From Methanobrevibacter millerae (GTDB lineage: Archaea; Methanobacteriota; Methanobacteria; Methanobacteriales; Methanobacteriaceae), in contig NZ_FMXB01000007.1 in the NCBI RefSeq assembly GCF_900103415.1, positions 62,001-126,000 of the forward strand: a DNA stretch of 64,000 bases, in the 5' to 3' direction. Below the pieces are notes generated by a model. It made no database searches. It had not been told where the DNA came from and was given only the letters and a program-made list of their open reading frames with translations. The position numbers and the translations under genes were made by a program. Positions 1 through 64,000 of this stretch are shown in pieces (positions within the stretch are counted from its first letter, which is position 1; each line of letters begins with the position of its first letter).

Positions 1-386
1 GAAAGATGGAAAAATGTCTATATTCAGTTTTTTCCGTTTTGATTGATGCATTTTTTGATGACGAAACAGAATATAGGAGGTTAATGGACATGGTTAATGG
101 AATAACTTCTAAAGAAGCTATAGATGAATTTGATGCAACTGCAAAAAGTTTCATGGAGCGCATAGAATGGACTGAAGAAGAGCTGGCTCGGTCTAATGCT
201 ATGGTTCATGAACTTGGGGTTGAGAATTCTGGACTTAAGACTAAGAATTCAGAGCTTGGGGTTGAGAATTCCGGACTTAAGGCAAAGAATTCAGAGCTTG
301 GGGTTGAGAATTCCGGACTTAAGGTTGAGAATGCTGAGCTTAAAGCTGAAGTTGCTAGGTTAACTGCTGCATTAAATGGAAAATAG
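1..386 (+). CDS. C-terminal coiled-coil tail of a probable Rpn/PD-(D/E)XK-type protein (5' partial)
   Basis: The frame is open to the left window edge, so this is probably the 3' end of a longer gene, although an ATG lies at 6. The protein has a short leader (ending FFDDETEYRRLMD), then the block MVNG...FMERIEWTEEELAR, then three 14-residue repeats of type ELGVENSGLK (nt 210-335), and ends AELKAEVARLTAALNGK. It is predicted to be a long amphipathic coiled coil. Inside the frame a perfect AGGAGG (75-80) precedes ATG 84 and ATG 90; ATG 90 has ideal 9-nt spacing and would give a 98-residue protein starting MVNG. The next gene is a detached copy starting at exactly that residue. The Rpn family assignment is inferred from the analogous gene at 34.1-35.1 kb and is not visible in this fragment itself. 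Confidence 0.6.
   Translation, partial: KMEKCLYSVFSVLIDAFFDDETEYRRLMDMVNGITSKEAIDEFDATAKSFMERIEWTEEELARSNAMVHELGVENSGLKTKNSELGVENSGLKAKNSELGVENSGLKVENAELKAEVARLTAALNGK
210..335 (+). repeat. 42-bp in-frame tandem repeat, three units
   Basis: Units at 210-251, 252-293 and 294-335 are nearly identical over the first 30 bp (GAGCTTGGGGTTGAGAATTC and onward) and diverge at the end. Each encodes 14 residues, two heptads of a coiled coil. The length is a multiple of three, so unit gain or loss would keep the frame. Confidence 0.9.
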
Positions 387-498
387 AGTAGTTTTTCTAT
401 TCTATTTTCATGTTCATATTGTAAAATTAAATTTGGAATATGTGGCATTGTTTTTTCGCCCATTGTGGATAAGTATGTAGAATAATTGGGTTGACAAT

Positions 499-753
499 AT
501 GGTTAATGGAGTAACTTCACAAGAAAGTAAAGATGAATTTGATGCAACTGCAAAAAGTTTCATGGAGCGCATAGAATGGACTGAAGAAAAGTTGGCCAGA
601 GCTAACGCTAAATATTCAGTACGTAAGGATAAGAATTTAGAGCTTAAGACTAAGAATTCAGAGCTTAAGGATAAGAATTTAGAGCTTAAGACTAAGAATG
701 CTGAGCTTAAAGCTGAAGTTGCTAGGTTAACTGCTGCATTAAATGGAAAATAG
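499..753 (+). CDS. Detached coiled-coil tail protein, paralogue of the upstream gene
   Basis: This 84-residue protein begins MVNGVTSQESKDEFDAT and repeats the upstream protein almost exactly from the internal MVNG start to the shared end AEVARLTAALNGK. The middle differs: here the repeat is built of ELKTKNS/ELKDKNL heptads, with a 42-bp unit at 628-669 and 670-711. The frame upstream is closed by TAG at 478, so nothing longer is encoded. The ribosome binding site is weak (GGG about 9 nt before the ATG). It could be a functional small protein that may pair with the larger one, or the 3' remnant of a duplicated gene. The frame and the invariant ends have been kept, which favours function, but I see no direct proof of expression. 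Confidence 0.5.
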   Translation: MVNGVTSQESKDEFDATAKSFMERIEWTEEKLARANAKYSVRKDKNLELKTKNSELKDKNLELKTKNAELKAEVARLTAALNGK

Positions 754-1000
754 AGTATTTTTTGTATTTTATTTTCACTTATTTTTTTAGATTAATGAGA
801 ACACTTTATAATCATGCTTATTAATTATTTGTAAGATAAAATATCATTATTTCAAAAATTAAAGACGTTATCTTAAAAAACCTGCTTAAAAATAATTCTT
901 CTTTACAATAATATTTTTACTTAATCAAATGTGTAATATAACCTTTAAATCAAATAACGAATAAATACAATATTGAGATAAATTTTAAGGATTGTTTTTC

Positions 1001-2386
1001 ATGAATTATTTAATTGTTGGTGCAGGAAATGCCAGTAGGCCCGTTGCAAGATTACTTAATCATTTAGGCCATGATGTCATTGTCACTGATTTAAAGGAAA
1101 TTTCAGAGTTCAAGATAGAATTTCAAAGAAGCTTAATTGAAATGGAAAAAGAGGGCGTTATTCTGGATTTGGGCAATAAAAATCCTGATTTAAACGGAAT
1201 TGAAGCAGTTTATGCTCCTCCAACGTTGCCAGATTCAGCCCCAATAGCCAAATTAATCAAAGACTCTGATGTTAAGATATTAACTAATGAGGAATTCTCC
1301 AAAATCGTAAATGACCTGATTCCCGTTGATATTATCGGAATTACTGGAACGATGGGAAAGACTACAACCACCTTCATTACAACCAGCCTATTCAAGCAGG
1401 CGGGATATAAGGTCTGGTCATGCTCATCACTGGTAAATAATCTTGTTTCCGAAGCCATCATTGATGGGATAGTTAAGGGAAAGGCAGATGACTGTGACAT
1501 AGCTGTTTTTGAACTTCCCCACGGTACAATCGGCCTTTTAAACAGCCTTGATATTAAAATAGGTCTTATAACAAACATCGCTGAAGACCATCTCTCCGAG
1601 TTCGGGGGATCTCTGGAACTGTACCAGAAGAGAAAACTGATTCTTGAAAAGATGTCCGAAACATTCATCGCAAATCACTCATGTTTTGACCTCATTAATC
1701 CTCAAAGAAACGATGCATTATATTATGCTTTAGACGAAGAAGTTGATTTTAAAGGTACCATTGGTGATGAATCCTTAACGATTGAATATAAAGATGGGTC
1801 TTTCACTACTCCCTTCTACATGATGAGCTACTTTTTTGAAAATTCCGTTGCAGCAAGTGCTGTTGCGCTGACATACGGCGTAAAGGAATCAGATATTATC
1901 GACGCTTTGACGGTGTTTAAAGGTCTTCCTGCCCATATGGAGGATGTGGGAGACTACAATGGAAGAAAGGTGATTCTGGACTCAGCATTCCTTTATGATG
2001 GGATGAAAATAACTCTGGATTACTTTAAGGATGAAAGCGTGGTTCTTTTCCTTGATCACTTTGACACATTATCCGTTCGTGACAAGGCCGAAGTCGGCGA
2101 ACTGGTAAGCAATTACGATATAAAGACGGTTATAGCAAGCGGATTCAATGAAGTAACGCAGGAAGTTGAAATGGAAGCCGCCAATGAACTGCTTGATGCA
2201 ATAACAAACCCTAAAATCAACAAGGTGGCGGTGCCCGATATAGAGACCGCTGCGGCTGAAACGTTTAAGTATTCGATTCCGGGCGACATCATCCTGCACA
2301 TGGGGCCTTTAATTGCATATGACAGGCTCACGACAGTTGAAAAAATCATGAAAGGGCTTGATGCGGGAAGTAAGAAGTATGACTGA
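1001..2386 (+). CDS. Mur ligase family protein, probable pseudomurein peptide ligase (pMurC-like)
   Basis: 461 residues. The N-terminal Rossmann-like segment MNYLIVGAGNASRP is followed by a Mur-type P-loop GITGTMGKTTTT (about residue 113) and the central-domain signature EDHLSEFGG...YQKRK, whose lysine region corresponds to the carbamylated lysine of Mur ligases. Mur ligases join an amino acid to a growing cell-wall peptide using ATP. In Methanobacteriales, whose wall is pseudomurein, paired Mur-like genes next to an ATP-grasp protein belong to the pseudomurein cluster, so a cytoplasmic pseudomurein peptide ligase is inferred. ATG 1001 is preferred over TTG 992 because AAGG (987-990) lies 10 nt upstream of it. 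The next ligase overlaps its end by 8 bp, so the two are probably translated together. Which peptide bond it makes cannot be read from the sequence. Confidence 0.85.
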   Translation: MNYLIVGAGNASRPVARLLNHLGHDVIVTDLKEISEFKIEFQRSLIEMEKEGVILDLGNKNPDLNGIEAVYAPPTLPDSAPIAKLIKDSDVKILTNEEFSKIVNDLIPVDIIGITGTMGKTTTTFITTSLFKQAGYKVWSCSSLVNNLVSEAIIDGIVKGKADDCDIAVFELPHGTIGLLNSLDIKIGLITNIAEDHLSEFGGSLELYQKRKLILEKMSETFIANHSCFDLINPQRNDALYYALDEEVDFKGTIGDESLTIEYKDGSFTTPFYMMSYFFENSVAASAVALTYGVKESDIIDALTVFKGLPAHMEDVGDYNGRKVILDSAFLYDGMKITLDYFKDESVVLFLDHFDTLSVRDKAEVGELVSNYDIKTVIASGFNEVTQEVEMEAANELLDAITNPKINKVAVPDIETAAAETFKYSIPGDIILHMGPLIAYDRLTTVEKIMKGLDAGSKKYD

Positions 2387-3881
2387 AAGGTTCGGAGTAA
2401 TCGGAGTTTGCGGCGCAAACGGCAACTTGATTGCAAGAATACTTAAAGAAAGGGGATATGAGGTAATGGGGACTGACTTGTCCTCTGAGGATGAGTGCAG
2501 ATTCGCCCATTCGCTTGACGGCTATGACATTGAGCTTTATTACGGTGAAACCCCGGACGAATTTTTTAAAAAAGCGGATTATGTCGTTCCTCCCGCAAGC
2601 TTATCTAAGGATTCAGCTGTTTTTAAAAAAATCAATAACGTTTATGAATTGGATGACGTCATCAATGATTTCAGGCCCGATAAGCCTGTATTCGGAATAA
2701 CCGGAACCAACGGCAAGACCACATGTACTACCCTTCTTAAAAAGATTGCCTATGACAACGCAATAAGGCCGTGTGAGCACAATCTGGAAAAGATGCAGGG
2801 AAATGCCGAATACATTCCGATACTGCAGTCCCGGTTGAATGGGGATGTGGCGATTCTTGAAGTGGGGACCTTTGGAGTTCCCGGAACCGTTAAAAGGACA
2901 GTAGTCAATTCCTGTATCGAATCAGGGCTTATAACCAACATCACTCCAGACCATATAGGTGATTTGGGAAGCTTCATGGACTATGCGCACGTAAAGGCTG
3001 AATTCATTGAAGGGTTAAAAGGCAAGAAAATAATAGTTAATGGCCAGGATCCGACAATAATTGGGCTTTTAAAGGAACTGGAATTTAACGGCGAGATAAT
3101 AACCTTCGGCGTTGACTGGACATTTGAAAAGGTTAATCCAAAGGAATGCGTCTGCGGAAGTGAAATCAGTGTCAAGGAGATAATTTCAGGTTCAGGATAT
3201 TACTTCTGTAAGAACTGCGGGCTGACAACACCGCAGGTTGACTATATTGCAACAAATGTCGATTTGGCTAATCGCAAATTTGACCTGCACACTCCGAATG
3301 AGAAACTGGAGGTTGAAATGTCAATAGACGGACTTCACAATGTTTATAATGTAACCGGAGTTATAATTGCGGCTCACGAATTCATGAAACTACCTTTTGA
3401 TAAGATTCTGGAGTCAGTTAAAAGCTTCACTGGCGTTGAGGGCAGAATGGAGAAAGTCGCTGAAATCAACGGCAGGGAAATCTATGTTGACTATGCACAT
3501 AACCCTGCAGGCGTTCAGACGGTTTTAGACCAGTTCAAAAAATTGTATGGTGACTTTACGACAGTCATTACCGTATCCTCAGAGTCAGGCTATGACGGTG
3601 ATTTGGCCATTTTTGAAAAGGCCCTTGAATTTTCAAGATATGTTGTTCCGGCTTCTGCGGCTTCCCAGAGGATAGCTCAGGAAAAGCTTTTGGAAGAACC
3701 TTCATTATCTGAAAAGATTATCTTTGACTCCGTCGATGACTTTGTTAAGAATGGGACTTTAGGCGCAAGCTACGATGAGGTTAAGGAAGGATTAACTAAA
3801 GCCTTAAATACTGATTCTAAATTGATTGTAGCTATTGGGGAAGCTGCAACCAAATTCAAGTCATGTGTTGATGCCATATAA
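2379..3881 (+). CDS. Mur ligase family protein with zinc-ribbon insert, probable pseudomurein peptide ligase (pMurE-like)
   Basis: 500 residues, starting MTERFGVIGVCGANG at an ATG that overlaps the preceding stop by 8 bp. A P-loop GITGTNGKTTCT sits near residue 107, the central-domain motif ITPDHIGDLGS near residue 194, and the C-terminal ligase signature YVDYAHNPAGVQTVL about 374-388. Between them, at about residues 257-281, is CVCGSE...FCKNCG, a four-cysteine knuckle of the kind seen in MurT-type Mur ligases. The protein is predicted to add an amino acid to the pseudomurein peptide in the cytoplasm. Context with the preceding ligase and the following ATP-grasp gene supports this. The substrate assignment is inference; the ligase family is certain. 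Confidence 0.85.
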   Translation: MTERFGVIGVCGANGNLIARILKERGYEVMGTDLSSEDECRFAHSLDGYDIELYYGETPDEFFKKADYVVPPASLSKDSAVFKKINNVYELDDVINDFRPDKPVFGITGTNGKTTCTTLLKKIAYDNAIRPCEHNLEKMQGNAEYIPILQSRLNGDVAILEVGTFGVPGTVKRTVVNSCIESGLITNITPDHIGDLGSFMDYAHVKAEFIEGLKGKKIIVNGQDPTIIGLLKELEFNGEIITFGVDWTFEKVNPKECVCGSEISVKEIISGSGYYFCKNCGLTTPQVDYIATNVDLANRKFDLHTPNEKLEVEMSIDGLHNVYNVTGVIIAAHEFMKLPFDKILESVKSFTGVEGRMEKVAEINGREIYVDYAHNPAGVQTVLDQFKKLYGDFTTVITVSSESGYDGDLAIFEKALEFSRYVVPASAASQRIAQEKLLEEPSLSEKIIFDSVDDFVKNGTLGASYDEVKEGLTKALNTDSKLIVAIGEAATKFKSCVDAI

Positions 3882-4003
3882 TTCTAATCCACTTTTTCAT
3901 TATCTGCCATTATTTCAAATCATTGGTAAACATTTCCAATGATTCGCTCACTTGATGTCTATTTTATTAACGATTAACTTCATATATTATATAAGGTGAG
4001 AAG

Positions 4004-5701
4004 ATGAGGAACATCATAATTGTTGAGTGCATATCTACGGGAATTAATTTCGTTGAGGACATTATCAATCGAGGATACAATCCTATCGTACTGGAACTGA
4101 ACGTTTCAGACACAGATGGGGGAAAGGAACATGCTAAACTCGTTTATGAAGAGTATGAAAGAATCGACTACGAATTTGATATAATCTATGAAAAGGACAC
4201 TTTTGAAGATACCCTTGAGGAAGTCAAAAAGTATAATCCGCTTCTTATTCTTCCTGGAAATGAAAGGGGAGTTATTCTGGCAAACAGGCTCTCCCATGAA
4301 CTGGGTCTTTTGTGCAACCCGATTGAAAATCTCGATGCGATAACGCTTAAGCATGAAATGCAAAATAGAATCGCTGAGAAAGGGCTGCGTTCAATTAAAG
4401 GAAAGGTGGTTAGTTCTTTGGATGAGGCGCTTGATTTCTATGATGGCGAAGATTTAAGCGAAGTTGTCGTAAAGCCGATTTACAGCGCAGGCTCAGCAAG
4501 CGTCCGCATATGCATGAACAGGGATGAACTCATCAAATCAATCGGAGAACTCTTTAACAACGTCAATTACTACGGGGACGAAATCGACGAGATTTTGATT
4601 CAGGAGCGCATCAACGGCGAGGAATACATCATCAATACAGTTTCCCACAAGGGTGTTCACCGCGTAACCTTGATTTGGAAGTACCATAAGGTAAAGACCT
4701 CCAAAGGTGCTATCGTTTATGATTCCTGCAACACGGTAAACGAGCTGAACTTGGGCGAGGCCGAAATGGTTGAATATGCATATGACGTGGCCGACGCTTT
4801 GGGAATTCAGTACGGGCCTGTTCACGGAGAATATATGATTGACGAAAAGGGTCCGGTTTTGATTGAAGTTAACTGCCGTCCGTGCGGCGGAAACATGCCT
4901 GCAGAATTTTTGGACAGGATTTCAGGCCAGCATGAAACGGACAGCATTCTTGATTCATATCTAAGGCCGGCTCATTTTCATGAAAACTTAAAGAAAAACT
5001 ATGAGCTTTATTCATACGGCAGCCTGAAGTTCTTTATCGTTCCAAAAGACATGATGGCTCATTCATCACCTCTAGCTGACATAAGCAACCGCATGAAATC
5101 ATATTTCGATTCCTCGCTGTCTGATAATTTCTTTAAGGAAACCTTTTTCAAGCAGACGGAAGATTTGAATACGAGCGGAGGAACTATATTTCTTGTTCAT
5201 GAGGACAAGGCCCAAATCGAAAAGAATCTTAATTTCCTGAGGGCAGTTGAAAGAAATGCGTTTTCGCTGATTTTAAGCTACGAATCATCAGAAATCACTC
5301 TGGAGGATGATGAAGTTTACCTGAAGAAAATCATGCCGTTATTTAAACATGCAGAAAAGTACGGCATCGGGCTTTTCGTAACCGACCAGTTCATCGATGA
5401 CGTTCAGATACTGCAGGTCAGTCCCGACCGGCTTGATGACATTAAAGGACGTTTCGAGTTTATCATTATCAATATGAATAAAAGCCTCATCGGCAAGGGG
5501 GACGTTGAAAAGGCTCTGATTTTCCGGAACATATTTTCAAAGGTCATTACCGGAGGATATATTGTCATCCCTAAAAGCACCTATCTGTCATTGTCCAGCG
5601 GAAGGAAAGGAATGGAAGCTCTGATTAAGGTTCTAGACTATAAAATCGAGGTTCCGCCGTATACTCTTAAGGATGTTATTATAGCTTCAAAAATTATATA
5701 A
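4004..5701 (+). CDS. ATP-grasp (carbamoyl-phosphate-synthase-like) protein of the pseudomurein cluster
   Basis: 565 residues. ATG 4004 follows GGTGAG (3995-4000). Residues about 1-320 form an ATP-grasp ligase with VVVKPIYSAGSASV (nucleotide-binding strand), IQERINGEEYIINTV and the metal/ATP signature GPVLIEVNCRPCGGNMP. Such enzymes make a carboxylate-amine bond through an acyl phosphate. CPS-like ATP-grasp genes adjoin the Mur ligases in pseudomurein clusters, so a role in building the wall peptide or its precursor is inferred. The last ~200 residues are outside the ATP-grasp fold; their end (GGYIVIPKSTYL ... VIIASKII) resembles the end of a class I methyltransferase fold but shows no obvious SAM-binding loop. 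The gene is separated from the ligases by 122 bp, so it may have its own promoter. Confidence 0.75.
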   Translation: MRNIIIVECISTGINFVEDIINRGYNPIVLELNVSDTDGGKEHAKLVYEEYERIDYEFDIIYEKDTFEDTLEEVKKYNPLLILPGNERGVILANRLSHELGLLCNPIENLDAITLKHEMQNRIAEKGLRSIKGKVVSSLDEALDFYDGEDLSEVVVKPIYSAGSASVRICMNRDELIKSIGELFNNVNYYGDEIDEILIQERINGEEYIINTVSHKGVHRVTLIWKYHKVKTSKGAIVYDSCNTVNELNLGEAEMVEYAYDVADALGIQYGPVHGEYMIDEKGPVLIEVNCRPCGGNMPAEFLDRISGQHETDSILDSYLRPAHFHENLKKNYELYSYGSLKFFIVPKDMMAHSSPLADISNRMKSYFDSSLSDNFFKETFFKQTEDLNTSGGTIFLVHEDKAQIEKNLNFLRAVERNAFSLILSYESSEITLEDDEVYLKKIMPLFKHAEKYGIGLFVTDQFIDDVQILQVSPDRLDDIKGRFEFIIINMNKSLIGKGDVEKALIFRNIFSKVITGGYIVIPKSTYLSLSSGRKGMEALIKVLDYKIEVPPYTLKDVIIASKII

Positions 5702-5710
5702 CTTCTTTTA

Positions 5711-7093
5711 TTACCTTTTTAAGACATTGTCTGCCCGGATTCCTATCACTGAAGCTATCACAGCTATAACGCATGCCACGCCGCACATTCCGCAGACAAT
5801 CTGTGAAGCCTGAACAATCATTGGGGAATACTGTGAGGATATGGCCAGGTTTCCCATGACGTATGAAAAAATAAGCGTTAAAAGTCCCAGGCTCATTGTC
5901 TGTCCGATGGATCTAACTGCAAGCTGTCCGGCTGATGCGAAAGCGGCATCCTTTTCGTTTACGCAGCTCATTATTGCATTCATGTTCGGTGAGGAGAATA
6001 GCCCCATACCGAATGCCTGCAGCGCCATTGCCAGCATGACGATATAAAGCGGAGTATTTGCGTCCATTAATGTCATGATAATCATGGCGAATACCGTTAT
6101 GCACATTCCGATAACGGCAATCTTTTGGGGATGCATTTTGTCTGAAAGCTTTCCTGCATGGGGAGCGGTTAATGACATTATTATTGGGCTTATAATCAAT
6201 ATGAGTCCGGTCATTTCAGGATTCCAGCCCTTTACGTATTGGAAATAGTAGTTGAATATTGTGGAGATTACCATCGCCGCAAAGAATCCGCACAGTCCCG
6301 CAACGTTGTATGCGGTGAAGCTTTTTGTCCTGAACAGCTTGACGTCAAACACAGGGGACTCCTGCTTGAGCTCGTATCTGAAATAGATTATCAGTATGAT
6401 TAATCCGATAATGATTGATATTTTGCCGATTGATGTAATAAGACTTGTAAATCCGTAAATGAATAGGCAGATGCCGATCATGTACATGATGGAGCCGGCA
6501 ATGTCGAGCCTGTCCCTTTCGTTGGTTTTCCATTCGGAGGTTATTTTTGTCTTCATCATGATGATGCACGCCAGTATGAATGGTATTGAAATGAAAAATA
6601 TTGATCTCCATCCGAAGTTCTGGACTAAAAATCCGCAGATTACCGGCGAGGCTGAAGTTCCCAGATAAACGCCCATTACGATGATTCCTAAAGCCCTTCC
6701 TCTGTTTTCCTTAGCTATTGCCAGGTTAAGTATTGCCATTTCTGACACGTTGACGATAGCTATTCCGATGCCCTGTATCACCCTGAAAAACAAGAAGCTT
6801 TCGGTGGAAAACGCAAGGGCGGAGGCAAAGAGTGAAATCAGGAATATGGAATTTCCAACCATTATTGACTTTTTAAAGCCGTATTTGCCCGTAATTTGTC
6901 CTGCGGGAATTGTGAGCATTGTAACGACCAGTAATGACAGGTTCATTATCCAGTTCTGAGTGAAATTGTTCATTCCAAATTCTCTGGCGATTTCCGGAAC
7001 TCCAATGACCATTCCGTTAATTACAAAGACTGAAAAGAACGAGGAGATGAATGTGATTATTATCATGTATTTTTCAATTTCATTGCTGTTCAT
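5711..7093 (-). CDS. MFS transporter, DHA2/EmrB-like drug:proton antiporter
   Basis: 460 residues with about 12-14 hydrophobic helices. The first cytoplasmic loop carries the MFS motif A-like GKYGFKKSIMVG, and RVIQGIGIAIV resembles antiporter motif C. Length and helix number match the DHA2 (EmrB/QacA) family, which exports drugs or other amphipathic compounds in exchange for protons. The start has an excellent AGGAGGATAT ribosome binding site. It is divergent from hef and converges on the ATP-grasp gene with only 9 bp between stops. The substrate cannot be predicted. Neighbouring wall-synthesis genes could hint at export of a wall precursor, but nothing in the sequence shows this. Confidence 0.85.
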   Translation of the reverse strand: MNSNEIEKYMIIITFISSFFSVFVINGMVIGVPEIAREFGMNNFTQNWIMNLSLLVVTMLTIPAGQITGKYGFKKSIMVGNSIFLISLFASALAFSTESFLFFRVIQGIGIAIVNVSEMAILNLAIAKENRGRALGIIVMGVYLGTSASPVICGFLVQNFGWRSIFFISIPFILACIIMMKTKITSEWKTNERDRLDIAGSIMYMIGICLFIYGFTSLITSIGKISIIIGLIILIIYFRYELKQESPVFDVKLFRTKSFTAYNVAGLCGFFAAMVISTIFNYYFQYVKGWNPEMTGLILIISPIIMSLTAPHAGKLSDKMHPQKIAVIGMCITVFAMIIMTLMDANTPLYIVMLAMALQAFGMGLFSSPNMNAIMSCVNEKDAAFASAGQLAVRSIGQTMSLGLLTLIFSYVMGNLAISSQYSPMIVQASQIVCGMCGVACVIAVIASVIGIRADNVLKR

Positions 7094-7170
7094 AGATATC
7101 CTCCTGTTTGATTATATTTTTATTCAAAGTTACAAATAAAATATTTCTTCTCACACGCTCTCTCATTAAC

Positions 7171-7180
7171 TTTATAAGTG
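7171..7180 (+). promoter_or_regulatory. TATA box of hef
   Basis: TTTATAAGTG lies about 25-30 bp before the ATG at 7202 and no Shine-Dalgarno is present, so the hef transcript is probably leaderless or nearly so. Confidence 0.5.
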
Positions 7181-7201
7181 CATGATAACTAAAATTTATT
7201 C

Positions 7202-9520
7202 ATGACTACTTATATTAAGCATCCATTGATTAAAGAGAATTCAATCGAATCAAGGCTTTACCAGCAGGTACTGGCCGGGGATGTTTTAAAGAAAGGCAAC
7301 ACGATGGTTGTTGCACCTACCGCTTTAGGTAAAACCATTGTAGCCATTCTGGTAGCGGCCGACCGTCTGCAGAAGGTAAAGAATTCTAAAGTTCTCATTC
7401 TGTCTCCGTCAAAGCCTTTGGCCATTCAGCATGAAGACAGCTTCAAGGAATTTTTAACCCTTCCGTGCGCTTCAATTACAGGTTCTGTCAAGACAGATGA
7501 AAGGGTTAAAAGATGGGAGGAATCCAGAATAATTTCTGCAACCCCTCAGACAGTCGAGTCCGATTTATTGAATGGAAGATATGATTTAAGTAGTGTTTCA
7601 TTAATAGTCTTTGATGAATGCCACCATGGAGTAGGCGCATATTCCTACGTTTATCTGGCTTCAAGATATGTCAAGGAATCCAATTTCAATCTGATTCTGG
7701 GGTTAACTGCATCACCGGGCTCTGACAAGTCCAAAATCAAGGAGGTTTGTGAAAACCTCTACATTCAAAACATTGTTGTCAAAACAGAAAGCGACCCTGA
7801 CGTAAAGCCCTATTTCAATCCGGTTGAAATCGACTGGGTAAGAATCAAGATGAGCTCAGAGCTTGAAAAAATTAATAATTCTCTGGAAAAGGCTCTTAAG
7901 CTCAGGTTGAAAACCCTCAAGAACATGGGCGTTATCAAAACCATATCCGTTACCAAAGTGGATATCCTAAAGGCCCGTGGACGCATTCAGGGCGAAATTG
8001 CGCGAACGACAAATCCAAATAAGGACCTTTTTCACGCTATTTCCATTTTAAGCGCTGTAATTAACATTCAGCATGCCCAGGAGCTTGTTGAAACCCAGGG
8101 AGTTCATCCCTTCAACAAATACATCAAAAGACTGCGCAAGAAAAAGACAAAGGCATCAAAATCACTGATGAACGATCCGAATTTCTCACGTGCTGTCAGA
8201 TTGGCCCATAATGCCGAAAAGAATGGCTGGGAACATCCTAAACTCAGGACTCTAGCCGAAATCCTTAAAAAGGAACTGGGAACGGGTGACGGCCAGACCA
8301 CTCTTCAAACCACTAGATATGGAGATAAAAAGGATAAAAAAGCTTCTAAGATAATCGTTTTTACCCAATTCCGGGACACCCTTGAAATGATTCATGAAAA
8401 GCTTGAAAGCGAAGGAATCAAGGCTGCCAAGTTCTTTGGCCAAGCCACAAAAGACGGTGAAAAGGGTCTGACTCAAAAGCAGCAAAAAGAAATCATAAAA
8501 GCCTTTAGGATGGGTGAATACGATGTTCTGATTTCAACCAGCGTTGCCGAGGAGGGCATTGACATTCCTGCAGTTGATCTTGTCGTTTTATATGAACCTG
8601 TCCCATCTGAAGTGCGCATGATTCAGCGCCGTGGAAGAACCGGACGTAAAAGAACCGGGCGTGTTAAGGTTTTAATTACAAATGGAACCCGTGATGAAGG
8701 TTATTACTGGTCTTCAGTCAGAAAAGAACATAATATGAAAAACCAGTTGATTGATCCGGACGTTTTACGGGAATTGAATGAATCTGCCATTGCACGAATG
8801 GATAATGAAAAGAGAGTTAAAGTCCGTGAAAGGCCTAAGGAGAAAGCCTTGCCTTTAGTTTATGCAGATTCCCGTGAAGGAAATTCAAAGGTAATCCGAT
8901 ATCTCTCACAAATGGAAATGGATGTAAAGATTCAGTCAATGGCCGTAGGAGACTATCAGGTTTCGGATGAGGTTGCCATTGAGAGAAAGACCGCCAAGGA
9001 CTTTGTAGATTCAATGATTGACAAGCGTTTATTCAAGCAGGCCCGTGAGCTTTCACAGGAGTTCAAGCGTCCCTTATTGATTCTTGAAGGGGATGATTTG
9101 TATTCCGGCATGGTCAATCCCAACGCAATCAGGGGAACGATAGCTTCAATAGCTCTTGACTTTGGAATCAGCATTATTCCAACAAGGGATGCCCAGGATA
9201 CCGCTGCAATGATTAAAAGGATTGCGATTCGCGAACAGTCAGGCGAAAAAGTCAATATTCAGATAAGAACAGATAAAAAGCCGGTCAGCCTATGGGAACA
9301 GCAGCTATTCATTATAGAATCCCTGCCCAATATCGGACCGGTAAATGCCAAAAATCTTTTAGAACACTTCGGTTCAGTTTCAAATGTCATCAATGCCTCT
9401 GAAAGCGAACTTATGGAAGTTGAAGGCATAGGTAAAATCACTGCTCAAAACATCAGAAAGGTAATCGATTCCAAATATCTCTATTTCAAAAGGGAAATCA
9501 AGGAAAAAAAGCTTCTCTAA
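7202..9520 (+). CDS. hef: Hef, DEAH helicase fused to ERCC4 nuclease (fork-structure endonuclease)
   Basis: 772 residues. The N-terminal SF2 helicase has a Walker A-like APTALGKT (about residue 39), the DECH box (DECHHG, about 137), TASPGS, and the C-terminal helicase motifs VLISTSVAEEGIDIP and QRRGRTGR. Residues about 560-700 are an ERCC4 nuclease with the catalytic ERKTAKDF (about 594), and the C terminus (LPNIGPVNAKNLLEHFG) is a helix-hairpin-helix pair. Hef processes stalled or branched replication forks in euryarchaea; it is the archaeal relative of FANCM and XPF. Both catalytic centres look intact. It is transcribed alone, divergently from the MFS gene. Confidence 0.95.
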   Translation: MTTYIKHPLIKENSIESRLYQQVLAGDVLKKGNTMVVAPTALGKTIVAILVAADRLQKVKNSKVLILSPSKPLAIQHEDSFKEFLTLPCASITGSVKTDERVKRWEESRIISATPQTVESDLLNGRYDLSSVSLIVFDECHHGVGAYSYVYLASRYVKESNFNLILGLTASPGSDKSKIKEVCENLYIQNIVVKTESDPDVKPYFNPVEIDWVRIKMSSELEKINNSLEKALKLRLKTLKNMGVIKTISVTKVDILKARGRIQGEIARTTNPNKDLFHAISILSAVINIQHAQELVETQGVHPFNKYIKRLRKKKTKASKSLMNDPNFSRAVRLAHNAEKNGWEHPKLRTLAEILKKELGTGDGQTTLQTTRYGDKKDKKASKIIVFTQFRDTLEMIHEKLESEGIKAAKFFGQATKDGEKGLTQKQQKEIIKAFRMGEYDVLISTSVAEEGIDIPAVDLVVLYEPVPSEVRMIQRRGRTGRKRTGRVKVLITNGTRDEGYYWSSVRKEHNMKNQLIDPDVLRELNESAIARMDNEKRVKVRERPKEKALPLVYADSREGNSKVIRYLSQMEMDVKIQSMAVGDYQVSDEVAIERKTAKDFVDSMIDKRLFKQARELSQEFKRPLLILEGDDLYSGMVNPNAIRGTIASIALDFGISIIPTRDAQDTAAMIKRIAIREQSGEKVNIQIRTDKKPVSLWEQQLFIIESLPNIGPVNAKNLLEHFGSVSNVINASESELMEVEGIGKITAQNIRKVIDSKYLYFKREIKEKKLL

Positions 9521-9660
9521 TTTTTTAACTATGCTTGTCCAATTACTCAAGTTTAAGTGAATATTTTTCATTTTTAGTAATCTTTATTAGTTATTTTGTA
9601 CAAAATTATTGGTGTATAGTAAGTTTTAACTATATTATGTTACTAATAGGAGAAATATTT

Positions 9661-12600
9661 ATGAAATATCGATATTTATCCATTTTTTTAATATTGCTGA
9701 TATTGTCAATCGGGGCAGTAAGCGCACAGGACGATGCTGCAGCCGATGATAATGTCGCTGTTGTACAAGATGAGGAGGTATTGTCCGCATTGGAATTTGT
9801 TATCGATGACAGTAATTATGATACTTATTTCGATAATAGCGGATTAATTCTCGAAAACTCTAATATTTCTGACGGTGATACAATCAAACTTGGAAATGTT
9901 AGCGACAAGGACTTTGTAATAGATAAACAATTAACAATCACTTCTAATTCTTCCAGTGATGTTTTAACTAACGTATCATTCTATTTGCTTGACGGAAGTG
10001 ATAATTCAGAAATCTATAATTTGAATATTGTTGGCGACGGTATTGAAAAGACTTCAATCAGTGTTCAATCAGCTGAAAACGTTACAATTCATGATAATGT
10101 AATTGATATTGTGGGTCTTGAAAATTCCTATGATTTTTATGCAATTTACGCATATTACGCTGATAATTTAAACGTTCAGGCTAATGTAATTACATATGAT
10201 GGAAAAAGCGATGGAACTTCAAAAACATTTGCAATTGCCGTTTCACAATCAAGTGATGTAGTTATTAGCGAAAACAAAATTGATGCAAAACTTGTTTCCG
10301 CTCCAATTGATTGGGTTGAAACCCCTCCGGCTTCATATAATTTTGTGCCTCATGCCATTTCTGAGGTAATCAATTTCAATGATTGTGAAGGATTGGAATT
10401 GTCATATAATGGGATTGATGTGGAATATTCCAACTACACTGGTGATTATGACAGCATTTATACGGTTGAATTATATGAATGTGATGATGCAGTGATTGAA
10501 GGTAATTTTATTCTCGGATCTGGTCACTCATACATTTATGGTTTAGTAATCAGGGGACAGGATTTCACAGTTTCCAATAATGGTATTAATATGATTTCTG
10601 ATGAAAATTATGCAAATGGAATAGACATTGCATCCGATTCTACCGGTATTGTAGAGAATAATGGGATTTTTGTTTCATCTCCATTTGTTGTTTATGGAAT
10701 TTATGGTGAAATGGGTGCTGAAGATTCACCAACAGTAGATTATCTTAATAATTATGTTGAAGCCGATTCCCATGTGGTATACGCCATGTATATTTATGGA
10801 AATGAAGGAACAATTGAAGGAAATGAAATAATGGCCACCGGTAATTACACTGCAGGTATAGTTTCAATGATGATTGATGATGTTGCAGTAATCAAAAACA
10901 ATGAAATTACCGTAAAAGGTTTGAAAAACGATACAGTAAAAACTGAGGACAGCGTTCCTGCACAGACCGTAGGTATTATAGCAATGCATGAATGTGAAAT
11001 TACAAACAATGTAGTCACTTCAGCAGGTAACTACACAATTGTCCACACTGGTTATGACAGTGAAATAACCGGCAACTACCTTGTTTCAAGCGAATTGATG
11101 GGTGATGACAGTGTTGATGACAGATCCGAAGATGCTATCGTTGAAAACAACATTCCTGTTGAAGATGCTGATAATTATAACGTAACCAATGACACTTTCT
11201 TCCTGTTCTTTACTGAACGCGGAGTATTGAGGGACGGCATCAATCCTGAAACGTTAACATTCATCGGAGAATTCTCTGAAAAAACATCATGGAATGAAAT
11301 TGACAGACCAATCACTTTAATAGGCGATAACGCTACCTTGAATGATATGAGTTTTGTAATCAGTTCCGACGGCGTTGTCATTGACGGATTCAATTTCATT
11401 GCTGACGGAATATATGAAATTATCACAGTTAATGGTGCTGATGACGTTTCAGTTATTAACTCTAACTTCACGGTTGCCGGTGCAGATGATGACAATAATT
11501 ATGTTGTCCGCATATCCAATTCATCAAATGTTTTAATCGCCAATAATACGATTGATTACTCTGTTATAACTACTTATAATCCTTATACTAACCATGTTAT
11601 TTGCGCTGAAGGCAGTGATCATTTACTCATTCTTTCTAACGAAATAACCGCCTTTATGCCTTCACGCCCTATGGACTGGGCTACAGGTACAGTTTATTCC
11701 GAAGCCGTACACATAAATGACTGCGAAGATGTAACATTCTACGGAAACGTTATTGATGTCACATCAAATAATCAAATCGGATCTTACGCTACCTTGTATG
11801 TGGTAGAAATACGCGCTAGTGATGTGGAAGTTGCTGAAAATAACATTACTCTGGTAAATGCTCAATACGGATACGCTCTTGTCATGTCCGGTGAAGATTT
11901 GAATATTGAAGCTAATGATATTTATGTTATCGATCTTCAGCCTTATGCATGCGGTATTAACATTGAAAGTAACTCAGAAGCTGAAATTACAGGCAATTTT
12001 ATTGTTATGTCCGGAGACTCAGCTTATGGTATCTACACTGCTGATTGGGCTGGTGATGTAGTGGCTAGTATTGAAGACAATGCGATTTTAATTGAGGGTA
12101 ACACCATATTTGGAATGTCCTTAAGCGGTAGTGAAGCTACAGTCGAAGACAACATAATTATTGCCATAGGTAATTACACCACAGGTATAGCTTCAGCTGT
12201 CGATCAAATTGATATTTTGGACAATAAAATTAATGTTAAGGGATCAAACGTAGGTATTCCTTTAGGATATGACTCAATGGGCATTGAAACCACTGGTATT
12301 CATATTGCAAGAGGAAATGCTACCGTATCTCACAATATTGTCACTACAACAGGTGATTATGCGGTTCATGCCGAAGGCAATGGATCTGTAACATATAATA
12401 ACTTGGTTGCAAGTGAATTGGTGGGTGATGACAGTGTCAATGCAACTGACATGACTCTTGTTGAAAACAATATCCCGATAGCCAATGCAACAAACTATAA
12501 TTTAACCAATGATACCTTCTACATATTCTTTGATAAATTCGGCTATTTATATGATGATATAACTCCGGAATCATTAACATTCATTGGAGAATTCTCTAAT

Positions 12601-15600
12601 CTGGTAGATGTAATCCAAATTGACAGGCCAATTTATTTATTAAGCGATAACGCTACTTTAAATAACATGATTGTTTATATTATCTCTGATAATGTTAGTG
12701 TTGACGGATTCACTTTTATTGGAGCCAATTCTGGAATCTATATTCACGGGGCAGACAACGTTAACATTTCAAACAGCGAATTTGACATTGATGGTTATGA
12801 TGATTCGCAAAATCGCGTCATTTTAATTGAAGGGTCTAACAATGTTTCAATCGAGAATAACACAATCCTTTTCAATGTTGAAACTAGTGGCACTTATCAA
12901 AATATTGTTGTTGATGCCATGGATTCCGATGGGTTAACACTTGCAAACAATAACATTTCTGCTAACATGCCTGCCCGTTCCATCGATTGGGGAACAGGTA
13001 CTGTTTATTCAGATGCAGTGCGCTTATATGATTGTGATGATGCACTTATCGATGATAATTTAATTAGTGTTAAATCCAACGGTTACATCAGCACTTATGA
13101 TACAATTTATGCCTTAAATATCAATGGAGACAATGCTATTGTCCGTAAAAACACAATATCTGTTCGTGATGCTCCATACGGATATGCTGTTGTCATATCT
13201 GGTGAAGACTTCCTTATCGAGGACAATTTTATTGTTGCCGTTGGAAATCTATCCTATGCATGTGGTATTGAAGTCGACGGTGTATCAAATGGAGTAATCA
13301 ATGATAACGCAATTATTACCATAGCTGATTCTTCTTACGGAATCTATACTGCAAATTGGAATGGTGACGTAAAAGCAAACATTACTAACAATGACATGTA
13401 CTCAATAGGCAATTCCGTATTCGCCCTATCCTTAAGCGGCAGTAAAATTTTAGTTGAAGGCAATGATATTCTAGCATCTGGTGTCTTTACCACAGCTATC
13501 GCTTCAAAAGTCGATGAAATAACTATTAACAACAATAAAATAGCCTCTTCCGGATCAAATAATGGAACTCCTTTAGGCTACGATTCCTTCGGTATTTATT
13601 CAAGAGCTATCTATATTGATGCAGGTAATGCTACAATTACTTCAAACGACATTAATGCAACTGTTAGTGGTATTTATGCATTAGGTGACAATACCTTAAT
13701 CTGCAACAACACAATTAATGTTGAAGACACTGGTGTTTCTCAAAATAACGGTTTGGATGGTTCTTGCGCTTTATATATAGGTTCTGATTCTGAAATATGT
13801 GATAATGTAATTACATATGCCGGTAAAACAAACGGAACTTATCAAAATGCAATAATTTATGCAATTTATTCAGAAATTAAAGTTCATGACAATGTAATTA
13901 ACGGCAGTTTAGTGTCCTGTCCTGTTGATTGGAAAACTAAGGGAATGGATTATTATCCTGTTCTCACATCACAAGGTCTTTTCTTCTCAGGATGTGACGG
14001 CCTTGAATTAATTGACAATGAAATAAAAGTGGAATATAATAATGCTACTGCTTTAGTTGACACTATTTATGTTGTAAATGTTTTTGATTGTGATGATGCA
14101 TTAATTGAAAACAATATCCTAAACGGACTTGGTCACTCATACATTTACGGTGTAGTACTCAGGGGAGAAAACTTCACTGTTGCCGATAACGTCATTGACA
14201 TGGCTTCCGATGAAAACTATGCTAACGGCATAGATATTGCATCCAATTCTACAGGTATTGTAGAGAATAATAAGATTTTTGTTTCATCTCCATTTGTTGT
14301 TTATGGAATCTATTCCGAATGGAATTGGGCTGGTGACTCACCAACTGTAGATTATACCAACAATTATATTGAAGCCGATTCCCATGCTGTATATGCAATG
14401 AACATTTATGGATCTGAAGGAACAATTGACTCAAACGTGATTGTTGCAAACGGTAATTACACAGCAGGTATTGTTTCAATGATGATGGATGATGTTGCAG
14501 TAATTACAAACAATGAAATTACCGTAAACGGTTTGAAAAACGACAGTGAAGATGTTCGAGACATGGTTCCTGCACAAACCGCGGGTATTTTAACCATGTC
14601 TGAAAGCCAAATCCATAACAATGTAATCACTTCAACCGGTATCTACTCCATAATCAATTCAGCTTCTGACAGTGAAATAACCTATAACTACCTTGTTTCA
14701 AGCGAATTGCTAGGTGATGACAGTGTCGAAGATACTATGGACGAATCATTAGTTGAAAACAACATTCCTAATACTGAAAATGAATATAATTTAACCAATG
14801 ACACTTTCTTCCTGTTCTTCAATGAAGACGGTTATTTAAGGGATAATATAACCGGTGATTTAACATTCATTGGTGAATTCTCCGATTTATTAGAAGAAAT
14901 TATTATTGTCAGACCGGTTAACTTATTAAGTGACAATGCTACTTTACGCAACATGAGTATCATTATTGGAATTGAAAATGTCACTGTTGACGGATTCACT
15001 TTCACTGATGAGTATGGCGGAATAGCCACTTTTGCAGATAATGCTACAATCGTCAACAATGAATTCTACGTAAACGGCTTTGATGATAAGGAAAATGTTG
15101 CCATTGAAATTTATGAATCTGATGATGTTTCAATCCTCAACAACAGAATCTATTTCAATGTTGAAACCAATGGCACTTTTAAAAACCGTGCTATTGATGC
15201 TAAAAATTCAAACGGTTTGATTATTTCCAACAACTTTATCGATGCTTATATGCCTTCCCGTTCAGTTGACTGGGCTACTGGAACAGTATATTCAACAGGT
15301 GTATTATTGAATGGATGTGACGATGCAGTTTTACAAAACAACACAGTCATTGTCAATTCCAATGATAAAATCGATGTTTATGACACTATTTATGCAGTAT
15401 CTGTTTCCGGTGATAATGTAAATATCATTGACAACAATATTAGTGTTGAAGGCGCTCCATACGGATATGCTCTTGTCATCACTGGTAAAGACTTCGTCAT
15501 CGACAATAATGAATTTAGTGCTGGTCGAAACGAATCATACGCATGTGGTATTGATGTTGAAAGTAACTCAAACGGTATCATTGAAAACAATTTAATCCGT

Positions 15601-18450
15601 GTTGAAGGAGATTCAATATACGGCATCTACACCGCTAACTGGGCAGGTGACGTAAAAGCAAACATTACAAACAACACAATCTTGGCAACAGGTATTACAG
15701 CATTCGCAATGTCTCTAAGCGGTAGCGAAGCAACAGTTGATAATAACAAAATTTATATGTATGGTAACTTCACAACAGGTATCGCCTCAAAATTCGACAT
15801 GATATTCATTACAAACAACACAGTCTTTGCTCTTGGATCAGATAAAGGCACTCCTGCAGGATATGACTCAATGGGTCCCGAAACTATTGGTGTTCATATT
15901 GTAAGTGGTGATGCATTGGTTAAATATAATCATCTTGAAGTCAACAGCACATACGCAGTCGATATGGACGCAACCGGTGCCGTAACAGACAATATACTGC
16001 TCACTCCATTTTTAAAAGGAGACTTTGCAGTTGACTACAAACAGGGCTCAGGTGTTCTCGTTGCAAACAACACTCCTGCAATGGAATTAGACTACACATT
16101 AACAAACGATACATTCTACGTCTACTTCGATAAAGAAGGAAAAATCAGAGAACAAATCCAAGCGGACAACTTAACATTCATCGGAGAATTCTCAGATTTA
16201 GTGGATGTAATTACCATTGACAGACCAATCGCTTTATTAAGCGATAACGCTACATTAAAAGACATTACAATTGATATCACAGCTGACAACGTAAGTGTTG
16301 ACGGATTCACATTCGAATCAGATATTCTATTCAATGTAATTGCAATCGATAAAGCAGATGATGTCACTATATCAAACAGCGAATTCTACGTAACTGGATG
16401 TGCTGATGGAAATAATGTCGTAATCGCCGTCGACAATTCCGAAAATGCATTAATCATTAACAACAAAATCTATTTCGATGCAGATATCAATGGAACTTAC
16501 TCAAATTCAGTAATTTACGCTTTTGAATCAGATAATCTAGCTATTTCATCAAATGAAATATATGCTACCTTACCTGCACGTTCCATTAACTGGACCACAG
16601 GACAAGTATATTCAACAGGTGTCGAAATAGACGGCTGTGACAACGCTGTTCTGCATAACAACATAATCGGCATCAGGTCCACTGATAAAATCTCTAATTA
16701 CGATACCATTTACGCAGTATCCGTTAAAGGTGACAACGCATCAGTAATCACCAACGAAATCGCTGTCTTTGAAGCTCCATACGGATACGCTATTGTACTT
16801 TCCGGTGAAGACTTCATAATCGATGGAAACGAACTCACTGCCGGTTATAACGAAGCCTATGCATGTGGTATAGAAGTTGACGGCAAATCAAGCGGTATAA
16901 TCAATGACAATGAAATTCTTGTTAAAGGCGACTCCGTTTATGGTATCTACACCGCTAACTGGGCTGGTGACGTAAAAGCAAACATTACAAACAACAACAT
17001 TGAAACCGACGGTATCACTTCATTCGGTATGTCATTAAGCGCAAGCGAAGCATTGGTTGAAAACAACACAATCTCTTCAAACGGTAACTTCACAACCGGA
17101 ATCGCTTCAAAAGTTGCTAATATTACTATCAACAACAACACAATCACTGACAACGCATCAGATGAAGGAACTCCTGCAGGTTACGACTCAATGGGCATTG
17201 AAACTACCGGTATCCACATTGTAAGCGGAAACGCAACCGTAACCAACAACGACGTTAAAACCAACGGTGAATTTGCAGTTGACGCCAAAGGAACAGGCTC
17301 CGTAACCGACAACACATTGTTTGCAAAAGAATACACCGGTGACGCTGCCGTGGATTACGACCCTGCAGACACTATAGTTTCAAACAACACTCCTGCAATG
17401 ACAAGAGCTGTCATTCATGCTCAAGACATTGTAATGTATTACAAGAACGGTACCAGGTACGTTGTCATATTGACAGACCAGAACGGCAAGCCATTGGCTA
17501 ACATGAATCTTACCTTAGTAATCAACGGCGCTTCATACACAAGAACCACTGATGAAAACGGTACTGCTTCAATAGCCCTTAACCTGAACAGTGGAAACTA
17601 CACGGCTTCTGCTTCATTCATCGGCGTAGATCCATACTCTGACGCAAGCGTTGAAAACAACGTTACAATCATCTCAACAGTTTTCGGTGAGGATGTTGTT
17701 AAAGTCTTCAGAAACGCAACTCAATACTACGCCACTTTCCTTGACGCTCAAGGAAACCCATTGGCAGAGGGCACTGAAGTAACATTCAACATCAACGGTG
17801 TAATGTACAAACGTTACGTTAACGGTACTGAAGGAAAAGCCAAATTGAACATCAACTTGCCTCAAGGCGAATACATCATTACTGCAATCAATCCTGTAAA
17901 CGGCGAAATGGCAGCAAATAACATTACTGTTCTTGCTTCAATCACTGACAATAAGGATTTAGTGAAATACTACAAAAACGATTCACAATATGTTGTAACT
18001 ATCATAGGTGATGACGGTAACCCTGTTGGCGCTGGCGTAAATGTAACATTCAACATTAACGGTGTATTCTACACTCGCCAAACCAATGAATCAGGTCAAG
18101 CTAAACTTAACATTAACTTGCAGCCTGGCGACTACATCATTACTGCCGAATACAACGAATGCAGAGTGTCAAACAACATTACAGTAAAACCGATCTTATT
18201 CGCTCAGGATCTGGTTAAAAAATACGGTACTTCCGATCAGTTCAGGGCATTGCTGCTTGACGGTCAAGGTAATCCATATCCTGGTCAAAACGTAACCTTC
18301 AATATTCACGGTGTCTTCTATGAAAGAACTACCAATAGCGACGGTTATGCTGCTCTTAACATTAAATTAGGAGCTGCTGTTGATGAGTATATTATTACTT
18401 CAAGCTTCAATGGTACCAGTATTTCAAACAAAATTATAATTGAACCTTAA
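9661..18450 (+). CDS. Giant adhesin-like protein: beta-helix (A-B-B)x2 plus four Ig-like repeats
   Basis: 2929 residues. ATG 9661 follows AGGAG (9648-9652) and begins a clear signal peptide (MKYRYLSIFLILLILS...VSAQ), so the protein is secreted. Residues about 60-2580 are parallel beta-helix repeats rich in N-N-x-I turns (NosD/PbH1 type). These fall into large modules: A (about 144-500 and 1360-1704; marker HSYIYG...FTV) and B (about 504-940, 944-1354, 1707-2140, 2142-2580; markers TNDTF at the start, LTFIGEFS, YDSMG near the end). Residues about 2582-2929 hold four Ig-like repeats with core FNINGVFYxR and LNINL, shared with the other two adhesin-like proteins here. No transmembrane or sortase anchor is seen at the C terminus. 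Such proteins are typical Methanobrevibacter surface proteins thought to mediate attachment. Confidence 0.9.
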   Translation: MKYRYLSIFLILLILSIGAVSAQDDAAADDNVAVVQDEEVLSALEFVIDDSNYDTYFDNSGLILENSNISDGDTIKLGNVSDKDFVIDKQLTITSNSSSDVLTNVSFYLLDGSDNSEIYNLNIVGDGIEKTSISVQSAENVTIHDNVIDIVGLENSYDFYAIYAYYADNLNVQANVITYDGKSDGTSKTFAIAVSQSSDVVISENKIDAKLVSAPIDWVETPPASYNFVPHAISEVINFNDCEGLELSYNGIDVEYSNYTGDYDSIYTVELYECDDAVIEGNFILGSGHSYIYGLVIRGQDFTVSNNGINMISDENYANGIDIASDSTGIVENNGIFVSSPFVVYGIYGEMGAEDSPTVDYLNNYVEADSHVVYAMYIYGNEGTIEGNEIMATGNYTAGIVSMMIDDVAVIKNNEITVKGLKNDTVKTEDSVPAQTVGIIAMHECEITNNVVTSAGNYTIVHTGYDSEITGNYLVSSELMGDDSVDDRSEDAIVENNIPVEDADNYNVTNDTFFLFFTERGVLRDGINPETLTFIGEFSEKTSWNEIDRPITLIGDNATLNDMSFVISSDGVVIDGFNFIADGIYEIITVNGADDVSVINSNFTVAGADDDNNYVVRISNSSNVLIANNTIDYSVITTYNPYTNHVICAEGSDHLLILSNEITAFMPSRPMDWATGTVYSEAVHINDCEDVTFYGNVIDVTSNNQIGSYATLYVVEIRASDVEVAENNITLVNAQYGYALVMSGEDLNIEANDIYVIDLQPYACGINIESNSEAEITGNFIVMSGDSAYGIYTADWAGDVVASIEDNAILIEGNTIFGMSLSGSEATVEDNIIIAIGNYTTGIASAVDQIDILDNKINVKGSNVGIPLGYDSMGIETTGIHIARGNATVSHNIVTTTGDYAVHAEGNGSVTYNNLVASELVGDDSVNATDMTLVENNIPIANATNYNLTNDTFYIFFDKFGYLYDDITPESLTFIGEFSNLVDVIQIDRPIYLLSDNATLNNMIVYIISDNVSVDGFTFIGANSGIYIHGADNVNISNSEFDIDGYDDSQNRVILIEGSNNVSIENNTILFNVETSGTYQNIVVDAMDSDGLTLANNNISANMPARSIDWGTGTVYSDAVRLYDCDDALIDDNLISVKSNGYISTYDTIYALNINGDNAIVRKNTISVRDAPYGYAVVISGEDFLIEDNFIVAVGNLSYACGIEVDGVSNGVINDNAIITIADSSYGIYTANWNGDVKANITNNDMYSIGNSVFALSLSGSKILVEGNDILASGVFTTAIASKVDEITINNNKIASSGSNNGTPLGYDSFGIYSRAIYIDAGNATITSNDINATVSGIYALGDNTLICNNTINVEDTGVSQNNGLDGSCALYIGSDSEICDNVITYAGKTNGTYQNAIIYAIYSEIKVHDNVINGSLVSCPVDWKTKGMDYYPVLTSQGLFFSGCDGLELIDNEIKVEYNNATALVDTIYVVNVFDCDDALIENNILNGLGHSYIYGVVLRGENFTVADNVIDMASDENYANGIDIASNSTGIVENNKIFVSSPFVVYGIYSEWNWAGDSPTVDYTNNYIEADSHAVYAMNIYGSEGTIDSNVIVANGNYTAGIVSMMMDDVAVITNNEITVNGLKNDSEDVRDMVPAQTAGILTMSESQIHNNVITSTGIYSIINSASDSEITYNYLVSSELLGDDSVEDTMDESLVENNIPNTENEYNLTNDTFFLFFNEDGYLRDNITGDLTFIGEFSDLLEEIIIVRPVNLLSDNATLRNMSIIIGIENVTVDGFTFTDEYGGIATFADNATIVNNEFYVNGFDDKENVAIEIYESDDVSILNNRIYFNVETNGTFKNRAIDAKNSNGLIISNNFIDAYMPSRSVDWATGTVYSTGVLLNGCDDAVLQNNTVIVNSNDKIDVYDTIYAVSVSGDNVNIIDNNISVEGAPYGYALVITGKDFVIDNNEFSAGRNESYACGIDVESNSNGIIENNLIRVEGDSIYGIYTANWAGDVKANITNNTILATGITAFAMSLSGSEATVDNNKIYMYGNFTTGIASKFDMIFITNNTVFALGSDKGTPAGYDSMGPETIGVHIVSGDALVKYNHLEVNSTYAVDMDATGAVTDNILLTPFLKGDFAVDYKQGSGVLVANNTPAMELDYTLTNDTFYVYFDKEGKIREQIQADNLTFIGEFSDLVDVITIDRPIALLSDNATLKDITIDITADNVSVDGFTFESDILFNVIAIDKADDVTISNSEFYVTGCADGNNVVIAVDNSENALIINNKIYFDADINGTYSNSVIYAFESDNLAISSNEIYATLPARSINWTTGQVYSTGVEIDGCDNAVLHNNIIGIRSTDKISNYDTIYAVSVKGDNASVITNEIAVFEAPYGYAIVLSGEDFIIDGNELTAGYNEAYACGIEVDGKSSGIINDNEILVKGDSVYGIYTANWAGDVKANITNNNIETDGITSFGMSLSASEALVENNTISSNGNFTTGIASKVANITINNNTITDNASDEGTPAGYDSMGIETTGIHIVSGNATVTNNDVKTNGEFAVDAKGTGSVTDNTLFAKEYTGDAAVDYDPADTIVSNNTPAMTRAVIHAQDIVMYYKNGTRYVVILTDQNGKPLANMNLTLVINGASYTRTTDENGTASIALNLNSGNYTASASFIGVDPYSDASVENNVTIISTVFGEDVVKVFRNATQYYATFLDAQGNPLAEGTEVTFNINGVMYKRYVNGTEGKAKLNINLPQGEYIITAINPVNGEMAANNITVLASITDNKDLVKYYKNDSQYVVTIIGDDGNPVGAGVNVTFNINGVFYTRQTNESGQAKLNINLQPGDYIITAEYNECRVSNNITVKPILFAQDLVKKYGTSDQFRALLLDGQGNPYPGQNVTFNIHGVFYERTTNSDGYAALNIKLGAAVDEYIITSSFNGTSISNKIIIEP

Positions 18451-18482
18451 GAGGTAAAACAATACCTCTTAACTTTTTTTTA
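18449..18482 (+). terminator. Hairpin terminator after the giant adhesin
   Basis: AAGAGGT (18449-18455) pairs with ACCTCTT (18464-18470) and is followed by a T-run. The stem begins in the stop codon. It lies between convergent genes and may act in both directions. Confidence 0.75.
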
Positions 18483-18492
18483 TTTTTAAAAA

Positions 18493-19239
18493 TCAGAAAT
18501 TGCTTTTAAGAAATTCCAAACTTTTTTTAATGGAATCCTTATTATTTACTTCTATCATGTAGATGCCATCATATTTTTTATCTTCAAAAATATCAATGAT
18601 GCGTTTTAATTCAATACTGCCTTCACCTAATGGCAAGTGTGAGTCATCATCACCAAAATTATCATGCGCATGTATGTGTTTAATACAGTCAAAATACATT
18701 TCATCTGGAGATATTCCTGAGTGGTTGGCATGGCCGATATCCAAAGTCATTGACATTTCGAATTTCAAAAGAGTTTCGTTTAATCTGGACATGTCCTGAT
18801 AAATCATGCTTTCGAATGCAGGCATGTTCTCGATGGTGGTGTTTACCCCCAAATCCTTGCTGTATTTTCCTATTTCTTCAATGGATGCGTCGGCTACCTT
18901 GTAGATTTCTTCAGGCATTTCCTTTGCAAGAAACGGAATGAGTCCCGGATGGACAACGACGGTGCTTGCATCGATTTCATTTGCCAAATCAACTGAAGAT
19001 TTAATCTGTGAAATGGAGCAGGCCCTGCTTTTGGAGCCTAAAGCTGCAATATTGACGTCCATAAATGGAGCGTGAATGGTGTATTTCAAATCATAGCTGT
19101 TTAAAATGTCCAGGTCAAACTCCTCTGTAGGATACTGATGTAACAATTCGGCATATTTGATGCCCAAACCTTCTATAAATTCCAAACTGCTGTCTAAACT
19201 ATTGTTAAAAGTTGCTAATGTTGATGCTCCTATTTTCAT
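18493..19239 (-). CDS. Sugar phosphate isomerase/epimerase-like TIM-barrel protein
   Basis: 248 residues. The sequence fits the xylose-isomerase-like/AP-endonuclease-2 barrel: IHAPFMDVN, TVVVHPGL, TTIENMPA, LDIGHANHSG and HAHDNFGDDDSHLPLGEG are spaced as metal-ligand strands of this fold. Members are sugar isomerases or epimerases or endonuclease IV-like enzymes; the substrate cannot be chosen here. ATG 19239 is preferred because GTGAT (19248-19244) serves as its ribosome binding site; a GTG at 19248 would overlap the stop of the upstream PINA gene by 4 bp. It is the last gene of the hisS-hisI-PINA run. Confidence 0.75.
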   Translation of the reverse strand: MKIGASTLATFNNSLDSSLEFIEGLGIKYAELLHQYPTEEFDLDILNSYDLKYTIHAPFMDVNIAALGSKSRACSISQIKSSVDLANEIDASTVVVHPGLIPFLAKEMPEEIYKVADASIEEIGKYSKDLGVNTTIENMPAFESMIYQDMSRLNETLLKFEMSMTLDIGHANHSGISPDEMYFDCIKHIHAHDNFGDDDSHLPLGEGSIELKRIIDIFEDKKYDGIYMIEVNNKDSIKKSLEFLKSNF

Positions 19240-19244
19240 TTTAA

Positions 19245-21083
19245 TCACTTTCTAACTGCTGTTATCTTAAGTCCCATTTCGATGGCGTCCAGTATCTCAT
19301 CTGACAGTTCAATGCCGTTTTTAATCTTTATTTCGCCTTTCTTGGACGTTGTTGCTGTAAGCAGGTATTCGCCGTCAATCAAAACGTCAAAGTTGGCCCT
19401 TCCGTTTTCACGGCCCAAATCCAGAATCAGCTGCTTTCTGGTGTGTATAATGTCGAATTCAAAGGCCTCATTATTGGAATAATTCTTTTCAATGACTTCC
19501 ACGCCTAGGGATATTCCAATCTTCTCTTCGATTTCGGCTATTCTCTTGCCGTTCTTGCCGATTATTTGGGGAACCAGCTCGTCGGGAATGTAGATGTTTG
19601 CCCTATCCGGCGATACGATTTCAACTTCCACATCGGCCTTTTTGGGCAGGAACCTCTTGATTCGCCTTAAAATCTCTTTTTCGGCAATGCTGTCAACGGA
19701 TGATTTCTCATTTTGGCTTGATGGGTTATTGACTAAATCCAAATCCATCACGATTGTCTGCTCTCCGTATGTGTAGATTTCGTTTTTAAGCTCTCCTGTT
19801 TCAAAGTCACGAACTTCAATGACCGGTCTTGCAAGGTCGGCCTCCTTCATTCCGCTTGGAACCTTGACGGTCATTTTTGTTTCATAAACGCTTTTGATTT
19901 CACCGTCTTCAATGTAAATGCTTGTATCGACAATTGAAGGGATTACTCCAAGCTCAACTCTTGAAGCGATTCTCTGAATGGCGTCTATCGGCCTGGTTGC
20001 GTGAACAACGCCTATCATTCCGACTCCGGCCAGGCGCATGTCCGCAAAGATGTTGAAGTCATGGTTCTTTCTCAGTTCGTCATAAATGGTGTAATCCGGT
20101 CTGACAAGAAGCAGTACGTCAGCAGTATTTTCCATGCTGCCTTCAAGGGGAGCGTACTGGGTTATTTCATCCGGAAGCTGCAGGTCTCTCGGTGATTCCA
20201 TTGTCTTGACGATTTTGTTAAGCTCGCCGGAATAGTATTTGGCAATCGCCTGGACAAATGTTGATTTTCCCGCTCCCGGAGAACCTGAAATCAGGATTCC
20301 TTCAGCGTTATTGTTAATTCTGTCCATTAATTTGGCACTTAAGTGATATTCATCCAAGTCAATGTCTGCCACAGGCCTTACAGCCGTTATTTCAATGGCT
20401 TCTGAAAATGGCGGCGTAGCTATTGAAATCCTGTATTCCCTTGACTGGACAACGACGGATCCTTCCTTTTCGGATTCCATATAGGTTTTCGCGTCGCTTC
20501 TTGACTTTTCTATAATTTCATCGATGATTTCCTGGAGCTTCGTATGATTAAATACTTCGTCGGATAACTTGACGAAACTGATATGGCCAGGTGTTCCCTT
20601 TTTGGCCATTGGACAAACGTTTTCCTTCAGATGCACAGACATCGTTTCATCATCGAAAAATTTGGCAATGGATAATTCCTTTTCAACATATTTCTGTTCA
20701 TAATAATAAACGGGAATTCCCTGAGCCTTTGCAGTTTCTGCCTGGACCTTGTCGTTTGTAAGCAGGGTTCCAAATTCTGACCTTGCCAAATCCCTGATTA
20801 ATGCATCGATTTCTCCGCTTTTGGCATATCGGATATCATAATTTGTCGGCCTTTTTCCTTTGAATGACACTGCAAGCTCTCCTTCATACTGCAGTTTCTG
20901 CAGGTGTTTTAGTTCATTAAGGCCGTTAATGCCTTCGCGTCTGTTGGCGTTTGCCTGATGTTCGAGTTCACAGACAACCGCTTCGGGAACGATGATTTCG
21001 GGATAGTCAAGATTCTCCTTTTCAATGACTTTGCTTACTGCTCCAATAATTACTGCACTGGTATCTGGAATTATTGTTTTCAT
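19245..21083 (-). CDS. PINA-type ATPase: PIN domain, PilT/VirB11-like ATPase and KH domain
   Basis: 612 residues. The N terminus (IPDTSAVIIGAV...ALIRDLA...LLTNDKVQAE) is a PIN domain with its acidic residues. The centre is a secretion-ATPase-like motor with Walker A GSPGAGKST (about 270) and the aspartate-box region FADMRLAGVG. Near residue 500 is a KH-type RNA/DNA-binding loop IIGKNGKRI. This architecture is COG1855; the Sulfolobus member PINA forms hexamers, promotes Holliday junction branch migration and works with Hjc. A role in recombination or fork repair is therefore likely here. It follows hisI with one base between stop and start, so it is co-translated with histidine genes, although no functional link is known. 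Confidence 0.85.
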   Translation of the reverse strand: MKTIIPDTSAVIIGAVSKVIEKENLDYPEIIVPEAVVCELEHQANANRREGINGLNELKHLQKLQYEGELAVSFKGKRPTNYDIRYAKSGEIDALIRDLARSEFGTLLTNDKVQAETAKAQGIPVYYYEQKYVEKELSIAKFFDDETMSVHLKENVCPMAKKGTPGHISFVKLSDEVFNHTKLQEIIDEIIEKSRSDAKTYMESEKEGSVVVQSREYRISIATPPFSEAIEITAVRPVADIDLDEYHLSAKLMDRINNNAEGILISGSPGAGKSTFVQAIAKYYSGELNKIVKTMESPRDLQLPDEITQYAPLEGSMENTADVLLLVRPDYTIYDELRKNHDFNIFADMRLAGVGMIGVVHATRPIDAIQRIASRVELGVIPSIVDTSIYIEDGEIKSVYETKMTVKVPSGMKEADLARPVIEVRDFETGELKNEIYTYGEQTIVMDLDLVNNPSSQNEKSSVDSIAEKEILRRIKRFLPKKADVEVEIVSPDRANIYIPDELVPQIIGKNGKRIAEIEEKIGISLGVEVIEKNYSNNEAFEFDIIHTRKQLILDLGRENGRANFDVLIDGEYLLTATTSKKGEIKIKNGIELSDEILDAIEMGLKITAVRK

Positions 21084-21084
21084 C

Positions 21085-21492
21085 TTAATACACGTCTTCT
21101 GGGTTAATTATACGTTTCTGGTTTGTTTTCAAATCTTCTTCTTTTAAGTCATCAATGTCCGGTGAGTTTTCAACCTCCAGGTTTCTGAAAAAGCATGAAT
21201 AGTATCCTTCATGACATGCTGCGCCGTTCTGTCTGATTTTAAGCACGACAGCGTCCATGTCACAGTCCACTAGAATTTCTTCCACTTCCTGGAAATGGCC
21301 GGAGCTTTCTCCTTTCAGCCATTGCTTGTTTCTTGAGGTGCTCCAGTAATGGGCCTTGCCGGTTTCGATGGTTTTTTGAAGCGCTTCCTTATTCATGTTT
21401 GCAAGCATTAATATCTCGCCGGTTTCGGCGTCCTGCGCCACGGCGGTGATGACCTTTTCGCCATTTATCTCATGTCTGAAATTAATTTCCAT
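21085..21492 (-). CDS. hisI: Phosphoribosyl-AMP cyclohydrolase
   Basis: 135 residues, the normal length for a stand-alone HisI. It contains [10 protein letters not shown], the [19 protein letters not shown] block and the metal-binding region DCDMDA followed by [12 protein letters not shown], which holds the conserved cysteines. The enzyme opens the purine ring of phosphoribosyl-AMP in the third step of histidine synthesis in the cytoplasm. It lies 3 bp after hisS and 1 bp before PINA. Confidence 0.95.
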
Positions 21493-21495
21493 GGT

Positions 21496-22791
21496 TTATT
21501 CTCCTTTAAAGTAACTTACGATATTTTCAACTTCAACCAAGTCCTGTGAACCGCTCTGCATGTCCTTTACGGTTACCTTGCCTTCATCAAGATCGTTTTT
21601 ACCTATGATAATCATTTTAGGAACCCTGATTTTATCGGCATAATTCATCAGTTTCTTGAATTTCTTGTTGTTCAGGTCAACGTCGCACCTGATGCCTGAC
21701 CTTCTTAAAGCCTGGGTAATTTCATAGGCCTTAAAGCGGACGTCTTCTGAAATCGGTGCGATATAAGCATCTAAATGGGATTTGGCATCTTCCTTTTCGG
21801 TGAGCTCTTCAATTGCATTCATCAGCCTGTCGAATCCTAGGGCAAAGCCGGTTGATTCAACTTCCTGGCCGCCGAATACTTTGATTAAACTGTAGGTTCC
21901 TCCTCCGCAGACCTGTTTCTGTGCTCCAAGGCCTTCGACATAGATTTCAAAGACGATTCCTGTGTAATAGTCAAGTCCCCTTGCAACTCCAAGGTTTAAT
22001 GTGTAGTTTGTCATGTTAAAGCAGTCTAGGAGCTCAACCAATTCCTTAAGTTCGTCAAATGCCTGCTGAGGCTCTTCATAATCTTTAATCAATTCCTCAA
22101 CGTCAGCGAGGATGCTTTTGTCCCCGACCATATCGATTAATTTAAGCAAAATCTGGTTTAATTCGTCATTGGAGATGATTGGATTTTCTCCGCTTAGGGA
22201 TTCTTTCAATAAGTCCTTGTCTCCCTTGTCGATGACAACCATCAGTTCCCTTTGGGTTTTTGCATCGATTTCAAAGTGCCTGAACAATCCTCTGATGATG
22301 CCCAGATGGTTGATGTTAACGTCGGCGCCAGTAATTCCTAAAGCTTCAATGGAATCGCTGCACATTGCGATAACTTCGGCCTCTCCCTGGGGGGATTTTG
22401 CACCGATCAGTTCGCATCCGAATTGCCAGAACTGTCTGAACCTTCCCTTTTGAGGCCTTTCGTACCTGAAACAGCTGCCGTAATAATAAAGCTTGATAGG
22501 CTTTGTTGCAGTTTTTTCAAGCTCATTCAAGTATAGTCTGGCAACCGGTGCGGTAATTTCAGGCCTTAATGTTAATTCGCGGTCGGATTTGTCCTTGAAA
22601 TTGTACAGCTGGTCGACAATTTCCTCTCCGGATTTGGTTGTAAAAAGCTTTAATTCTTCAAATAAAGGGGTTTTAATCTCCCTGTAACCATAATTTTCAA
22701 AAATGTATCTTAAGGTACTTTCAGCTTTTTTTCTATCTTCCATCTCTTCAAATAAAAAATCTCTAGTACCTCTCGGTCTTGTAAATTCCAT
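21496..22791 (-). CDS. hisS: Histidyl-tRNA synthetase
   Basis: 431 residues, a class II synthetase. Motif 2 (RYERPQKGRFRQFWQF), the ATP/histidine strand RPEITAPVARL and the histidine-specific LDYYTGIVFEIY are all present, and the C-terminal anticodon-binding domain (DAYIAPIS...RSGIRCDVDL...MIIIGKNDL) is complete. It charges tRNA-His. The start is set by GGAG about 6 nt before ATG 22791. It heads the hisS-hisI-PINA-TIM-barrel run. Confidence 0.95.
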   Translation of the reverse strand: MEFTRPRGTRDFLFEEMEDRKKAESTLRYIFENYGYREIKTPLFEELKLFTTKSGEEIVDQLYNFKDKSDRELTLRPEITAPVARLYLNELEKTATKPIKLYYYGSCFRYERPQKGRFRQFWQFGCELIGAKSPQGEAEVIAMCSDSIEALGITGADVNINHLGIIRGLFRHFEIDAKTQRELMVVIDKGDKDLLKESLSGENPIISNDELNQILLKLIDMVGDKSILADVEELIKDYEEPQQAFDELKELVELLDCFNMTNYTLNLGVARGLDYYTGIVFEIYVEGLGAQKQVCGGGTYSLIKVFGGQEVESTGFALGFDRLMNAIEELTEKEDAKSHLDAYIAPISEDVRFKAYEITQALRRSGIRCDVDLNNKKFKKLMNYADKIRVPKMIIIGKNDLDEGKVTVKDMQSGSQDLVEVENIVSYFKGE

Positions 22792-23265
22792 ATTATTTCT
22801 CCTGTTTTATAGTATATTAATTTTTGGAAATCAATGTTTAAATAATTATTTGAATTGTCAATTTTTTAAATAGTACTTCTGAGGGGGATATTGGTAAAAA
22901 TGGGTTATATTATGTTTGGATTGTTGATTAACAGGTGTAAGCAAAGGTAATGTTAATTGGGGGTTTATTGATTTAAAAAATAGACAAATAGTATGTATAA
23001 TACAATATTATCATTTAAAAAAAGTCAAATTAATGTCTATTGCAGAGATGAAATCTCCACAATTCCGTATTAGACATTAATAATTAATTCAAATCATGTT
23101 TCCTTTAGAGGTTTACTTAAAAGTAAGTCTCTGTTTAATCTTATTAGTTAAATATTATATAAAATTAACTATTATTTTAAAGATGGGCAATTAAACAGTT
23201 TCCATCTTAGGGAAAAGACCTCATGAAAACTTAGTTTTCAAAGCCCTTCATTGACTTGTTGATAT
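22792..23265. other. AT-rich gap with strong hairpins (possible non-coding RNA)
   Basis: No convincing gene is seen. An 11-bp perfect inverted repeat, ATTAATGTCTA (23029-23039) with TAGACATTAAT (23071-23081), encloses GAGATGAAATCTC. Next, AAGATGG (23180-23186) pairs with CCATCTT (23202-23208), and TGAAAAC-TTA-GTTTTCA forms a tight hairpin at 23224-23240. A long-range stem GGGCAATTAAA with TTTAATTACCC (one mismatch) runs into the end of the next small gene. A structured RNA or relics of a mobile element are both possible. Confidence 0.4.
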
Positions 23266-23496
23266 TTAATTACCCGATGGAGGTGAAATTTGGGCTATTG
23301 TCCCCCTACATTTTATTATAATCATTAATGATTTAATAATTGGTACAATATTAAACCAATATGTTACAATTGTGGCGATAATTAACCCCAAAATATTCTC
23401 ACCTCCCAAGGAAAACATGGAAAGGACACCAATGCAGCATACGGAAAAAACTGAACTGATTAATGGATAAACACTACTTAAAAAGAATAATTTCAT
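23266..23496 (-). CDS. Small membrane protein
   Basis: 76 residues with two or three hydrophobic segments: LFFLSSVYPLISSVFSVCCI, then ILGLIIATIVTYWFNIVPII and SLMIIIK. The C terminus is short and polar (QISPPSGN). The start ATG is preceded by GGGGGAGAT at good spacing, a stronger ribosome binding site than chance would give in this AT-rich gap, and TTTAAATAG about 50-60 bp upstream could be the TATA box. The family is not recognised. It stands alone in a gene-poor stretch; translation is plausible but unproven. Confidence 0.5.
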   Translation of the reverse strand: MKLFFLSSVYPLISSVFSVCCIGVLSMFSLGGENILGLIIATIVTYWFNIVPIIKSLMIIIKCRGTIAQISPPSGN

Positions 23497-23729
23497 ATTT
23501 ATCTCCCCCTTTCTGATTTGAAGTGAGGTCTTTAGTAGAAGAATATTGTTAAAATACTATTTAAAGCTTGTTGAAGTCATAGAGTAGAATTGTCCTTATT
23601 AAAACATCTTATATAAAGTTTGCGGTAATTTACTGTAAAAAAAAGAAATTATTTCTTAGTGTTAATTTTATAATTATTGTTTTGATTGATGATATTAATC
23701 ATGTCCTAAAAAAAGTTTTTAACGTGGGA

Positions 23730-23776
23730 ATTAATGTCATTATGAGAATAATCCCATAATAACCCAAGACATTAAT
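23730..23776. repeat. Two-step inverted repeat
   Basis: ATTAATGTC (23730-23738) pairs with GACATTAAT (23768-23776), and inside it ATTATG (23739-23744) pairs with CATAAT (23755-23760). The outer arm ATTAATGTC is the same 9-mer as the outer arm of the hairpin at 23029-23081, so the motif occurs four times in 750 bp. Confidence 0.6.
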
Positions 23777-23969
23777 CCTTTTTAATCAACTAAGTTTGAG
23801 CAAATCAATATCCACTCAGCATGAATATTTGAATTTGATATTATTTAATTCTTATGTATTTTCATTAAAAATTTAAGAAAAGTACTCTTCTTGAGTTTTG
23901 GGTTAATTTTTAATCTCAATTTCATTAATTAACCTTTAGATAATCTTAATTTAATAGATATTTTAATCA

Positions 23970-24152
23970 AAGAATAGGATTGATATTTTCTTATCAATTG
24001 ATGATGATACTTTAACTAATGCCAAGCAAATTATCAGTAATTTTGTGTCAAATTATTTGGATATTTATATATAGGATCCTACTTTTTGGATAGACAATCA
24101 AATTACATTAGAATGCAGACTTATTTATGAATGGTTATACATTGCAGTGTAA
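23970..24152 (+). pseudogene. Possible decayed coding fragment
   Basis: One frame reads about 60 codons with a plausible amino-acid mix (DIFLSIDDDTLTNAKQI..., then DPTFWIDNQITLECRLIYEW) interrupted by TAG at 24072-24074. It has no start of its own. The family is not recognised, and chance is not excluded. Confidence 0.25.
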
Positions 24153-24157
24153 TGCTC

Positions 24158-24166
24158 TTTATATAT
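24158..24166 (+). promoter_or_regulatory. TATA box candidate upstream of aroE
   Basis: TTTATATAT lies 72 bp before the aroE ATG. It implies a leader of about 45 nt, although no clear Shine-Dalgarno precedes the ATG. Confidence 0.4.
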
Positions 24167-24237
24167 GGGTTGCTCATTTCAGTGTAAGTTTAATTTTTTA
24201 GTAAAATAATTTAACTATGATTATCTAACTTAAATAT

Positions 24238-25080
24238 ATGGAAATAAAAGGAAGTACAAATGTAGTGGCTTTAATCGGGCATCCTGTGGAACACAGCTTT
24301 TCGCCGCCGATGCATAATGCCGCTTTTGAGGCTTTGAAAATGGATTATGTCTACACGGCATTTGATGTCAATCCAAATGATTTGGGAAATGCGATTAAGG
24401 GAGCCGACGCTTTAAATATAAAGGGATTCAATGTTACGATACCCCATAAAATTGAAGTAATGCAATATCTCGATGAAATCGATGAAATAGCCGCATTAAT
24501 AGGTGCCGTCAACACGGTTGATTTTAAAAACCTTAAAGGATATAACACCGATGGAATCGGAGCTATTAAAGCCATTGGCGATGTGACAAGGATTAAAGAT
24601 AAGAATGTCGTCATCGCAGGTGCCGGAGGGGCTTCAAGGGCAATATCATTCTATCTGGCCAAATACGGAGTTAACAGTCTGAAAATATTGAACAGAAACG
24701 TCGAAAAGGCTCAAAATCTTGCCGGTGATGTTTCAGATTCTGGATTGATTGACGGCGTTGAAGCAGATTCAATCAAAAACATGGATTTGAGTGATGCAAA
24801 TATCTTAATCAATACGACGCCGGTTGGAATGCATCCAAATGTCAATGATACCCCAATAGCTTCAACTGAAATGATGCATGAGGATTTGACGGTATTTGAT
24901 GCCGTTTACAATCCCAATGAAACCGGATTATTGAAAGAAGCCATTAAGGCAGGTGCAAAGCCGGTTTACGGAATCAAGATGCTTCTGTATCAGGGAGCTG
25001 AAAGCTTTGAAATCTGGACGGGAAAGAAGGCGCCTGTTGACGTAATGGAAGATGCGCTCACAAGAACTTTAGGGTTATGA
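24238..25080 (+). CDS. aroE: Shikimate dehydrogenase (NADP+)
   Basis: 280 residues, normal AroE length. The substrate-binding N terminus has IGHPVEHSFSPPMHNAAF and FNVTIPHK with the catalytic lysine, then GAVNTV and YNTDGIG. The NADP domain carries GAGGASRA and LNRNVEKA, and the C terminus GIKMLLYQGAESFEIWTG. The enzyme reduces 3-dehydroshikimate to shikimate in aromatic amino acid synthesis. No Shine-Dalgarno is seen before the ATG. The next gene starts 4 bp after the stop, suggesting co-transcription. Confidence 0.96.
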   Translation: MEIKGSTNVVALIGHPVEHSFSPPMHNAAFEALKMDYVYTAFDVNPNDLGNAIKGADALNIKGFNVTIPHKIEVMQYLDEIDEIAALIGAVNTVDFKNLKGYNTDGIGAIKAIGDVTRIKDKNVVIAGAGGASRAISFYLAKYGVNSLKILNRNVEKAQNLAGDVSDSGLIDGVEADSIKNMDLSDANILINTTPVGMHPNVNDTPIASTEMMHEDLTVFDAVYNPNETGLLKEAIKAGAKPVYGIKMLLYQGAESFEIWTGKKAPVDVMEDALTRTLGL

Positions 25081-25084
25081 TTTT

Positions 25085-25780
25085 ATGGATTTGATTTTTG
25101 ATATTTCAGCTTTGGCAAGTGATAAAGAGGAATTTACGGATTCCAAAAAGGACGTATTGAAATATCTCAAAATTATCGGAGTCGATTCAAGATTCATTTC
25201 ATACACTCCTCAAAAGATTTACATTAACAATTTAAGGTTTTCAAAGTTTTCAAGAAAACGCCAGGAAACTTTTAACGGGCGATATCCGGATATTGAGGTT
25301 GTAAGAAATTCACTTTTCCAAAAGATCTGTTCAAAAGCCGCCAAAAGCTTAAGCGACATTAAGCCCAACTCAAGGATATTGATTCCTGAGGATAATTTCA
25401 TGGTCAATGTCATTATGGAGCCATATATGCGTAAATATGGGGTCAAGCTGGTCATTGACGGCGAATATGATTTGATAGCCAATCCCCTCGTTCTGGATTA
25501 TGAGGTCAATCAGATATTTTCCACGATATTTGCCGGTGAAGGGCTTGAATTCAACAAAAGGGAAAATGAGGTCTATCCGTTAATTAACGTGCCTCTGGAT
25601 TGGATTAATTCCTTTCTGGAAATGGATGGCCGCTTGAAAATGGAAAATGAAAACAGTAATGAACTGGCATCATCATTTATGGAATTTTTGGAAGATGTGG
25701 CACCGCAATACAGAGAAAACGTTCTGAAAGCTGCGGATTATATTGAAGAAAAATTATATCCTTTAAATTACTTGGAATAG
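25085..25780 (+). CDS. Conserved hypothetical protein following aroE
   Basis: 231 residues, soluble, mixed alpha/beta. Visible features are an opening DLIFDISALAS, a basic stretch RFSKFSRKRQETFNGR, ILIPEDNFMVNVIMEPYMRKYGVKLVIDGEYD and an acidic helical C terminus. DLIFDISAL could be the first strand of a PIN- or NYN-like nuclease fold (D6 being the first acidic residue), but the other acidic residues cannot be assigned with confidence. It starts 4 bp after aroE, so it is probably in the same transcript. I do not recognise the family. Confidence 0.75.
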   Translation: MDLIFDISALASDKEEFTDSKKDVLKYLKIIGVDSRFISYTPQKIYINNLRFSKFSRKRQETFNGRYPDIEVVRNSLFQKICSKAAKSLSDIKPNSRILIPEDNFMVNVIMEPYMRKYGVKLVIDGEYDLIANPLVLDYEVNQIFSTIFAGEGLEFNKRENEVYPLINVPLDWINSFLEMDGRLKMENENSNELASSFMEFLEDVAPQYRENVLKAADYIEEKLYPLNYLE

Positions 25781-26060
25781 TAAAAGTTTCTTATCTCTAG
25801 TTTAAAGGATTGTTTTTTGCAGATATTCTGTGTTGAATTTTGAAAAGTATTACTAATGTAAAATTAGTCATTAAAAAGATTTTAATTTACTCTCCATTTA
25901 ATATATAAAGTATTATATTCGAATATTTTTGGACAAGATATTCAAAACACTATTATTTTTATAATTTAATGAATTTCATGTTTTTCAGATAACTTTTTTA
26001 TAGTATAATTAATAGATAGAAAAATAGTGTTATAATAATAAGTATTAACAGGTGAAAATT

Positions 26061-26564
26061 ATGAATAAAAAAATAATTATAGCAATATTGGTCATTATTA
26101 TAATTGCGGCAGGTGCCTTCTTTATGTTTGGCCAATCATTTTTAAAAGCTGATACGCAGATTAATCTTTTAAATAAGGACACCATACAAAATGGTGAGCA
26201 GTTGGAATTTGAACTAAAAGATGCTAACGGCAATCCTGTTGCAGGTCAAGTTCTAAACATTACTTTCAACGATAAAAATTATTCAGTAGCTACTGACGAT
26301 AATGGTAAAGCTTATCTGTTTATCACTGGTATTGACGTTGGAAAATATAATGTTTCAGTCAATTATGGTGGAAATAACAAATTTAATGGTTGTACTGCTA
26401 CATTTAACATAGAAGTTACAAATGATGCTCCAGACAACCCTGCTACACGAACTATCAGTAATTCAGTTGTAAGCACTCAAAATAATCAAACTAGTGGTAA
26501 CAACACTGGTAACAGCACGGGTAACAGTAGCGGAAGCGGCCTTAATACAATTTCTGGCAATTAG
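26061..26564 (+). CDS. Membrane-anchored small Ig-domain protein with Asn/Ser/Gly-rich tail
   Basis: 167 residues. ATG 26061 is chosen because GGTGA (26051-26055) lies at the right spacing; the in-frame GTG at 26052 is part of that site. A single N-terminal hydrophobic segment (IIIAILVIIIIAAGAFFMFG) anchors or exports the protein. Residues about 30-115 form one Ig-like module with the pattern QLEFELKDANGNPVAGQ, ITFNDKNY and DDNGKAYL, seen repeatedly in the adhesin-like proteins of this window. The last 40 residues are a low-complexity N/T/S/G linker. It may be a surface or wall-spanning protein; its role is unknown. Confidence 0.75.
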   Translation: MNKKIIIAILVIIIIAAGAFFMFGQSFLKADTQINLLNKDTIQNGEQLEFELKDANGNPVAGQVLNITFNDKNYSVATDDNGKAYLFITGIDVGKYNVSVNYGGNNKFNGCTATFNIEVTNDAPDNPATRTISNSVVSTQNNQTSGNNTGNSTGNSSGSGLNTISGN

Positions 26565-26667
26565 TCTGTTCTGAATTTATTTCTGGTGTAGGTTTAGAGT
26601 TGAATGGCTGGATAGCCAAGTATGGCGGAATCCTTATCCAGAAAATAATTATAACAATACACAATGA

Positions 26668-26700
26668 AGATGGTAATTCGATAAACCATCTCTTTTTTTC
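26668..26700. terminator. Hairpin terminator between convergent genes
   Basis: AGATGGT (26668-26674) pairs with ACCATCT (26685-26691), followed by CTTTTTTTC. It ends the small Ig-domain gene and faces the end of rfcL. Confidence 0.7.
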
Positions 26701-26733
26701 TTTTTTCTAATTTTCATAATTAAAAAATAAAAT

Positions 26734-28245
26734 TTAGAAGTCAAATAATGATGTTTGAGTATTTTTCTTCTCTTTAGGCTTTTCTTCGACTTCTTCTTCA
26801 ATCATTTCTTCAGCCATTAACTCTTCTTCGACTTCGCTTTCTTCAACTATGGTTTCTTCTTCGCTTTTTGGCTCTTCAGCTATCAGTTCAATTTCATCCC
26901 TTACAGGCTCTTCTTCAACGGCAGTTTCCTGAGGAATTCCTGCAAATAGTTGGCTTTCAAGCTCTTGTGCACGCCTGTCACGCTCTTCAATACGCATTTC
27001 CTCTTTTTGCTTTTCCATCTTTTTTATGACGGATTTAGGAATGACTTTGCTTCTGAAGCGTTTGATTTCATCCTTGTCCAAATCAAGGAAATCTGAAATC
27101 TCCCAGGCAAGCTCGTCGTTTTGAAACATTATTTCAAGGTAAGGAAACATTGAAATGGCCACGGTATTTGAAATGTGCATCTTTTCAGACATTTTCTCTG
27201 CAATGGCGTCGCGCTGATTTCTTTTTCCACGGTTGCGTCCCATTAATGTAAATACTGTAGGGCTTTTGATTGGGGTGAATTTCTTGTAGGTTTCCCTTTT
27301 GGCTGAGCTTACGCCGATTCCCATGAAATCAGTTGCATACTTCCAGTAACCATAGTTTCTAGTTCTTTGAGCCCTTCCAAAGTATAAATCTGCCTTGGAT
27401 AGGTTTTCATATGCCTTTTTAAGTTCATTTTTATTGGTGTATTCTCTGGGCACGTTTTCGGCAATGTACTCCATTACGAGCGTCGGCTCTTCATCAACCC
27501 TTAAAGCGTCCTTTACGTGCTTTGGATTCTTGCTTTTCAGTGTAGCCATCACCCCGTCGATTATGGTTGACCTGTCGTCTTTGGTGGTGATGTTTTCAAC
27601 GTCCTCCATGCTTAACTCATGGGAGGTGTCTGCAATCGCCTGAAAACTGTTAATGGCTGAACGGATATCTCCGTTTGCCTTTTTGGACAATAGCTTTAAT
27701 GCCTCTTTATCGTATTCGATGCCTTCCTCTTTTGCAATGTTTTTAAGCATCTTATTAATGGTAGGGCCTCTAATCTTGGCCATCTTGATGACCTGGCATT
27801 TGGGTTTGATGGATTGAAGCCTTTTTGAATAGAAATCGTTGGCTATTAAGATTAATGGATGCTTGGAGGTTTTGATAATCTCTCCGATGGCCTTGACTCC
27901 CCCACGGTCGTTTGTTCCGTGAATACCGTCAACCTCGTCCATTATAATCAGTTTGTATTCGTCTCCGAACAATGATCTTGTAGATGAGGATTCGCCGATC
28001 GTGCTTTTGATGACGTCCTGTGAACGCTTGTCACTTGCATTCAATTCAATGTATTCGGAAAATTCGTTGGCTATTGCCTGGGCGAACGTTGTCTTTCCGA
28101 TTCCCGGAGGTCCCACTAAAAGCAGCGGCTGCTGGGGATTGCCCGCTTTCCAGTTATCCACCCATGATTGAATAATCTTTTTTTCCTTGTTGTTACCTAA
28201 TATCTCATCTAGGCTTTTTGGTCGGTATTTGTCTGTCCATAACAT
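26734..28245 (-). CDS. rfcL: Replication factor C large subunit
   Basis: 503 residues. AAA+ motifs: Walker [10 protein letters not shown] (about residue 45) and Walker [11 protein letters not shown]. The C-terminal third carries the clamp-loader collar, then a long glutamate-rich stretch, and the extreme C terminus QTSLFDF is a PIP box that binds the PCNA clamp. With the small subunit it opens and loads PCNA at primer ends during DNA replication. It lies 12 bp after rfcS, so the two subunits are made from one transcript. Confidence 0.95.
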
Positions 28246-28257
28246 TTGAATGCCTTA

Positions 28258-29205
28258 CTATAAGAATTTAGTTAAAAGAGCTTCCAGCTGTATTCTTGGG
28301 TTTGATCCTTCCCTTATCCTGAAGTCACAGTTTGCTATGGCTTCGATGATGTCAATGTAAAACTCGGGATCCATCTTTCCGTCAATTACTCTTCTGGATA
28401 CTTCCTGATATATCTGTGATACCATGTCCTCTCCGCTTGTTCCCTGCAGTACCATGGTTTCGTGCATGAGCTTTCTTGCGCCCATGAAGTCTCCGGTCAA
28501 CGCCTTTGTAATCATGTCAGTAATGTCCTGAGGCTTTGATTTGGAAACAACGTCGTATACGCTTTCTTCTGAAATATGCTCTCCTTCGGAGGCCGTTGCC
28601 TGCAGGATATTGACTGCCTTACGCATGTCCCCTTCGGCATAATAGACGATGGTTTCTATTCCCTTTTCATCATAGTCAAAGTTCTCTTCTGTGCAGATGT
28701 ATTTTAATCTGTTTACAATCTCTTCTCCCTTTATTGGAGCGAATCTGAATATTGCGCATCTGGACTGGATAGGGTCGATGATTTTTGATGAATAATTACA
28801 GGACAGGATGAATGAAGCGGTTTTCGTATACATTTCCATTTCACGTCTTAAAGCATGTTGGGCGTCTTTTGTCATGTTGTCCACTTCATCCAGGAATATT
28901 ATTCTGAATGGGGCGCCTACAGGTTTCAGTCTGCAGAAATTCTTGATATCGTTTCTTACCGTGTCAATTCCCCTTGCGTCTGAAGCGTTAAGTTCCAGGA
29001 AGTTCTGCCTCCAGTATTCTCCGAGAATTGATTTGACCAGCGCAAGTGCGGTTGTGGTTTTTCCAACACCTGCAGGTCCTGTAAACATTAAATTCGGCAT
29101 GCTTTCTTCGCCGACATACTTTTTAAGTCTGTTTATAATATGTTCTTGGCCTACAATGTCATCTAGGCTTTGTGGTCTATATTTTTCTACCCAAGGTCCA
29201 CTCAT
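28258..29205 (-). CDS. rfcS: Replication factor C small subunit
   Basis: 315 residues. Walker [12 protein letters not shown], Walker [12 protein letters not shown], the sensor-1 region [16 protein letters not shown] with the SRC arginine finger, and a complete C-terminal collar domain. Four copies with one RfcL normally form the archaeal clamp loader. ATG 29205 follows GGTGAT at canonical spacing. No intein interrupts the ATPase domain, unlike in some archaeal rfcS genes. Confidence 0.96.
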
Positions 29206-29378
29206 TAAATCACCATAATTTGTAATGTTAAAGTATTTGTAATTTAGTTAATAATTAGTTTGTGGTAGTGTCTGAGAAGTAATATTTTACTTGTAAAAAA
29301 ATAGGGTTTCATGTTAAAAAATTAAGTTCTTTGCCTAAAAATCTTTTAATTGACTTTTAGACAAAGGTGTAGATGGGG

Positions 29379-31256
29379 TTAAAAGTATTTGGTTAAGTAT
29401 GGATGATCTATAATAATGAAAATTCCGTCTATTTTTCCAACTATATATGGGTACATTCTGAATTGAACCTTATTATTTATTATTGTATAGCCATTATATT
29501 CGATTTCTATTGGGTTATACTGATTAATACGTGTTGAGTTAAAGCTTGCTATTCCGTTTTCATCTGTTTTGACTTTTTCAACCATATTATAGTATTTGAA
29601 TGTCACAGTTTGGTTAGCATATGGATTTCCATCGTTATCCAATACATATACCTCATATTTTTCATTTTCATCAAGATCAACAGTAACTTTTTCACCATGT
29701 AAATCAATTAATGTTGGTAAAACAGTTATCGTATTTTTCACTTCATATTCACTATTTTTTGTGATTATATCATATTCATCCGGCTGTAAATTAATGGCCA
29801 AGCTCGCTTCACCATTTTCATTAGTGTTTCTGGTATATTCAACACCATTAATCATGAAGGTAATTTCTTTGTTTGCTTGCGGATTGTAGTTTGAATCCAC
29901 TAATTTGGCATTAAATCTTGAATCACCTTTATAATACTTGGTTAAGTCATCTGTAAATAAATATGGTGTCACAACTATTGTATTGCTCTTTTTACTGTTG
30001 TCATAAGGATTTTCAGTTGTAATTATGTATTCGCCAGGAAACAAATTAATATTTAACTTCACATTCCCTTCATTGTCTGTTGTACGGTTGTAGAAAACGC
30101 CGTTAATGTTAAATATTGCATATGAATTTGCCAATGGACTGCCATCGGTTTTTAATAATTTAACATTGAATTGCGAAGCGTTTTTATAGATTTTTATCAA
30201 ATCCTCTGAAACGATTGTCGGCAACACTGTGATAGTATTGCTTATTTTGCAGTTGTCGTAAAGGTTTTCAGCCGTAATGATGTATGTTCCGTCATTCAGA
30301 TTAATGTTTAACTTTGCAAAACCTTCTTTGTTAGTTGTACGATTGTAGAAAACACCGTTTATGTTGAACTGCACTGTCTGGTTAACTAATGCCGTTCCAT
30401 TGTTGTCGGTTACTTTTACATAATATTGTGTGCCGTTTTTGTAGAGCTTTTTAATGTCTTGTCCGGTAATCGTCGGCAAGATTGTAACCTTTGTATGTGT
30501 CATGTTCCCTGTTGTTGTTAGAGTTCCCGGGTAATGTGTAATAATATCATATGTTCCAGGTTCTAAATTTAATTTTACTGATGAACTACCATTTTTATCT
30601 GTAATTCTATTGTATTCAACACCATTGATTATAAAAATCACATCTTTATCTGTTAATAGTGTTCCCCACTGATCTTTTAAAGTAGCTTTAATTTCGCTTT
30701 CGTCCTTATAATACATTGTAAAGTCGTCTATGTTTTCAATTATCGTGCTTGTTGATGGGATTGTGAAAGTAATATTTTCAGTACCGTTCTGATAAATTTC
30801 ATTTCCACTGTAATAATACTGGAATGTGTAGTGACCTCTTTCAAGACCGGTAAGCTGGTATTCTATCTGTCCATTTGTTAAGTTTAATGGTGTTTTTAAA
30901 AAGGATAGGAATATTTGACCAGTAATATTCTCATTTCCCATAATTTTAATTGTTGCATTTCCATCTACTGTTCTATTTACAATAACATTATCAAATACTG
31001 GAATTTCTCTTGTGTCTTTCTCATCGTTTTGTATTGATCTAACAGTCCATATTTCTTTAGCTATTGTTTCATTATCTCCAAAGTTCTGAAGAGGGTATTT
31101 GACATGACCATAAGCTATGAATATTGGATCATAATCATCTGGCTGCAATTCTTCATAGGCTATTGGAGAATCGTCATTAGTGACATTTGCTGCAGATACT
31201 GAGCCTATCATCAGCAATGCCAGAAATAATGATAATATAAGTACATATTTTTTAAT
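29379..31256 (-). CDS. Secreted adhesin-like protein with five Ig-like repeats; apparent ATT start
   Basis: 625 residues if started at ATT 31256. A full signal peptide (KKYVLILSLFLALLMIGSVSA) is encoded, but no ATG, GTG or TTG precedes it in frame after the upstream TAA; the first canonical codon (TTG 31217) would cut the signal peptide in half. AAGGAGGGAT (31270-31261) sits 4 nt before the ATT. After about 150 residues of unique sequence come five Ig-like units, three with the core FNINGVFYNRTT and LNINL shared with the other adhesins. Probably cell-surface. Either the gene uses a rare ATT start, or its ATG was lost and expression is reduced. Confidence 0.8.
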   Translation of the reverse strand: MKKYVLILSLFLALLMIGSVSAANVTNDDSPIAYEELQPDDYDPIFIAYGHVKYPLQNFGDNETIAKEIWTVRSIQNDEKDTREIPVFDNVIVNRTVDGNATIKIMGNENITGQIFLSFLKTPLNLTNGQIEYQLTGLERGHYTFQYYYSGNEIYQNGTENITFTIPSTSTIIENIDDFTMYYKDESEIKATLKDQWGTLLTDKDVIFIINGVEYNRITDKNGSSSVKLNLEPGTYDIITHYPGTLTTTGNMTHTKVTILPTITGQDIKKLYKNGTQYYVKVTDNNGTALVNQTVQFNINGVFYNRTTNKEGFAKLNINLNDGTYIITAENLYDNCKISNTITVLPTIVSEDLIKIYKNASQFNVKLLKTDGSPLANSYAIFNINGVFYNRTTDNEGNVKLNINLFPGEYIITTENPYDNSKKSNTIVVTPYLFTDDLTKYYKGDSRFNAKLVDSNYNPQANKEITFMINGVEYTRNTNENGEASLAINLQPDEYDIITKNSEYEVKNTITVLPTLIDLHGEKVTVDLDENEKYEVYVLDNDGNPYANQTVTFKYYNMVEKVKTDENGIASFNSTRINQYNPIEIEYNGYTIINNKVQFRMYPYIVGKIDGIFIIIDHPYLTKYF

Positions 31257-31407
31257 TTTAATCCCTCCTTGGTCTGAGATATTTTTAATGCAAAAAATTA
31301 TTTACATTATGTATATTATTTTTTACAAAGATGTATATAAAACTTTCCATTAACTTTTTAAGTAACAATTTAAATATAACTATCATAATCAAGTTGAGGT
31401 AATTAAT

Positions 31408-32364
31408 ATGAGAGGAACTTGGAAACTTAAATTAAGAATGTGGCTTACAATGATTATAATGTTTACAATCGTTTATTTCCTTGTAATGCTCGCTGGAATG
31501 TATCTCGGAATTAGCTCATGGCACTTTTTCATGATTGCAAGTTTGGTCATTGTCTTTTTGCAGTATTGGTTTGGCCCTTCACTTGTCAAACGTTCAATGA
31601 ATGTCAGGCCGTTAAGCGAGGCGGAAGCCCCCAACATCCACCAGATGGTTGAGGAACTGGCTAACGAAGCGGGTATTCCAAAGCCTGAAGTCTGTATTTC
31701 AGAAATCAATGTTCCTAATGCATTTGCATATGGAAGATCATCTAGAAGCGGCCATATCGCAATCACAAGGCCTATTTTAGGGCTACTTAATCGCGATGAG
31801 CTGAGAGCGGTTTTAGGTCATGAAATGGGACACATCAAGCACAACGACATGATTGTTACTGCTGCAGTCAGCGTAATACCTATGATTTGCTATTATATCG
31901 CATTGTCTTTCATGTTTTCCAGAAACGAAAATGGTGGAGGATTCATAATAGGGATTTTAGGCTATCTATTCTATCTGATAGGTCAGCTTTTAGTCTTGTT
32001 CATTTCAAGAACCCGCGAATACTATGCCGATGAAGCTTCCGTTGAATTCGGAAACAGACCGGCAGCATTGGTATCAGCATTATACAAATTATCCTATGGC
32101 GCAGCCAGATGCAGCAAGGAAACGATTGATGAAGTCAATACCAACAGAGCATTTTTTATCAACGATGTCAACAATGCAAGAAATGACATCAATGATTTCA
32201 GGCAAATTGACTTTGACGGCGACGGATCAATCAGTGATGAGGAATTGAGGAGATTAGCCAACTCAAATGTCAAAGTAAACACTTCAAACAAAATTATGGA
32301 ATTACTATCAACGCATCCTGACTCTTTAAAAAGGGTCAAAAGACTATCAGAACTTGAAAATTAA
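31408..32364 (+). CDS. htpX: HtpX-family membrane zinc protease with an EF-hand loop
   Basis: 318 residues. Two N-terminal transmembrane helices, then the M48 zinc motif VLGHEMGHIKHND, two further hydrophobic helices and the third-ligand region RTREYYADEASVEFG. HtpX degrades misfolded membrane proteins with its active site facing the cytoplasm. Near the C terminus, residues 268-279 (nt 32209-32244) read DFDGDGSISDEE, a textbook EF-hand calcium loop (D at 1, 3 and 5, G at 6, I at 8, E at 12). Calcium-dependent control is inferred, not known. ATG 31408 follows GAGGT. The next gene begins 13 bp after the stop. Confidence 0.93.
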   Translation: MRGTWKLKLRMWLTMIIMFTIVYFLVMLAGMYLGISSWHFFMIASLVIVFLQYWFGPSLVKRSMNVRPLSEAEAPNIHQMVEELANEAGIPKPEVCISEINVPNAFAYGRSSRSGHIAITRPILGLLNRDELRAVLGHEMGHIKHNDMIVTAAVSVIPMICYYIALSFMFSRNENGGGFIIGILGYLFYLIGQLLVLFISRTREYYADEASVEFGNRPAALVSALYKLSYGAARCSKETIDEVNTNRAFFINDVNNARNDINDFRQIDFDGDGSISDEELRRLANSNVKVNTSNKIMELLSTHPDSLKRVKRLSELEN

Positions 32365-32377
32365 AAACGGTGAAAAG

Positions 32378-33109
32378 ATGAAATTGATTTTAGATGAACG
32401 TGGCAAGAAATGTATTGTGGAAGAAGGCAAAGAGCTTCAAAGCGACTTGGGAATTGTTTCGGCAGAGGTCTTGGCAAATGCTGAAGTGGGCGATGAGGTA
32501 AAAAGCCATCTTGACCGCACATTTAAAATTATAAAGCCTAACGTTAATGATTTCATAGATGTAATGGAGAGAAGATGCTCCATATTAATCAAAAAGGACA
32601 TTGGAACCGTACTGGCCTACACCGGCCTGGGTGCAGGTTCAAGGGTTGTCGATGCAGGAACCGGTGCCGGAGCCATTGCCCTTCATTTTGCAAACGTAGT
32701 CGGTGAAACTGGCCACGTCTACACCTATGAAATCCGGGAGGATTTCGCTGAAGTCGCCCAAAGAAACATCGACGCATTTGGAATTAAAAACATCGACGTT
32801 AAAAACAAGAACATCAAGGAAGGAATCGATGAGGACAACATTGACGTGGTATTTTTGGACCTTCCAAAGCCTTATGAGATTTTCGAGGACGTTTGGGACT
32901 CATTAAATCTCGGCGGATGGCTGGTCGTCTATGCGCCCTACATCTATCAGGCAGAAGTCGCCTACAGGGTTGCTAAAAAGCTTAATTTCTATGATATTGA
33001 AATTCTTGAAACCCTGGAAAGAGGTCTTGAAGTAAAGCAGAAAGGAACAAGGCCTAAAACAAGAATGGTTGGACATAGCGGTTATATACTTTTCGCAAGA
33101 AAGTTATAA
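32378..33109 (+). CDS. trmI: tRNA (adenine-N1)-methyltransferase TrmI-like
   Basis: 243 residues. The N-terminal beta domain is followed by a class I methyltransferase fold with the SAM loop VVDAGTGAGAIALHFA, acidic YTYEIREDFAEVA and catalytic-region DVVFLDLPKPYE. Archaeal TrmI methylates N1 of A57 and A58 in the tRNA T-loop. ATG 32378 is preceded by GGTGA; the reading frame continues upstream to TTG 32354 but that lies inside htpX. It is co-transcribed with htpX. Confidence 0.9.
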   Translation: MKLILDERGKKCIVEEGKELQSDLGIVSAEVLANAEVGDEVKSHLDRTFKIIKPNVNDFIDVMERRCSILIKKDIGTVLAYTGLGAGSRVVDAGTGAGAIALHFANVVGETGHVYTYEIREDFAEVAQRNIDAFGIKNIDVKNKNIKEGIDEDNIDVVFLDLPKPYEIFEDVWDSLNLGGWLVVYAPYIYQAEVAYRVAKKLNFYDIEILETLERGLEVKQKGTRPKTRMVGHSGYILFARKL

Positions 33110-33328
33110 CCTTCTTTTTTCATTGATGCCATTTTCCCCCAGGGATTTTCAATGCCTTTATCTTAAAGAATGCTTTCATTATTTTCATGCTTCTCATTAT
33201 CGGTGCAAGTATTTTTCATCAATATTTTCATTTATTTATTAATCACTAATTTTTTGACTTATCTAATCTCTGTTATCTACATTAAACTTTAAATAATCTT
33301 TAATATAAAGTAATTATTAGGTGATAAC

Positions 33329-33814
33329 TTGGATTTCAAAAAAATCATTGGAATTTTGTTCGTGATAGTGGGTCTGATTTTCATAATCAGCCCGATGTTC
33401 AGTTCTGAAATGGCTTCAGTAATTGTCGGACTGAGCTTGTTATTCTTCGGTATCGCTTCAATCATTAACGGGATTTCATCTCAGTACACAATGCCGATAT
33501 TTTCGACCGCCAATATAATAATAGGGGTTATATCCCTTATATTCGGGGTATTATTCATATTCTTCATTGACGCACTGTCATTCCTTCTCGGACTGCAGTT
33601 CTATATAATCGGATTTATAATGGTTGTATTCGGTATACTGGGAATTATTTCTGAATCAAAGCTTTCAAAAATGTCGTCCCTGCTGATTTTAATCATTGGT
33701 ATAATGGCTATTGCCCTTGCTGTATGCACTACTGCACAACCGGTTTATGCCGCAATTCTGATTGGAGTATGTTTGCTTATCGAAGGAATAAGATTCTTTA
33801 TAATTGATGATTAG
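33329..33814 (+). CDS. DUF308/HdeD-like small membrane protein
   Basis: 161 residues, almost entirely six hydrophobic helices with glycine-rich packing (IIGILFVIVGLIFIISPMFS, VIVGLSLLFFGIASIINGIS, LIFGVLFIFF). This matches the DUF308/HdeD type. The start is TTG 33329, supported by GGTGAT at 33320-33325; no ATG is nearby. HdeD is linked to acid resistance in enterobacteria, but most archaeal members have no known role. It is a single gene ended by a hairpin terminator. Confidence 0.75.
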   Translation: MDFKKIIGILFVIVGLIFIISPMFSSEMASVIVGLSLLFFGIASIINGISSQYTMPIFSTANIIIGVISLIFGVLFIFFIDALSFLLGLQFYIIGFIMVVFGILGIISESKLSKMSSLLILIIGIMAIALAVCTTAQPVYAAILIGVCLLIEGIRFFIIDD

Positions 33815-33832
33815 AATTTTTAAGAAGCATTC

Positions 33833-33872
33833 AGGGATTCATTAATCCTTGTTGCTTTCGCTTTTTTTTTTA
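33833..33872 (+). terminator. Hairpin terminator
   Basis: AGGGATT (33833-33839) and AATCCTT (33844-33850) form a short stem, and a run of ten Ts begins about 10 nt later. It ends the DUF308-like gene. Confidence 0.5.
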
Positions 33873-34050
33873 TTTTATGTGGGTTTTAATGACGATTTTG
33901 TCGTATAAAAATATGGTTGTTTTTTGAGGAAAATTAGGAATTAATATTCTCGATTACTCGCTTTTTGATTTTTCATAAATTGCTTAAATTTTACCTTTTC
34001 TTTAGAATATTGATTTAAGACGGTAAAATTATAATCAGCGATAAAAAATG

Positions 34051-34060
34051 CTTTATATAG
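34051..34060 (+). promoter_or_regulatory. TATA box of the Rpn-like gene
   Basis: CTTTATATAG lies about 93 bp before the inferred start, giving a leader of roughly 65 nt. The rest of the 33.87-34.14 kb gap is AT-rich with no other recognised element. Confidence 0.5.
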
Positions 34061-34143
34061 TATTAATGACTAATATTATCTTGTCAATTAAATATTTGCT
34101 AGCATATATTCATTGATTAAAAAATAATTTGGAGGGGATTGAA

Positions 34144-35118
34144 ATTAGAATTAGACCAATAGATAATAAAACAAAGAACAGCTGTGATTCAATGTTAAAA
34201 GTAGCGGCTCATGCTTTCACCAATGCATTAATTCCAATCACGGATATCCCCGATGATGATTATGAAGTATTGTCATGTGAAATATTCAAACCCGGAGCCG
34301 ATGTAAAATCCATGGATATACTGTTGAAAGGTAAAAAAGGATTTGTAAATATTGAATTTCACAAACAACCTCTTGCAAAATATCACCTTGCCAGAGATTT
34401 TGAATATGTGGTTCAATATTTCTTTTTCTATGGGGAAATAATCGATCAAAGGATTGTAGTCGTAGATAAAGAAAGAAAATCTGTTGATAAACTACAAATC
34501 ATGCCAGATTTGGAGTATAAAGGAAAAATTGATTATGTTGAAGAGTTAGATGGGCAAATAGTGTTAAATACTATTAAGGATAAAATAAAAAATAACCAAG
34601 TGCCCAACGAGTTAGAACTGTTCATTTTTTCCATACTTCCAATCACCGATCATGATTTTGATGATGAAGAGAAGTTAATGGAAGAATTGTGCAATCTAAC
34701 TCCTCAATTGAATATTTCTGAAGAAGACCGTGATGCCATAGTCTTTTGTCAGATGATTTTGATTGAGTTATGTGTGAATGACGACTATTTGAAAGAAAAA
34801 TTGCTAGGGGTGATTAATATGACTTCATCTTTCATTCAAAACCGTGAAAATGCTTTAAAACGCAGGATTGTGGTTGCTGAGCAGACGGCTCTTAATGAGA
34901 GGCAGAGGGCGGATGATGCTGAGCTTACTGCTTCTAATGAGAGGCAGAGGGCGGATGATGCTGAGCTTACTGCTTCTAATGAGAGGCAGAGGGCTGATGC
35001 TGAAAAGAAAAGAGCTGATGCTACTGAAGAAATTTTAAAAGAAATTGTTGAAAATAATGATATTGAATTTAATAAAGAAACAATGAAAAAAATATCTTCA
35101 GTTACTACGATATTCTAA
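34144..35118 (+). CDS. Rpn-like PD-(D/E)XK family nuclease with internal start; apparent ATT start
   Basis: 324 residues from ATT 34144. GGAGGGGAT (34131-34139) ends 4 nt before this ATT; the only canonical in-frame codon, TTG 34129, overlaps that ribosome binding site. Residues about 10-120 contain KSMDILLKGKKGFVNIEFHKQ, with an aspartate and a glutamate spaced as in PD-(D/E)XK nucleases of the Rpn (recombination-promoting nuclease) type, though a histidine replaces the usual K/Q. Residues about 130-220 are helical. The tail from about 226 is a coiled coil with two exact 42-bp units (NERQRADDAELTAS). An ATG at 34819 with GGGGTGAT at ideal spacing can start the tail alone. The family call is inference from pattern. 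Confidence 0.65.
   Translation: MRIRPIDNKTKNSCDSMLKVAAHAFTNALIPITDIPDDDYEVLSCEIFKPGADVKSMDILLKGKKGFVNIEFHKQPLAKYHLARDFEYVVQYFFFYGEIIDQRIVVVDKERKSVDKLQIMPDLEYKGKIDYVEELDGQIVLNTIKDKIKNNQVPNELELFIFSILPITDHDFDDEEKLMEELCNLTPQLNISEEDRDAIVFCQMILIELCVNDDYLKEKLLGVINMTSSFIQNRENALKRRIVVAEQTALNERQRADDAELTASNERQRADDAELTASNERQRADAEKKRADATEEILKEIVENNDIEFNKETMKKISSVTTIF
34819..35118 (+). CDS. Predicted intragenic product: C-terminal coiled-coil protein of the Rpn-like gene
   Basis: ATG 34819 is in frame with the long protein and is preceded by GGGGTGAT (34807-34814) and a 4-nt spacer, the same arrangement used by ordinary genes in this window (for example 52742). It would give a 99-residue protein beginning MTSSFIQNRENALKRRIVVA and holding only the helical repeat region. 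In bacterial Rpn nucleases a similar internal start makes a small protein that inhibits the full-length toxin. Translation here is a prediction. Confidence 0.45.
   Translation: MTSSFIQNRENALKRRIVVAEQTALNERQRADDAELTASNERQRADDAELTASNERQRADAEKKRADATEEILKEIVENNDIEFNKETMKKISSVTTIF
34894..34995 (+). repeat. 42-bp in-frame tandem repeat, two exact units plus a partial third
   Basis: Units 34894-34935 and 34936-34977 are identical (AATGAGAGGCAGAGGGCGGA and onward), and a partial unit follows at 34978. They encode 14 residues each, the same period as the repeats at 210-335 and 628-711. Confidence 0.9.
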
Positions 35119-35300
35119 AAGGGAAAAAATAAATTAACTATGTGGTTAGATAGTTGATTTATAATGTTTTCCTTTTTCTTTATTTTTTGTTTTATTAAGT
35201 ATTTATAATCATTTATTTGGGATTCGGGATAGTATGGTCTTATTAGATGATTTATGTAAAGAATGATTGAGTTAAAGAAAAATTTTTGGAGTTCGTTGTA

Positions 35301-35549
35301 ATGTCTTTATCTTATATTGAAAATAGGGAAAATGCTTTAAAACGCAGGATTGTGGTTGCTGAGCAGACGGCTCTTAATGAGAGGCGGAGGGCTGATGATG
35401 CGGAGCTTATTGCTTCTAATGAGAGGCGAAGGGCTGATGCTGAAAAGAAAAGGGCTGATGATGCTGTAGAAATTTTAAAACAAATTGTTGACAATAATGA
35501 TATTAAATTAAGTCAAAAAACAAGGAATAAAATAAAGTTGCAGTTATGA
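35301..35549 (+). CDS. Detached copy of the Rpn-like tail
   Basis: 82 residues starting MSLSYIENRENALKRRIVVA, then identical to the tail of the preceding protein for most of its length but with a single 42-bp unit fewer (NERRRADDAELIAS, NERRRADAEKKRADDA). Homology upstream of the ATG can be followed at nucleotide level for about 55 bp, but that part no longer reads in frame, so this is the 3' remnant of a duplicated gene that retains an open frame. GGAG (35288-35291) could serve the ATG. It starts at the same place as the predicted intragenic product of its neighbour. It may be a stand-alone inhibitor protein or merely debris. Confidence 0.5.
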   Translation: MSLSYIENRENALKRRIVVAEQTALNERRRADDAELIASNERRRADAEKKRADDAVEILKQIVDNNDIKLSQKTRNKIKLQL

Positions 35550-35686
35550 TATTTCATAAACAAACACAGAAGAAAGATATTGAAAAAAAAGTTACAGAAA
35601 AAGAAATCCTCGGATTAGTAAAAACGGAATTGCCGTACAACAGTGTTGAAATTAAAAAAAGAGGATCAAAAGGATTGAAATGGTAA
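35546..35686 (+). CDS. Small 46-residue ORF overlapping the tail copy (ATGA)
   Basis: ATG 35546 overlaps the preceding stop in the sequence ATGA. The 46 residues (MIFHKQTQKKDIEKK..., ending KKRGSKGLKW) are lysine-rich and hydrophilic. No ribosome binding site is seen, so it would depend on coupling to the preceding gene. The family is not recognised; it could also be the end of a decayed gene. Confidence 0.3.
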   Translation: MIFHKQTQKKDIEKKVTEKEILGLVKTELPYNSVEIKKRGSKGLKW

Positions 35687-35765
35687 TAACCTGATATTTT
35701 AAACAAATCAATATCCATAAAGTTAGGGTATTTTAATATTAATTAAAAAAAGAAAAAATAATCAG

Positions 35766-38612
35766 CTATTCGATGAGAATAGCCGGTTTATAAGGCATTG
35801 CGTTTTTAGCCTTGTTTTGCGGGTCGTATGAATCGTCGGTATGCACAATCACTTCACTTCCAACTTCATTGGAGATGTATTCGAGAGCGTCATCAATGAT
35901 TTGCGCTTCATCGATTTTACCCACGTATTTGGTTTTGGTCATTTCACGGCCGATTTTTTTGGCTACGGCAGCTATTTCCTTTTTGTCGTCATAAATGTCT
36001 GCTTTAACAGCTCTGCCCATAATCTGGCCGATATCAGGCTTTCCAACCTCATTAGCTATTTCAAAGAGATCCCATTTCCAGTCGGAAGCAAGGTAAATGT
36101 GTACCTTTTGGGCGTCTTCTCCAACCATCTTCTTAATCTGGTTGATGTCCTTTATGAGATTTTGAACCAATTCTTCTGACTTTTCAATTTCAAGGCTGAT
36201 TAGGCTTTCATCAGCTTCAGGCCATTTAGCAGCACTTACAAAGCCTTCGCCGCCATAATTGGACCATAATTCTTCACATGCGTGTGGAGTGAACGGCGCA
36301 AGAAGCCTTATCCATGATTCTACAACCGTTGATAAGACGTAAATCACTGCAGGGTCCTTTTTGTCAAGGAGGTGATTGACTCTGTAGAGATAGTGGTCAA
36401 TATCCTTTTTAAGCAGGAAGAGTGATTCCTGTAAAGCCTTTCTGGTCTGGAAAACTTCTAAAGCTTCTGTTGACGCTTTAATGTGCTGGTTGAGCTGGCT
36501 TAACATCCATAAATCAATGGTTCTTGTTAATTCGACCTTTTCAATGTTGGTTAAATCCAGTTTGGAGCCTTTAATCTCTTCTACTTTTGCTGCGAATTCC
36601 TTAAACCATTCAAGCCTTCTTTTGGTTCCTAAAACTTCCTTTTCCCTCCAGTCGAAGTCCTGCCAAGGTTCGGCTGAAGCCATCAGGAACAGCCTTACGA
36701 CGTCTGCCGTATAGTCTTCAATAGCGTCTTTTAAAAGAATTACGTTTCCTTTTGATGAGGACATCTTGTTTCCTTCCAGAAGACCCATTCCAAAGACTAC
36801 TGTTCCTTTAGGCCATTTGTCTTCAGGAAATATTGCGCTGTGGTGGAACATCAGGAAGCTTAAGTGATTTCCAACAAGGTCTTTTGCGGACAGTCTCCAG
36901 TCGAGAGGATACCAGTAGTTGAATTCGTCCTGGATTTCCTTAACGATTTCCGGAGCTACCTTGATGTCGTCTGAATCAATATCCAAATAAATTTTATCAA
37001 AGAATGCACGGTTCAAGTCGTCAGGATTCATGTCTTTAAGGAATCTGGCAACTGAATAGTATGACATGTAAATTGTGGAGTCGGTCAATGGCTCGATTAA
37101 CCATTTGTTGTCCCAGGGGAGTCTTGTTCCGAGTCCGACTTTTCTTGAACATGCCCAGTCGTCCAGCCAGTCAATGTAATAGTTGAAATTGTTTTTGACT
37201 TCAGGAGGAATGATGGTTTCTCTGTTTAAGACTTCATGGGTCTTTTCCTTCCATTCAGGATTTGAATATTTCATGAACCACTGGTCATCCATGATTTTAA
37301 CGACACAGTTGTTTCCGCATCTGCACACGACAGGCCTTTCTGCGAAATCGTACATGATTGTGGCCATGTTTTTGGATATGAGCTCTTCTTTTAATTCTTC
37401 ACGAGCGAACCTGACCTTTTTTCCTCCGAAGCCAGGAATGCTTTCGATAATGACACCTTTACTGTGCTGAATCTTATACAGTTCATTGGTGGCTTCATGG
37501 AGCTTTTCGTCGTTCTGGTCGGTTATTCCAAGCCTTTCGATAATGTCTGCTGCAGGAATTTCTCCATATCCTTTAACGCTGCACACAGGGATCGGAACAA
37601 CGTTTTCAACGATTCCTTCCAGATTGTATTTCTTGATTAATTCTTCATTTTCCTTTAAGTCTTTAAGAGCAATGTAGTCTGCAGGTGCATCGGCAGGTTC
37701 AGAGAATACAACTCCGCTACCGTATGATGCGCTTACAAAGCTTGCAGGGAAAATCGGGATTTCATCGCCGGTAAATGGATTTATTGCCATTTTACCAATC
37801 AGGTCATCGGGATTAATTTCTGATATGATGTCCAGGCCCTTAATCTGCTGTTCAAGGTTATAATGGGCCTCTTTGGTGATTACCCATTTTTCATCGTTTG
37901 CCTTGACCAAGACGTATTCGACATCGGGATTGAGCCAGATGTTTGTAGCTCCGACGATTGTTTCGGGCCTTAATGTTGCAGTAACGAGAACCTTATCTTC
38001 AATCTTGAATTTAAGAAGCGTAAGCTCGTTGACACCGACGCCTTCCCCTTCAAGCAGGTCGTGGTCTCCTACAGGGTTATCACAGTTAGGGCAGTATTTT
38101 ACTGGATGCTCTCCTTTCTGAACCAGTCCCTTTTCATAAAGCGTGGTTATCTGCCATTCGATGAATTTCTTGTAAGTCGGATCTATTGTTCTGAATTCGC
38201 GCCTCCAGTCGATTGAATAACCCATTTCGTGCATCACTTCATTGTATTCGCTGCTGAAGTATCTTACGATGTATTCTGGGTCTTCCAATTTAGGCAATTC
38301 GTCCTTAGGGACTCTGTGGACGTTTTCATACAGGTCAAGAGTCCAAGGGTCTTTTCTTTTAATCCTGTCGGCTATTCCAATAACAGGCGCGCCGGTAACG
38401 TGCCATGCCATTGGGAACAAAACGTTATAGCCTTCCATTCTTTTGAATCTTGCATATACGTCAGGCACTGTGTATGTACGGCCGTGGCCTATGTGCATAG
38501 CTCCGCTAGGGTATGGAAAAGCTACGGTAATAAACAGTTTTTCCTTATCATTTGGGTTGGATTCAAATAATTTTTCCTCTTCCCATTTCTTCTGCCATTT
38601 CTTTTCTGTCAC
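35766..38612 (-). CDS. leuS: Leucyl-tRNA synthetase
   Basis: 948 residues, archaeal/eukaryotic-type length. The class I signatures are [14 protein letters not shown] (HIGH) and [10 protein letters not shown] (KMSKS); the editing domain ([19 protein letters not shown]) lies between them, and a zinc-type [12 protein letters not shown] is present. It charges tRNA-Leu. The start is GTG 38612, overlapping the nadE stop by one base (TAGTG), with GGTGAT just upstream, so it is translationally coupled to nadE. Confidence 0.97.
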
Positions 38613-39406
38613 TAAATCACCATTCTTGTCTTTTTAGGGCTTTCAGGAACTTGGCTTTTGTGCTGGTTCCTTTGAACTCTAGCTATAATATCATTAACTT
38701 CATCAACTGAAATGTCCAGTTCTCCGGCTATTGTTTCGCCTGATTCTTCCTTTTCAATGCTTCTGTATAGAATCTTGTCGAGCAGTTCATAAGTCATTCC
38801 AATTTCATCTTCATCCGTCTGGTTGTTCCATAATCCTGCTCTTGGAGGCTTGTTTATGATTTCTTCGGGAACTTCCAGGCATCTGGCCAGTTCATAAACG
38901 TTGGTTTTGTACAAATCGCCGATTGGTTCCATATCACATGCACCGTCTCCGTATTTTGTGAAATATCCAATCAGGATTTCGCTTTTGTTGCCTGTTCCGC
39001 AAACGAGGTAGTTTTTGGAATTGGCATAGAAATATATAATGGACATCCTTATTCTTGCCTTTAGATTTCCAATAGCCAATTTGTCATCTTGAATCTGTGT
39101 AACTGATAAGAATTCGTTTAAAATACTATCAATAGCCATTTCCTTGTAGTTTATTCCTAATTGCTGAGCTATTGCAGTGCCGTGAAGCTTATCTTCCGTT
39201 GGGGTTGTTGTGGAAGGCATAACTATTCCGAACACGTTTTCCGCTCCAACAGCTTCGCAAGCTAAAAATGCAGCTACTGTGGAGTCGATTCCTCCGCTCA
39301 GTCCTACTACAAGTCCGTCTGCATTTGCTTCGGATACTTTATTTTGAACGAATTCGATTATATCTTTTTTCGTCTTTTCAACATCTATTTTTGGAATTTC
39401 GTTCAT
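38612..39406 (-). CDS. nadE: NH3-dependent NAD+ synthetase
   Basis: 264 residues. The pyrophosphatase loop [15 protein letters not shown] and the region [21 protein letters not shown] define NadE of the ammonia-using type; there is no glutaminase domain. It converts nicotinic acid adenine dinucleotide to NAD+ with ATP and ammonia. ATG 39406 ([11 protein letters not shown]) is chosen because GGTG lies 6 nt upstream; ATG 39418 is the alternative. Upstream, TTATTATAATAATATATAG supplies TATA-like sequence. leuS follows with a one-base overlap. Confidence 0.95.
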
Positions 39407-39581
39407 ATCAAACACCATCTAATTTTTCATTAGTAATTAATATAGTTCTTTTATTATAATAATATATAGGTCGAATTTCGGATTTTTTTCACGAGGCAAA
39501 AAGAAGTTTTGGATTTCTTTTGTATTGGATGTTAAAAAAGTAAATGGTGGATGGATAATATCTGGTATAAATGTTTTAATT

Positions 39582-40418
39582 TTACTTAGGATATATTAAG
39601 AATTCCTTTATCTTGTAGTCGCTGTAGTTAGCTGCGATTTTGTCAATGGTTCCGTCCTTAAACATTTCATCTAAAGTCTTTTGAACCTGGTCTTTTAGCT
39701 CAGTATTGCCTTTTTTAAATCCGATGCCGTATTGCTCATCTGATAACGGTTTATCCAATACTTTAAATTCATTTGGATTTTCTGCTATTTTATAGTTTGC
39801 AAGTCCGACATCCACAAGCACCGCATCGCATCCTTCGCTTTTCAAATCCATGAATGCAGTGTTGAAATCATGCACTTCCTGTATTTTTAAAGTGTCAACA
39901 ATGGATTTGTCCTGTTCTTTAAGCACATCTGCTCCTGATGATCCCATTTGGATTTCTACGGTTTTTCCTTTCAGGTCATCAATTGATGAAATATTTGAAT
40001 TTGATTTTACAACCAGTACTTGGGTGTTGTTGAAGTATGGATCGCTCCAGGTATAGTCGTTTTCACGATTATTCATGGTGAATGCGCTCCAAATACAGTC
40101 GATTTCTCCGGAATTGAGTTCGACCTCTTTAGAGTCCCAGTTAATTATCTGCACGGTTTGAAATGTCCAGTTATTCCTTCTGCAAACCTCTTTGGCTACG
40201 TCTATATCAAATCCCCCTATCTCTCCATTATTAATTCGATATTCGAATGGTGGAAATTCCAAATTAACTCCTATGACAAATGTGCTGTTATCATTCGTTA
40301 CATTGGAATGGGTGTTTGAGTTATTCCCGTCCAGAAAATCAAAAATGCCGGCATGAGCAGTACTGACTGTTAAAAATATTATTAACAGTGCCAAAATTGG
40401 TAATATTTTTTTATTCAT
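39582..40418 (-). CDS. Polar amino-acid ABC transporter substrate-binding protein (family 3)
   Basis: 278 residues. A signal peptide (MNKKILPILALLIIFLTVSTAHA) is followed by an Asn/Thr-rich linker and a family-3 solute-binding fold: IGVNLEFPPFEYR, GGFDIDVAKEVCRR, VEIQMGSSGADVL and YGIGFKKGN. It would capture an amino acid outside the membrane and hand it to a permease. No permease or ATPase gene is adjacent, so its partners are encoded elsewhere. GGGAGAGGGAT precedes the ATG. Confidence 0.9.
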   Translation of the reverse strand: MNKKILPILALLIIFLTVSTAHAGIFDFLDGNNSNTHSNVTNDNSTFVIGVNLEFPPFEYRINNGEIGGFDIDVAKEVCRRNNWTFQTVQIINWDSKEVELNSGEIDCIWSAFTMNNRENDYTWSDPYFNNTQVLVVKSNSNISSIDDLKGKTVEIQMGSSGADVLKEQDKSIVDTLKIQEVHDFNTAFMDLKSEGCDAVLVDVGLANYKIAENPNEFKVLDKPLSDEQYGIGFKKGNTELKDQVQKTLDEMFKDGTIDKIAANYSDYKIKEFLIYPK

Positions 40419-40580
40419 ATTATTTATCCCTCTCCCTATTTTATGGGCTAATAATATCTTTAGTTTTAATCATATTTAAAATGGATTAATATTATATGCT
40501 TAAATATGACATATTAAAATAATCAAACTAATGATTTCAGTTTCAGACTGAAGGATTTATATGAATTTGGAGGAAATTAA

Positions 40581-41543
40581 ATGTTTGAAAAAGATTTTGT
40601 TGGAGAAGCGCCGGATTACTCAGATAGTGAAAACTGGCTTGCGCTTCCCGAAAAACCGGATAAGGATGTTGATTTGCTGTTTCTTTACCCTTCAAGCTGC
40701 AACGATCCCGAAGCGAATATTATATGTGAAATCGACAATGCATCAATGAGGGAAGGTGCAAAGAATTATTTTGCCATCGAAGCCACTGCATTCGATGGAG
40801 TTGCAAATATTTTTGCCCCGTACTGGAGGCAGGTTAATGGAGTGAAGCTACCTATGATGAGCTTTGAGGAAGTCAATGATGCGGAATGGGCGGAACCAAG
40901 AACGGATGTTTATGCCGCTTTGGATTATTATTTTGAAAATCTCAATGACGGTCGCCCCTATTTCTTTGCCGGACATTCTCAGGGGTCCAGATTATGTTAT
41001 ATTGTCTTGTCTGAGTATATGAAGGAGCATCCGGAATACTATGAAAACATGATTGCTGCCTATTGCATCGGGGACTCTTTAACAAGTCATTATCTTGAGG
41101 AAAACCCTCATGTCAAGGCGGCCCAGTCAGCCGATGATTTGGGAGTCGTTGTTTCATGGAATACTGAAGGGCCTGCAAACAAGGGAAAACCTTCACTTGT
41201 GATTTCTCCAGGAGCTATATCAATAAATCCTCTTAATTGGTGTGTTGATGAAACTCCTGCCGATGCGGAAATGAATCTTGGAACTTTCGTACCGAATCCG
41301 TTAGAATCAGTATTGGTGGAACTGCCGATAAAGGCGGATGCCGTAATCGACCTTGAAAGGGGTTCGGTCATGGTGACGAATCCTGAATTTGAAAAATATG
41401 CTGTATCTAAGCTTCTTGGCCTTGAAGCCTTGGATCACGTTTTCGGACCTGTTAGTTATCATGCATGCGATTACACGTTCTTTTATTTGAATATCCGTGA
41501 AAATGCCCAAACAAGGGCTGAAGCATGGTTTGAGATTCATTAA
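40581..41543 (+). CDS. DUF3089 alpha/beta-hydrolase-like protein
   Basis: 320 residues. The block DVDLLFLYPSSCNDP and NIFAPYWRQV with the nucleophile elbow FAGHSQGSRLC are characteristic of DUF3089, a serine hydrolase of the alpha/beta fold; serine in GHSQG is the predicted nucleophile and DHVFGPVSYHACDY near the C terminus could supply the histidine. No signal peptide is seen, so it should be cytoplasmic. GGAGG precedes ATG 40581. Another hydrolase gene follows 25 bp later, suggesting an operon of two esterase-like enzymes. The substrate is unknown. Confidence 0.85.
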   Translation: MFEKDFVGEAPDYSDSENWLALPEKPDKDVDLLFLYPSSCNDPEANIICEIDNASMREGAKNYFAIEATAFDGVANIFAPYWRQVNGVKLPMMSFEEVNDAEWAEPRTDVYAALDYYFENLNDGRPYFFAGHSQGSRLCYIVLSEYMKEHPEYYENMIAAYCIGDSLTSHYLEENPHVKAAQSADDLGVVVSWNTEGPANKGKPSLVISPGAISINPLNWCVDETPADAEMNLGTFVPNPLESVLVELPIKADAVIDLERGSVMVTNPEFEKYAVSKLLGLEALDHVFGPVSYHACDYTFFYLNIRENAQTRAEAWFEIH

Positions 41544-41568
41544 CTGAGAATATGTGGAGTTGTGAAAT

Positions 41569-42447
41569 ATGTCAAAGATGTCAAAGATTGTGGAAACTGT
41601 AATGGACAAAAAGCATCGCGAATACGTTGACGATGCAGATAAAGCCGACGAACATATGCAGGAGCGTTCTCTGGATGAGGACGAAGTTTATAAGATCCCG
41701 AAAATGCCATATCACACTAAAGTTGAAAGCAGGGACATGTTCGATTGTCAGATGATAGTCTATAACGATGTTGAAGATGCCGAGCGCCTAGTCATTTATC
41801 TTCATGGGGGAATATATGTAAATGAAATGAGAAAGCCTCACGTCATATTTTGCGATAAGCTTGCAAAAAAGGTCAACGCATGCGTATTCGCTCCGGTTTA
41901 TCCTCTAGCTCCGAACCATACCTATGAGGAAACCTATGAAATCGTTGAAAAGCTCTACAGGCATTTGCTTGAGATGGATAAGCCAATCGTAATAATGGGA
42001 GATTCTGCCGGCGGAGGATTATCCGTAGCATTCTGTGAATATCTTGCGGCCAATGATTTGCCTCAGCCTCAAAACCTGATTCCAATTTCTCCATGGCTTG
42101 ACGTATCAATGTCCGGGGATTATGATGAGGTTGAATTCGATCCGATGCTTGGAATCGACGGTCTGCGCGAAATGGGTGAAACCTGGGCAGGTGATCTTGA
42201 CCCAAAAGACTATAAGGTAAGCCCGATGTTCGGAGATGTTTCAAATCTTGCCAAAACGACCCTTTTTGTAGGAACTCATGAAATATTCTATCCTGATGTC
42301 GTAAAGTTCTATAATAAGTTAATAGAAAACGGTGTTGACGCCGAGCTGAATGTCGGTGAGGAAATGACTCACGTCTATGCCATTTATCCTTTGGTTCCCG
42401 AATCAAAAGAGGCGTTCAATCATATCGTTGAAGTAATTCTTGATTAA
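41569..42447 (+). CDS. Alpha/beta hydrolase, HSL/acetyl-esterase-like
   Basis: 292 residues. The oxyanion motif LHGGIYV and the nucleophile elbow GDSAGGGLS mark the hormone-sensitive-lipase-like alpha/beta hydrolases; EEMTHVYAIYPL near the end provides the catalytic histidine (THVY). It is predicted to be a cytoplasmic esterase or lipase acting on small acyl esters. It is probably co-transcribed with the preceding DUF3089 gene and is followed by a terminator. Confidence 0.88.
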   Translation: MSKMSKIVETVMDKKHREYVDDADKADEHMQERSLDEDEVYKIPKMPYHTKVESRDMFDCQMIVYNDVEDAERLVIYLHGGIYVNEMRKPHVIFCDKLAKKVNACVFAPVYPLAPNHTYEETYEIVEKLYRHLLEMDKPIVIMGDSAGGGLSVAFCEYLAANDLPQPQNLIPISPWLDVSMSGDYDEVEFDPMLGIDGLREMGETWAGDLDPKDYKVSPMFGDVSNLAKTTLFVGTHEIFYPDVVKFYNKLIENGVDAELNVGEEMTHVYAIYPLVPESKEAFNHIVEVILD

Positions 42448-42490
42448 GCGTTTAAATGAGTGGTTTACTCTTTAACGCCCTTTTTTCTTT
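42448..42490 (+). terminator. Bulged hairpin terminator
   Basis: GCGTT (42448-42452) pairs with AACGC (42474-42478), with inner GAGT/ACTC pairing, and is followed by CCCTTTTTTC. Confidence 0.65.
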
Positions 42491-42743
42491 TTATTTTAAA
42501 ATGCTCTTGAATTAATTCTGGGGTCATGGCTTTTGAAAACTGGATTTCGATAAGCGTTCATATATATCCTTGTTTTAAATCACATCTGATATTGGAAATG
42601 CCTGGCATTAATTGAAATTCTGCTTAATTAAATCGAATGAAAAAGGATAGCTATTGATTATATTGACCACATTTTTTCGCAAAATCGATGGTGAAAAGAT
42701 TTGGATTTTGAAGGCAATCTGGTCAGTTCCTTTTTTAGCCAAA

Positions 42744-42754
42744 CTTTATATATC
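42744..42754 (+). promoter_or_regulatory. TATA box of the ArsA/Get3-type ATPase
   Basis: CTTTATATATC lies 58 bp before the TTG start, implying a leader of about 30 nt that carries the GAGGTGAT ribosome binding site. The remaining 42.49-42.74 kb gap shows nothing I recognise. Confidence 0.6.
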
Positions 42755-42796
42755 AAAAAGAATAAACTAACATAAAGTAACTAAAAGTAATTTTAA

Positions 42797-43819
<1,023 letters not shown>

Positions 43820-43832
43820 AATTAAAAAAATG

Positions 43833-43875
43833 AGTTAAAATAAAATTAATTATTTTAACTTCAAAAACTTTTTTT
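43833..43875. terminator. Bidirectional hairpin terminator
   Basis: AGTTAAAATAA (43833-43843) pairs perfectly with TTATTTTAACT (43850-43860), with a T-run downstream on the plus strand and an A-run (Ts on the other strand) before it. Confidence 0.6.
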
Positions 43876-44071
43876 ATTCTTTTTCTCTGTTTTTAAACCA
43901 ATATATAAGTTCAGATGCAACATACAGCAGTAGAAACGCTGAAAAGAATATGCTGAATGCTTTTCCCGTATATATATCATAAATGAATGATATTACAAGT
44001 AGGAAAAACAGTATTCTTGTAATTATCGGTCTTTTTGAGAAATTTTCTTTAAGTTCTTCTAAAAAGGACAT
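43874..44071 (-). CDS. Small membrane protein coupled to the adhesin-like gene
   Basis: 65 residues: MSFLEELKENFSKRPIITR, then two hydrophobic segments (ILFFLLVISFIYDIYTG and FSIFFSAFLLLYVASELIYW), ending in a charged tail KNREKE. ATG 44071 is chosen because GGAGAT precedes it; the frame upstream runs into the adhesin gene. It starts 4 bp after that gene's stop, and its ribosome binding site overlaps the stop, so the two are translated together. The family is not recognised; it may assist the adhesin at the membrane. Confidence 0.65.
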   Translation of the reverse strand: MSFLEELKENFSKRPIITRILFFLLVISFIYDIYTGKAFSIFFSAFLLLYVASELIYWFKNREKE

Positions 44072-44075
44072 CTTG

Positions 44076-47000
44076 TTATCTCCAGTATTTCTGGGGAACG
44101 CTGAAGGCATCCCAGCTTTCTTCTGTAAAGTAATTGTATGTTTCTTTTTTAGTTAATGTTCTAACATTTCCATTACTTATATATTTTACATTTTCCCGGT
44201 CATAGCTATTGTCACTTTTAATCGGAATTTCTATGTAGTCCACACGCCCGTCTTCGGTTGGAATATTGTAAATTTTCGTATTCTGCAGATATCCCGGTCG
44301 TGTGAATGTGAAATGGTCGTATGCTGTGTGGAGATCATTGTCGCTGATGTAATTTTCCGCAAAATAGACTCCGATTCCCTGAATACCTGAGGCGGTACCG
44401 ACAAGGCCTAATCCCAGTGACAGGCCGCCTCCGAGAAGCACTCCGATAAATCCTTTTGATATTAACGCTCCCTTAAAGATTAACGTAGTTAGCGGCTGGA
44501 TATTGTCGCTTATATAGTCCAATACGCTGTTTATCTGCATTAATCCATTGTTGACGTTTTTAAGGACTCCCTTTTCCGTGCTGGCGATGCTGCACAGTCC
44601 GCAGTCCCTTGATATCGTCACTCCCTTATAGGCAAAGCCGTCATTAATTGACAATGGCGTAACCAGTCCCGTCGTCAAATCGATTAAAAAGACGGATTTT
44701 ACGCTTTCATCACTTATAACTGCGGTATTGTTGTAGTACACAACGCTTACCTTATAGGAACTGATGGAATTGAATATTTCATCAAATACTGAGCTTATCT
44801 CAACGTCAGCGTCTTGGGCTATCGGCATTAATGAACGCTCCTCTATCTTTGACAATAGAATTGAATTGACAAAGCGGAAGCTGATGATGTCGCTTTCATT
44901 GTCTGCGATAATTATTCGACCCATATCTGGCGTTAATATGTGCTGATAGGTGTTTTCCCAATTCATGGCACCTAAAATGACGGTATTTTTTCCTCGCATC
45001 CATCTGATTTCATATTCTCTCGTCAGCTCGTCAGCCAAAGCATCGCTTAGATAGCAGGTATTTATATCGGTTAAAAACATCGTATAAAGGCTTTGTATTC
45101 CCGCATTTGACTTGTATTCGCTTTCCCTTGAAATCCAGTCCCGGATTATGCCGTCAGTCATTTTCGTGTTGATTATGGCAAATGACTGCATAACATCGAA
45201 GTCACGCTTGTACTTGTCGCTCAATCCGTAGGTTATCAGCTCTTCCTTTTCGAATTCGATGCAGTTTGCAGAGCTGAAACGGGTAACGATATTCTCTTCG
45301 CTTATGTATCCGGTGATTTTCTTTCCAAAGTAGTCGAAGCTTACTTCCTCGCCGGTATTTGCGAATCTTATCTTGTTTCCTTTTGTCAGTTCGTCGTAGC
45401 TTTTGTAGTTGAAGTCGTAAATGCTGCATCCGTTATATTTGGAAATGGCGTATTTCACTCCAAGCTCATCAAAGCTCATTGTCTGGAAGCTTACCTTGGC
45501 AACACATTCTCCGTTTTGGATGTATGTGATGATTTCACTCTTGTCTGGCCCCTTATCGATATAGGCCCCGAACTGCTCAACGTTGCTTGTGCAGTTGTTT
45601 CTGTATATGAAATGGGTATAGTTCGCGCTTCTGTGAAGAATCAGTCCGTTACCGGTTAGATTCTCATATCTGTAGCTGTGCTGGGTCGGGCTGCTGTCAA
45701 ACGGCAGCAGGTAGTATTCAGAGCCCAGATATGTTGCGCTGTATTCCGGCATGTAGCCTGTTGAAAAGGTATAATATTTGTATCCTATCTGGATATTGAT
45801 CAGCTGATTCTTTTCCATCCTTATGATGCCGTTGATACCGCTTTCAATCGTGTAAACGCTGTTTTCTGAAACATATGGATATGTCACGTTCACGTAATTC
45901 GGTATTCCGATTTCATAGGTGAAAGGTGTATTCTTAATGCTTTCCTTGATTTTTTCCGTTATGATGATTTTGTTTGATATCATAAGACCGTTGTTTTCCG
46001 AGGTGATAATGTAGCTTCCCGTCTGGAGATTGATGTTAAGGCTTGCCATTCCGTTAATGTCGGTTGTTCTCGTGTAGAAAACCCCGTTGATGTTGAAAGT
46101 GACCTTTTCGTTTTCAAGGGCATTTCCTTTACCGTCAACAAGATATGCCTTGAACTTGGTGCCGTCCTTATATGTCATTTCAACGTCTTTTGCCGTTAAT
46201 GTGGACAGTACCCTGATTCTGTTTGAAACCCTGCAGCCATCATAATGGGCGGTAATGATGTATTCGCCGGGATTCAGGTTAATGTTAAGGCTTGCCGTTC
46301 CGCTGACGTCAGTCTGCCGGTAATATAGCACGCCATTAATGTTGAATTCCACCTCATGGCCGGATCCCACCCTTTCACCGTTCTTTTCAAGCACGGTAAC
46401 GCTGTATCTGGAGTCGTTTCTATAGTACTTAACCAGATCTCTGTTGTTGGTAATCGTCGGCAGTATGGTAATGTTATTGCTTATCATTTCCGTTGTTTTG
46501 GGGTTGATTGCGGTTAAAATATACGAACCCTGCTCCAAGTTCAGATTGAGCCTGGCCACTCCGTTTTCGTTTGTCATTCTGGTATAATATACGCCGTTGA
46601 TGTTGAATGAAACGGGAGTGTTTTTTAATGCATCTCCGGTATCGTCAATGAATCTGGCGTAATATTGGGTTGAATTCCTGTAAATCTTGACAACATCTGA
46701 TGAATAAATCGTGCTTTTAATGTCAATCGTGTTGTTTACCGAAATATTGTATGACGTTGTCGTAATGCTGTATTTTCCACTGTTCAGATTTAGGGCTATT
46801 GATGAGAGGCCATATTCGTTGCTTTGCCGTTTATAGTCAACTCCGTTCAGGCTGAAAACGACAGTTGCATTGCTGATAGGCTTTTTATCATGAATTTGCG
46901 CCGTAAACCTTGTGCCGTCCTTGTAAAACATTTCCACATCAGAGGTTTCTATGTGAACGCTGTCTTGTGTAATGCTTTTTTCCATCATTGTTTCATTTTC

Positions 47001-47078
47001 CAGCTCGCTGGCCGAAACTGAGCCAGTTAAAAAAATAGTCAAGAAAATGAAAATCAATATTCCTGTTTTTTTAATCAT
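44076..47078 (-). CDS. Secreted adhesin-like protein: four Ig-like repeats plus a large unknown C-terminal region
   Basis: 1000 residues. ATG 47078 (MIKKTGILIFIFLTIFLTGS, a signal peptide) follows AGGTTGAT; the frame upstream lacks these features. Residues about 35-380 form four Ig-like units with FNINGVxYxR and LNINL cores. Residues about 390-1000 match no family I know: they include scattered cysteines (about 10), a region ITYGLSDKYKRDFDVMQSF, and near the C terminus two hydrophobic stretches (LIFKGALISKGFIGVLLGGG, LGLGLVGTASGIQGIGVYF) that could form a membrane hairpin. The end is again hydrophilic. It may be a membrane-tethered surface protein whose Ig repeats project outward. A small membrane protein gene is coupled downstream. 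Confidence 0.8.
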   Translation of the reverse strand: MIKKTGILIFIFLTIFLTGSVSASELENETMMEKSITQDSVHIETSDVEMFYKDGTRFTAQIHDKKPISNATVVFSLNGVDYKRQSNEYGLSSIALNLNSGKYSITTTSYNISVNNTIDIKSTIYSSDVVKIYRNSTQYYARFIDDTGDALKNTPVSFNINGVYYTRMTNENGVARLNLNLEQGSYILTAINPKTTEMISNNITILPTITNNRDLVKYYRNDSRYSVTVLEKNGERVGSGHEVEFNINGVLYYRQTDVSGTASLNINLNPGEYIITAHYDGCRVSNRIRVLSTLTAKDVEMTYKDGTKFKAYLVDGKGNALENEKVTFNINGVFYTRTTDINGMASLNINLQTGSYIITSENNGLMISNKIIITEKIKESIKNTPFTYEIGIPNYVNVTYPYVSENSVYTIESGINGIIRMEKNQLINIQIGYKYYTFSTGYMPEYSATYLGSEYYLLPFDSSPTQHSYRYENLTGNGLILHRSANYTHFIYRNNCTSNVEQFGAYIDKGPDKSEIITYIQNGECVAKVSFQTMSFDELGVKYAISKYNGCSIYDFNYKSYDELTKGNKIRFANTGEEVSFDYFGKKITGYISEENIVTRFSSANCIEFEKEELITYGLSDKYKRDFDVMQSFAIINTKMTDGIIRDWISRESEYKSNAGIQSLYTMFLTDINTCYLSDALADELTREYEIRWMRGKNTVILGAMNWENTYQHILTPDMGRIIIADNESDIISFRFVNSILLSKIEERSLMPIAQDADVEISSVFDEIFNSISSYKVSVVYYNNTAVISDESVKSVFLIDLTTGLVTPLSINDGFAYKGVTISRDCGLCSIASTEKGVLKNVNNGLMQINSVLDYISDNIQPLTTLIFKGALISKGFIGVLLGGGLSLGLGLVGTASGIQGIGVYFAENYISDNDLHTAYDHFTFTRPGYLQNTKIYNIPTEDGRVDYIEIPIKSDNSYDRENVKYISNGNVRTLTKKETYNYFTEESWDAFSVPQKYWR

Positions 47079-47192
47079 AGTATCAACCTTTTCGTTAATT
47101 TTTTCAAACAAATTAACACTGAAACTATGATTTTAAAGTTATAAACTTTTTAATTAAAAATTCAAATAGAAAAACTTTATAAAAATGTATTT

Positions 47193-47846
47193 TTAAGGAC
47201 AATTCTTAGGACCTATTATCATAATACACATATAGGTAAATTCGCTGGAGGCAATATTTTTTAAAGTGGTGGCGACAATTCTTTCGTCCGGATATGAAAG
47301 TCTCTCGCAAACCGTAACGGGGCGGTCTTCACTAACGCCGTTGTCAAGCAAGAACTGTGCCATATCCTTGACTTTTCTTGAAGGAAGCGCAATGGTGATT
47401 TTTCCGTTATCGATGACTTCCAGAATGTCCTCAATGTTTTCCCGGCCATGAAAAGTCATTACGTTTGCGCTGTCCCACTGGATATGATTTCTTGCGGCGG
47501 CAAGCTGAAGGGAACTTATTCCCGGTATGACTTCAATGTTTTCATGTGGAAATCCCTTTTCGGTTGAAATCCTCAAGACGCTATTTAAAACGCCTGAAAA
47601 GCCAGGGTCTCCTGTAGACAATATGGAAACGCTGTTTCCTGAAACCGCCAGGTCAACACCTTCCTCAAGCTTGTCAACTAAGTCTTTAACGTTAAAGGCG
47701 ATGGTATTTTTAACGTCTGCAAAGAGATCAATTGCTCTTGTACTTCCAACGGTATAGTCGCTGTCTTTAACTGTTTCTACAGCCTTTAAAGTCAGGTATT
47801 CCTCTGCTCCGGGTCCGATTCCAACGATAAATATTTTTCCTTCCAT
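47193..47846 (-). CDS. cbiE: Cobalt-precorrin-7 (C5)-methyltransferase
   Basis: 217 residues. It opens GKIFIVGIGPGAEEYLTLKA, the tetrapyrrole methylase motif, followed by ILSTGDPGFSGVL and VIPGISSLQLAAARNHIQW. CbiE adds a methyl group at C5 in anaerobic cobalamin (corrinoid) synthesis; methanogens need corrinoids for methyl transfer. Of the in-frame starts 47858 (TTG), 47855 and 47846, the last gives the conserved length and has TGAT upstream. No other cbi gene is next to it. Confidence 0.88.
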   Translation of the reverse strand: MEGKIFIVGIGPGAEEYLTLKAVETVKDSDYTVGSTRAIDLFADVKNTIAFNVKDLVDKLEEGVDLAVSGNSVSILSTGDPGFSGVLNSVLRISTEKGFPHENIEVIPGISSLQLAAARNHIQWDSANVMTFHGRENIEDILEVIDNGKITIALPSRKVKDMAQFLLDNGVSEDRPVTVCERLSYPDERIVATTLKNIASSEFTYMCIMIIGPKNCP

Positions 47847-47903
47847 GCTAATCATCAATTTTTTAACTATTGTTTATTAGTTTATCCTTTGATTAAATAA
47901 ATG

Positions 47904-50009
47904 TTAAGCATTCTTCAGCTCATCCATCTCCCTTTTTAAAAAATCGTAAATTGATTTTGCACCGATTAATTCGCCGGGGTCTTGCCATTCTGAAGGATAC
48001 ATAATGAACGGTCTTGTCTGGCTTCCGCCAAGGCCTCCGTGGCTTCCTATCAGTTCCTCGAATGCGCAGACCTCATCGCTTTCGGCATCATAAAAGCTGT
48101 TTACAAGAATGTCCGGCATGTTATTGAATGTGTCATGCCTTTTTAAATGCATTGCGGCGTTTTCACCAAAGTCTTTTAAAGGATTTTCGCCGATAATCTT
48201 GTTGGTTCTCAAGTAATATATGCCGTTGGGGCCTATTGCCATAGGTCCGTTGGTGTATGACTTGACTAAAATGAATCCGATTCCCGGATGCCTTACAAGG
48301 CCAGGTATCAGGTCGGGAAATAGGGTAACCATTTCCTCATAGCTCAATCTTCTTTTCCACTGGGTCAGATAAATCAGCCCTAGGTTTCCGGAACCCAGAA
48401 CTATCAGTTCGGAATCCTTTGCTTTTTTGGTGGTTTCCTCCTTGCTTTCATGCTTTTTAATGTATTCCAGGCTGTCAGGGTACTTTTCCCTGTATTCCTC
48501 CAGGCGCTCAATGTTGATGAAATCGGGTCTTTTCTCTTTCACGCTGTCAATCTGTGATGAAAAGAAGTCAGTATGTTTAATATCATCCACCTTATCGATT
48601 AATGTTCCGATCTGCTTGTTTTCGGGAATGAATGCATCCCTGAAGTGATCTGAAATGTATTTGGATTCATTGTACACCATCATGTCGTCTGGAAGAAGCC
48701 TTCTCACGTAATCTCCCAGAGTCAATCCGTATCTCTGCTTGAATGTCGCTCCGTTACTCTGGCCGTGGTCGGAGAGGACGACAAATTTATATGGTCTTTT
48801 GCTTGTTTTTTCGGCTTTTTCAATCCTTTTGAACTGCAAATCGATTTTCTTTAACACGTTCCACACATCGCTGTCCTTCACGCCTGAATGGTGCGCAACC
48901 TCGTCATAGCCAACGTAGCTTGCATAGGCACTGTTGATTTCTCCTTTCACGATATTTCCAATCAGTGTCTCAGTAGCTATTTCCCTTAAAAACACGTTGG
49001 CTCCCGCCCTGATTGTTGCATATACGACGTTTATCCTAAGCCTCGGTTTGACATTTCTTATCCTGCGCATTATCTGGCACTTTATTTCAACAAAAATCTC
49101 CCAAATGAAAAGTACAATCACTCTCTGGAATGAATATGCTTCAAGAAATGCCACGTCCAATGATTTGTCAAAGATTTTCGTATAGATTTCGAATTTTGAT
49201 GAGGTTATGACGGTATGAGGACTGTCTCCTGAAAACATGTTGGTTATGCTGATTCCGTTGTCGCATAAAAGCCCATTGCCGTCGGATATTCTCTTTTCGA
49301 TTATCGGAGCGTGAGCCAGCTTGCCTGAAATCAGGATTTCGTTGTCGCTTTCCTTTTCAACCCACCTGTAGGCAACGATGTTTTTGTTGTTTCCGTGAAG
49401 TATTCCCGCCTGGCTTGCGCCGGTCTGGGATGAAAGGTCGGTTTCCCATTCCATTATTGTGTGGGTGCCATTTTCAATCCATTTCTTGAGCGTCGGCATC
49501 AGTTCCCGGTCAATGGCTTCCTTCAGGATGTCTATTGAAAGGCCGTCTATTTCAAGGATTATCAGACCAGGATATCTTATATTGTATTCCGTTTCGTCAT
49601 TTTTGACATAGTTTGCGATTGTCTTTGTATATGAATCAAAGTAATCGATGTTTGCAATGTTTGAAACGAATGTTGTTGCGATTGCCATTGTCAGAGGAAC
49701 CACAAAGGCCTCATATGCCCCAACGCTAACGCCAGGAATGAAGTAGGTAACGCCGTAGAAAATTATTGAATTGACAATGAGTGCTCCGAATCCAAAGGTA
49801 AAGGTCACGAATTTCGTCAGATATCTCGGAACGATTGGCCAGATTATCATGTTTGCGATTCCGACTCCAACTGTTATGATGACGGCATTATACCACGGTC
49901 CCAGAGTGAAATTCCCGCAGATGTAGGATGTAGCTATCACTACTGAAACGTTCGCTATTACAAGCAGCAATAATATTATAATCGATTTTATGGCATTAGT
50001 GATGTTCAT
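47904..50009 (-). CDS. Phage-holin-4-like membrane domain fused to a type I phosphodiesterase/alkaline phosphatase-superfamily domain
   Basis: 701 residues. Residues 1-120 are four transmembrane helices in the pattern of the YvlD/phage holin 4 family (VGVGIANMIIWPIVPRYL, FGFGALIVNSIIFYGVTYFIPGV). From about 150 a phosphodiesterase fold starts with LIILEIDGLSIDIL (metal aspartate), TGASQAGILHG (nucleophile region), YVGYDEVAHHSG and VVLSDHGQSNGATF with the metal-binding DHG. The hydrolase is probably attached to the membrane; the substrate may be a phosphodiester of the envelope, but this is inference. It begins 4 bp after the metallophosphoesterase stop, so the two phospho-hydrolases share a transcript. 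Confidence 0.85.
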   Translation of the reverse strand: MNITNAIKSIIILLLLVIANVSVVIATSYICGNFTLGPWYNAVIITVGVGIANMIIWPIVPRYLTKFVTFTFGFGALIVNSIIFYGVTYFIPGVSVGAYEAFVVPLTMAIATTFVSNIANIDYFDSYTKTIANYVKNDETEYNIRYPGLIILEIDGLSIDILKEAIDRELMPTLKKWIENGTHTIMEWETDLSSQTGASQAGILHGNNKNIVAYRWVEKESDNEILISGKLAHAPIIEKRISDGNGLLCDNGISITNMFSGDSPHTVITSSKFEIYTKIFDKSLDVAFLEAYSFQRVIVLFIWEIFVEIKCQIMRRIRNVKPRLRINVVYATIRAGANVFLREIATETLIGNIVKGEINSAYASYVGYDEVAHHSGVKDSDVWNVLKKIDLQFKRIEKAEKTSKRPYKFVVLSDHGQSNGATFKQRYGLTLGDYVRRLLPDDMMVYNESKYISDHFRDAFIPENKQIGTLIDKVDDIKHTDFFSSQIDSVKEKRPDFINIERLEEYREKYPDSLEYIKKHESKEETTKKAKDSELIVLGSGNLGLIYLTQWKRRLSYEEMVTLFPDLIPGLVRHPGIGFILVKSYTNGPMAIGPNGIYYLRTNKIIGENPLKDFGENAAMHLKRHDTFNNMPDILVNSFYDAESDEVCAFEELIGSHGGLGGSQTRPFIMYPSEWQDPGELIGAKSIYDFLKREMDELKNA

Positions 50010-50013
50010 TTTT

Positions 50014-50874
50014 CTATTCTATTCTTATTTCTCTTCTTTGCTTAGTTTTAAGAGTAAACAATGTAATTTCAGGCTTACAATTAATTCTAAGCCAAAATGA
50101 GTTCGTACCAAGTCCTTTGCTTGTATACTGAATCATGTCTCTGACCTTATATGCTCCTACAGGATATCTTATGGAATAGGAGAATCTGAAAGGAGTTGTC
50201 TTGACGAGGGGTATTACCAGCTGGCCTCCATGTGAATGGCCTGAAATCTGAAGGTCGAACTTTCCGGTCTTTGATGAAGTTTCCGCAAAGTCCGGTTCGT
50301 GGGCAAGCAATATGCTGATTCCCTCTTCAGGCAGTTTTTCAAGAACCTTGTCAATGTCATCCATGCCTACCGTACAGCTGTCAACGCCTGAAAAGTTAAG
50401 TAACTCTCCATTTTTCTCGACAGTGTATACGTCATTGCTCAAATCAATGATGTCTGATTCCTTAAGGATTTCACGGATTTTTGAAGCGTCGTTCCAGTGG
50501 TCATGATTTCCCAGGACTGCAACCTTTCCGTCTTTTGCTTCAAGTTTTTTAAAGGAGTCCAGAAGGGCATCCTCATAGCCTTCCAGAATATATGAAACAT
50601 AATCTCCAGTTAAAGTGATAATATCCGGATTCAAGCTGTTGACATAGTCCACAATGCCGTCCAGATAATCCGGGCTGACCCATTGGCCTATGTGTATGTC
50701 AGTCAAGTTAATTATTTTGTAATTATGGAATGTGGGAGTTATCTTGTCGAGTTTGACATCTACATTAATCAAATCGAATAATTTTTCCTTAAATGTAGTG
50801 TCTCCCCTTGCCTGTGTCATGAATGTCTGGAATCCCTGCCGGATTCTCATTCCCTGTGGTTTTTCACTTTCCAA
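50014..50874 (-). CDS. Metallophosphoesterase, YkuE-like
   Basis: 286 residues. All calcineurin-like motifs are present: LTDIHIGQW (D-x-H), LTGDYVSY (GD), [10 protein letters not shown] (GNHD), and [12 protein letters not shown] (GHxH). YkuE-type enzymes act at the wall or membrane, although no signal peptide is seen here. TTG 50874 is preferred as start because GGTGA lies 5 nt upstream; GTG 50883 overlaps that site. It is divergent from ychF and is followed at 4 bp by the membrane phosphodiesterase gene. Confidence 0.88.
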
Positions 50875-50950
50875 TATTTTCACCTTATTTTTTAAATATG
50901 GTTCATTAAACTATTTATGTTTTAAAGAGCATATAGTTAATGTGATTATT

Positions 50951-52141
50951 ATGCTTCAAATTGCAGTTACAGGAAAACCAAATGTAGGAAAATCATCTTT
51001 TTTCAATTCAGCGACTTCTTCAACTGTAGAAATGGCGAATTATCCGTTCACGACGATTGACGCCAATAATGCAGTTGCTCATGTTATTAAGGATTGCCCG
51101 TGTAAAGAATTGGGTGTTACCTGCAATCCGAGAAATTCAATCTGCATTGATGGAAAAAGATTGCTTCCTATTGAATTGATAGATGTTGCAGGATTAGTTC
51201 CTGGAGCACACGAAGGAAAAGGATTAGGAAATAAGTTTTTAGACGATTTAATGCAAGCTAAAGTTTTTATTCATGTTATTGACGCTTCCGGATCAACGGA
51301 TATTGAAGGCCAGCCGGTTGAAATGGGAAGCCATGACCCGCTCGAAGACATCGAATTTCTTGAAGAGGAAATCGTGATGTGGATGTATGGAATCCTTTCA
51401 AGAAACTGGGTCAGGCTTGTCCGCAAGGTCGGAGCCGAGCATCTTGACATTTCAAAAGTACTGTTTGACCAGCTGTCAGGTACCGGAATTACAATCGAGG
51501 ATATTATAGAAGCCAAAAGAAATATCGAACCTGACTACAACAAGTGGGAAGAGGAAGATCTTATTGAGCTGACCAGAAATGTCCTGAAAATAGCCAAGCC
51601 GATGATGATAGTAGCCAACAAGGCCGATTTGCCGACTTCTGAAGAAAACATTAAAAGGATTAAGGAAAAGTATCCAAACGTTATTCCTGCTTCAGCCGAA
51701 TCCGAAATCGCTCTGGTAAGGGCAAACGAAGCCGGTCTAATCAGCTATCTTCCTGGTGACGATCATTTTGACATCTTAAGGGAAGACGAACTGTCTGAAA
51801 ATCAGCTCAAGGCTCTTGACTACATCAAAACCAACATTCTTGATAAGTATGGAAGCACAGGCATTCAGGATGCCCTAAACTACGGCATTTTCGAGCTTCT
51901 TGAAAACATTGTCGTTTATCCGGTACAGGATGAACACAAATACACTGACCAGAAGGGCAACGTCCTGCCTGACGGTATTTTAGTCAAGAAAGGTTCAAAT
52001 CCTCGCCAATTGGCTTATCTTGTTCACACCGATATCGGCGACAAGTTCATGCACGCTGTCGACGCAAGAAGCAACATGAGAATAGCCAGCGATTATGAAC
52101 TGAAGGATGGAGACATTATAAGTATTGTTACACGCCAATAA
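50951..52141 (+). CDS. Archaeal YchF/OBG-like GTPase
   Basis: 396 residues. G1 [13 protein letters not shown]3 [19 protein letters not shown]4 VANKADLP and the C-terminal TGS domain ([16 protein letters not shown]) match archaeal YchF/Obg-like proteins, which bind ribosomes and nucleotide. ATG 50951 gives the conserved N terminus ([11 protein letters not shown]) and follows TGTGATT; longer upstream reading runs into the divergent phosphoesterase and is not coding. Confidence 0.93.
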
Positions 52142-52170
52142 TACTTCATCATTTCTTTTTTTTGATTTTT

Positions 52171-52740
52171 ATGCCAAGACCTTCATTAACGAAAGAATTA
52201 GGCCCTGAAGAATTCGGGCAGTACTATTTTTTAAAGGAGGAACTGAAGGATTTCTGTCGAAGCGAAGGCCTTAAGGTAAGCGGAAGCAAGGGGGATTTGG
52301 AAAAGAGAATTGTTCATTATCTTGAAACCGGCGAGGAATTAACTGAATCGGTTAAGGCAAAATCACCTGTTAACTTGTCTGAAATTACTCTGGATTCAAG
52401 ATTGGGTGAAAACTTCAGATGCAGCGAAGATAAAAGGGAATTCTTTGAAAGAGAAATCGGTGAAAGCTTCAAGTTCAAGGTAAAGTTTCAGAAATGGCTG
52501 AAGTCAAACCCCGACAGGACATATCGCGATGCGATTGAAGCTTACTGGGAAATCATCAATTCAAATGAGAAAACGAGTATTGATAAGCAGTTCCAATATA
52601 ATCAATATATCAGGGATTTCTTTGAGGATAATGATGATAAATCATTGGATGACGCAATAAAATGCTGGAAATATAAAAAAGGCCTTAAAGGCCATAACAG
52701 ATATGAAAAAAGCGATTTAACTGTTTTAAAAGGTGATTAA
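52171..52740 (+). CDS. SAP-domain protein (DUF6434-like)
   Basis: 189 residues. Residues about 20-55 form a SAP motif (LKDFCRSEGLKVSGSKGDLE), a helix-hinge-helix that binds DNA. The rest, with FKVKFQKWLKSNPDRTYRDA, resembles the DUF6434 domain often paired with SAP. The first ATG (52171) has no Shine-Dalgarno; the gene may be leaderless or coupled to ychF 30 bp upstream. The next gene starts one base after its stop. Confidence 0.75.
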   Translation: MPRPSLTKELGPEEFGQYYFLKEELKDFCRSEGLKVSGSKGDLEKRIVHYLETGEELTESVKAKSPVNLSEITLDSRLGENFRCSEDKREFFEREIGESFKFKVKFQKWLKSNPDRTYRDAIEAYWEIINSNEKTSIDKQFQYNQYIRDFFEDNDDKSLDDAIKCWKYKKGLKGHNRYEKSDLTVLKGD

Positions 52741-52741
52741 T

Positions 52742-53056
52742 ATGAAAAAAGTCAGGATTACTGTAATGAAAAAGGCAAGATATGACGATTTGATTGAAGA
52801 GTACGAAAATCCTTTGGAGCATGAGTGTGACGTCGAGCTTGGAGACGTTTTCATAGCAAACGGATGGCAAAAACCTGAAGGTTTCTGCGACAGCGCATGG
52901 GAAAGCCTCTCTGCTTTCGTTCTTGCTTTGGCCAACGGCGCTGAAGACTTCTATGACGGCTGGATGAAAAACAAAAAGTCCGCAATGATATCCTGCAATG
53001 ACGGCTTTCGTCCGGTCAGCTTTCTTCTTGAAACGATGGACGAGGATGCTGATTAA
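52742..53056 (+). CDS. TIGR04076 family protein
   Basis: 104 residues. The pattern KKVRITVMKKARYDDLIEEY, CDVELGDVFIANGWQKPEGF and DSAWESLSAFVLALANG is typical of TIGR04076, a small family of unknown function with conserved cysteines. GGTGATTAAT precedes ATG 52742 at ideal spacing, partly overlapping the stop of the SAP gene. A permease gene follows 8 bp later, so all three are probably one operon with ychF or behind it. Confidence 0.85.
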   Translation: MKKVRITVMKKARYDDLIEEYENPLEHECDVELGDVFIANGWQKPEGFCDSAWESLSAFVLALANGAEDFYDGWMKNKKSAMISCNDGFRPVSFLLETMDEDAD

Positions 53057-53064
53057 CGGATAAT

Positions 53065-54060
53065 ATGATTGATAAAACCCGCAACTTTTTCAAAAAAGAG
53101 ATAGTATTTTCCATATCATTAATATTGGCTGTCATGTCCTGCTTTTTTGCAAGGCCGAGCATTGACTACATTAATTGGGACACAATCATACTCCTTCTTG
53201 TGATAATGGTCATCGTTGAAATCCTTAAAAACCTTGCCGTTTTTGAGATAATGGTTCGAAAGCTATTGACTAAAATAGGAAATACTCGAGGACTTGTCCT
53301 GGTTCTTGTTTTCACATGTTTTTTAAGCTCAATATTCATAACCAATGATGTTTCATTAATCATTTTCGTACCCTTTTCCATATTGGCCTTAAAAAAGGTC
53401 GAGAGGACCGATTTGACTATCATTACCGTATCGCTGCAGACCATTGCCGCCAATGTGGGATGTATGGTGCTTCCAATCGGCGCTCCCCACAATATAGTAA
53501 TGTATACGGTTTCAAAGATTCCTTTCCAGTCATTTTTCCTATTATTGCTGCCTTACATTATCGTATCAGTGATATTTATCTCAGCAATATTGCTTTTTAT
53601 ACCGAAAGACCGTATTGTCCTTCCTGAAATGAAAAGAATAGAAATAAATAAGGACAATTTCCTAAAACGGGTATTTATGGGTGTTGACTATTACCTGCTT
53701 TTGACTTTCATCGCGCTTTTTATCCTTATCGGAAACCTGGAAAGCATTCCGTTTTTCAATTCGCTCTTTACAAAATGGATTTCAGGAAATGAGGTAATCT
53801 GGGGAATACTCGCCTCTCAAGTCATTTCCAACGTTCCTGCGGCAATGCTTTTAAGCGGCTTCAGCACTAATTACGAAGCAATTATCATCGGAATTAACAT
53901 CGGAGGATTCGGTACGCTAATTGCATCCATGGCAAATCTTATTTCCTATAAGATTCTTGTACGTGAATACGATGAGTTTAAAATAAGATATCTGGTGATA
54001 TTCACTGTTTTAAATGTTATATTGCTGGTGATTCTTTTGGGTGTTAATGTTTTGGTTTAA
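53065..54060 (+). CDS. ArsB/SLC13-like anion permease (ion transporter superfamily)
   Basis: 331 residues with about 9-10 transmembrane helices. LSSIFITNDVSLIIFVPF and the second-half SQVISNVPAAMLLSGF are the paired re-entrant loops of the IT superfamily (citrate, arsenite and other anion carriers). The family usually has 400-430 residues, so this is a short member. The substrate is unknown. It is last in the run that starts with ychF, SAP and TIGR04076. Confidence 0.82.
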   Translation: MIDKTRNFFKKEIVFSISLILAVMSCFFARPSIDYINWDTIILLLVIMVIVEILKNLAVFEIMVRKLLTKIGNTRGLVLVLVFTCFLSSIFITNDVSLIIFVPFSILALKKVERTDLTIITVSLQTIAANVGCMVLPIGAPHNIVMYTVSKIPFQSFFLLLLPYIIVSVIFISAILLFIPKDRIVLPEMKRIEINKDNFLKRVFMGVDYYLLLTFIALFILIGNLESIPFFNSLFTKWISGNEVIWGILASQVISNVPAAMLLSGFSTNYEAIIIGINIGGFGTLIASMANLISYKILVREYDEFKIRYLVIFTVLNVILLVILLGVNVLV

Positions 54061-54539
54061 AGTCGGATAAGTCGAAGTGATTGCTCAATTGTTGAATAAG
54101 TTAAAGTGATTTCTCTACATTATATTAATAACAGGTAGATTTTCTTTCAAGACATATGGCTCAGTATTCTATTAAGGAAAGAAATTACAACAATTCATTA
54201 ATTCTTTATGAATTGCACTAATACATAATCAATTTATCTTATTGTGTAATTCATTCCCAATCTTGGAGATGTTGGGATATATTTTCCACGATTAAGATAA
54301 ATTTTTATAATTTATGCTTAACTTACAGTGCTTCAAAAAGGTTATGTTTAAATATTTTTAAATGAATATTATAATTTAACTTATTATTGTTTACTACATA
54401 ATTTGTTCTGTCTTTTTTATAAGTCATTACTATTGTCGGCTATTTTAGTAATGACCTATTAAAAGACTGTAATTCTAATTTAAACCCATAAATAACATAT
54501 CATCAAGATACAATTCATTATAATACTGTGTAAATGAAC
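54061..54539. other. AT-rich gap with a direct repeat and a perfect inverted repeat
   Basis: An imperfect 21-bp direct repeat (GATAAGTCGAAGTGATTGCTC at 54066-54086; AATAAGTTAAAGTGATTTCTC at 54095-54115) follows the permease gene. A perfect 10-bp inverted repeat, GTCATTACTA (54423-54432) with TAGTAATGAC (54446-54455), lies before the end of the PIN gene but has no T-run. No gene is seen. Confidence 0.5.
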
Positions 54540-55046
54540 TTATATTATGAGGCAATGATCTTTCCGACCATTATTTATCATTTTTGTCCAAATTTTATCT
54601 AACTCATCTTTTGTTTTAATTTGCTTTTCATAAGCAATTGCCAGTATGAATGCAGTTGTAATCAAATTCAAATCATAATCCTTAACATAATCTTTAATAT
54701 CACTGAGATTATTGCTTGCAATAACTCCACCATTTTCTTGAGTTAAAGCAATAACTGCGGCTTCGCCATCACCCATGAATTCATAATTTTTTTTAATATT
54801 AATGAAACGGTCATGTTCATCAGAATCAACTTCCATTCCACGCACTTGAACAAATCCTAAATTAACCAACTTATTGAAGTTATCCTTAATATATTGAGGA
54901 GTAGCATAATTTAAAATTTCATGTGCTACTACTAATGGAACTATTATCTTAGAAAATAATTTCTGCAAAATTCCACATTCTTTTACAGCTAAAAAACATA
55001 TTAAACAATCTGAATCATAAAATACATCTGTTTCAAACAATATCAT
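54540..55046 (-). CDS. PIN-domain protein (VapC/DUF3368-like), predicted toxin
   Basis: 168 residues. The opening TDVFYDSDCLICFL, the central GDGEAAVIALTQENG and SNNLSDIKDYV carry acidic residues at the positions of a PIN ribonuclease site; the GDGEAA block is close to DUF3368-type PIN proteins. AAGGAGG (55056-55050) serves the start; ATGs at 55049 and 55046 and TTG 55040 are all possible, and 55046 is a compromise. It overlaps the end of the ImmA/IrrE gene by about 14 bp. PIN proteins of this class cut RNA and are usually the toxin of type II pairs; here the companions are an XRE regulator and a protease. Confidence 0.8.
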   Translation of the reverse strand: MILFETDVFYDSDCLICFLAVKECGILQKLFSKIIVPLVVAHEILNYATPQYIKDNFNKLVNLGFVQVRGMEVDSDEHDRFINIKKNYEFMGDGEAAVIALTQENGGVIASNNLSDIKDYVKDYDLNLITTAFILAIAYEKQIKTKDELDKIWTKMINNGRKDHCLII

Positions 55047-55761
55047 CATCCTCCTTAAGGGTGTTATAAACCATATCACCCCTAAAAATGTTTAGTAATA
55101 TTTCGTCATATTTGCCTCCGGTAATCATATTATTATCATAGGCCATGCCAGATAATGGGATTATCCTTCCTAATGCATAATTTTCATTAGTAGGCTCATA
55201 TAAACTTAAATCATATCCTAAATTCAATGCAGCTAATTTAACTCCGGTTTTATATCTTAAATAATCATCATATGAAATCAAAGATTCTCGTCGGAGTTTA
55301 CATAACATTGCAGTGTGGCTGATTTGAAAATATTGTTCACATTTGATAATATCATTTAAACTCCATTCACTAATTTCATTTTGTTTAATATATTCATATA
55401 ATCCCATATTTGGAATTAAAAGGCATTCTGCAAATTTATTTGCATTTTTTTCACTTTCGTCGGATGAGTTAATATTGCAAACAAATGAGTCTTTTGTATC
55501 TTCATATAATAAATGATATAACTCATGAGCAAGAGTGAAGTTTTGTCTCCCTTTTGAATGTTTGGAGTTAATGCAAATAATATTATCATCTTCTGTTTTG
55601 CTGCAACATCCACTTAACTCATCAAGCATTGGAAACCATAATATTGTTAGATTATCAATGTTTCCAATGGCACTTTGTAAAATATTCAAGGGACTTGAAT
55701 TATTAATGTCCCAAGATTTTCTTAGCATTTCTGCTTTAAAAGTTATATCTGAATTAATCAT
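55033..55761 (-). CDS. ImmA/IrrE-family zinc peptidase (COG2856)
   Basis: 242 residues. The zinc motif is FTLAHELYHLLYED (H79, E80, H83), with SEKNANKFAECLLIP supplying the third ligand region (about E104). This is the ImmA/IrrE fold; ImmA cleaves the XRE-type repressor ImmR of ICEBs1, and IrrE/PprI cleaves DdrO. The partner encoded immediately upstream is an XRE regulator, so the same relation is likely. ATG 55761 overlaps the XRE stop by 8 bp and has AGAGGA upstream. The C-terminal ~80 residues (GYDLSLYEPTNENYALGR...) have no known role. Confidence 0.88.
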   Translation of the reverse strand: MINSDITFKAEMLRKSWDINNSSPLNILQSAIGNIDNLTILWFPMLDELSGCCSKTEDDNIICINSKHSKGRQNFTLAHELYHLLYEDTKDSFVCNINSSDESEKNANKFAECLLIPNMGLYEYIKQNEISEWSLNDIIKCEQYFQISHTAMLCKLRRESLISYDDYLRYKTGVKLAALNLGYDLSLYEPTNENYALGRIIPLSGMAYDNNMITGGKYDEILLNIFRGDMVYNTLKEDDDIV

Positions 55762-56086
55762 TTTCAATTTTCCTCTCAATTTTTCTTAAATATTTTAAAT
55801 AACCAATTACTTGATTCATTTTTGCAATAGCAAATAAATCAACACTTTCATCAGACCTAAATGCTAATTTTGGAGGTTCATGGGCATTAGATTTTCCTAA
55901 AAGATAATCTGATGAACAATTATATAATAAACAAAGTTTATTAAAAGAAATTTCATTTAAATTTCTTTTTCCTTTTTCTATTTTAGAAATATAGCTTTGA
56001 TCAATTTCTAAATAATTTGCAACTTGTTCTTGACTATAATTATTTTCCTCCCTTAGTTGTTTTAACCGTTCATACATTAACACCAT
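55754..56086 (-). CDS. XRE-family HTH regulator
   Basis: 110 residues. Residues about 8-62 are a cro/C1-type helix-turn-helix: LKQLREENNYSQEQVANYL, DQSYISKIEKGKR and LCLLYNCSSDYLLG. The remaining C-terminal helix probably dimerises or contacts the protease. ATG 56086 is set by GGTGA (56095-56091). It is the first gene of the operon with ImmA/IrrE and PIN. A palindrome at 56165-56178 lies between its TATA box and inferred transcription start, so autoregulation is likely. Confidence 0.9.
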   Translation of the reverse strand: MVLMYERLKQLREENNYSQEQVANYLEIDQSYISKIEKGKRNLNEISFNKLCLLYNCSSDYLLGKSNAHEPPKLAFRSDESVDLFAIAKMNQVIGYLKYLRKIERKIEND

Positions 56087-56164
56087 TTTATCACCTTGCC
56101 TAATCCTCATATAAAATATTTTTATTCTAAAAGTTTCAACGCCGTTATTTAGTATAATATTAGG

Positions 56165-56178
56165 CATAATATATTATG
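56165..56178 (-). promoter_or_regulatory. Palindromic operator of the XRE/ImmA/PIN operon
   Basis: CATAATATATTATG is a perfect 14-bp palindrome. On the coding (minus) strand the TATA box TTTATATAAT (56196-56187) lies just before it and transcription should start near 56163, so a bound regulator would block initiation. A half-site GTCATAATAAA occurs again around 56205-56214. Confidence 0.55.
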
Positions 56179-56196
56179 TCCTAATTATTATATAAA

Positions 56197-56635
56197 TATT
56201 TGTATTTATTATGACAAAATGAAAAAATTAAAAAATAATAATTTTTAAAATCAATTAAAAAGATTAAATATTGATTTTTAGACTCTTATTTTATTATAAT
56301 TAAAATAAATTCTAATTTAATTTAGATTAATATATAATTATTAGTCAAATTGAAAATTAACAATATTTAATTGCTATTATATGGTTATGACAAAATTATT
56401 TTTGATAGTTGTTGTGCGGTAATCAAAAACATTGTAAGGAGTATCTCTGTTGTGTTAGTTTAAGTCATGGTTATTAGATTTTTAGCATTTGTTGCATATC
56501 AATAAATTAAATTAAAAAACAGTAACGTTAAATACGATCAGAATCCAATTAAATCAAAATAAAATAAACAATGCTTCATATAACAAAATTTAAAAGACAA
56601 TTGATTGTTGATAAAAAATAAGAAAGTAATGATAA
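56197..56635. other. AT-rich gap upstream of the XRE operon
   Basis: No gene is seen in this very AT-rich stretch. TTATGACAAAAT occurs twice (about 56208 and 56385), and short AT-rich palindromes are present. No terminator for the preceding secreted-protein gene could be identified with confidence. Confidence 0.4.
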
Positions 56636-57121
56636 TTAGAATGCGATTGCCTGCAATCCGTTATCCTGATTGAACTGAGTTAACTGTGCCACCAAATCGG
56701 CTGTGGTAATGTTGCTTGAGTCTTTTGCCCAGAAGACTACAATGAACTGTTCGTTGTTAACCTGTACCACTTCAACTGCACCGTGTTGGGCATGATCGTA
56801 ATCCGTGAAATTTGCCGTGTTGTCAGGGTTTTTGGCAATTTTCATGTCGTCATCAATCGTAATGTACTCTCTTCCGTCGTCGTGAACGAGATGATCGTAT
56901 TTGTCATTGTCATGGTCAGGGTATGCGTCGTCATCCACGTTTTTAAAAATAGCTACTCCGCAGTCCTGATTTTGTCCGAAGTATAGGGAGTAGTAGCTTG
57001 CGTCAAATTCATGGTTATATGGTGCTTGCACTTTAAAGTTATCTGTTCCGTTTGAAGCGTATGCGCATCCAAAGAGAAGAAAAGATGCCACTATTAAAAA
57101 AGCTATTCCTTTATAGTTCAT
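56636..57121 (-). CDS. Secreted or lipid-anchored small acidic protein
   Basis: 161 residues. The N terminus (MNYKGIAFLIVASFLLFGCAYAS) is a signal peptide; the cysteine near its end could be a lipid anchor site or simply precede cleavage at YAS. The mature part is acidic, with YPDHDNDKYDHLVHDDG and DYDHAQHG rich in Asp and His, suggesting metal binding, and ends in a globular region (EQFIVVFWAKDSS...). GGTGA precedes the ATG. The promoter has a palindrome just upstream of the TATA box (57231-57250), and a TetR gene lies upstream, so TetR control is likely. The family is not recognised. Confidence 0.75.
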   Translation of the reverse strand: MNYKGIAFLIVASFLLFGCAYASNGTDNFKVQAPYNHEFDASYYSLYFGQNQDCGVAIFKNVDDDAYPDHDNDKYDHLVHDDGREYITIDDDMKIAKNPDNTANFTDYDHAQHGAVEVVQVNNEQFIVVFWAKDSSNITTADLVAQLTQFNQDNGLQAIAF

Positions 57122-57153
57122 TTTTTCACCTTCATTATATTTTTTTGGGGGGA

Positions 57154-57183
57154 AAGGTTAATTATTTTCTTTTAATTAACCTT
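57154..57183 (-). promoter_or_regulatory. Leader hairpin of the secreted-protein gene
   Basis: AAGGTTAATTA (57154-57164) pairs perfectly with TAATTAACCTT (57173-57183). It lies in the expected 5' leader, between the inferred transcription start and the ribosome binding site. Confidence 0.45.
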
Positions 57184-57210
57184 AGTGTCCAATTAATTAT
57201 ATTAAAAGAT

Positions 57211-57222
57211 TCTTATATAAAG
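57211..57222 (-). promoter_or_regulatory. TATA box of the secreted-protein gene
   Basis: The minus strand reads TTTATATAAGA here, about 90-100 bp before the ATG at 57121. Confidence 0.5.
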
Positions 57223-57230
57223 TTTTTCGA

Positions 57231-57250
57231 GTGCAAGTGCTTACTTGCAC
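57231..57250. promoter_or_regulatory. Perfect palindrome, probable TetR operator
   Basis: GTGCAAGTGCTTACTTGCAC: an 8-bp inverted repeat with a 4-bp centre, typical in size for TetR-family operators. It sits directly upstream of the TATA box of the secreted-protein gene and 25 bp beyond the 3' end of the TetR gene. Confidence 0.55.
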
Positions 57251-57274
57251 CCTTAAATCGTGAAAAAATAACAT

Positions 57275-57865
57275 TTAAGGCTTTATTCCATTATACAATA
57301 TGTTTAAGAACTCATCACCATACTTTTCGGTTTCAAAGTCAAGGGTATTATTGTAAGTTTTCCATAAAACAACTGATTGGAATGTTATGGAAAAACACGT
57401 GATTGCTATTGTTCTTGGATCGATATCCTTGATGTTGCCCTTTTCCCTTTGCATTGTGAAGAATTCCTCCAACTTGTTGAGGATTGCATCGGTGATTGTT
57501 GAAATTAAAAGCTTTTTGTCGGGAATTTCGCGAACTTCTTCCATAGCTATTTTCACTATGCTGAACTTTTCTTCCGGAAGATTTATCCGTTCTATAAAGT
57601 TGTTCTTAAGGTAATCGTCCATTTCTTCATCCTCATCGAAATCAAAGATGTTTTCTAACATTTCGATGAATATGTTGAGATAATAATCCTTTACGACACT
57701 TATCAGATTTTTCTTGTTTTTGAAGTTTCTGAAAATGGTCACTTCATTGACGCCGGCTTCAGCAGCTATTTTCTTGGTTGTGGTCTTTTCGACACCTTCC
57801 TTTTGAAGAATCCTAAATGTTGCGTCAACGATTTTTTCATCGGTACTTCCCGCTTCTATCTTCAT
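57275..57865 (-). CDS. TetR/AcrR family regulator
   Basis: 196 residues. The N-terminal HTH is complete: KIVDATFRILQKEGVEKTTT, KKIAAEAGVNEVTIFRNF and KNKKNLI. The C-terminal ligand domain is generic. ATG 57865 is set by GTGAT upstream. It follows a C_GCAxxG_C_C gene by 9 bp (same operon) and is followed by the palindrome 57231-57250 and the secreted-protein gene, which are likely targets. The inducer is unknown. Confidence 0.9.
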   Translation of the reverse strand: MKIEAGSTDEKIVDATFRILQKEGVEKTTTKKIAAEAGVNEVTIFRNFKNKKNLISVVKDYYLNIFIEMLENIFDFDEDEEMDDYLKNNFIERINLPEEKFSIVKIAMEEVREIPDKKLLISTITDAILNKLEEFFTMQREKGNIKDIDPRTIAITCFSITFQSVVLWKTYNNTLDFETEKYGDEFLNILYNGIKP

Positions 57866-57874
57866 GTCAATCAC

Positions 57875-58273
57875 TTACTCGTCCAGTAATTCGGCCAGTT
57901 TATCGGCGATAAACACGCAGCAGTCAACGCATGGGGACTTGTCGTCTCCGTTTTTTGATATTACGCCGCAGCAGACGCTTCCATATTCATCTTTAAAGGT
58001 TTCAAAGAGTATTTTGGCGTTTGCTTTGATTTTTACTTCATCATCAATCAACAGTCCGTTTGCCATTAACGCTCCGGTAAGCGCTCCGCAGGTTCCTTCG
58101 TCGAAGGTTCCTCCCATTCCTCCTGCAAATCCGCATGCAAGCTTGCACATGTCTGATTTGCTCATCGGATATTTGGCGGTTTCACACAATGCCATTAATG
58201 TGGATTCGGAACAGCTTTTGAATTCTCTGTACTCCCTAATCTTTTCTTCTAATATTTTAGTATCAAGTTTCAT
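57875..58273 (-). CDS. C_GCAxxG_C_C family protein
   Basis: 132 residues. The pattern CSESTLMALCE, MCKLACGFAGGMGGT, EGTCGALTGALMANGLL and CCGVIS...PCVDCCVFIAD matches the cysteine-rich C_GCAxxG_C_C family, thought to bind redox-active or metal cofactors and often linked to redox proteins; the precise role is unknown. Cysteine count is high for the window (nine). GGGAG precedes the ATG. It is the first gene of a two-gene unit with TetR and is divergent from cfbD. Confidence 0.85.
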   Translation of the reverse strand: MKLDTKILEEKIREYREFKSCSESTLMALCETAKYPMSKSDMCKLACGFAGGMGGTFDEGTCGALTGALMANGLLIDDEVKIKANAKILFETFKDEYGSVCCGVISKNGDDKSPCVDCCVFIADKLAELLDE

Positions 58274-58360
58274 AAAACTACTCCCTTTTCTATATAATAG
58301 ATTATATTAATTATGATTATAATATAGTTATTTATAATTAAATTTAGATTAGGTGAAATT

Positions 58361-59431
58361 ATGCATCCGAGACCAAGTCCAATTGCAGCTTCCCTTTATA
58401 CCTTGAGGGACATGAACGTTGACGTTATAGTCATGCACGGTCCGAACGGCTGCTGTTTTAGAACAGGCAGGCTTTTGGAAGGTGACGGCGTACGTGTGCT
58501 GACCACTGCAATGGCAGAAAACGATTTTATTTTAGGTGCTGGAGACAAACTGGAAGAGACTTTAATTAAGGCTTATGAAATGTTCGAACCGACTCTGATG
58601 GGAGTTGTTGGTACCTGTGCAAGCATGATTATTGGCGAGGATTTAAAGGAAGCCATAGCCAATGCGGATTTGCCGTGCACGGTAATACCTGTGGAATCCC
58701 ATGGAGGTTCGGGTGAGGGTGACAATACAGTCGGCGCAATCATGGTTTTAGACGCCGCAGTCGAAGCGGGCGTTATCCCAAGAAGCGAAGCGGACAGGCA
58801 AATAGAAATGCTTGAAAAGGCAACTGAAATCGAAAAGACAAGAGGAATGGCTCAGGGAAGGTACATAAAGCCAAACTTCGGAGATTCAAAAGAAGCTGTT
58901 GCCAAAGAGATTGTAAATGCATTGCATGACGGCAAAAATGTTGCATTCGTTTTAAACGCCAAAAAGGAAACCTCCTATCTCTTTGCGGATATCTTCAACT
59001 TTGACTATGCTCAGATAAATCCTCAAAACAAGCCGATTATCGTAGCCAATCTTGATGAAAACATTGGACTTGAAAGGATTAGAGGGCATGCGGCCAACAT
59101 CAAAAAGGAACTGCCTATGGAAATCGATTTCATCACCGGCGGGCTTGATGAGTATCCGATAACTGCAGATAAGGCTTATGAGTTTTTAAAAGATAAGGAT
59201 TTGGACATGATTGTCGTATTTGGCGTTCCCCACGCGTTTCCAATTGAAAAGATGGATGTGGAATCAGTGGCCGTTACCGACGGGCCTCGTCTGGTCGAGC
59301 CTTTGCGCGAACTGGGCTATACTCATGTCGTAGCCGAACTTGATGCCCACTCAAAGACCCTGGGAACCGATGAGATTGTCGATTCGGACTTCGGAATGAT
59401 GATAAGGTCAGCCATTGAATGGATGGAATAA
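58361..59431 (+). CDS. cfbD: Ni-sirohydrochlorin a,c-diamide reductive cyclase, catalytic subunit
   Basis: 356 residues. The sequence is nitrogenase-like: [14 protein letters not shown] and [15 protein letters not shown] hold the conserved cysteines of the NifD-type fold, and [15 protein letters not shown] is characteristic. CfbD with the reductase CfbC reduces and cyclises the nickel tetrapyrrole on the path to coenzyme F430, the cofactor of methyl-coenzyme M reductase. AGGTGA precedes ATG 58361. CfbC is not in the window. hisH follows 2 bp after the stop. Confidence 0.92.
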
Positions 59432-59433
59432 AT

Positions 59434-60030
59434 ATGATAACGATTATTGATTATAAAAGCGGTAATTTAAAAAGCATTTCAAACGGATTTAAGAAAATCG
59501 GGGAGGATTTTCAGATAACTGACGATGTGGAAGTAATATCTGACGCTACGCATCTGGTCCTGCCCGGTGTCGGTGCTTTCGGCTCAGCAATGGAAAATCT
59601 CGAGCTTTTCAGAGACGTAATCGAAGAGCACATTGCAGACGACAAGCCATTTTTAGGAGTCTGTTTGGGTCAGCAGGTATTAATGAGCGAAAGCGAGGAA
59701 AGCCCTAATATCAGGGGTCTTGACTTGTTTAAGGGACGCTGTGAATTTCTTCCTAAAGGAGTTAAGGTTCCCCATATGGGATGGAATCAGCTGAACGTGG
59801 TTAAAGATTCTGCGATTTTGGAGGGGATTGACAAGGAGTATTTCTATTTCGTGCATTCATATCACGTCATACCTGATGATTCGGACATTATCGCTGGAAC
59901 ATGCGACTACGGCATTGACGTGGCAGCATCACTGTCTCAGAATAATTTGTTTTCAACGCAGTTCCACCCGGAAAAGAGTGGAAAGGCGGGCTTAAGGATT
60001 TTAAAGAATTTCACTAGTATTAAGGAGTAG
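59434..60030 (+). CDS. hisH: Imidazole glycerol phosphate synthase glutaminase subunit
   Basis: 198 residues, class I glutamine amidotransferase. The nucleophile elbow GVCLGQQVLM, the oxyanion strand VLPGVGAFGSAM and catalytic FSTQFHPEKSG are present. HisH supplies ammonia to HisF in histidine synthesis. ATG 59434 is 2 bp after the cfbD stop; the frame upstream lies within cfbD. hisF is not nearby. Confidence 0.95.
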   Translation: MITIIDYKSGNLKSISNGFKKIGEDFQITDDVEVISDATHLVLPGVGAFGSAMENLELFRDVIEEHIADDKPFLGVCLGQQVLMSESEESPNIRGLDLFKGRCEFLPKGVKVPHMGWNQLNVVKDSAILEGIDKEYFYFVHSYHVIPDDSDIIAGTCDYGIDVAASLSQNNLFSTQFHPEKSGKAGLRILKNFTSIKE

Positions 60031-60036
60031 TTTTTT

Positions 60037-61401
60037 ATGGATATTGAAGGTTTTGTAAGAGCAAGAATTGACGATTATACATATGATGATTTATCAGTCC
60101 TTTTGGCTGAAAGAATCAGGGAATACAAGGATATTTCCGATGAAAACTCAATCATGATGGCCCAAGCCGTAATCGATGAGGTTTCAACCACTTTGAAATT
60201 GAAGGAAAGTGATGATGAATTCCTAAAGGAAATCACCGAAATCACCAAATCCGGTGTCGGTATGGGAGAAATGGGTGTCGGCTCAAGGGGAGCAGGCGAC
60301 TTTTTCGTCCACAGAAGGATAGCCGATATCGTGGCGTCAACCAACACAGCATCCCTGGTTAATCCGTCAGAACAGGATGACGGTGGAGTTGTGCGCTCAA
60401 AAGCCAAAAACGATGACGTTTACATTACAACTGCCGTTGACGGAATCCATTCCAGACTAAGCGAATATCCATTTTTAGGTGGTTTTCACGTAACTAGAGC
60501 AACCTTAAGGGATGTTTGCGTTATGGGAGCGGATCCGGTAGCCATTTTAAGTGACGTTCACCTTGCTGATGACGGGGACGTCGGAAAGATTTTCGACTTT
60601 ACTGCTGGTGTTGCGGCAGTATCCGAGCTTGTAAACGTTCCAATCGTTGCCGGAAGTACCTTAAGAGTCGGCGGAGACATGGTTTTGGGAGACAGGTTCG
60701 TTTCAGCAGTCGGAAGCGTCGGAGTCTCAGATTATCCTCCTACAGCACGTAAGGGAGCTACAAAAGGCGACGTAATCCTTCTCACTGAAGGCTCAGGCGG
60801 AGGAACAATCACCACGACCGCAATTTACAACGGATTTTTCGATGTCGTATGGGATACCATGAACGTTAACTTTGTTCAGGCATCACAGTCACTCTTTGAA
60901 GCCGATCTGGTTAAGGACATTCATGCAATGACTGACGTAACCAACGGAGGCCTCAGGGGAGACGCCCATGAAATATCCAACACCACAGGCGTCGGTTTGG
61001 AGTTCTATGAAAAGGACATCAGAAACATGGTGGCACCGAACGTTTTAAACATGCTTGAAACCTTGAATATCGACCCGCTTGGAGTTTCAACAGACTCATT
61101 AATGCTTGTAGTTCCTCCAGACATTGCCGAAGACGTTAAAAAGACGGTTTCAGCATCAGGCGTTGACATCTCAGAAATCGGTCAGGTCACAGACAGCGGC
61201 AAACCAATCCTCATTAAGGAAGACGGAAGCGAAGAAATGCTCGTTCCGCTCTTCAGGGAAGCAGCATACACAAAAATCAAAAAGCTTGTGGGAGACACGA
61301 CTCCGGAAGACTTTGAGCTCATGCAGGAAAAGGTTCAGAAAGCCTGCGAAGATGCGATAGCCAAGAAGGATAAGGTTATAAAGTATATAAATGAAAATTA
61401 A
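60037..61401 (+). CDS. AIR synthase-related (PurM/HypE-superfamily) protein
   Basis: 454 residues. ATP-binding PurM-type motifs are GEMGVGSRGAGDFFVH, TAVDGIHSR, GDVILLTEGSGGG and DVTNGGLRGDAHEI. An N-terminal extension of about 80 residues precedes the PurM core. Relatives (COG2144) include PurM, ThiL, SelD and HypE, which form phosphorylated intermediates; the substrate of this group is unsettled. It is 6 bp after hisH and in the same transcript as cfbD, which could point to a nickel-tetrapyrrole or purine/histidine-linked role; the sequence alone cannot decide. Confidence 0.85.
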   Translation: MDIEGFVRARIDDYTYDDLSVLLAERIREYKDISDENSIMMAQAVIDEVSTTLKLKESDDEFLKEITEITKSGVGMGEMGVGSRGAGDFFVHRRIADIVASTNTASLVNPSEQDDGGVVRSKAKNDDVYITTAVDGIHSRLSEYPFLGGFHVTRATLRDVCVMGADPVAILSDVHLADDGDVGKIFDFTAGVAAVSELVNVPIVAGSTLRVGGDMVLGDRFVSAVGSVGVSDYPPTARKGATKGDVILLTEGSGGGTITTTAIYNGFFDVVWDTMNVNFVQASQSLFEADLVKDIHAMTDVTNGGLRGDAHEISNTTGVGLEFYEKDIRNMVAPNVLNMLETLNIDPLGVSTDSLMLVVPPDIAEDVKKTVSASGVDISEIGQVTDSGKPILIKEDGSEEMLVPLFREAAYTKIKKLVGDTTPEDFELMQEKVQKACEDAIAKKDKVIKYINEN

Positions 61402-61452
61402 TATTTTCACACTTCCACATTTTTTAAATATTTCAAAAGCTAATGCTTTTTC

Positions 61453-61890
61453 ATGAAAGATCAAAGCGGAAACTTATATATTGCAGACGCCATAATTGCA
61501 TTAAGCATTCTTTTTGTTGCAATGATGATGCTGAACACGCTGGTTTCGATTCCAAATCCAATATATTCCGGTGTTTCGCATGACTCCAAGACAAGCCAGG
61601 ACGTTATGGAAATATTAAGTGGAAAAGTGGATTTTGATGATGAAACTTTTTTAGATGAAATATCCTCCATTTTAAGGGAAAATAAAAATTCTAAGGATTC
61701 AATCCGCAGGGTTTCAGCGCTCTGTGAGGAAAAGTTTGATGAGTTTCACCTGACAAATTACCGCTTCATTGAATCGAATCAGTTGGATTCTACCGTTCTG
61801 GCTGCCGGCGGTGATTATTCACAGGCGCAAAACGTATCGGTTGCAACGCGCAATTTTGACGGCTACTCCTATACTCTGGAAACATGGTAA
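61453..61890 (+). CDS. Pilin-like protein with N-terminal hydrophobic helix
   Basis: 145 residues. MKDQSGNLYIADAIIALSIL and the hydrophobic run up to about residue 32 resemble the short basic leader and helix of archaeal type IV pilin-like proteins; QSGN could mark a cleavage region, but no exact prepilin peptidase motif is visible. The rest is a polar globular domain rich in aspartate and serine. It stands 51 bp behind the AIR synthase-like gene and is followed by a structured, GC-richer region. Pilin-like is an inference from the N terminus. Confidence 0.6.
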   Translation: MKDQSGNLYIADAIIALSILFVAMMMLNTLVSIPNPIYSGVSHDSKTSQDVMEILSGKVDFDDETFLDEISSILRENKNSKDSIRRVSALCEEKFDEFHLTNYRFIESNQLDSTVLAAGGDYSQAQNVSVATRNFDGYSYTLETW

Positions 61891-61908
61891 AATCAGATTT
61901 TTTTTGAT

Positions 61909-62040
61909 GTATGTAATAGACCAGCATTTTCGTGTTGGGTGGTGAATACCAGCCTTTACATACCAATAATGTACATTTCCTGCAGGGAACTGGGTTGTGG
62001 TGGTGATTCCCCACAAGTCAAATGTACATTTATTTTTATT
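61909..62040 (+). ncRNA. Candidate structured RNA with two hairpin domains
   Basis: GC-richer than its surroundings. Domain 1: GTATGTAA (61909-61916) pairs with TTACATAC (61956-61963), enclosing CCAGCA-TTTTCG-TGTTGG (61921-61938) and TGGT-GAAT-ACCA (61940-61951), a three-way junction. Domain 2: two identical palindromes AATGTACATT (61968-61977 and 62021-62030) flank TTGTGG (61995-62000) paired with CCACAA (62011-62016). A T-rich run follows. It could be an sRNA (for example H/ACA-like), or an elaborate terminator of the pilin-like gene. Confidence 0.45.
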
Positions 62041-62099
62041 TTCTTAATATCTAATAAAATTTTCCCATTTTTAAATAAATGTTAAATACTAGGAATAAC

Positions 62100-62110
62100 T
62101 TATATTAATA
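62100..62110 (+). promoter_or_regulatory. TATA box of tRNA-Arg
   Basis: TTATATTAATA lies about 25-30 bp before the first tRNA base, the expected distance for an archaeal tRNA promoter. Confidence 0.55.
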
Positions 62111-62130
62111 TGATTGTCTTATTTTGTTTT

Positions 62131-62204
62131 GCCCCGATGGTGTAGTTTGGATAACACATGGGATTGCGGATCCCATTCCCCGGGTTCAAATCCCGGTCGG
62201 GGCA
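62131..62204 (+). tRNA. tRNA-Arg (anticodon GCG)
   Basis: Acceptor arms GCCCCGA and TCGGGGC pair fully. The D arm GTGT/ACAC, anticodon stem TGGGA/TCCCA with loop TTGCGGA (anticodon GCG, reading CGC and CGU), and T arm CCGGG-TTCAAAT-CCCGG are intact. The discriminator is A 62204; CCA is not encoded and no intron is present. Confidence 0.95.
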
Positions 62205-62223
62205 TTTTTGTTTTTGTGATACT

Positions 62224-63480
62224 ATGTTGAATGCTAATACTTACGTTACGAGTCAAAAGGGAATTGGCGGGTCAATCAGAAACCGCTATGAGGATTTCTA
62301 TGTTGAAGAGATTCCGGAAATGCTTCCGACCGGAGAGGGTCCAAACGTTTGGATCTGGATTGAAAAGGTGGGAAGGACAACCCTTGATGTCGTTTTGGAC
62401 ATCGCCCGTGACCTGCACATTGACAGGAAAAGAACGGGCTTTGCTGGAATGAAGGACAAAAAGGCCCTTACGCGCCAGTGGATATGCATAGCCAATATGG
62501 ACTCCGAGGAGCAGTTCAGGCAGGTTGAAAACCTGGATATTTATAAAACAGATTTTTTAAAAATTACTCGTGGGCGCAAAAAGCTCAGGATGGGTCAGCT
62601 TAAGGGAAACAAGTTCAGAATCCTTATCCGTGACTTGGATGACATTGAAAAGAGCGCTGATGTTGCTAATGAAGTGTTAAAAGAGCTTGAAATCACAGGA
62701 GTTCCCAATTACTACGGCTGGCAGCGATTCGGAAAGCCAAGAACAAACACTCATCTTGTAGGCGAGGCATTAATACACAACGATTTGAAAGAGGCCGTCA
62801 GAAGATATGTCGGAAACCCTTCAGAAAGCGAAAGTGAGGAAAACCAGATGGCCAGACAGGCATACGATGACGGCGATTTGGAAAAGTCTCTTGAATTGAT
62901 GGGCAAGGGAATGCGCTATGAAAAGATGATGGTTCGCCAGCTTATAAAGGATTCAAAAAAGGGCGAACTGACAGATAAGGCTTATATGAATGCATTGCAC
63001 GCACTTCCAAAGCCCCTGCAGAGGATGTTTGTCCACGCATATCAGTCATATCTCTTTAATGATGTCGTAAGCCGCAGAGTCGACATGGGAATCAATAAAT
63101 ACGTCGAGGGAGACATCATAATCGATCCCGAAGAGAGAATCATCCGTGATAAGACTCCCGAAGAATATCAGGAACTGATTGATAACTTCGAAGCCAATCC
63201 GACCGTTCCGTTGTATGGTACCAAGGTGCCTTTTGCAGGCGGCGAAGTCGGTGAAATGGAAAAGAGCGTTCTTGAAAGTTATAATCTTGAAAAAAGCGAT
63301 TTTGAAGTTCCTAAAATGCCACGTTTGGGAAGCCACGGTCTTAGAAGATCACTGCGTTTCCAGGTTTGGGACACTTCAGCAAAAGCCTGTGACGAAGGCG
63401 TTCTGGCAGAATTTTCAATAAATAAGGGCTCTTATGCAACGGCCGTTCTGCGTGAAGTAATGAAAAAGGATGTTGTTTAA
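62224..63480 (+). CDS. truD: tRNA pseudouridine(13) synthase
   Basis: 418 residues. [12 protein letters not shown], the catalytic [14 protein letters not shown] with its aspartate, [17 protein letters not shown] and [20 protein letters not shown] are TruD signatures. It makes pseudouridine at position 13 in the tRNA D arm. ATG 62224 follows GTGAT; upstream reading in frame runs into the tRNA and is not coding. It lies 19 bp after tRNA-Arg and may share its promoter. Confidence 0.95.
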
Positions 63481-63550
63481 TTTAACTATCTTAAATTGGT
63501 AAATGCTTAATCTGGGAGAACGGAGTATTTAGGCTTTTATCAAATCATTT

Positions 63551-64000
63551 CTAATTTTGGCATTCTATGGCTTGCCAGGTTATGTTAAAGTTTTTCTCTA
63601 AAATCAATTCGGCATCATAATTTTCGAAAGTTAACCAAAAACTTTGAATTCCCATATACAGTGTAAACAGTGATTCAACAATGTTTTTAGTTGGGAAGTC
63701 TTGTCTGATTTCATTTTGCCTTTTGCCGTCTTCGACAAGGTCTGTTAAAAATGTTCTAATATCTTTTCCTGTTTGTGAAATTATACTGTAAACCTCATCT
63801 TCGGCATAGCCTGTTGCGGTTAAAAGATACATTACGCTTCTATAATTGATTTTTTCATTGATGCTTTCAATTTCCACACCGTTTATGAAGTGATGTAAAA
63901 TATAAAACAATGCGTCATGGATTTTCTTTCTTGAAGAGCCTTCAAGGATGATTTTATCAAAATCGATTTTAATATAATCCACCATATACTTTTGCATAAT
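63551..64000 (-). CDS. TetR-family-like C-terminal domain protein (5' partial)
   Basis: At least 149 residues; the frame is open to the right window edge, so the start, and with it any helix-turn-helix, lies outside. The visible helical protein (VDYIKIDFDKIILEGSSRKK, then SLFTLYMGIQSFWLTFENYD near the end) has the size and helix pattern of a TetR ligand-binding domain. This call is tentative. It converges on truD with 70 bp between stops and no clear terminator. Confidence 0.55.
   Translation of the reverse strand: MMQKYMVDYIKIDFDKIILEGSSRKKIHDALFYILHHFINGVEIESINEKINYRSVMYLLTATGYAEDEVYSIISQTGKDIRTFLTDLVEDGKRQNEIRQDFPTKNIVESLFTLYMGIQSFWLTFENYDAELILEKNFNITWQAIECQN

Follow-up and report, generated by a model that had tools for sequence, protein, structure and literature searches.

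The window, a 64,000-nucleotide stretch of DNA from the gut methanogen Methanobrevibacter millerae, contains a gene for a very large adhesin-like surface protein (ALP). The protein is built of six right-handed beta-helix (RBH) units that are homologous to one another and run A1-B1-B2-A2-B3-B4, with four Ig-like (archaeal Big) domains after them. Comparison of these units with one another, with a paralogue and with the same locus in congeneric genomes suggests that the protein is probably an ordinary member of the ALP family, carrying a mosaic array at a locus with changing unit number and sequence exchange, rather than the product of one clean A-B-B duplication. Directly visible in the sequences compared are the units, the synteny, the differences in unit number between species, a second gene that carries the tail cassette, and a near-identical tract.

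The open reading frame is real (Table 1): its ATG at 9661 is preceded by a good ribosome-binding site, AGGAGA at 9648-9653, and its stop codon lies at 18448-18450. Hydrophobicity peaks in the N-terminal segment MKYRYLSIFLILLILSIGAVSAQ (KD 2.1; the maximum past residue 60 is 1.35, and the C-terminus holds no such segment), which is predicted on this basis as either a signal peptide or a membrane anchor, of the kind found in ALP subgroup IA. The RBH units are strongly acidic, with 78 Asp and Glu versus 14 Lys and Arg in A1. The last 346 residues match Pfam Big_1 and Invasin_D3, and this tail matches 98 places in its own genome (G000), 46 of which span at least 330 of the 346 residues by hand count. 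At several ALP places in C16 and C17 of G000 the match to the tail runs to residue ~263 and is followed by TAA at the same point, which marks them as a run of shorter-tailed paralogues. A whole-protein scan of a collection of genome contigs found no relative.

Table 1. Features of the adhesin gene, its flanks and a low-GC stretch of the window
Feature	Position (nt)	Residues	Strand	Basis or remark
Left flank, Hef-like helicase/nuclease, syntenic anchor	7202-9520		+	DEAD, Helicase_C, ERCC4, HHH
Adhesin-like protein gene	9661-18450	2929 aa	+	No internal stop; Pfam Beta_helix PF13229 E 1e-34, six stretches
N-terminal hydrophobic segment	9661-9729		+	Read as Sec signal peptide or membrane anchor
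Unit A1, capped RBH domain	9799-11172	47-504	+	Unit HMM positions 8-439, match aa 53-503
Conversion-like tract in A1, into first codons of B1	10627-11210 (statistical core 10627-10932)		+	Permutation test, dS, exact repeat
Unit B1	11173-12492	505-944	+	Unit HMM positions 1-439, match aa 506-943; model seed
Unit B2, N-cap and core only	12493-13662	945-1334	+	Unit HMM positions 1-391, match aa 946-1334; without C-cap
Joint between B2 core and A2 core	13663-13809	1335-1383	+	Homology to A-A joints of congeners
Unit A2, core and C-cap	13810-14781	1384-1707	+	Unit HMM positions 88-438, match aa 1342-1706; without N-cap
Partner tract in A2 and start of B3	14236-14819		+	Permutation test, dS, exact repeat
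Unit B3	14782-16092	1708-2144	+	Unit HMM positions 1-439, match aa 1709-2143; model seed; separate domain in predicted structure
Unit B4	16093-17409	2145-2583	+	Unit HMM positions 1-439, match aa 2145-2582; model seed; separate domain in predicted structure
Candidate recent conversion tract in B4	17017-17303		+	286/287 nt identical to paralogue G000:C3
C-terminal tail, four Ig-like (Big_1-like / archaeal Big) domains	17410-18447	2584-2929	+	Pfam Big_1 E 9e-21 in 3 stretches
Right flank, AP-endonuclease-2-like TIM barrel, syntenic anchor	18493-19248		-	PF01261 E 3e-31
ORF without family match	54540-55079		-	In low-GC stretch
IrrE/M78 peptidase ORF, weakly spr1629 antitoxin-like	55033-55779		-	In low-GC stretch
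HTH repressor-like ORF	55754-56167		-	In low-GC stretch

The first-pass annotation had described markers recurring at a constant offset of about 3.6 kb and the order A-B-B-A-B-B followed by four Ig-like units, and both descriptions hold. HSYIYG occurs at 10525 and 14134 (offset 3609 nt), TNDTF at 11185, 12505, 14794 and 16102 (3609 nt from B1 to B3, 3597 nt from B2 to B4) and TFIGEFS at 11257, 12577, 14863 and 16174 (3606 and 3597 nt, respectively), giving offsets of 3597-3609 nt; a unit HMM seeded with B1, B3 and B4 recovers six units in the protein, and Big_1 matches lie in the tail. Since the 3.6-kb offset is the sum of the unit lengths, it dates no duplication by itself. The similarity of the units is far above chance (A1/A2, 61% over 325 aa, E 4e-131; B3/B4, 57%, E 5e-160), and chance similarity was rejected on these values. 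The A and B types are themselves homologous (A1/B1, 32.5%, E 8e-44), and the array thus consists of six copies of one unit type.

Analysis of the caps revealed that B2 lacks a C-cap and A2 lacks an N-cap, indicating that B2-A2 forms one fused double-core domain instead of two capped modules. The joint (residues 1290-1420) matches the A1-A2 joint of the G050 orthologue with 42% identity over 114 aa (E 6e-18, 70 bits), versus at most 48 bits for matches within its own gene, and A-A joints homologous to it also exist in G052, G014 and G009; double-core matches are present in further congeners. AlphaFold2 modelled B2-A2 (six rows) as a single rod with pTM 0.84 and mean pLDDT 82.5, in which most of the blocks that span the joint exceed 70 and residues 1-52 and 738-763 are poor, while B3-B4 (five rows) gave two good domains with pTM 0.53 and a linker pLDDT of 42-49. 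Because these two domains have no fixed orientation, Foldseek TM-scores with the B3-B4 model (by query length) reached at most 0.24. The natural domains, as judged from sequence and predicted models, appear to be A1, B1, a continuous double-length beta-helix B2-A2, B3 and B4.

The proposal that A-B-B was duplicated once in tandem, B having been duplicated earlier, is not borne out by comparison of the block mates. The BLASTP amino acid identities of the mates are 61% for A1/A2, 47.5% for B1/B3 and 54.2% for B2/B4, and those of the non-mates are 47.7% for B1/B2, 48.3% for B1/B4, 53.5% for B2/B3 and 57.4% for B3/B4. The prediction that all three mate pairs would exceed B1/B2 is thus right for A1/A2 and B2/B4 and fails for B1/B3, and B3/B4 and B2/B3 match or exceed the B mates, so the mates are neither equally similar nor set above the non-mates as after a recent block duplication. 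The dS values (NG86 with bootstrap 95% intervals; values above 1 are near saturation) are 0.73 (0.58-0.99) for A1/A2, 1.62 (1.22-2.79) for B1/B3, 1.70 (1.24-4.11) for B2/B4, 1.58 (1.14-2.8) for B1/B2 and 1.34 (1.0-2.02) for B3/B4. Exact repeats of at least 16 nt among the B units (four each in B2/B4, B2/B3 and B3/B4, two each in B1/B3 and B1/B4, none in B1/B2) show no preference for block mates. Some block signal is present nevertheless and counts against the mosaic reading: 16 exact repeats of at least 16 nt lie at ~3.6 kb, 10 of them in A1/A2 (one being A1/joint) and six in B mates. In the AU tests excluding both C3 paralogue rows, p was 0.035 for B1+B3, 0.41 for B2+B4, 0.066 for both pairs jointly, 0.69 for B1+B2 and 0.47 for B1+B2 with B3+B4; with the paralogue rows, B1+B3+C3B1 (0.125) and B2+B4+C3B2 (0.11) were not rejected. 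In the whole-A-unit tree A1 and A2 are sisters with the A unit of G049 outside (100/99), and in half-unit trees their sisterhood has support of 99/95 in the 3' half (with the third A units of G009 and G052 next) and 84/85 in the 5' half, which fits a real A duplication and also counts against the mosaic reading.

The closeness of A1 and A2 appears confined to a 3' tract, and their 5' half looks as old as the B pairs. Along A1, the A1/A2 dS is 1.49 at residues 140-241, 1.24 at 242-322, 0.38 at 323-424 and 0.50 at 425-504. A polymorphic-site permutation test (2000 permutations, 15 pairs tested, two partial B rows left out) identified a core at residues 323-424, where 171 of 217 polymorphic sites match A2 versus a fraction of 0.466 elsewhere (p 0.0005, the lowest value that the test can give), and a 28-nt exact repeat lies within the tract at 11183-11210. 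Third positions alone gave p 0.034, which, with 15 pairs tested, fails correction and lends weak support. This last value would suit a reading without intragenic conversion, in which the centre of A1/A2 is simply more constrained; that is unlikely, as the segment is not conserved across species, A1 and A2 sharing 81% identity here versus 44% between A1 and the A unit of G049 (dS 0.38 vs 0.82).

A paralogue in the same genome (G000:C3:84626-92827, 2733 aa) joins an unrelated-looking front of 1500 aa to B-B and the four Ig-like domains, and this latter part is 77% identical to B3-B4-tail over 1108 residues. Orthologues of C3, recognized by the front part, are found in G014, G009 and, cut off, G072; the two intact ones carry at that place one unit, with 46-50% identity to A types and 34-37% to the B units of G000. 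Since they lack the B-B tail, the C3 gene probably gained its B-B-Ig4 cassette from a gene like the adhesin described here. The dS between the adhesin and C3 is 0.40 for the B4 pair and 0.76 for the B3 pair, indicating older sharing. The near-identical B4 tract consists of two perfectly matching stretches, 179 and 107 nt long, with one mismatch between them (permutation p 0.0005; third positions 104/106), while many 30-codon windows in its flanks are 71-82% identical, rising to 90-97% beside the tract. Such identity amid diverged flanks suggests a recent conversion between B4 and C3.

To place the gene among its relatives, the locus between the hef-like and the AP-endonuclease-like genes was compared in 17 genomes besides its own (18 loci), most of them MAGs according to their records and chosen from 67 of the genus with one genome per species; a hef-like gene is present in 64 of the 67. 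A related ALP lies at the hef and/or AP-endonuclease-like gene in 9 of the 17, being whole in six and cut by contig ends in G063, G052 and G072. Each whole orthologue ends in a Big-like tail, preceded by A-B-B in G049 (1718 aa), A-A-A-B-B in G050 (2363 aa), an atypical first unit and B-B in G020 (1806 aa), A-A-A-B in G009 (1954 aa), A-A in G014 (1174 aa) and A-A in G013 (1384 aa; the contig covers the AP side only). These syntenic orthologues therefore hold 2-5 units in 1174-2363 aa, versus six units here, and five of them are 53-79% identical to this adhesin in the first 100 aa and 69-77% in the tail. In the other eight, more distant genomes (G077, G019, G024, G048, G002, G001, G045 and G010; hef identity at most 85%) no ALP is present, and hef and the AP gene are adjacent. 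As exact repeats inside the genes are at most 36 nt long, short-read collapse is an unlikely cause of the differences in unit number. The expectation that recombination changes the length of the surface protein is supported by unit numbers from 2 to 6 across syntenic orthologues and by the conversion-like tracts. In G014 a giant ORF of more than 3770 aa lies next to hef, and the A-A-Ig4 orthologue sits ~20 kb off beside the AP gene; the hef-AP interval contains ~20 kb of additional DNA as well (L034 3692-15001, L044 2075-5602). The neighbouring hef failed as a clock: its dS ran from 1.7 to infinity, showing saturation, and G000 drew a warning on base composition. It also gave no firm branching order for G000, G014 and G049, the last being referred to as the sister species here. 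ALP units compared across species have a dS of ~1.0-1.4, below the hef values of 1.7 and up, which points to interspecies exchange or to a composition shift in G000.

In the reading that we favour, the six RBH cores would form five rods (the double-length B2-A2 being one of them) between an exported N-terminus and a four-domain tail common to dozens of paralogues. Recombination in register with the beta-helix coils would add and remove units, partial gene conversion would homogenise segments, both inside the gene (3' half of A1 and A2) and from gene to gene (B4 and the paralogue C3), and the order A-B-B-A-B-B would be how this mosaic array stands today. A single, lineage-specific tandem duplication of A-B-B after an older B duplication is already disfavoured and seems very unlikely: the order and offsets fit it, A1 and A2 are sisters in the tree and G049 has exactly the expected precursor A-B-B-Ig4, but the dS of the B mates is about twice that of A1/A2 with non-overlapping intervals, B1/B3 is no closer than B1/B2, and B3 and B4 are closer or equal to B1 and B2 of G049 (59 and 59%) versus their supposed mates (47 and 55%).

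Placing the same duplication earlier, ahead of the divergence from the sister species or close to it, with recent A1/A2 conversion and block loss elsewhere, gives a possible, though less probable, account. The dS values of the 5' part of A, B1/B3 and B2/B4 (all 1.2-1.7) are compatible with one age, a topology with both block pairs enforced stands at the 5% level of the AU test, and in the first 60 columns B2/B4 is 70% identical, the top of the six B pairs there; however, B1/B2 and B3/B4 are equally old, B1+B3 falls below 5% in the AU test, and the B2-A2 joint is nearer to foreign A-A joints than to its own A1 start. That A-A character of the joint would be explained if a B-B cassette had entered an older A-A array and replaced internal A cores, A2 then being orthologous by position to the final A of G009 and G052. 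In keeping with this, the 3' part of A2 (A1 residues 425-504) is 71% identical to the third A unit of G052 and 65% to that of G009, versus 56% to A1, and a similar cassette did enter the C3 gene. We consider this course doubtful, because the 5' half of A2 groups, weakly, with A1, the A unit of G049 and the first A unit of G013, and because a search of 67 congeneric genomes found no closer source of B1 (best ~53%) or B2 (56%, with 57% in one non-best row).

By its domain content the protein appears to be a Group-IA-type methanogen ALP. Like members of subgroup IA as described by Gupta and Seedorf 2024 (PMC11532034), it has an N-terminal hydrophobic segment, several RBH domains (seen in the PF13229 matches, the AlphaFold2 models and structural matches), a run of Big-like repeats after them (judged by Pfam Big_1 instead of that paper's ABD set), an Asn-rich composition and a large genomic ALP set. 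An ALP of 4691 aa with seven RBH repeats and 18 ABDs is reported in the same source; its abstract and Results treat neither homologous RBH units in capped and fused form nor the conversion between loci and the turnover of units at a locus that are described here. A conserved C-terminal domain with Big_1-like homology, M1-C, common to many ALPs (44 there), is likewise reported for M. ruminantium M1 (PMC2812497); the likeness to it is one of description, and the tail here comprises four domains. The structural matches include Vag8 (Z 32.6, rmsd 2.8, 389 aligned), AlgE6 (31.8, 2.7, 313) and PfbA (30.8, 3.1, 320), and the fold is shared with bacterial RBH adhesins and polysaccharide enzymes (Vag8 passenger, PfbA, AlgE epimerases, phage tailspikes) at 9-17% identity; a fold held in common indicates no function.

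ALPs are described as surface proteins whose RBH and Big-like repeats extend outward and bind (PMC11532034, PMC2812497). Expression of M. ruminantium ALPs is reported to rise in co-culture with a hydrogen-producing bacterium (PMC2812497), and Mru_1499 of this species is reported in a review as an adhesin for protozoa (PMC10658910). By analogy, the RBH units may present putative binding surfaces for partner cells or glycans, the tail may act as an anchor or stalk that keeps the protein on or within the pseudomurein wall, and unit turnover may tune reach and specificity. In two methanogens of the human gut, ALPs account for about a tenth of the genome (PMC11532034), and they have been considered as targets for methane mitigation (PMC2812497). 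If recombination does turn over units at fixed loci, attachment specificity and ALP-based targets could differ among close relatives, and the hef-AP-endonuclease interval is one locus where this turnover is measurable. The wider proposal that Methanobrevibacter ALPs form a diversification system, in which one common tail, interchangeable RBH cassettes and ongoing conversion between genes and units reshape partner-binding rods within a species, with an effect comparable to bacterial pilin or surface-antigen variation, is speculative and improbable at present.

Elsewhere in the window, further Ig-like (Big_1/Big_3_5) surface-type ORFs lie at 44076-47111 (-), 29379-31217 (-) and 26052-26564 (+). 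A low-GC stretch at 54540-56167 (-), with 27% GC in 54001-56000, looks like a mobile or toxin-antitoxin-type module. At 47904-50009 (-), a 4-TM holin-superfamily-IV-like segment is fused to a type I phosphodiesterase domain.

Follow-up and report, generated by a model that had tools for sequence, protein, structure and literature searches.

A putative Rpn-type gene-within-gene toxin-antitoxin unit with a detached copy of its antitoxin half in Methanobrevibacter

Introduction

The rpn genes of E. coli and C. difficile are known to produce a small protein from within the gene (Zhong et al. 2023, PMC10327210). In E. coli, this internal protein is an antitoxin that binds and blocks the long protein, and the inhibition is specific to the cognate pair (PMC10327210). 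Rpn repeats vary, and separate downstream copies exist: ypaA, encoding RpnES, is found by rpnE, and rpnCS by rpnC (PMC10327210). RpnES from ypaA has been detected as a protein in E. coli, where the cases arose independently and each detached copy resembles its own neighbour most (PMC10327210). We checked the rpnE-ypaA locus of strain MG1655 and found that the duplicated unit starts exactly at AAGGAGagattaATG in both copies. No report of archaeal cases of such Rpn units was found in the literature searched.

Here, we analyzed a 64,000-nucleotide stretch of the Methanobrevibacter millerae contig NZ_FMXB01000007.1 (the window, whose coordinates are used throughout). We consider it likely, taking the explanation as a whole, that an 82-codon ORF in this window duplicates, as a detached gene, the antitoxin half of a gene-within-gene toxin-antitoxin unit of the Rpn type.

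Results

Organization of the locus

An Rpn-like gene (34129-35118), the 82-codon ORF (35301-35549) and a 46-codon ORF (35546-35686) lie between a DUF308 gene and a gene that we take to be leuS. The features are as follows:

33329-33814: DUF308 protein, upstream flank of the Rpn-like gene
34144-35118, plus strand: full-length Rpn-like protein (toxin candidate, RpnL-like), open frame from 34129
34809-34814, plus strand: internal Shine-Dalgarno GGTGAT, 4 nt 5' of the internal ATG at 34819
34819-35118, plus strand: intragenic tail ORF (RpnS-like, 99 aa), helical, with 14-residue (two-heptad) repeats
35225-35300, plus strand: decayed upstream remnant of the copy, broken frame, in-frame TGA at 35268-35270
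35301-35549, plus strand: detached tail copy (RpnS-like, 82 aa), with the same start residue as the internal ORF
35546-35686, plus strand: 46-codon ORF, fossil of a vapB-type (MazE/AbrB-fold) antitoxin, DNA homology at 35543-35686
35679-35702, plus strand: vapC start remnant (NGNNLIF, then stop), in the register of intact vapBC loci
35766-38612, minus strand: presumably leuS, a name given from sequence, downstream flank

Family membership of the full-length protein

The product of 34144-35118 has a conserved D...E-x-H (DILL...NIEFH) in a PD-(D/E)XK-like domain, and its named relatives are all from Methanobrevibacter. It has no Rpn match in Pfam or NCBIfam and is not detected with PF04754 or TIGR01784; A2 likewise gave no Pfam match. 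Using hhalign, no signal was obtained between the window family and RpnE alone. Between the same family and the L018 protein, hhalign gave a 228-column alignment (99.6%, E 3e-24) that keeps the internal Met in register; the L018 protein itself matches TIGR01784 at 3.4e-10, under the curated cut-off. The AlphaFold model of the window protein has a mean pLDDT of 74, and the Foldseek matches, EndoMS (prob 0.99) and Cap4 among them, are of the PD-(D/E)XK type but weak. Two features of Rpn genes are also present: the C-terminal tail is preceded by what reads as an internal ribosome-binding site and start codon, and the repeat number in the tail helix varies. Tail and copy differ by indels of repeat length, which are 14 or 21 residues long in the branch of the window and mostly multiples of 4 residues in the others. 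The window protein appears to work as Rpn does and probably belongs to the family as a divergent member.

DUF4351 (PF14261) is the domain name for detached RpnS in some bacteria. The detached tails that we scanned gave no match to PF14261, and a PF12784 search of the organism's own genome found nothing, with the control silent too. Nothing was found by PADLOC, by tblastn against plasmids or by a single-sequence scan of the genome contigs. A sigma-70-type promoter scan, a model unsuited to archaea, gave nothing above chance.

The detached tail copy in the window

The earlier note had described two ORFs overlapping by ATGA, the first of which was a second copy of the Rpn tail beginning at the same residue. 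Both ORFs exist and do overlap in this way, and the ATG of the 82-codon ORF aligns exactly to the internal ATG at 34819, with 72% amino acid identity to the tail of 34129-35118 counted from the internal Met. The product is 82 aa from this ATG, or 87 aa if the TTG at 35286 is used. In a whole-genome search, the tail match had an E of 1.4e-26, with 68% identity over query residues 214-323 and one TGA within. The copy has one 14-residue repeat fewer than the parent tail, and the junction with the vapB fossil at ~35543 has replaced its last residues. Its Shine-Dalgarno is weaker (GGAG at 35288-35291, 9 nt from the ATG).

Reading-frame homology had also been said to be lost just before this start, which is true of the frame further out and too strict close in. 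In-frame homology continues upstream for ~30 nt (VKEKFLEFVV, compared with LKEKLLGVIN in the parent) up to the TGA at 35268. Beyond it, a weaker DNA similarity with indels and a broken frame extends to ~35225, ~75 nt before the ATG, at a score that 16 of 1000 shuffles reach. After the Met, family-conserved residues that the full gene has lost are kept in the copy (E18, Y15, K98 and L101), E18 and L101 being conserved in 13-14 of the 14 other tails; before the Met, the conserved L5, V8 and I9 are lost.

An M/V-[SA]-L-S start is common to the detached tails of the window, G016:C85 (L110) and G022:C21 (L009), the full-length neighbours of which have MTSS. The resemblance may be coincidental, or conversion may have preserved it in an old detached gene.

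The 46-codon ORF is a vapB fossil

The ATGA overlap invites the reading, made in the earlier note, that translation of the 46-codon ORF is coupled to that of the 82-codon ORF in a two-gene operon. A homologue search with the 46-residue product argues strongly against this, since it matched VapB C-termini rather than an Rpn-associated partner. Residues 11-46 share 75-86% identity with the C-terminus of 78-residue proteins found elsewhere in the genus. In these proteins a MazE-type domain is recognised (PF04014, E 1e-9), and their genes overlap one for a PIN protein of 132 residues (PF01850, E 1e-11), which makes the two a VapBC pair. At the DNA level, vapB homology spans 35543-35686. The first 10 codons of the ORF (MIFHKQTQKK) are outside the vapB frame, which is restored by an 11-nt gap; the in-frame part is limited to the C-terminal 36 residues and does not include the DNA-binding part of VapB. 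The adjoining vapC is reduced to 7 codons, NGNNLIF and a stop. The ORF therefore has neither the N-terminal MazE/AbrB-fold domain nor the intact vapC expected of a VapB, and intact homologues in the genus precede vapC instead of lying behind an Rpn tail. The 46-codon ORF is thus a vapB fossil, not an independent gene or a partner of the tail copy, and a coupled operon is very improbable. Since vapB DNA is read here partly out of frame, the ATGA overlap is an accident of the Rpn-tail/vapB junction, which supplies the stop codon and the last residues of the 82-codon ORF.

No further copies of this VapB were found in the genome. The fossil vapBC (35543-35702) sits between the Rpn tail copy and leuS. 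The MIF of the 46-codon ORF was also considered as the end of the Rpn tail and was rejected, as the vapB alignment assigns these bases to vapB, out of frame.

Recurrence of tail-only copies in the genus

The proteins of 55 full-length Rpn-like ORFs from 67 Methanobrevibacter genomes were each searched against the 1.5-kb flanks on both sides of their own gene; the survey covers the fetched loci, some of which have little downstream sequence. Like the separate downstream RpnS gene of some Rpn loci, downstream tail-only copies were found at 14 of the 55 loci, in 10 genomes, with a tandem pair at one locus; the flanks yielded no N-terminal copies. An intact pair is present in the single-contig genome G006 (L144). 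Locus L139, with weak tail-like matches on both sides, was left out of the 14. Profile searches added tails in G015:C91 (two in tandem at a contig end), G000:C20, G032:C319 and G018:C29. A tail profile run against 139 genomes of the family matched in this genus only, and the claim is therefore kept to the genus.

Sequence comparison places the onset of homology at the start codon, or within ~33 nt of it, in 10 of the 14 loci. In L110, L118 and L133, the sequence before the start is unlike the parent, yet it holds a good Shine-Dalgarno (GAGGTGAT, AGGAG and AGGAG, respectively), which is new and absent from the parent (GAGGTGATtttaGTG in L110, AGGAGttaatcagATG in L118, AGGAGaaaaaaATG in L133). 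The detached tails thus either retain a ribosome-binding site or acquire one. Four loci have longer upstream homology, with a broken frame there in the window, L115 and L142 and an open one in L127. A broken frame upstream of a tail that stays in frame is as predicted by selection acting on the small product alone.

Tandem tail-only copies occur in G012:C55 (L109) and G015:C91 (L038), with a Shine-Dalgarno and a start codon for each. The window's own genome holds two more Rpn-like loci with detached tails, at G000:C20:41950-42420, where the tail is frameshifted at an A-run, and at G000:C2:13854-14800, where it is intact and has a new AGGAG.

Within tail/copy pairs, the coil core is nearly identical and the 5' end divergent, which suggests gene conversion between the copies; in A1, the tail is 73% similar to its own neighbour and at most 48% similar to any other. 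Detached tails usually have fewer repeats than the neighbour (11 of 14 are shorter), which could change partner choice. A detached tail might then be a decoy or interfering subunit directed against other Rpn-like proteins, including those of mobile elements, and not an extra antitoxin for its neighbour. The two G015:C91 tails fit this idea in that the ~120 nt present ahead of them contains no full-length gene, although they are at a contig end and the neighbour gene may simply be unassembled. We regard such a role as unlikely, given that the near-identical coil core points to a cognate partner and that inhibition in E. coli is cognate-specific (PMC10327210).

Selection on the tails and on the internal start

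The earlier note had proposed that only the small product is selected, with dN/dS of tail copies in related genomes as the check. Pooled over 14 tail/copy pairs, dS was 0.217 and dN 0.077, a ratio of 0.36, which indicates constraint on average. The window pair alone gave 0.87 and the L133 pair 1.45, so that the selection claim rests on the class, with its recurrence and preserved frame, and not on the window copy. Indels between the copies are almost all in frame, in a sample that is biased because the pairs were picked as open frames.

The ratio of the window pair, together with the 3' end clipped at the junction with the dead vapBC, raises the possibility that the window copy is decaying, and it may be partly or wholly non-functional. 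These two points and the weak GGAG count against the window copy in the explanation that we favor, which is also weakened by damaged tails at other loci and by the absence of Rpn model matches to the window protein. The copy could instead be debris, a truncated Rpn-like duplicate among recombination scraps, unselected and open by chance. A random open frame is not unlikely here (simulated P about 0.27-0.49), the upstream remnant has a broken frame, the 3' end is a junction with a fossil, and 2-4 other detached tails appear frameshifted or truncated (G000:C20, G032:C319 and G018:C29, the frameshifts being clear in the first two). Debris would not be expected to start exactly at the internal ATG or to retain conserved residues only past the Met, and the identical cut in independent loci and the pooled ratio also speak against it. 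We see this as a real possibility for the window copy, somewhat less likely than not, and it can hold there without holding for the class.

That the internal start itself is conserved is indicated by two comparisons. A Shine-Dalgarno of at least 5 nt precedes 22 of 31 internal starts, part of which were assigned by eye, as opposed to 42 of 360 other in-frame Met codons (p 1e-12). Avoiding this placement by eye, we compared the Val codon of the V-[I/V]-x-M motif with other Val codons of the same genes. It is GTG, making GTGAT or similar, in 18 of 20 genes, compared with 79 of the 351 others (p 1e-9), and the two exceptions have GGAGG instead. This codon bias indicates that the internal start is selected independently of the protein sequence.

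The start codon of the toxin candidate

The probable start of the window Rpn-like gene is the ATT at 34144, behind GGAGGGGAT (region 34131-34146); the sole canonical in-frame codon before the conserved domain is the TTG at 34129, which overlaps the Shine-Dalgarno. At the same alignment column, ATG is found in L009, L152, L046, L110 and L092, and ATT or ATC in 13 genes (the window, L047, L064, L103, L076, L077, L056, L087, L089, L093, L082, L147 and L023). With the column set by hand, a Shine-Dalgarno of at least 5 nt precedes 11 of these 13 codons as opposed to 12 of 357 other ATT/ATC codons. In L087 and L089, the frame before the conserved domain lacks ATG, GTG and TTG altogether. Judging from these patterns, AUU/AUC initiation is the simplest reading of the column, and in several other genes a GTG within the Shine-Dalgarno, or a weakly preceded ATG, is a possible alternative start.

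If real, AUU/AUC starts would reduce the synthesis of the toxin compared with that of the antitoxin, which starts at ATG. This would be a simple route to antitoxin excess, and annotation pipelines would mis-start or miss such toxins. We give an even chance to a stoichiometry switch in which the AUU/AUC start throttles toxin translation, the intragenic antitoxin has AUG and a strong Shine-Dalgarno, and the free copies add dosage.

Discussion

In the explanation that we favor, the 34144-35118 gene would encode a predicted PD-(D/E)XK-like nuclease, the helical C-terminal tail of which would also be translated alone from the strong internal Shine-Dalgarno and ATG. The small protein would bind and block the long one, as in bacterial Rpn. 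Duplication of the 3' part of the gene, with the internal ribosome-binding site as its boundary, would have placed another tail gene immediately behind it. If translated, this copy would raise the supply of cognate antitoxin or provide a variant with a shorter helix. By analogy with the bacterial systems, we infer binding to and inhibition of the long protein, and a possible role in phage defence.

If true, toxin-antitoxin units of the gene-within-gene type that come with detached antitoxin copies, which are known from E. coli, would also exist in methanogenic archaea, in a lineage that current family models fail to detect. Many such short genes are probably unannotated. The repeated cut at one ribosome-binding site also makes selection for the small product testable through comparison alone.

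Among known systems, VapBC (PF04014 antitoxin and PF01850 PIN toxin) resembles the locus only in residues 11-46 of the 46-codon ORF, which match VapB C-termini overlapping vapC; unlike VapBC, the ORF comes with neither an in-frame DNA-binding part nor VapC. The TIGR01784/COG5464 Rpn proteins of Methanobrevibacter (e.g., the L018 protein, G028:C105) are homologous to the window protein, with the internal Met in register. The L018-type proteins have a helix-turn-helix-like C-terminal end, whereas the window's subfamily ends in a coiled coil, and relatives outside that subfamily show 4-residue repeat indels and detached tails. The closest likeness is to E. coli rpnE-ypaA and rpnC-rpnCS, in which a tail-only copy with a different repeat number likewise lies downstream on the same strand and begins from the internal Shine-Dalgarno and start codon. 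Unlike rpnE and rpnC, the genes described here are archaeal, with a highly divergent N-terminal domain that PF04754 and TIGR01784 miss. Their repeats are heptad-based (7, 14 or 21 residues) in the window's subfamily, compared with 4 residues in E. coli Rpn, their toxin start is often ATT/ATC, unlike that of E. coli rpn, and neutralisation would be shared with it by inference. Since rpnE-ypaA has the same layout, the archaeal loci are a version of a known arrangement: the kind is known from E. coli, and the archaeal branch, the heptad repeats and the apparent AUU starts make it a variant.
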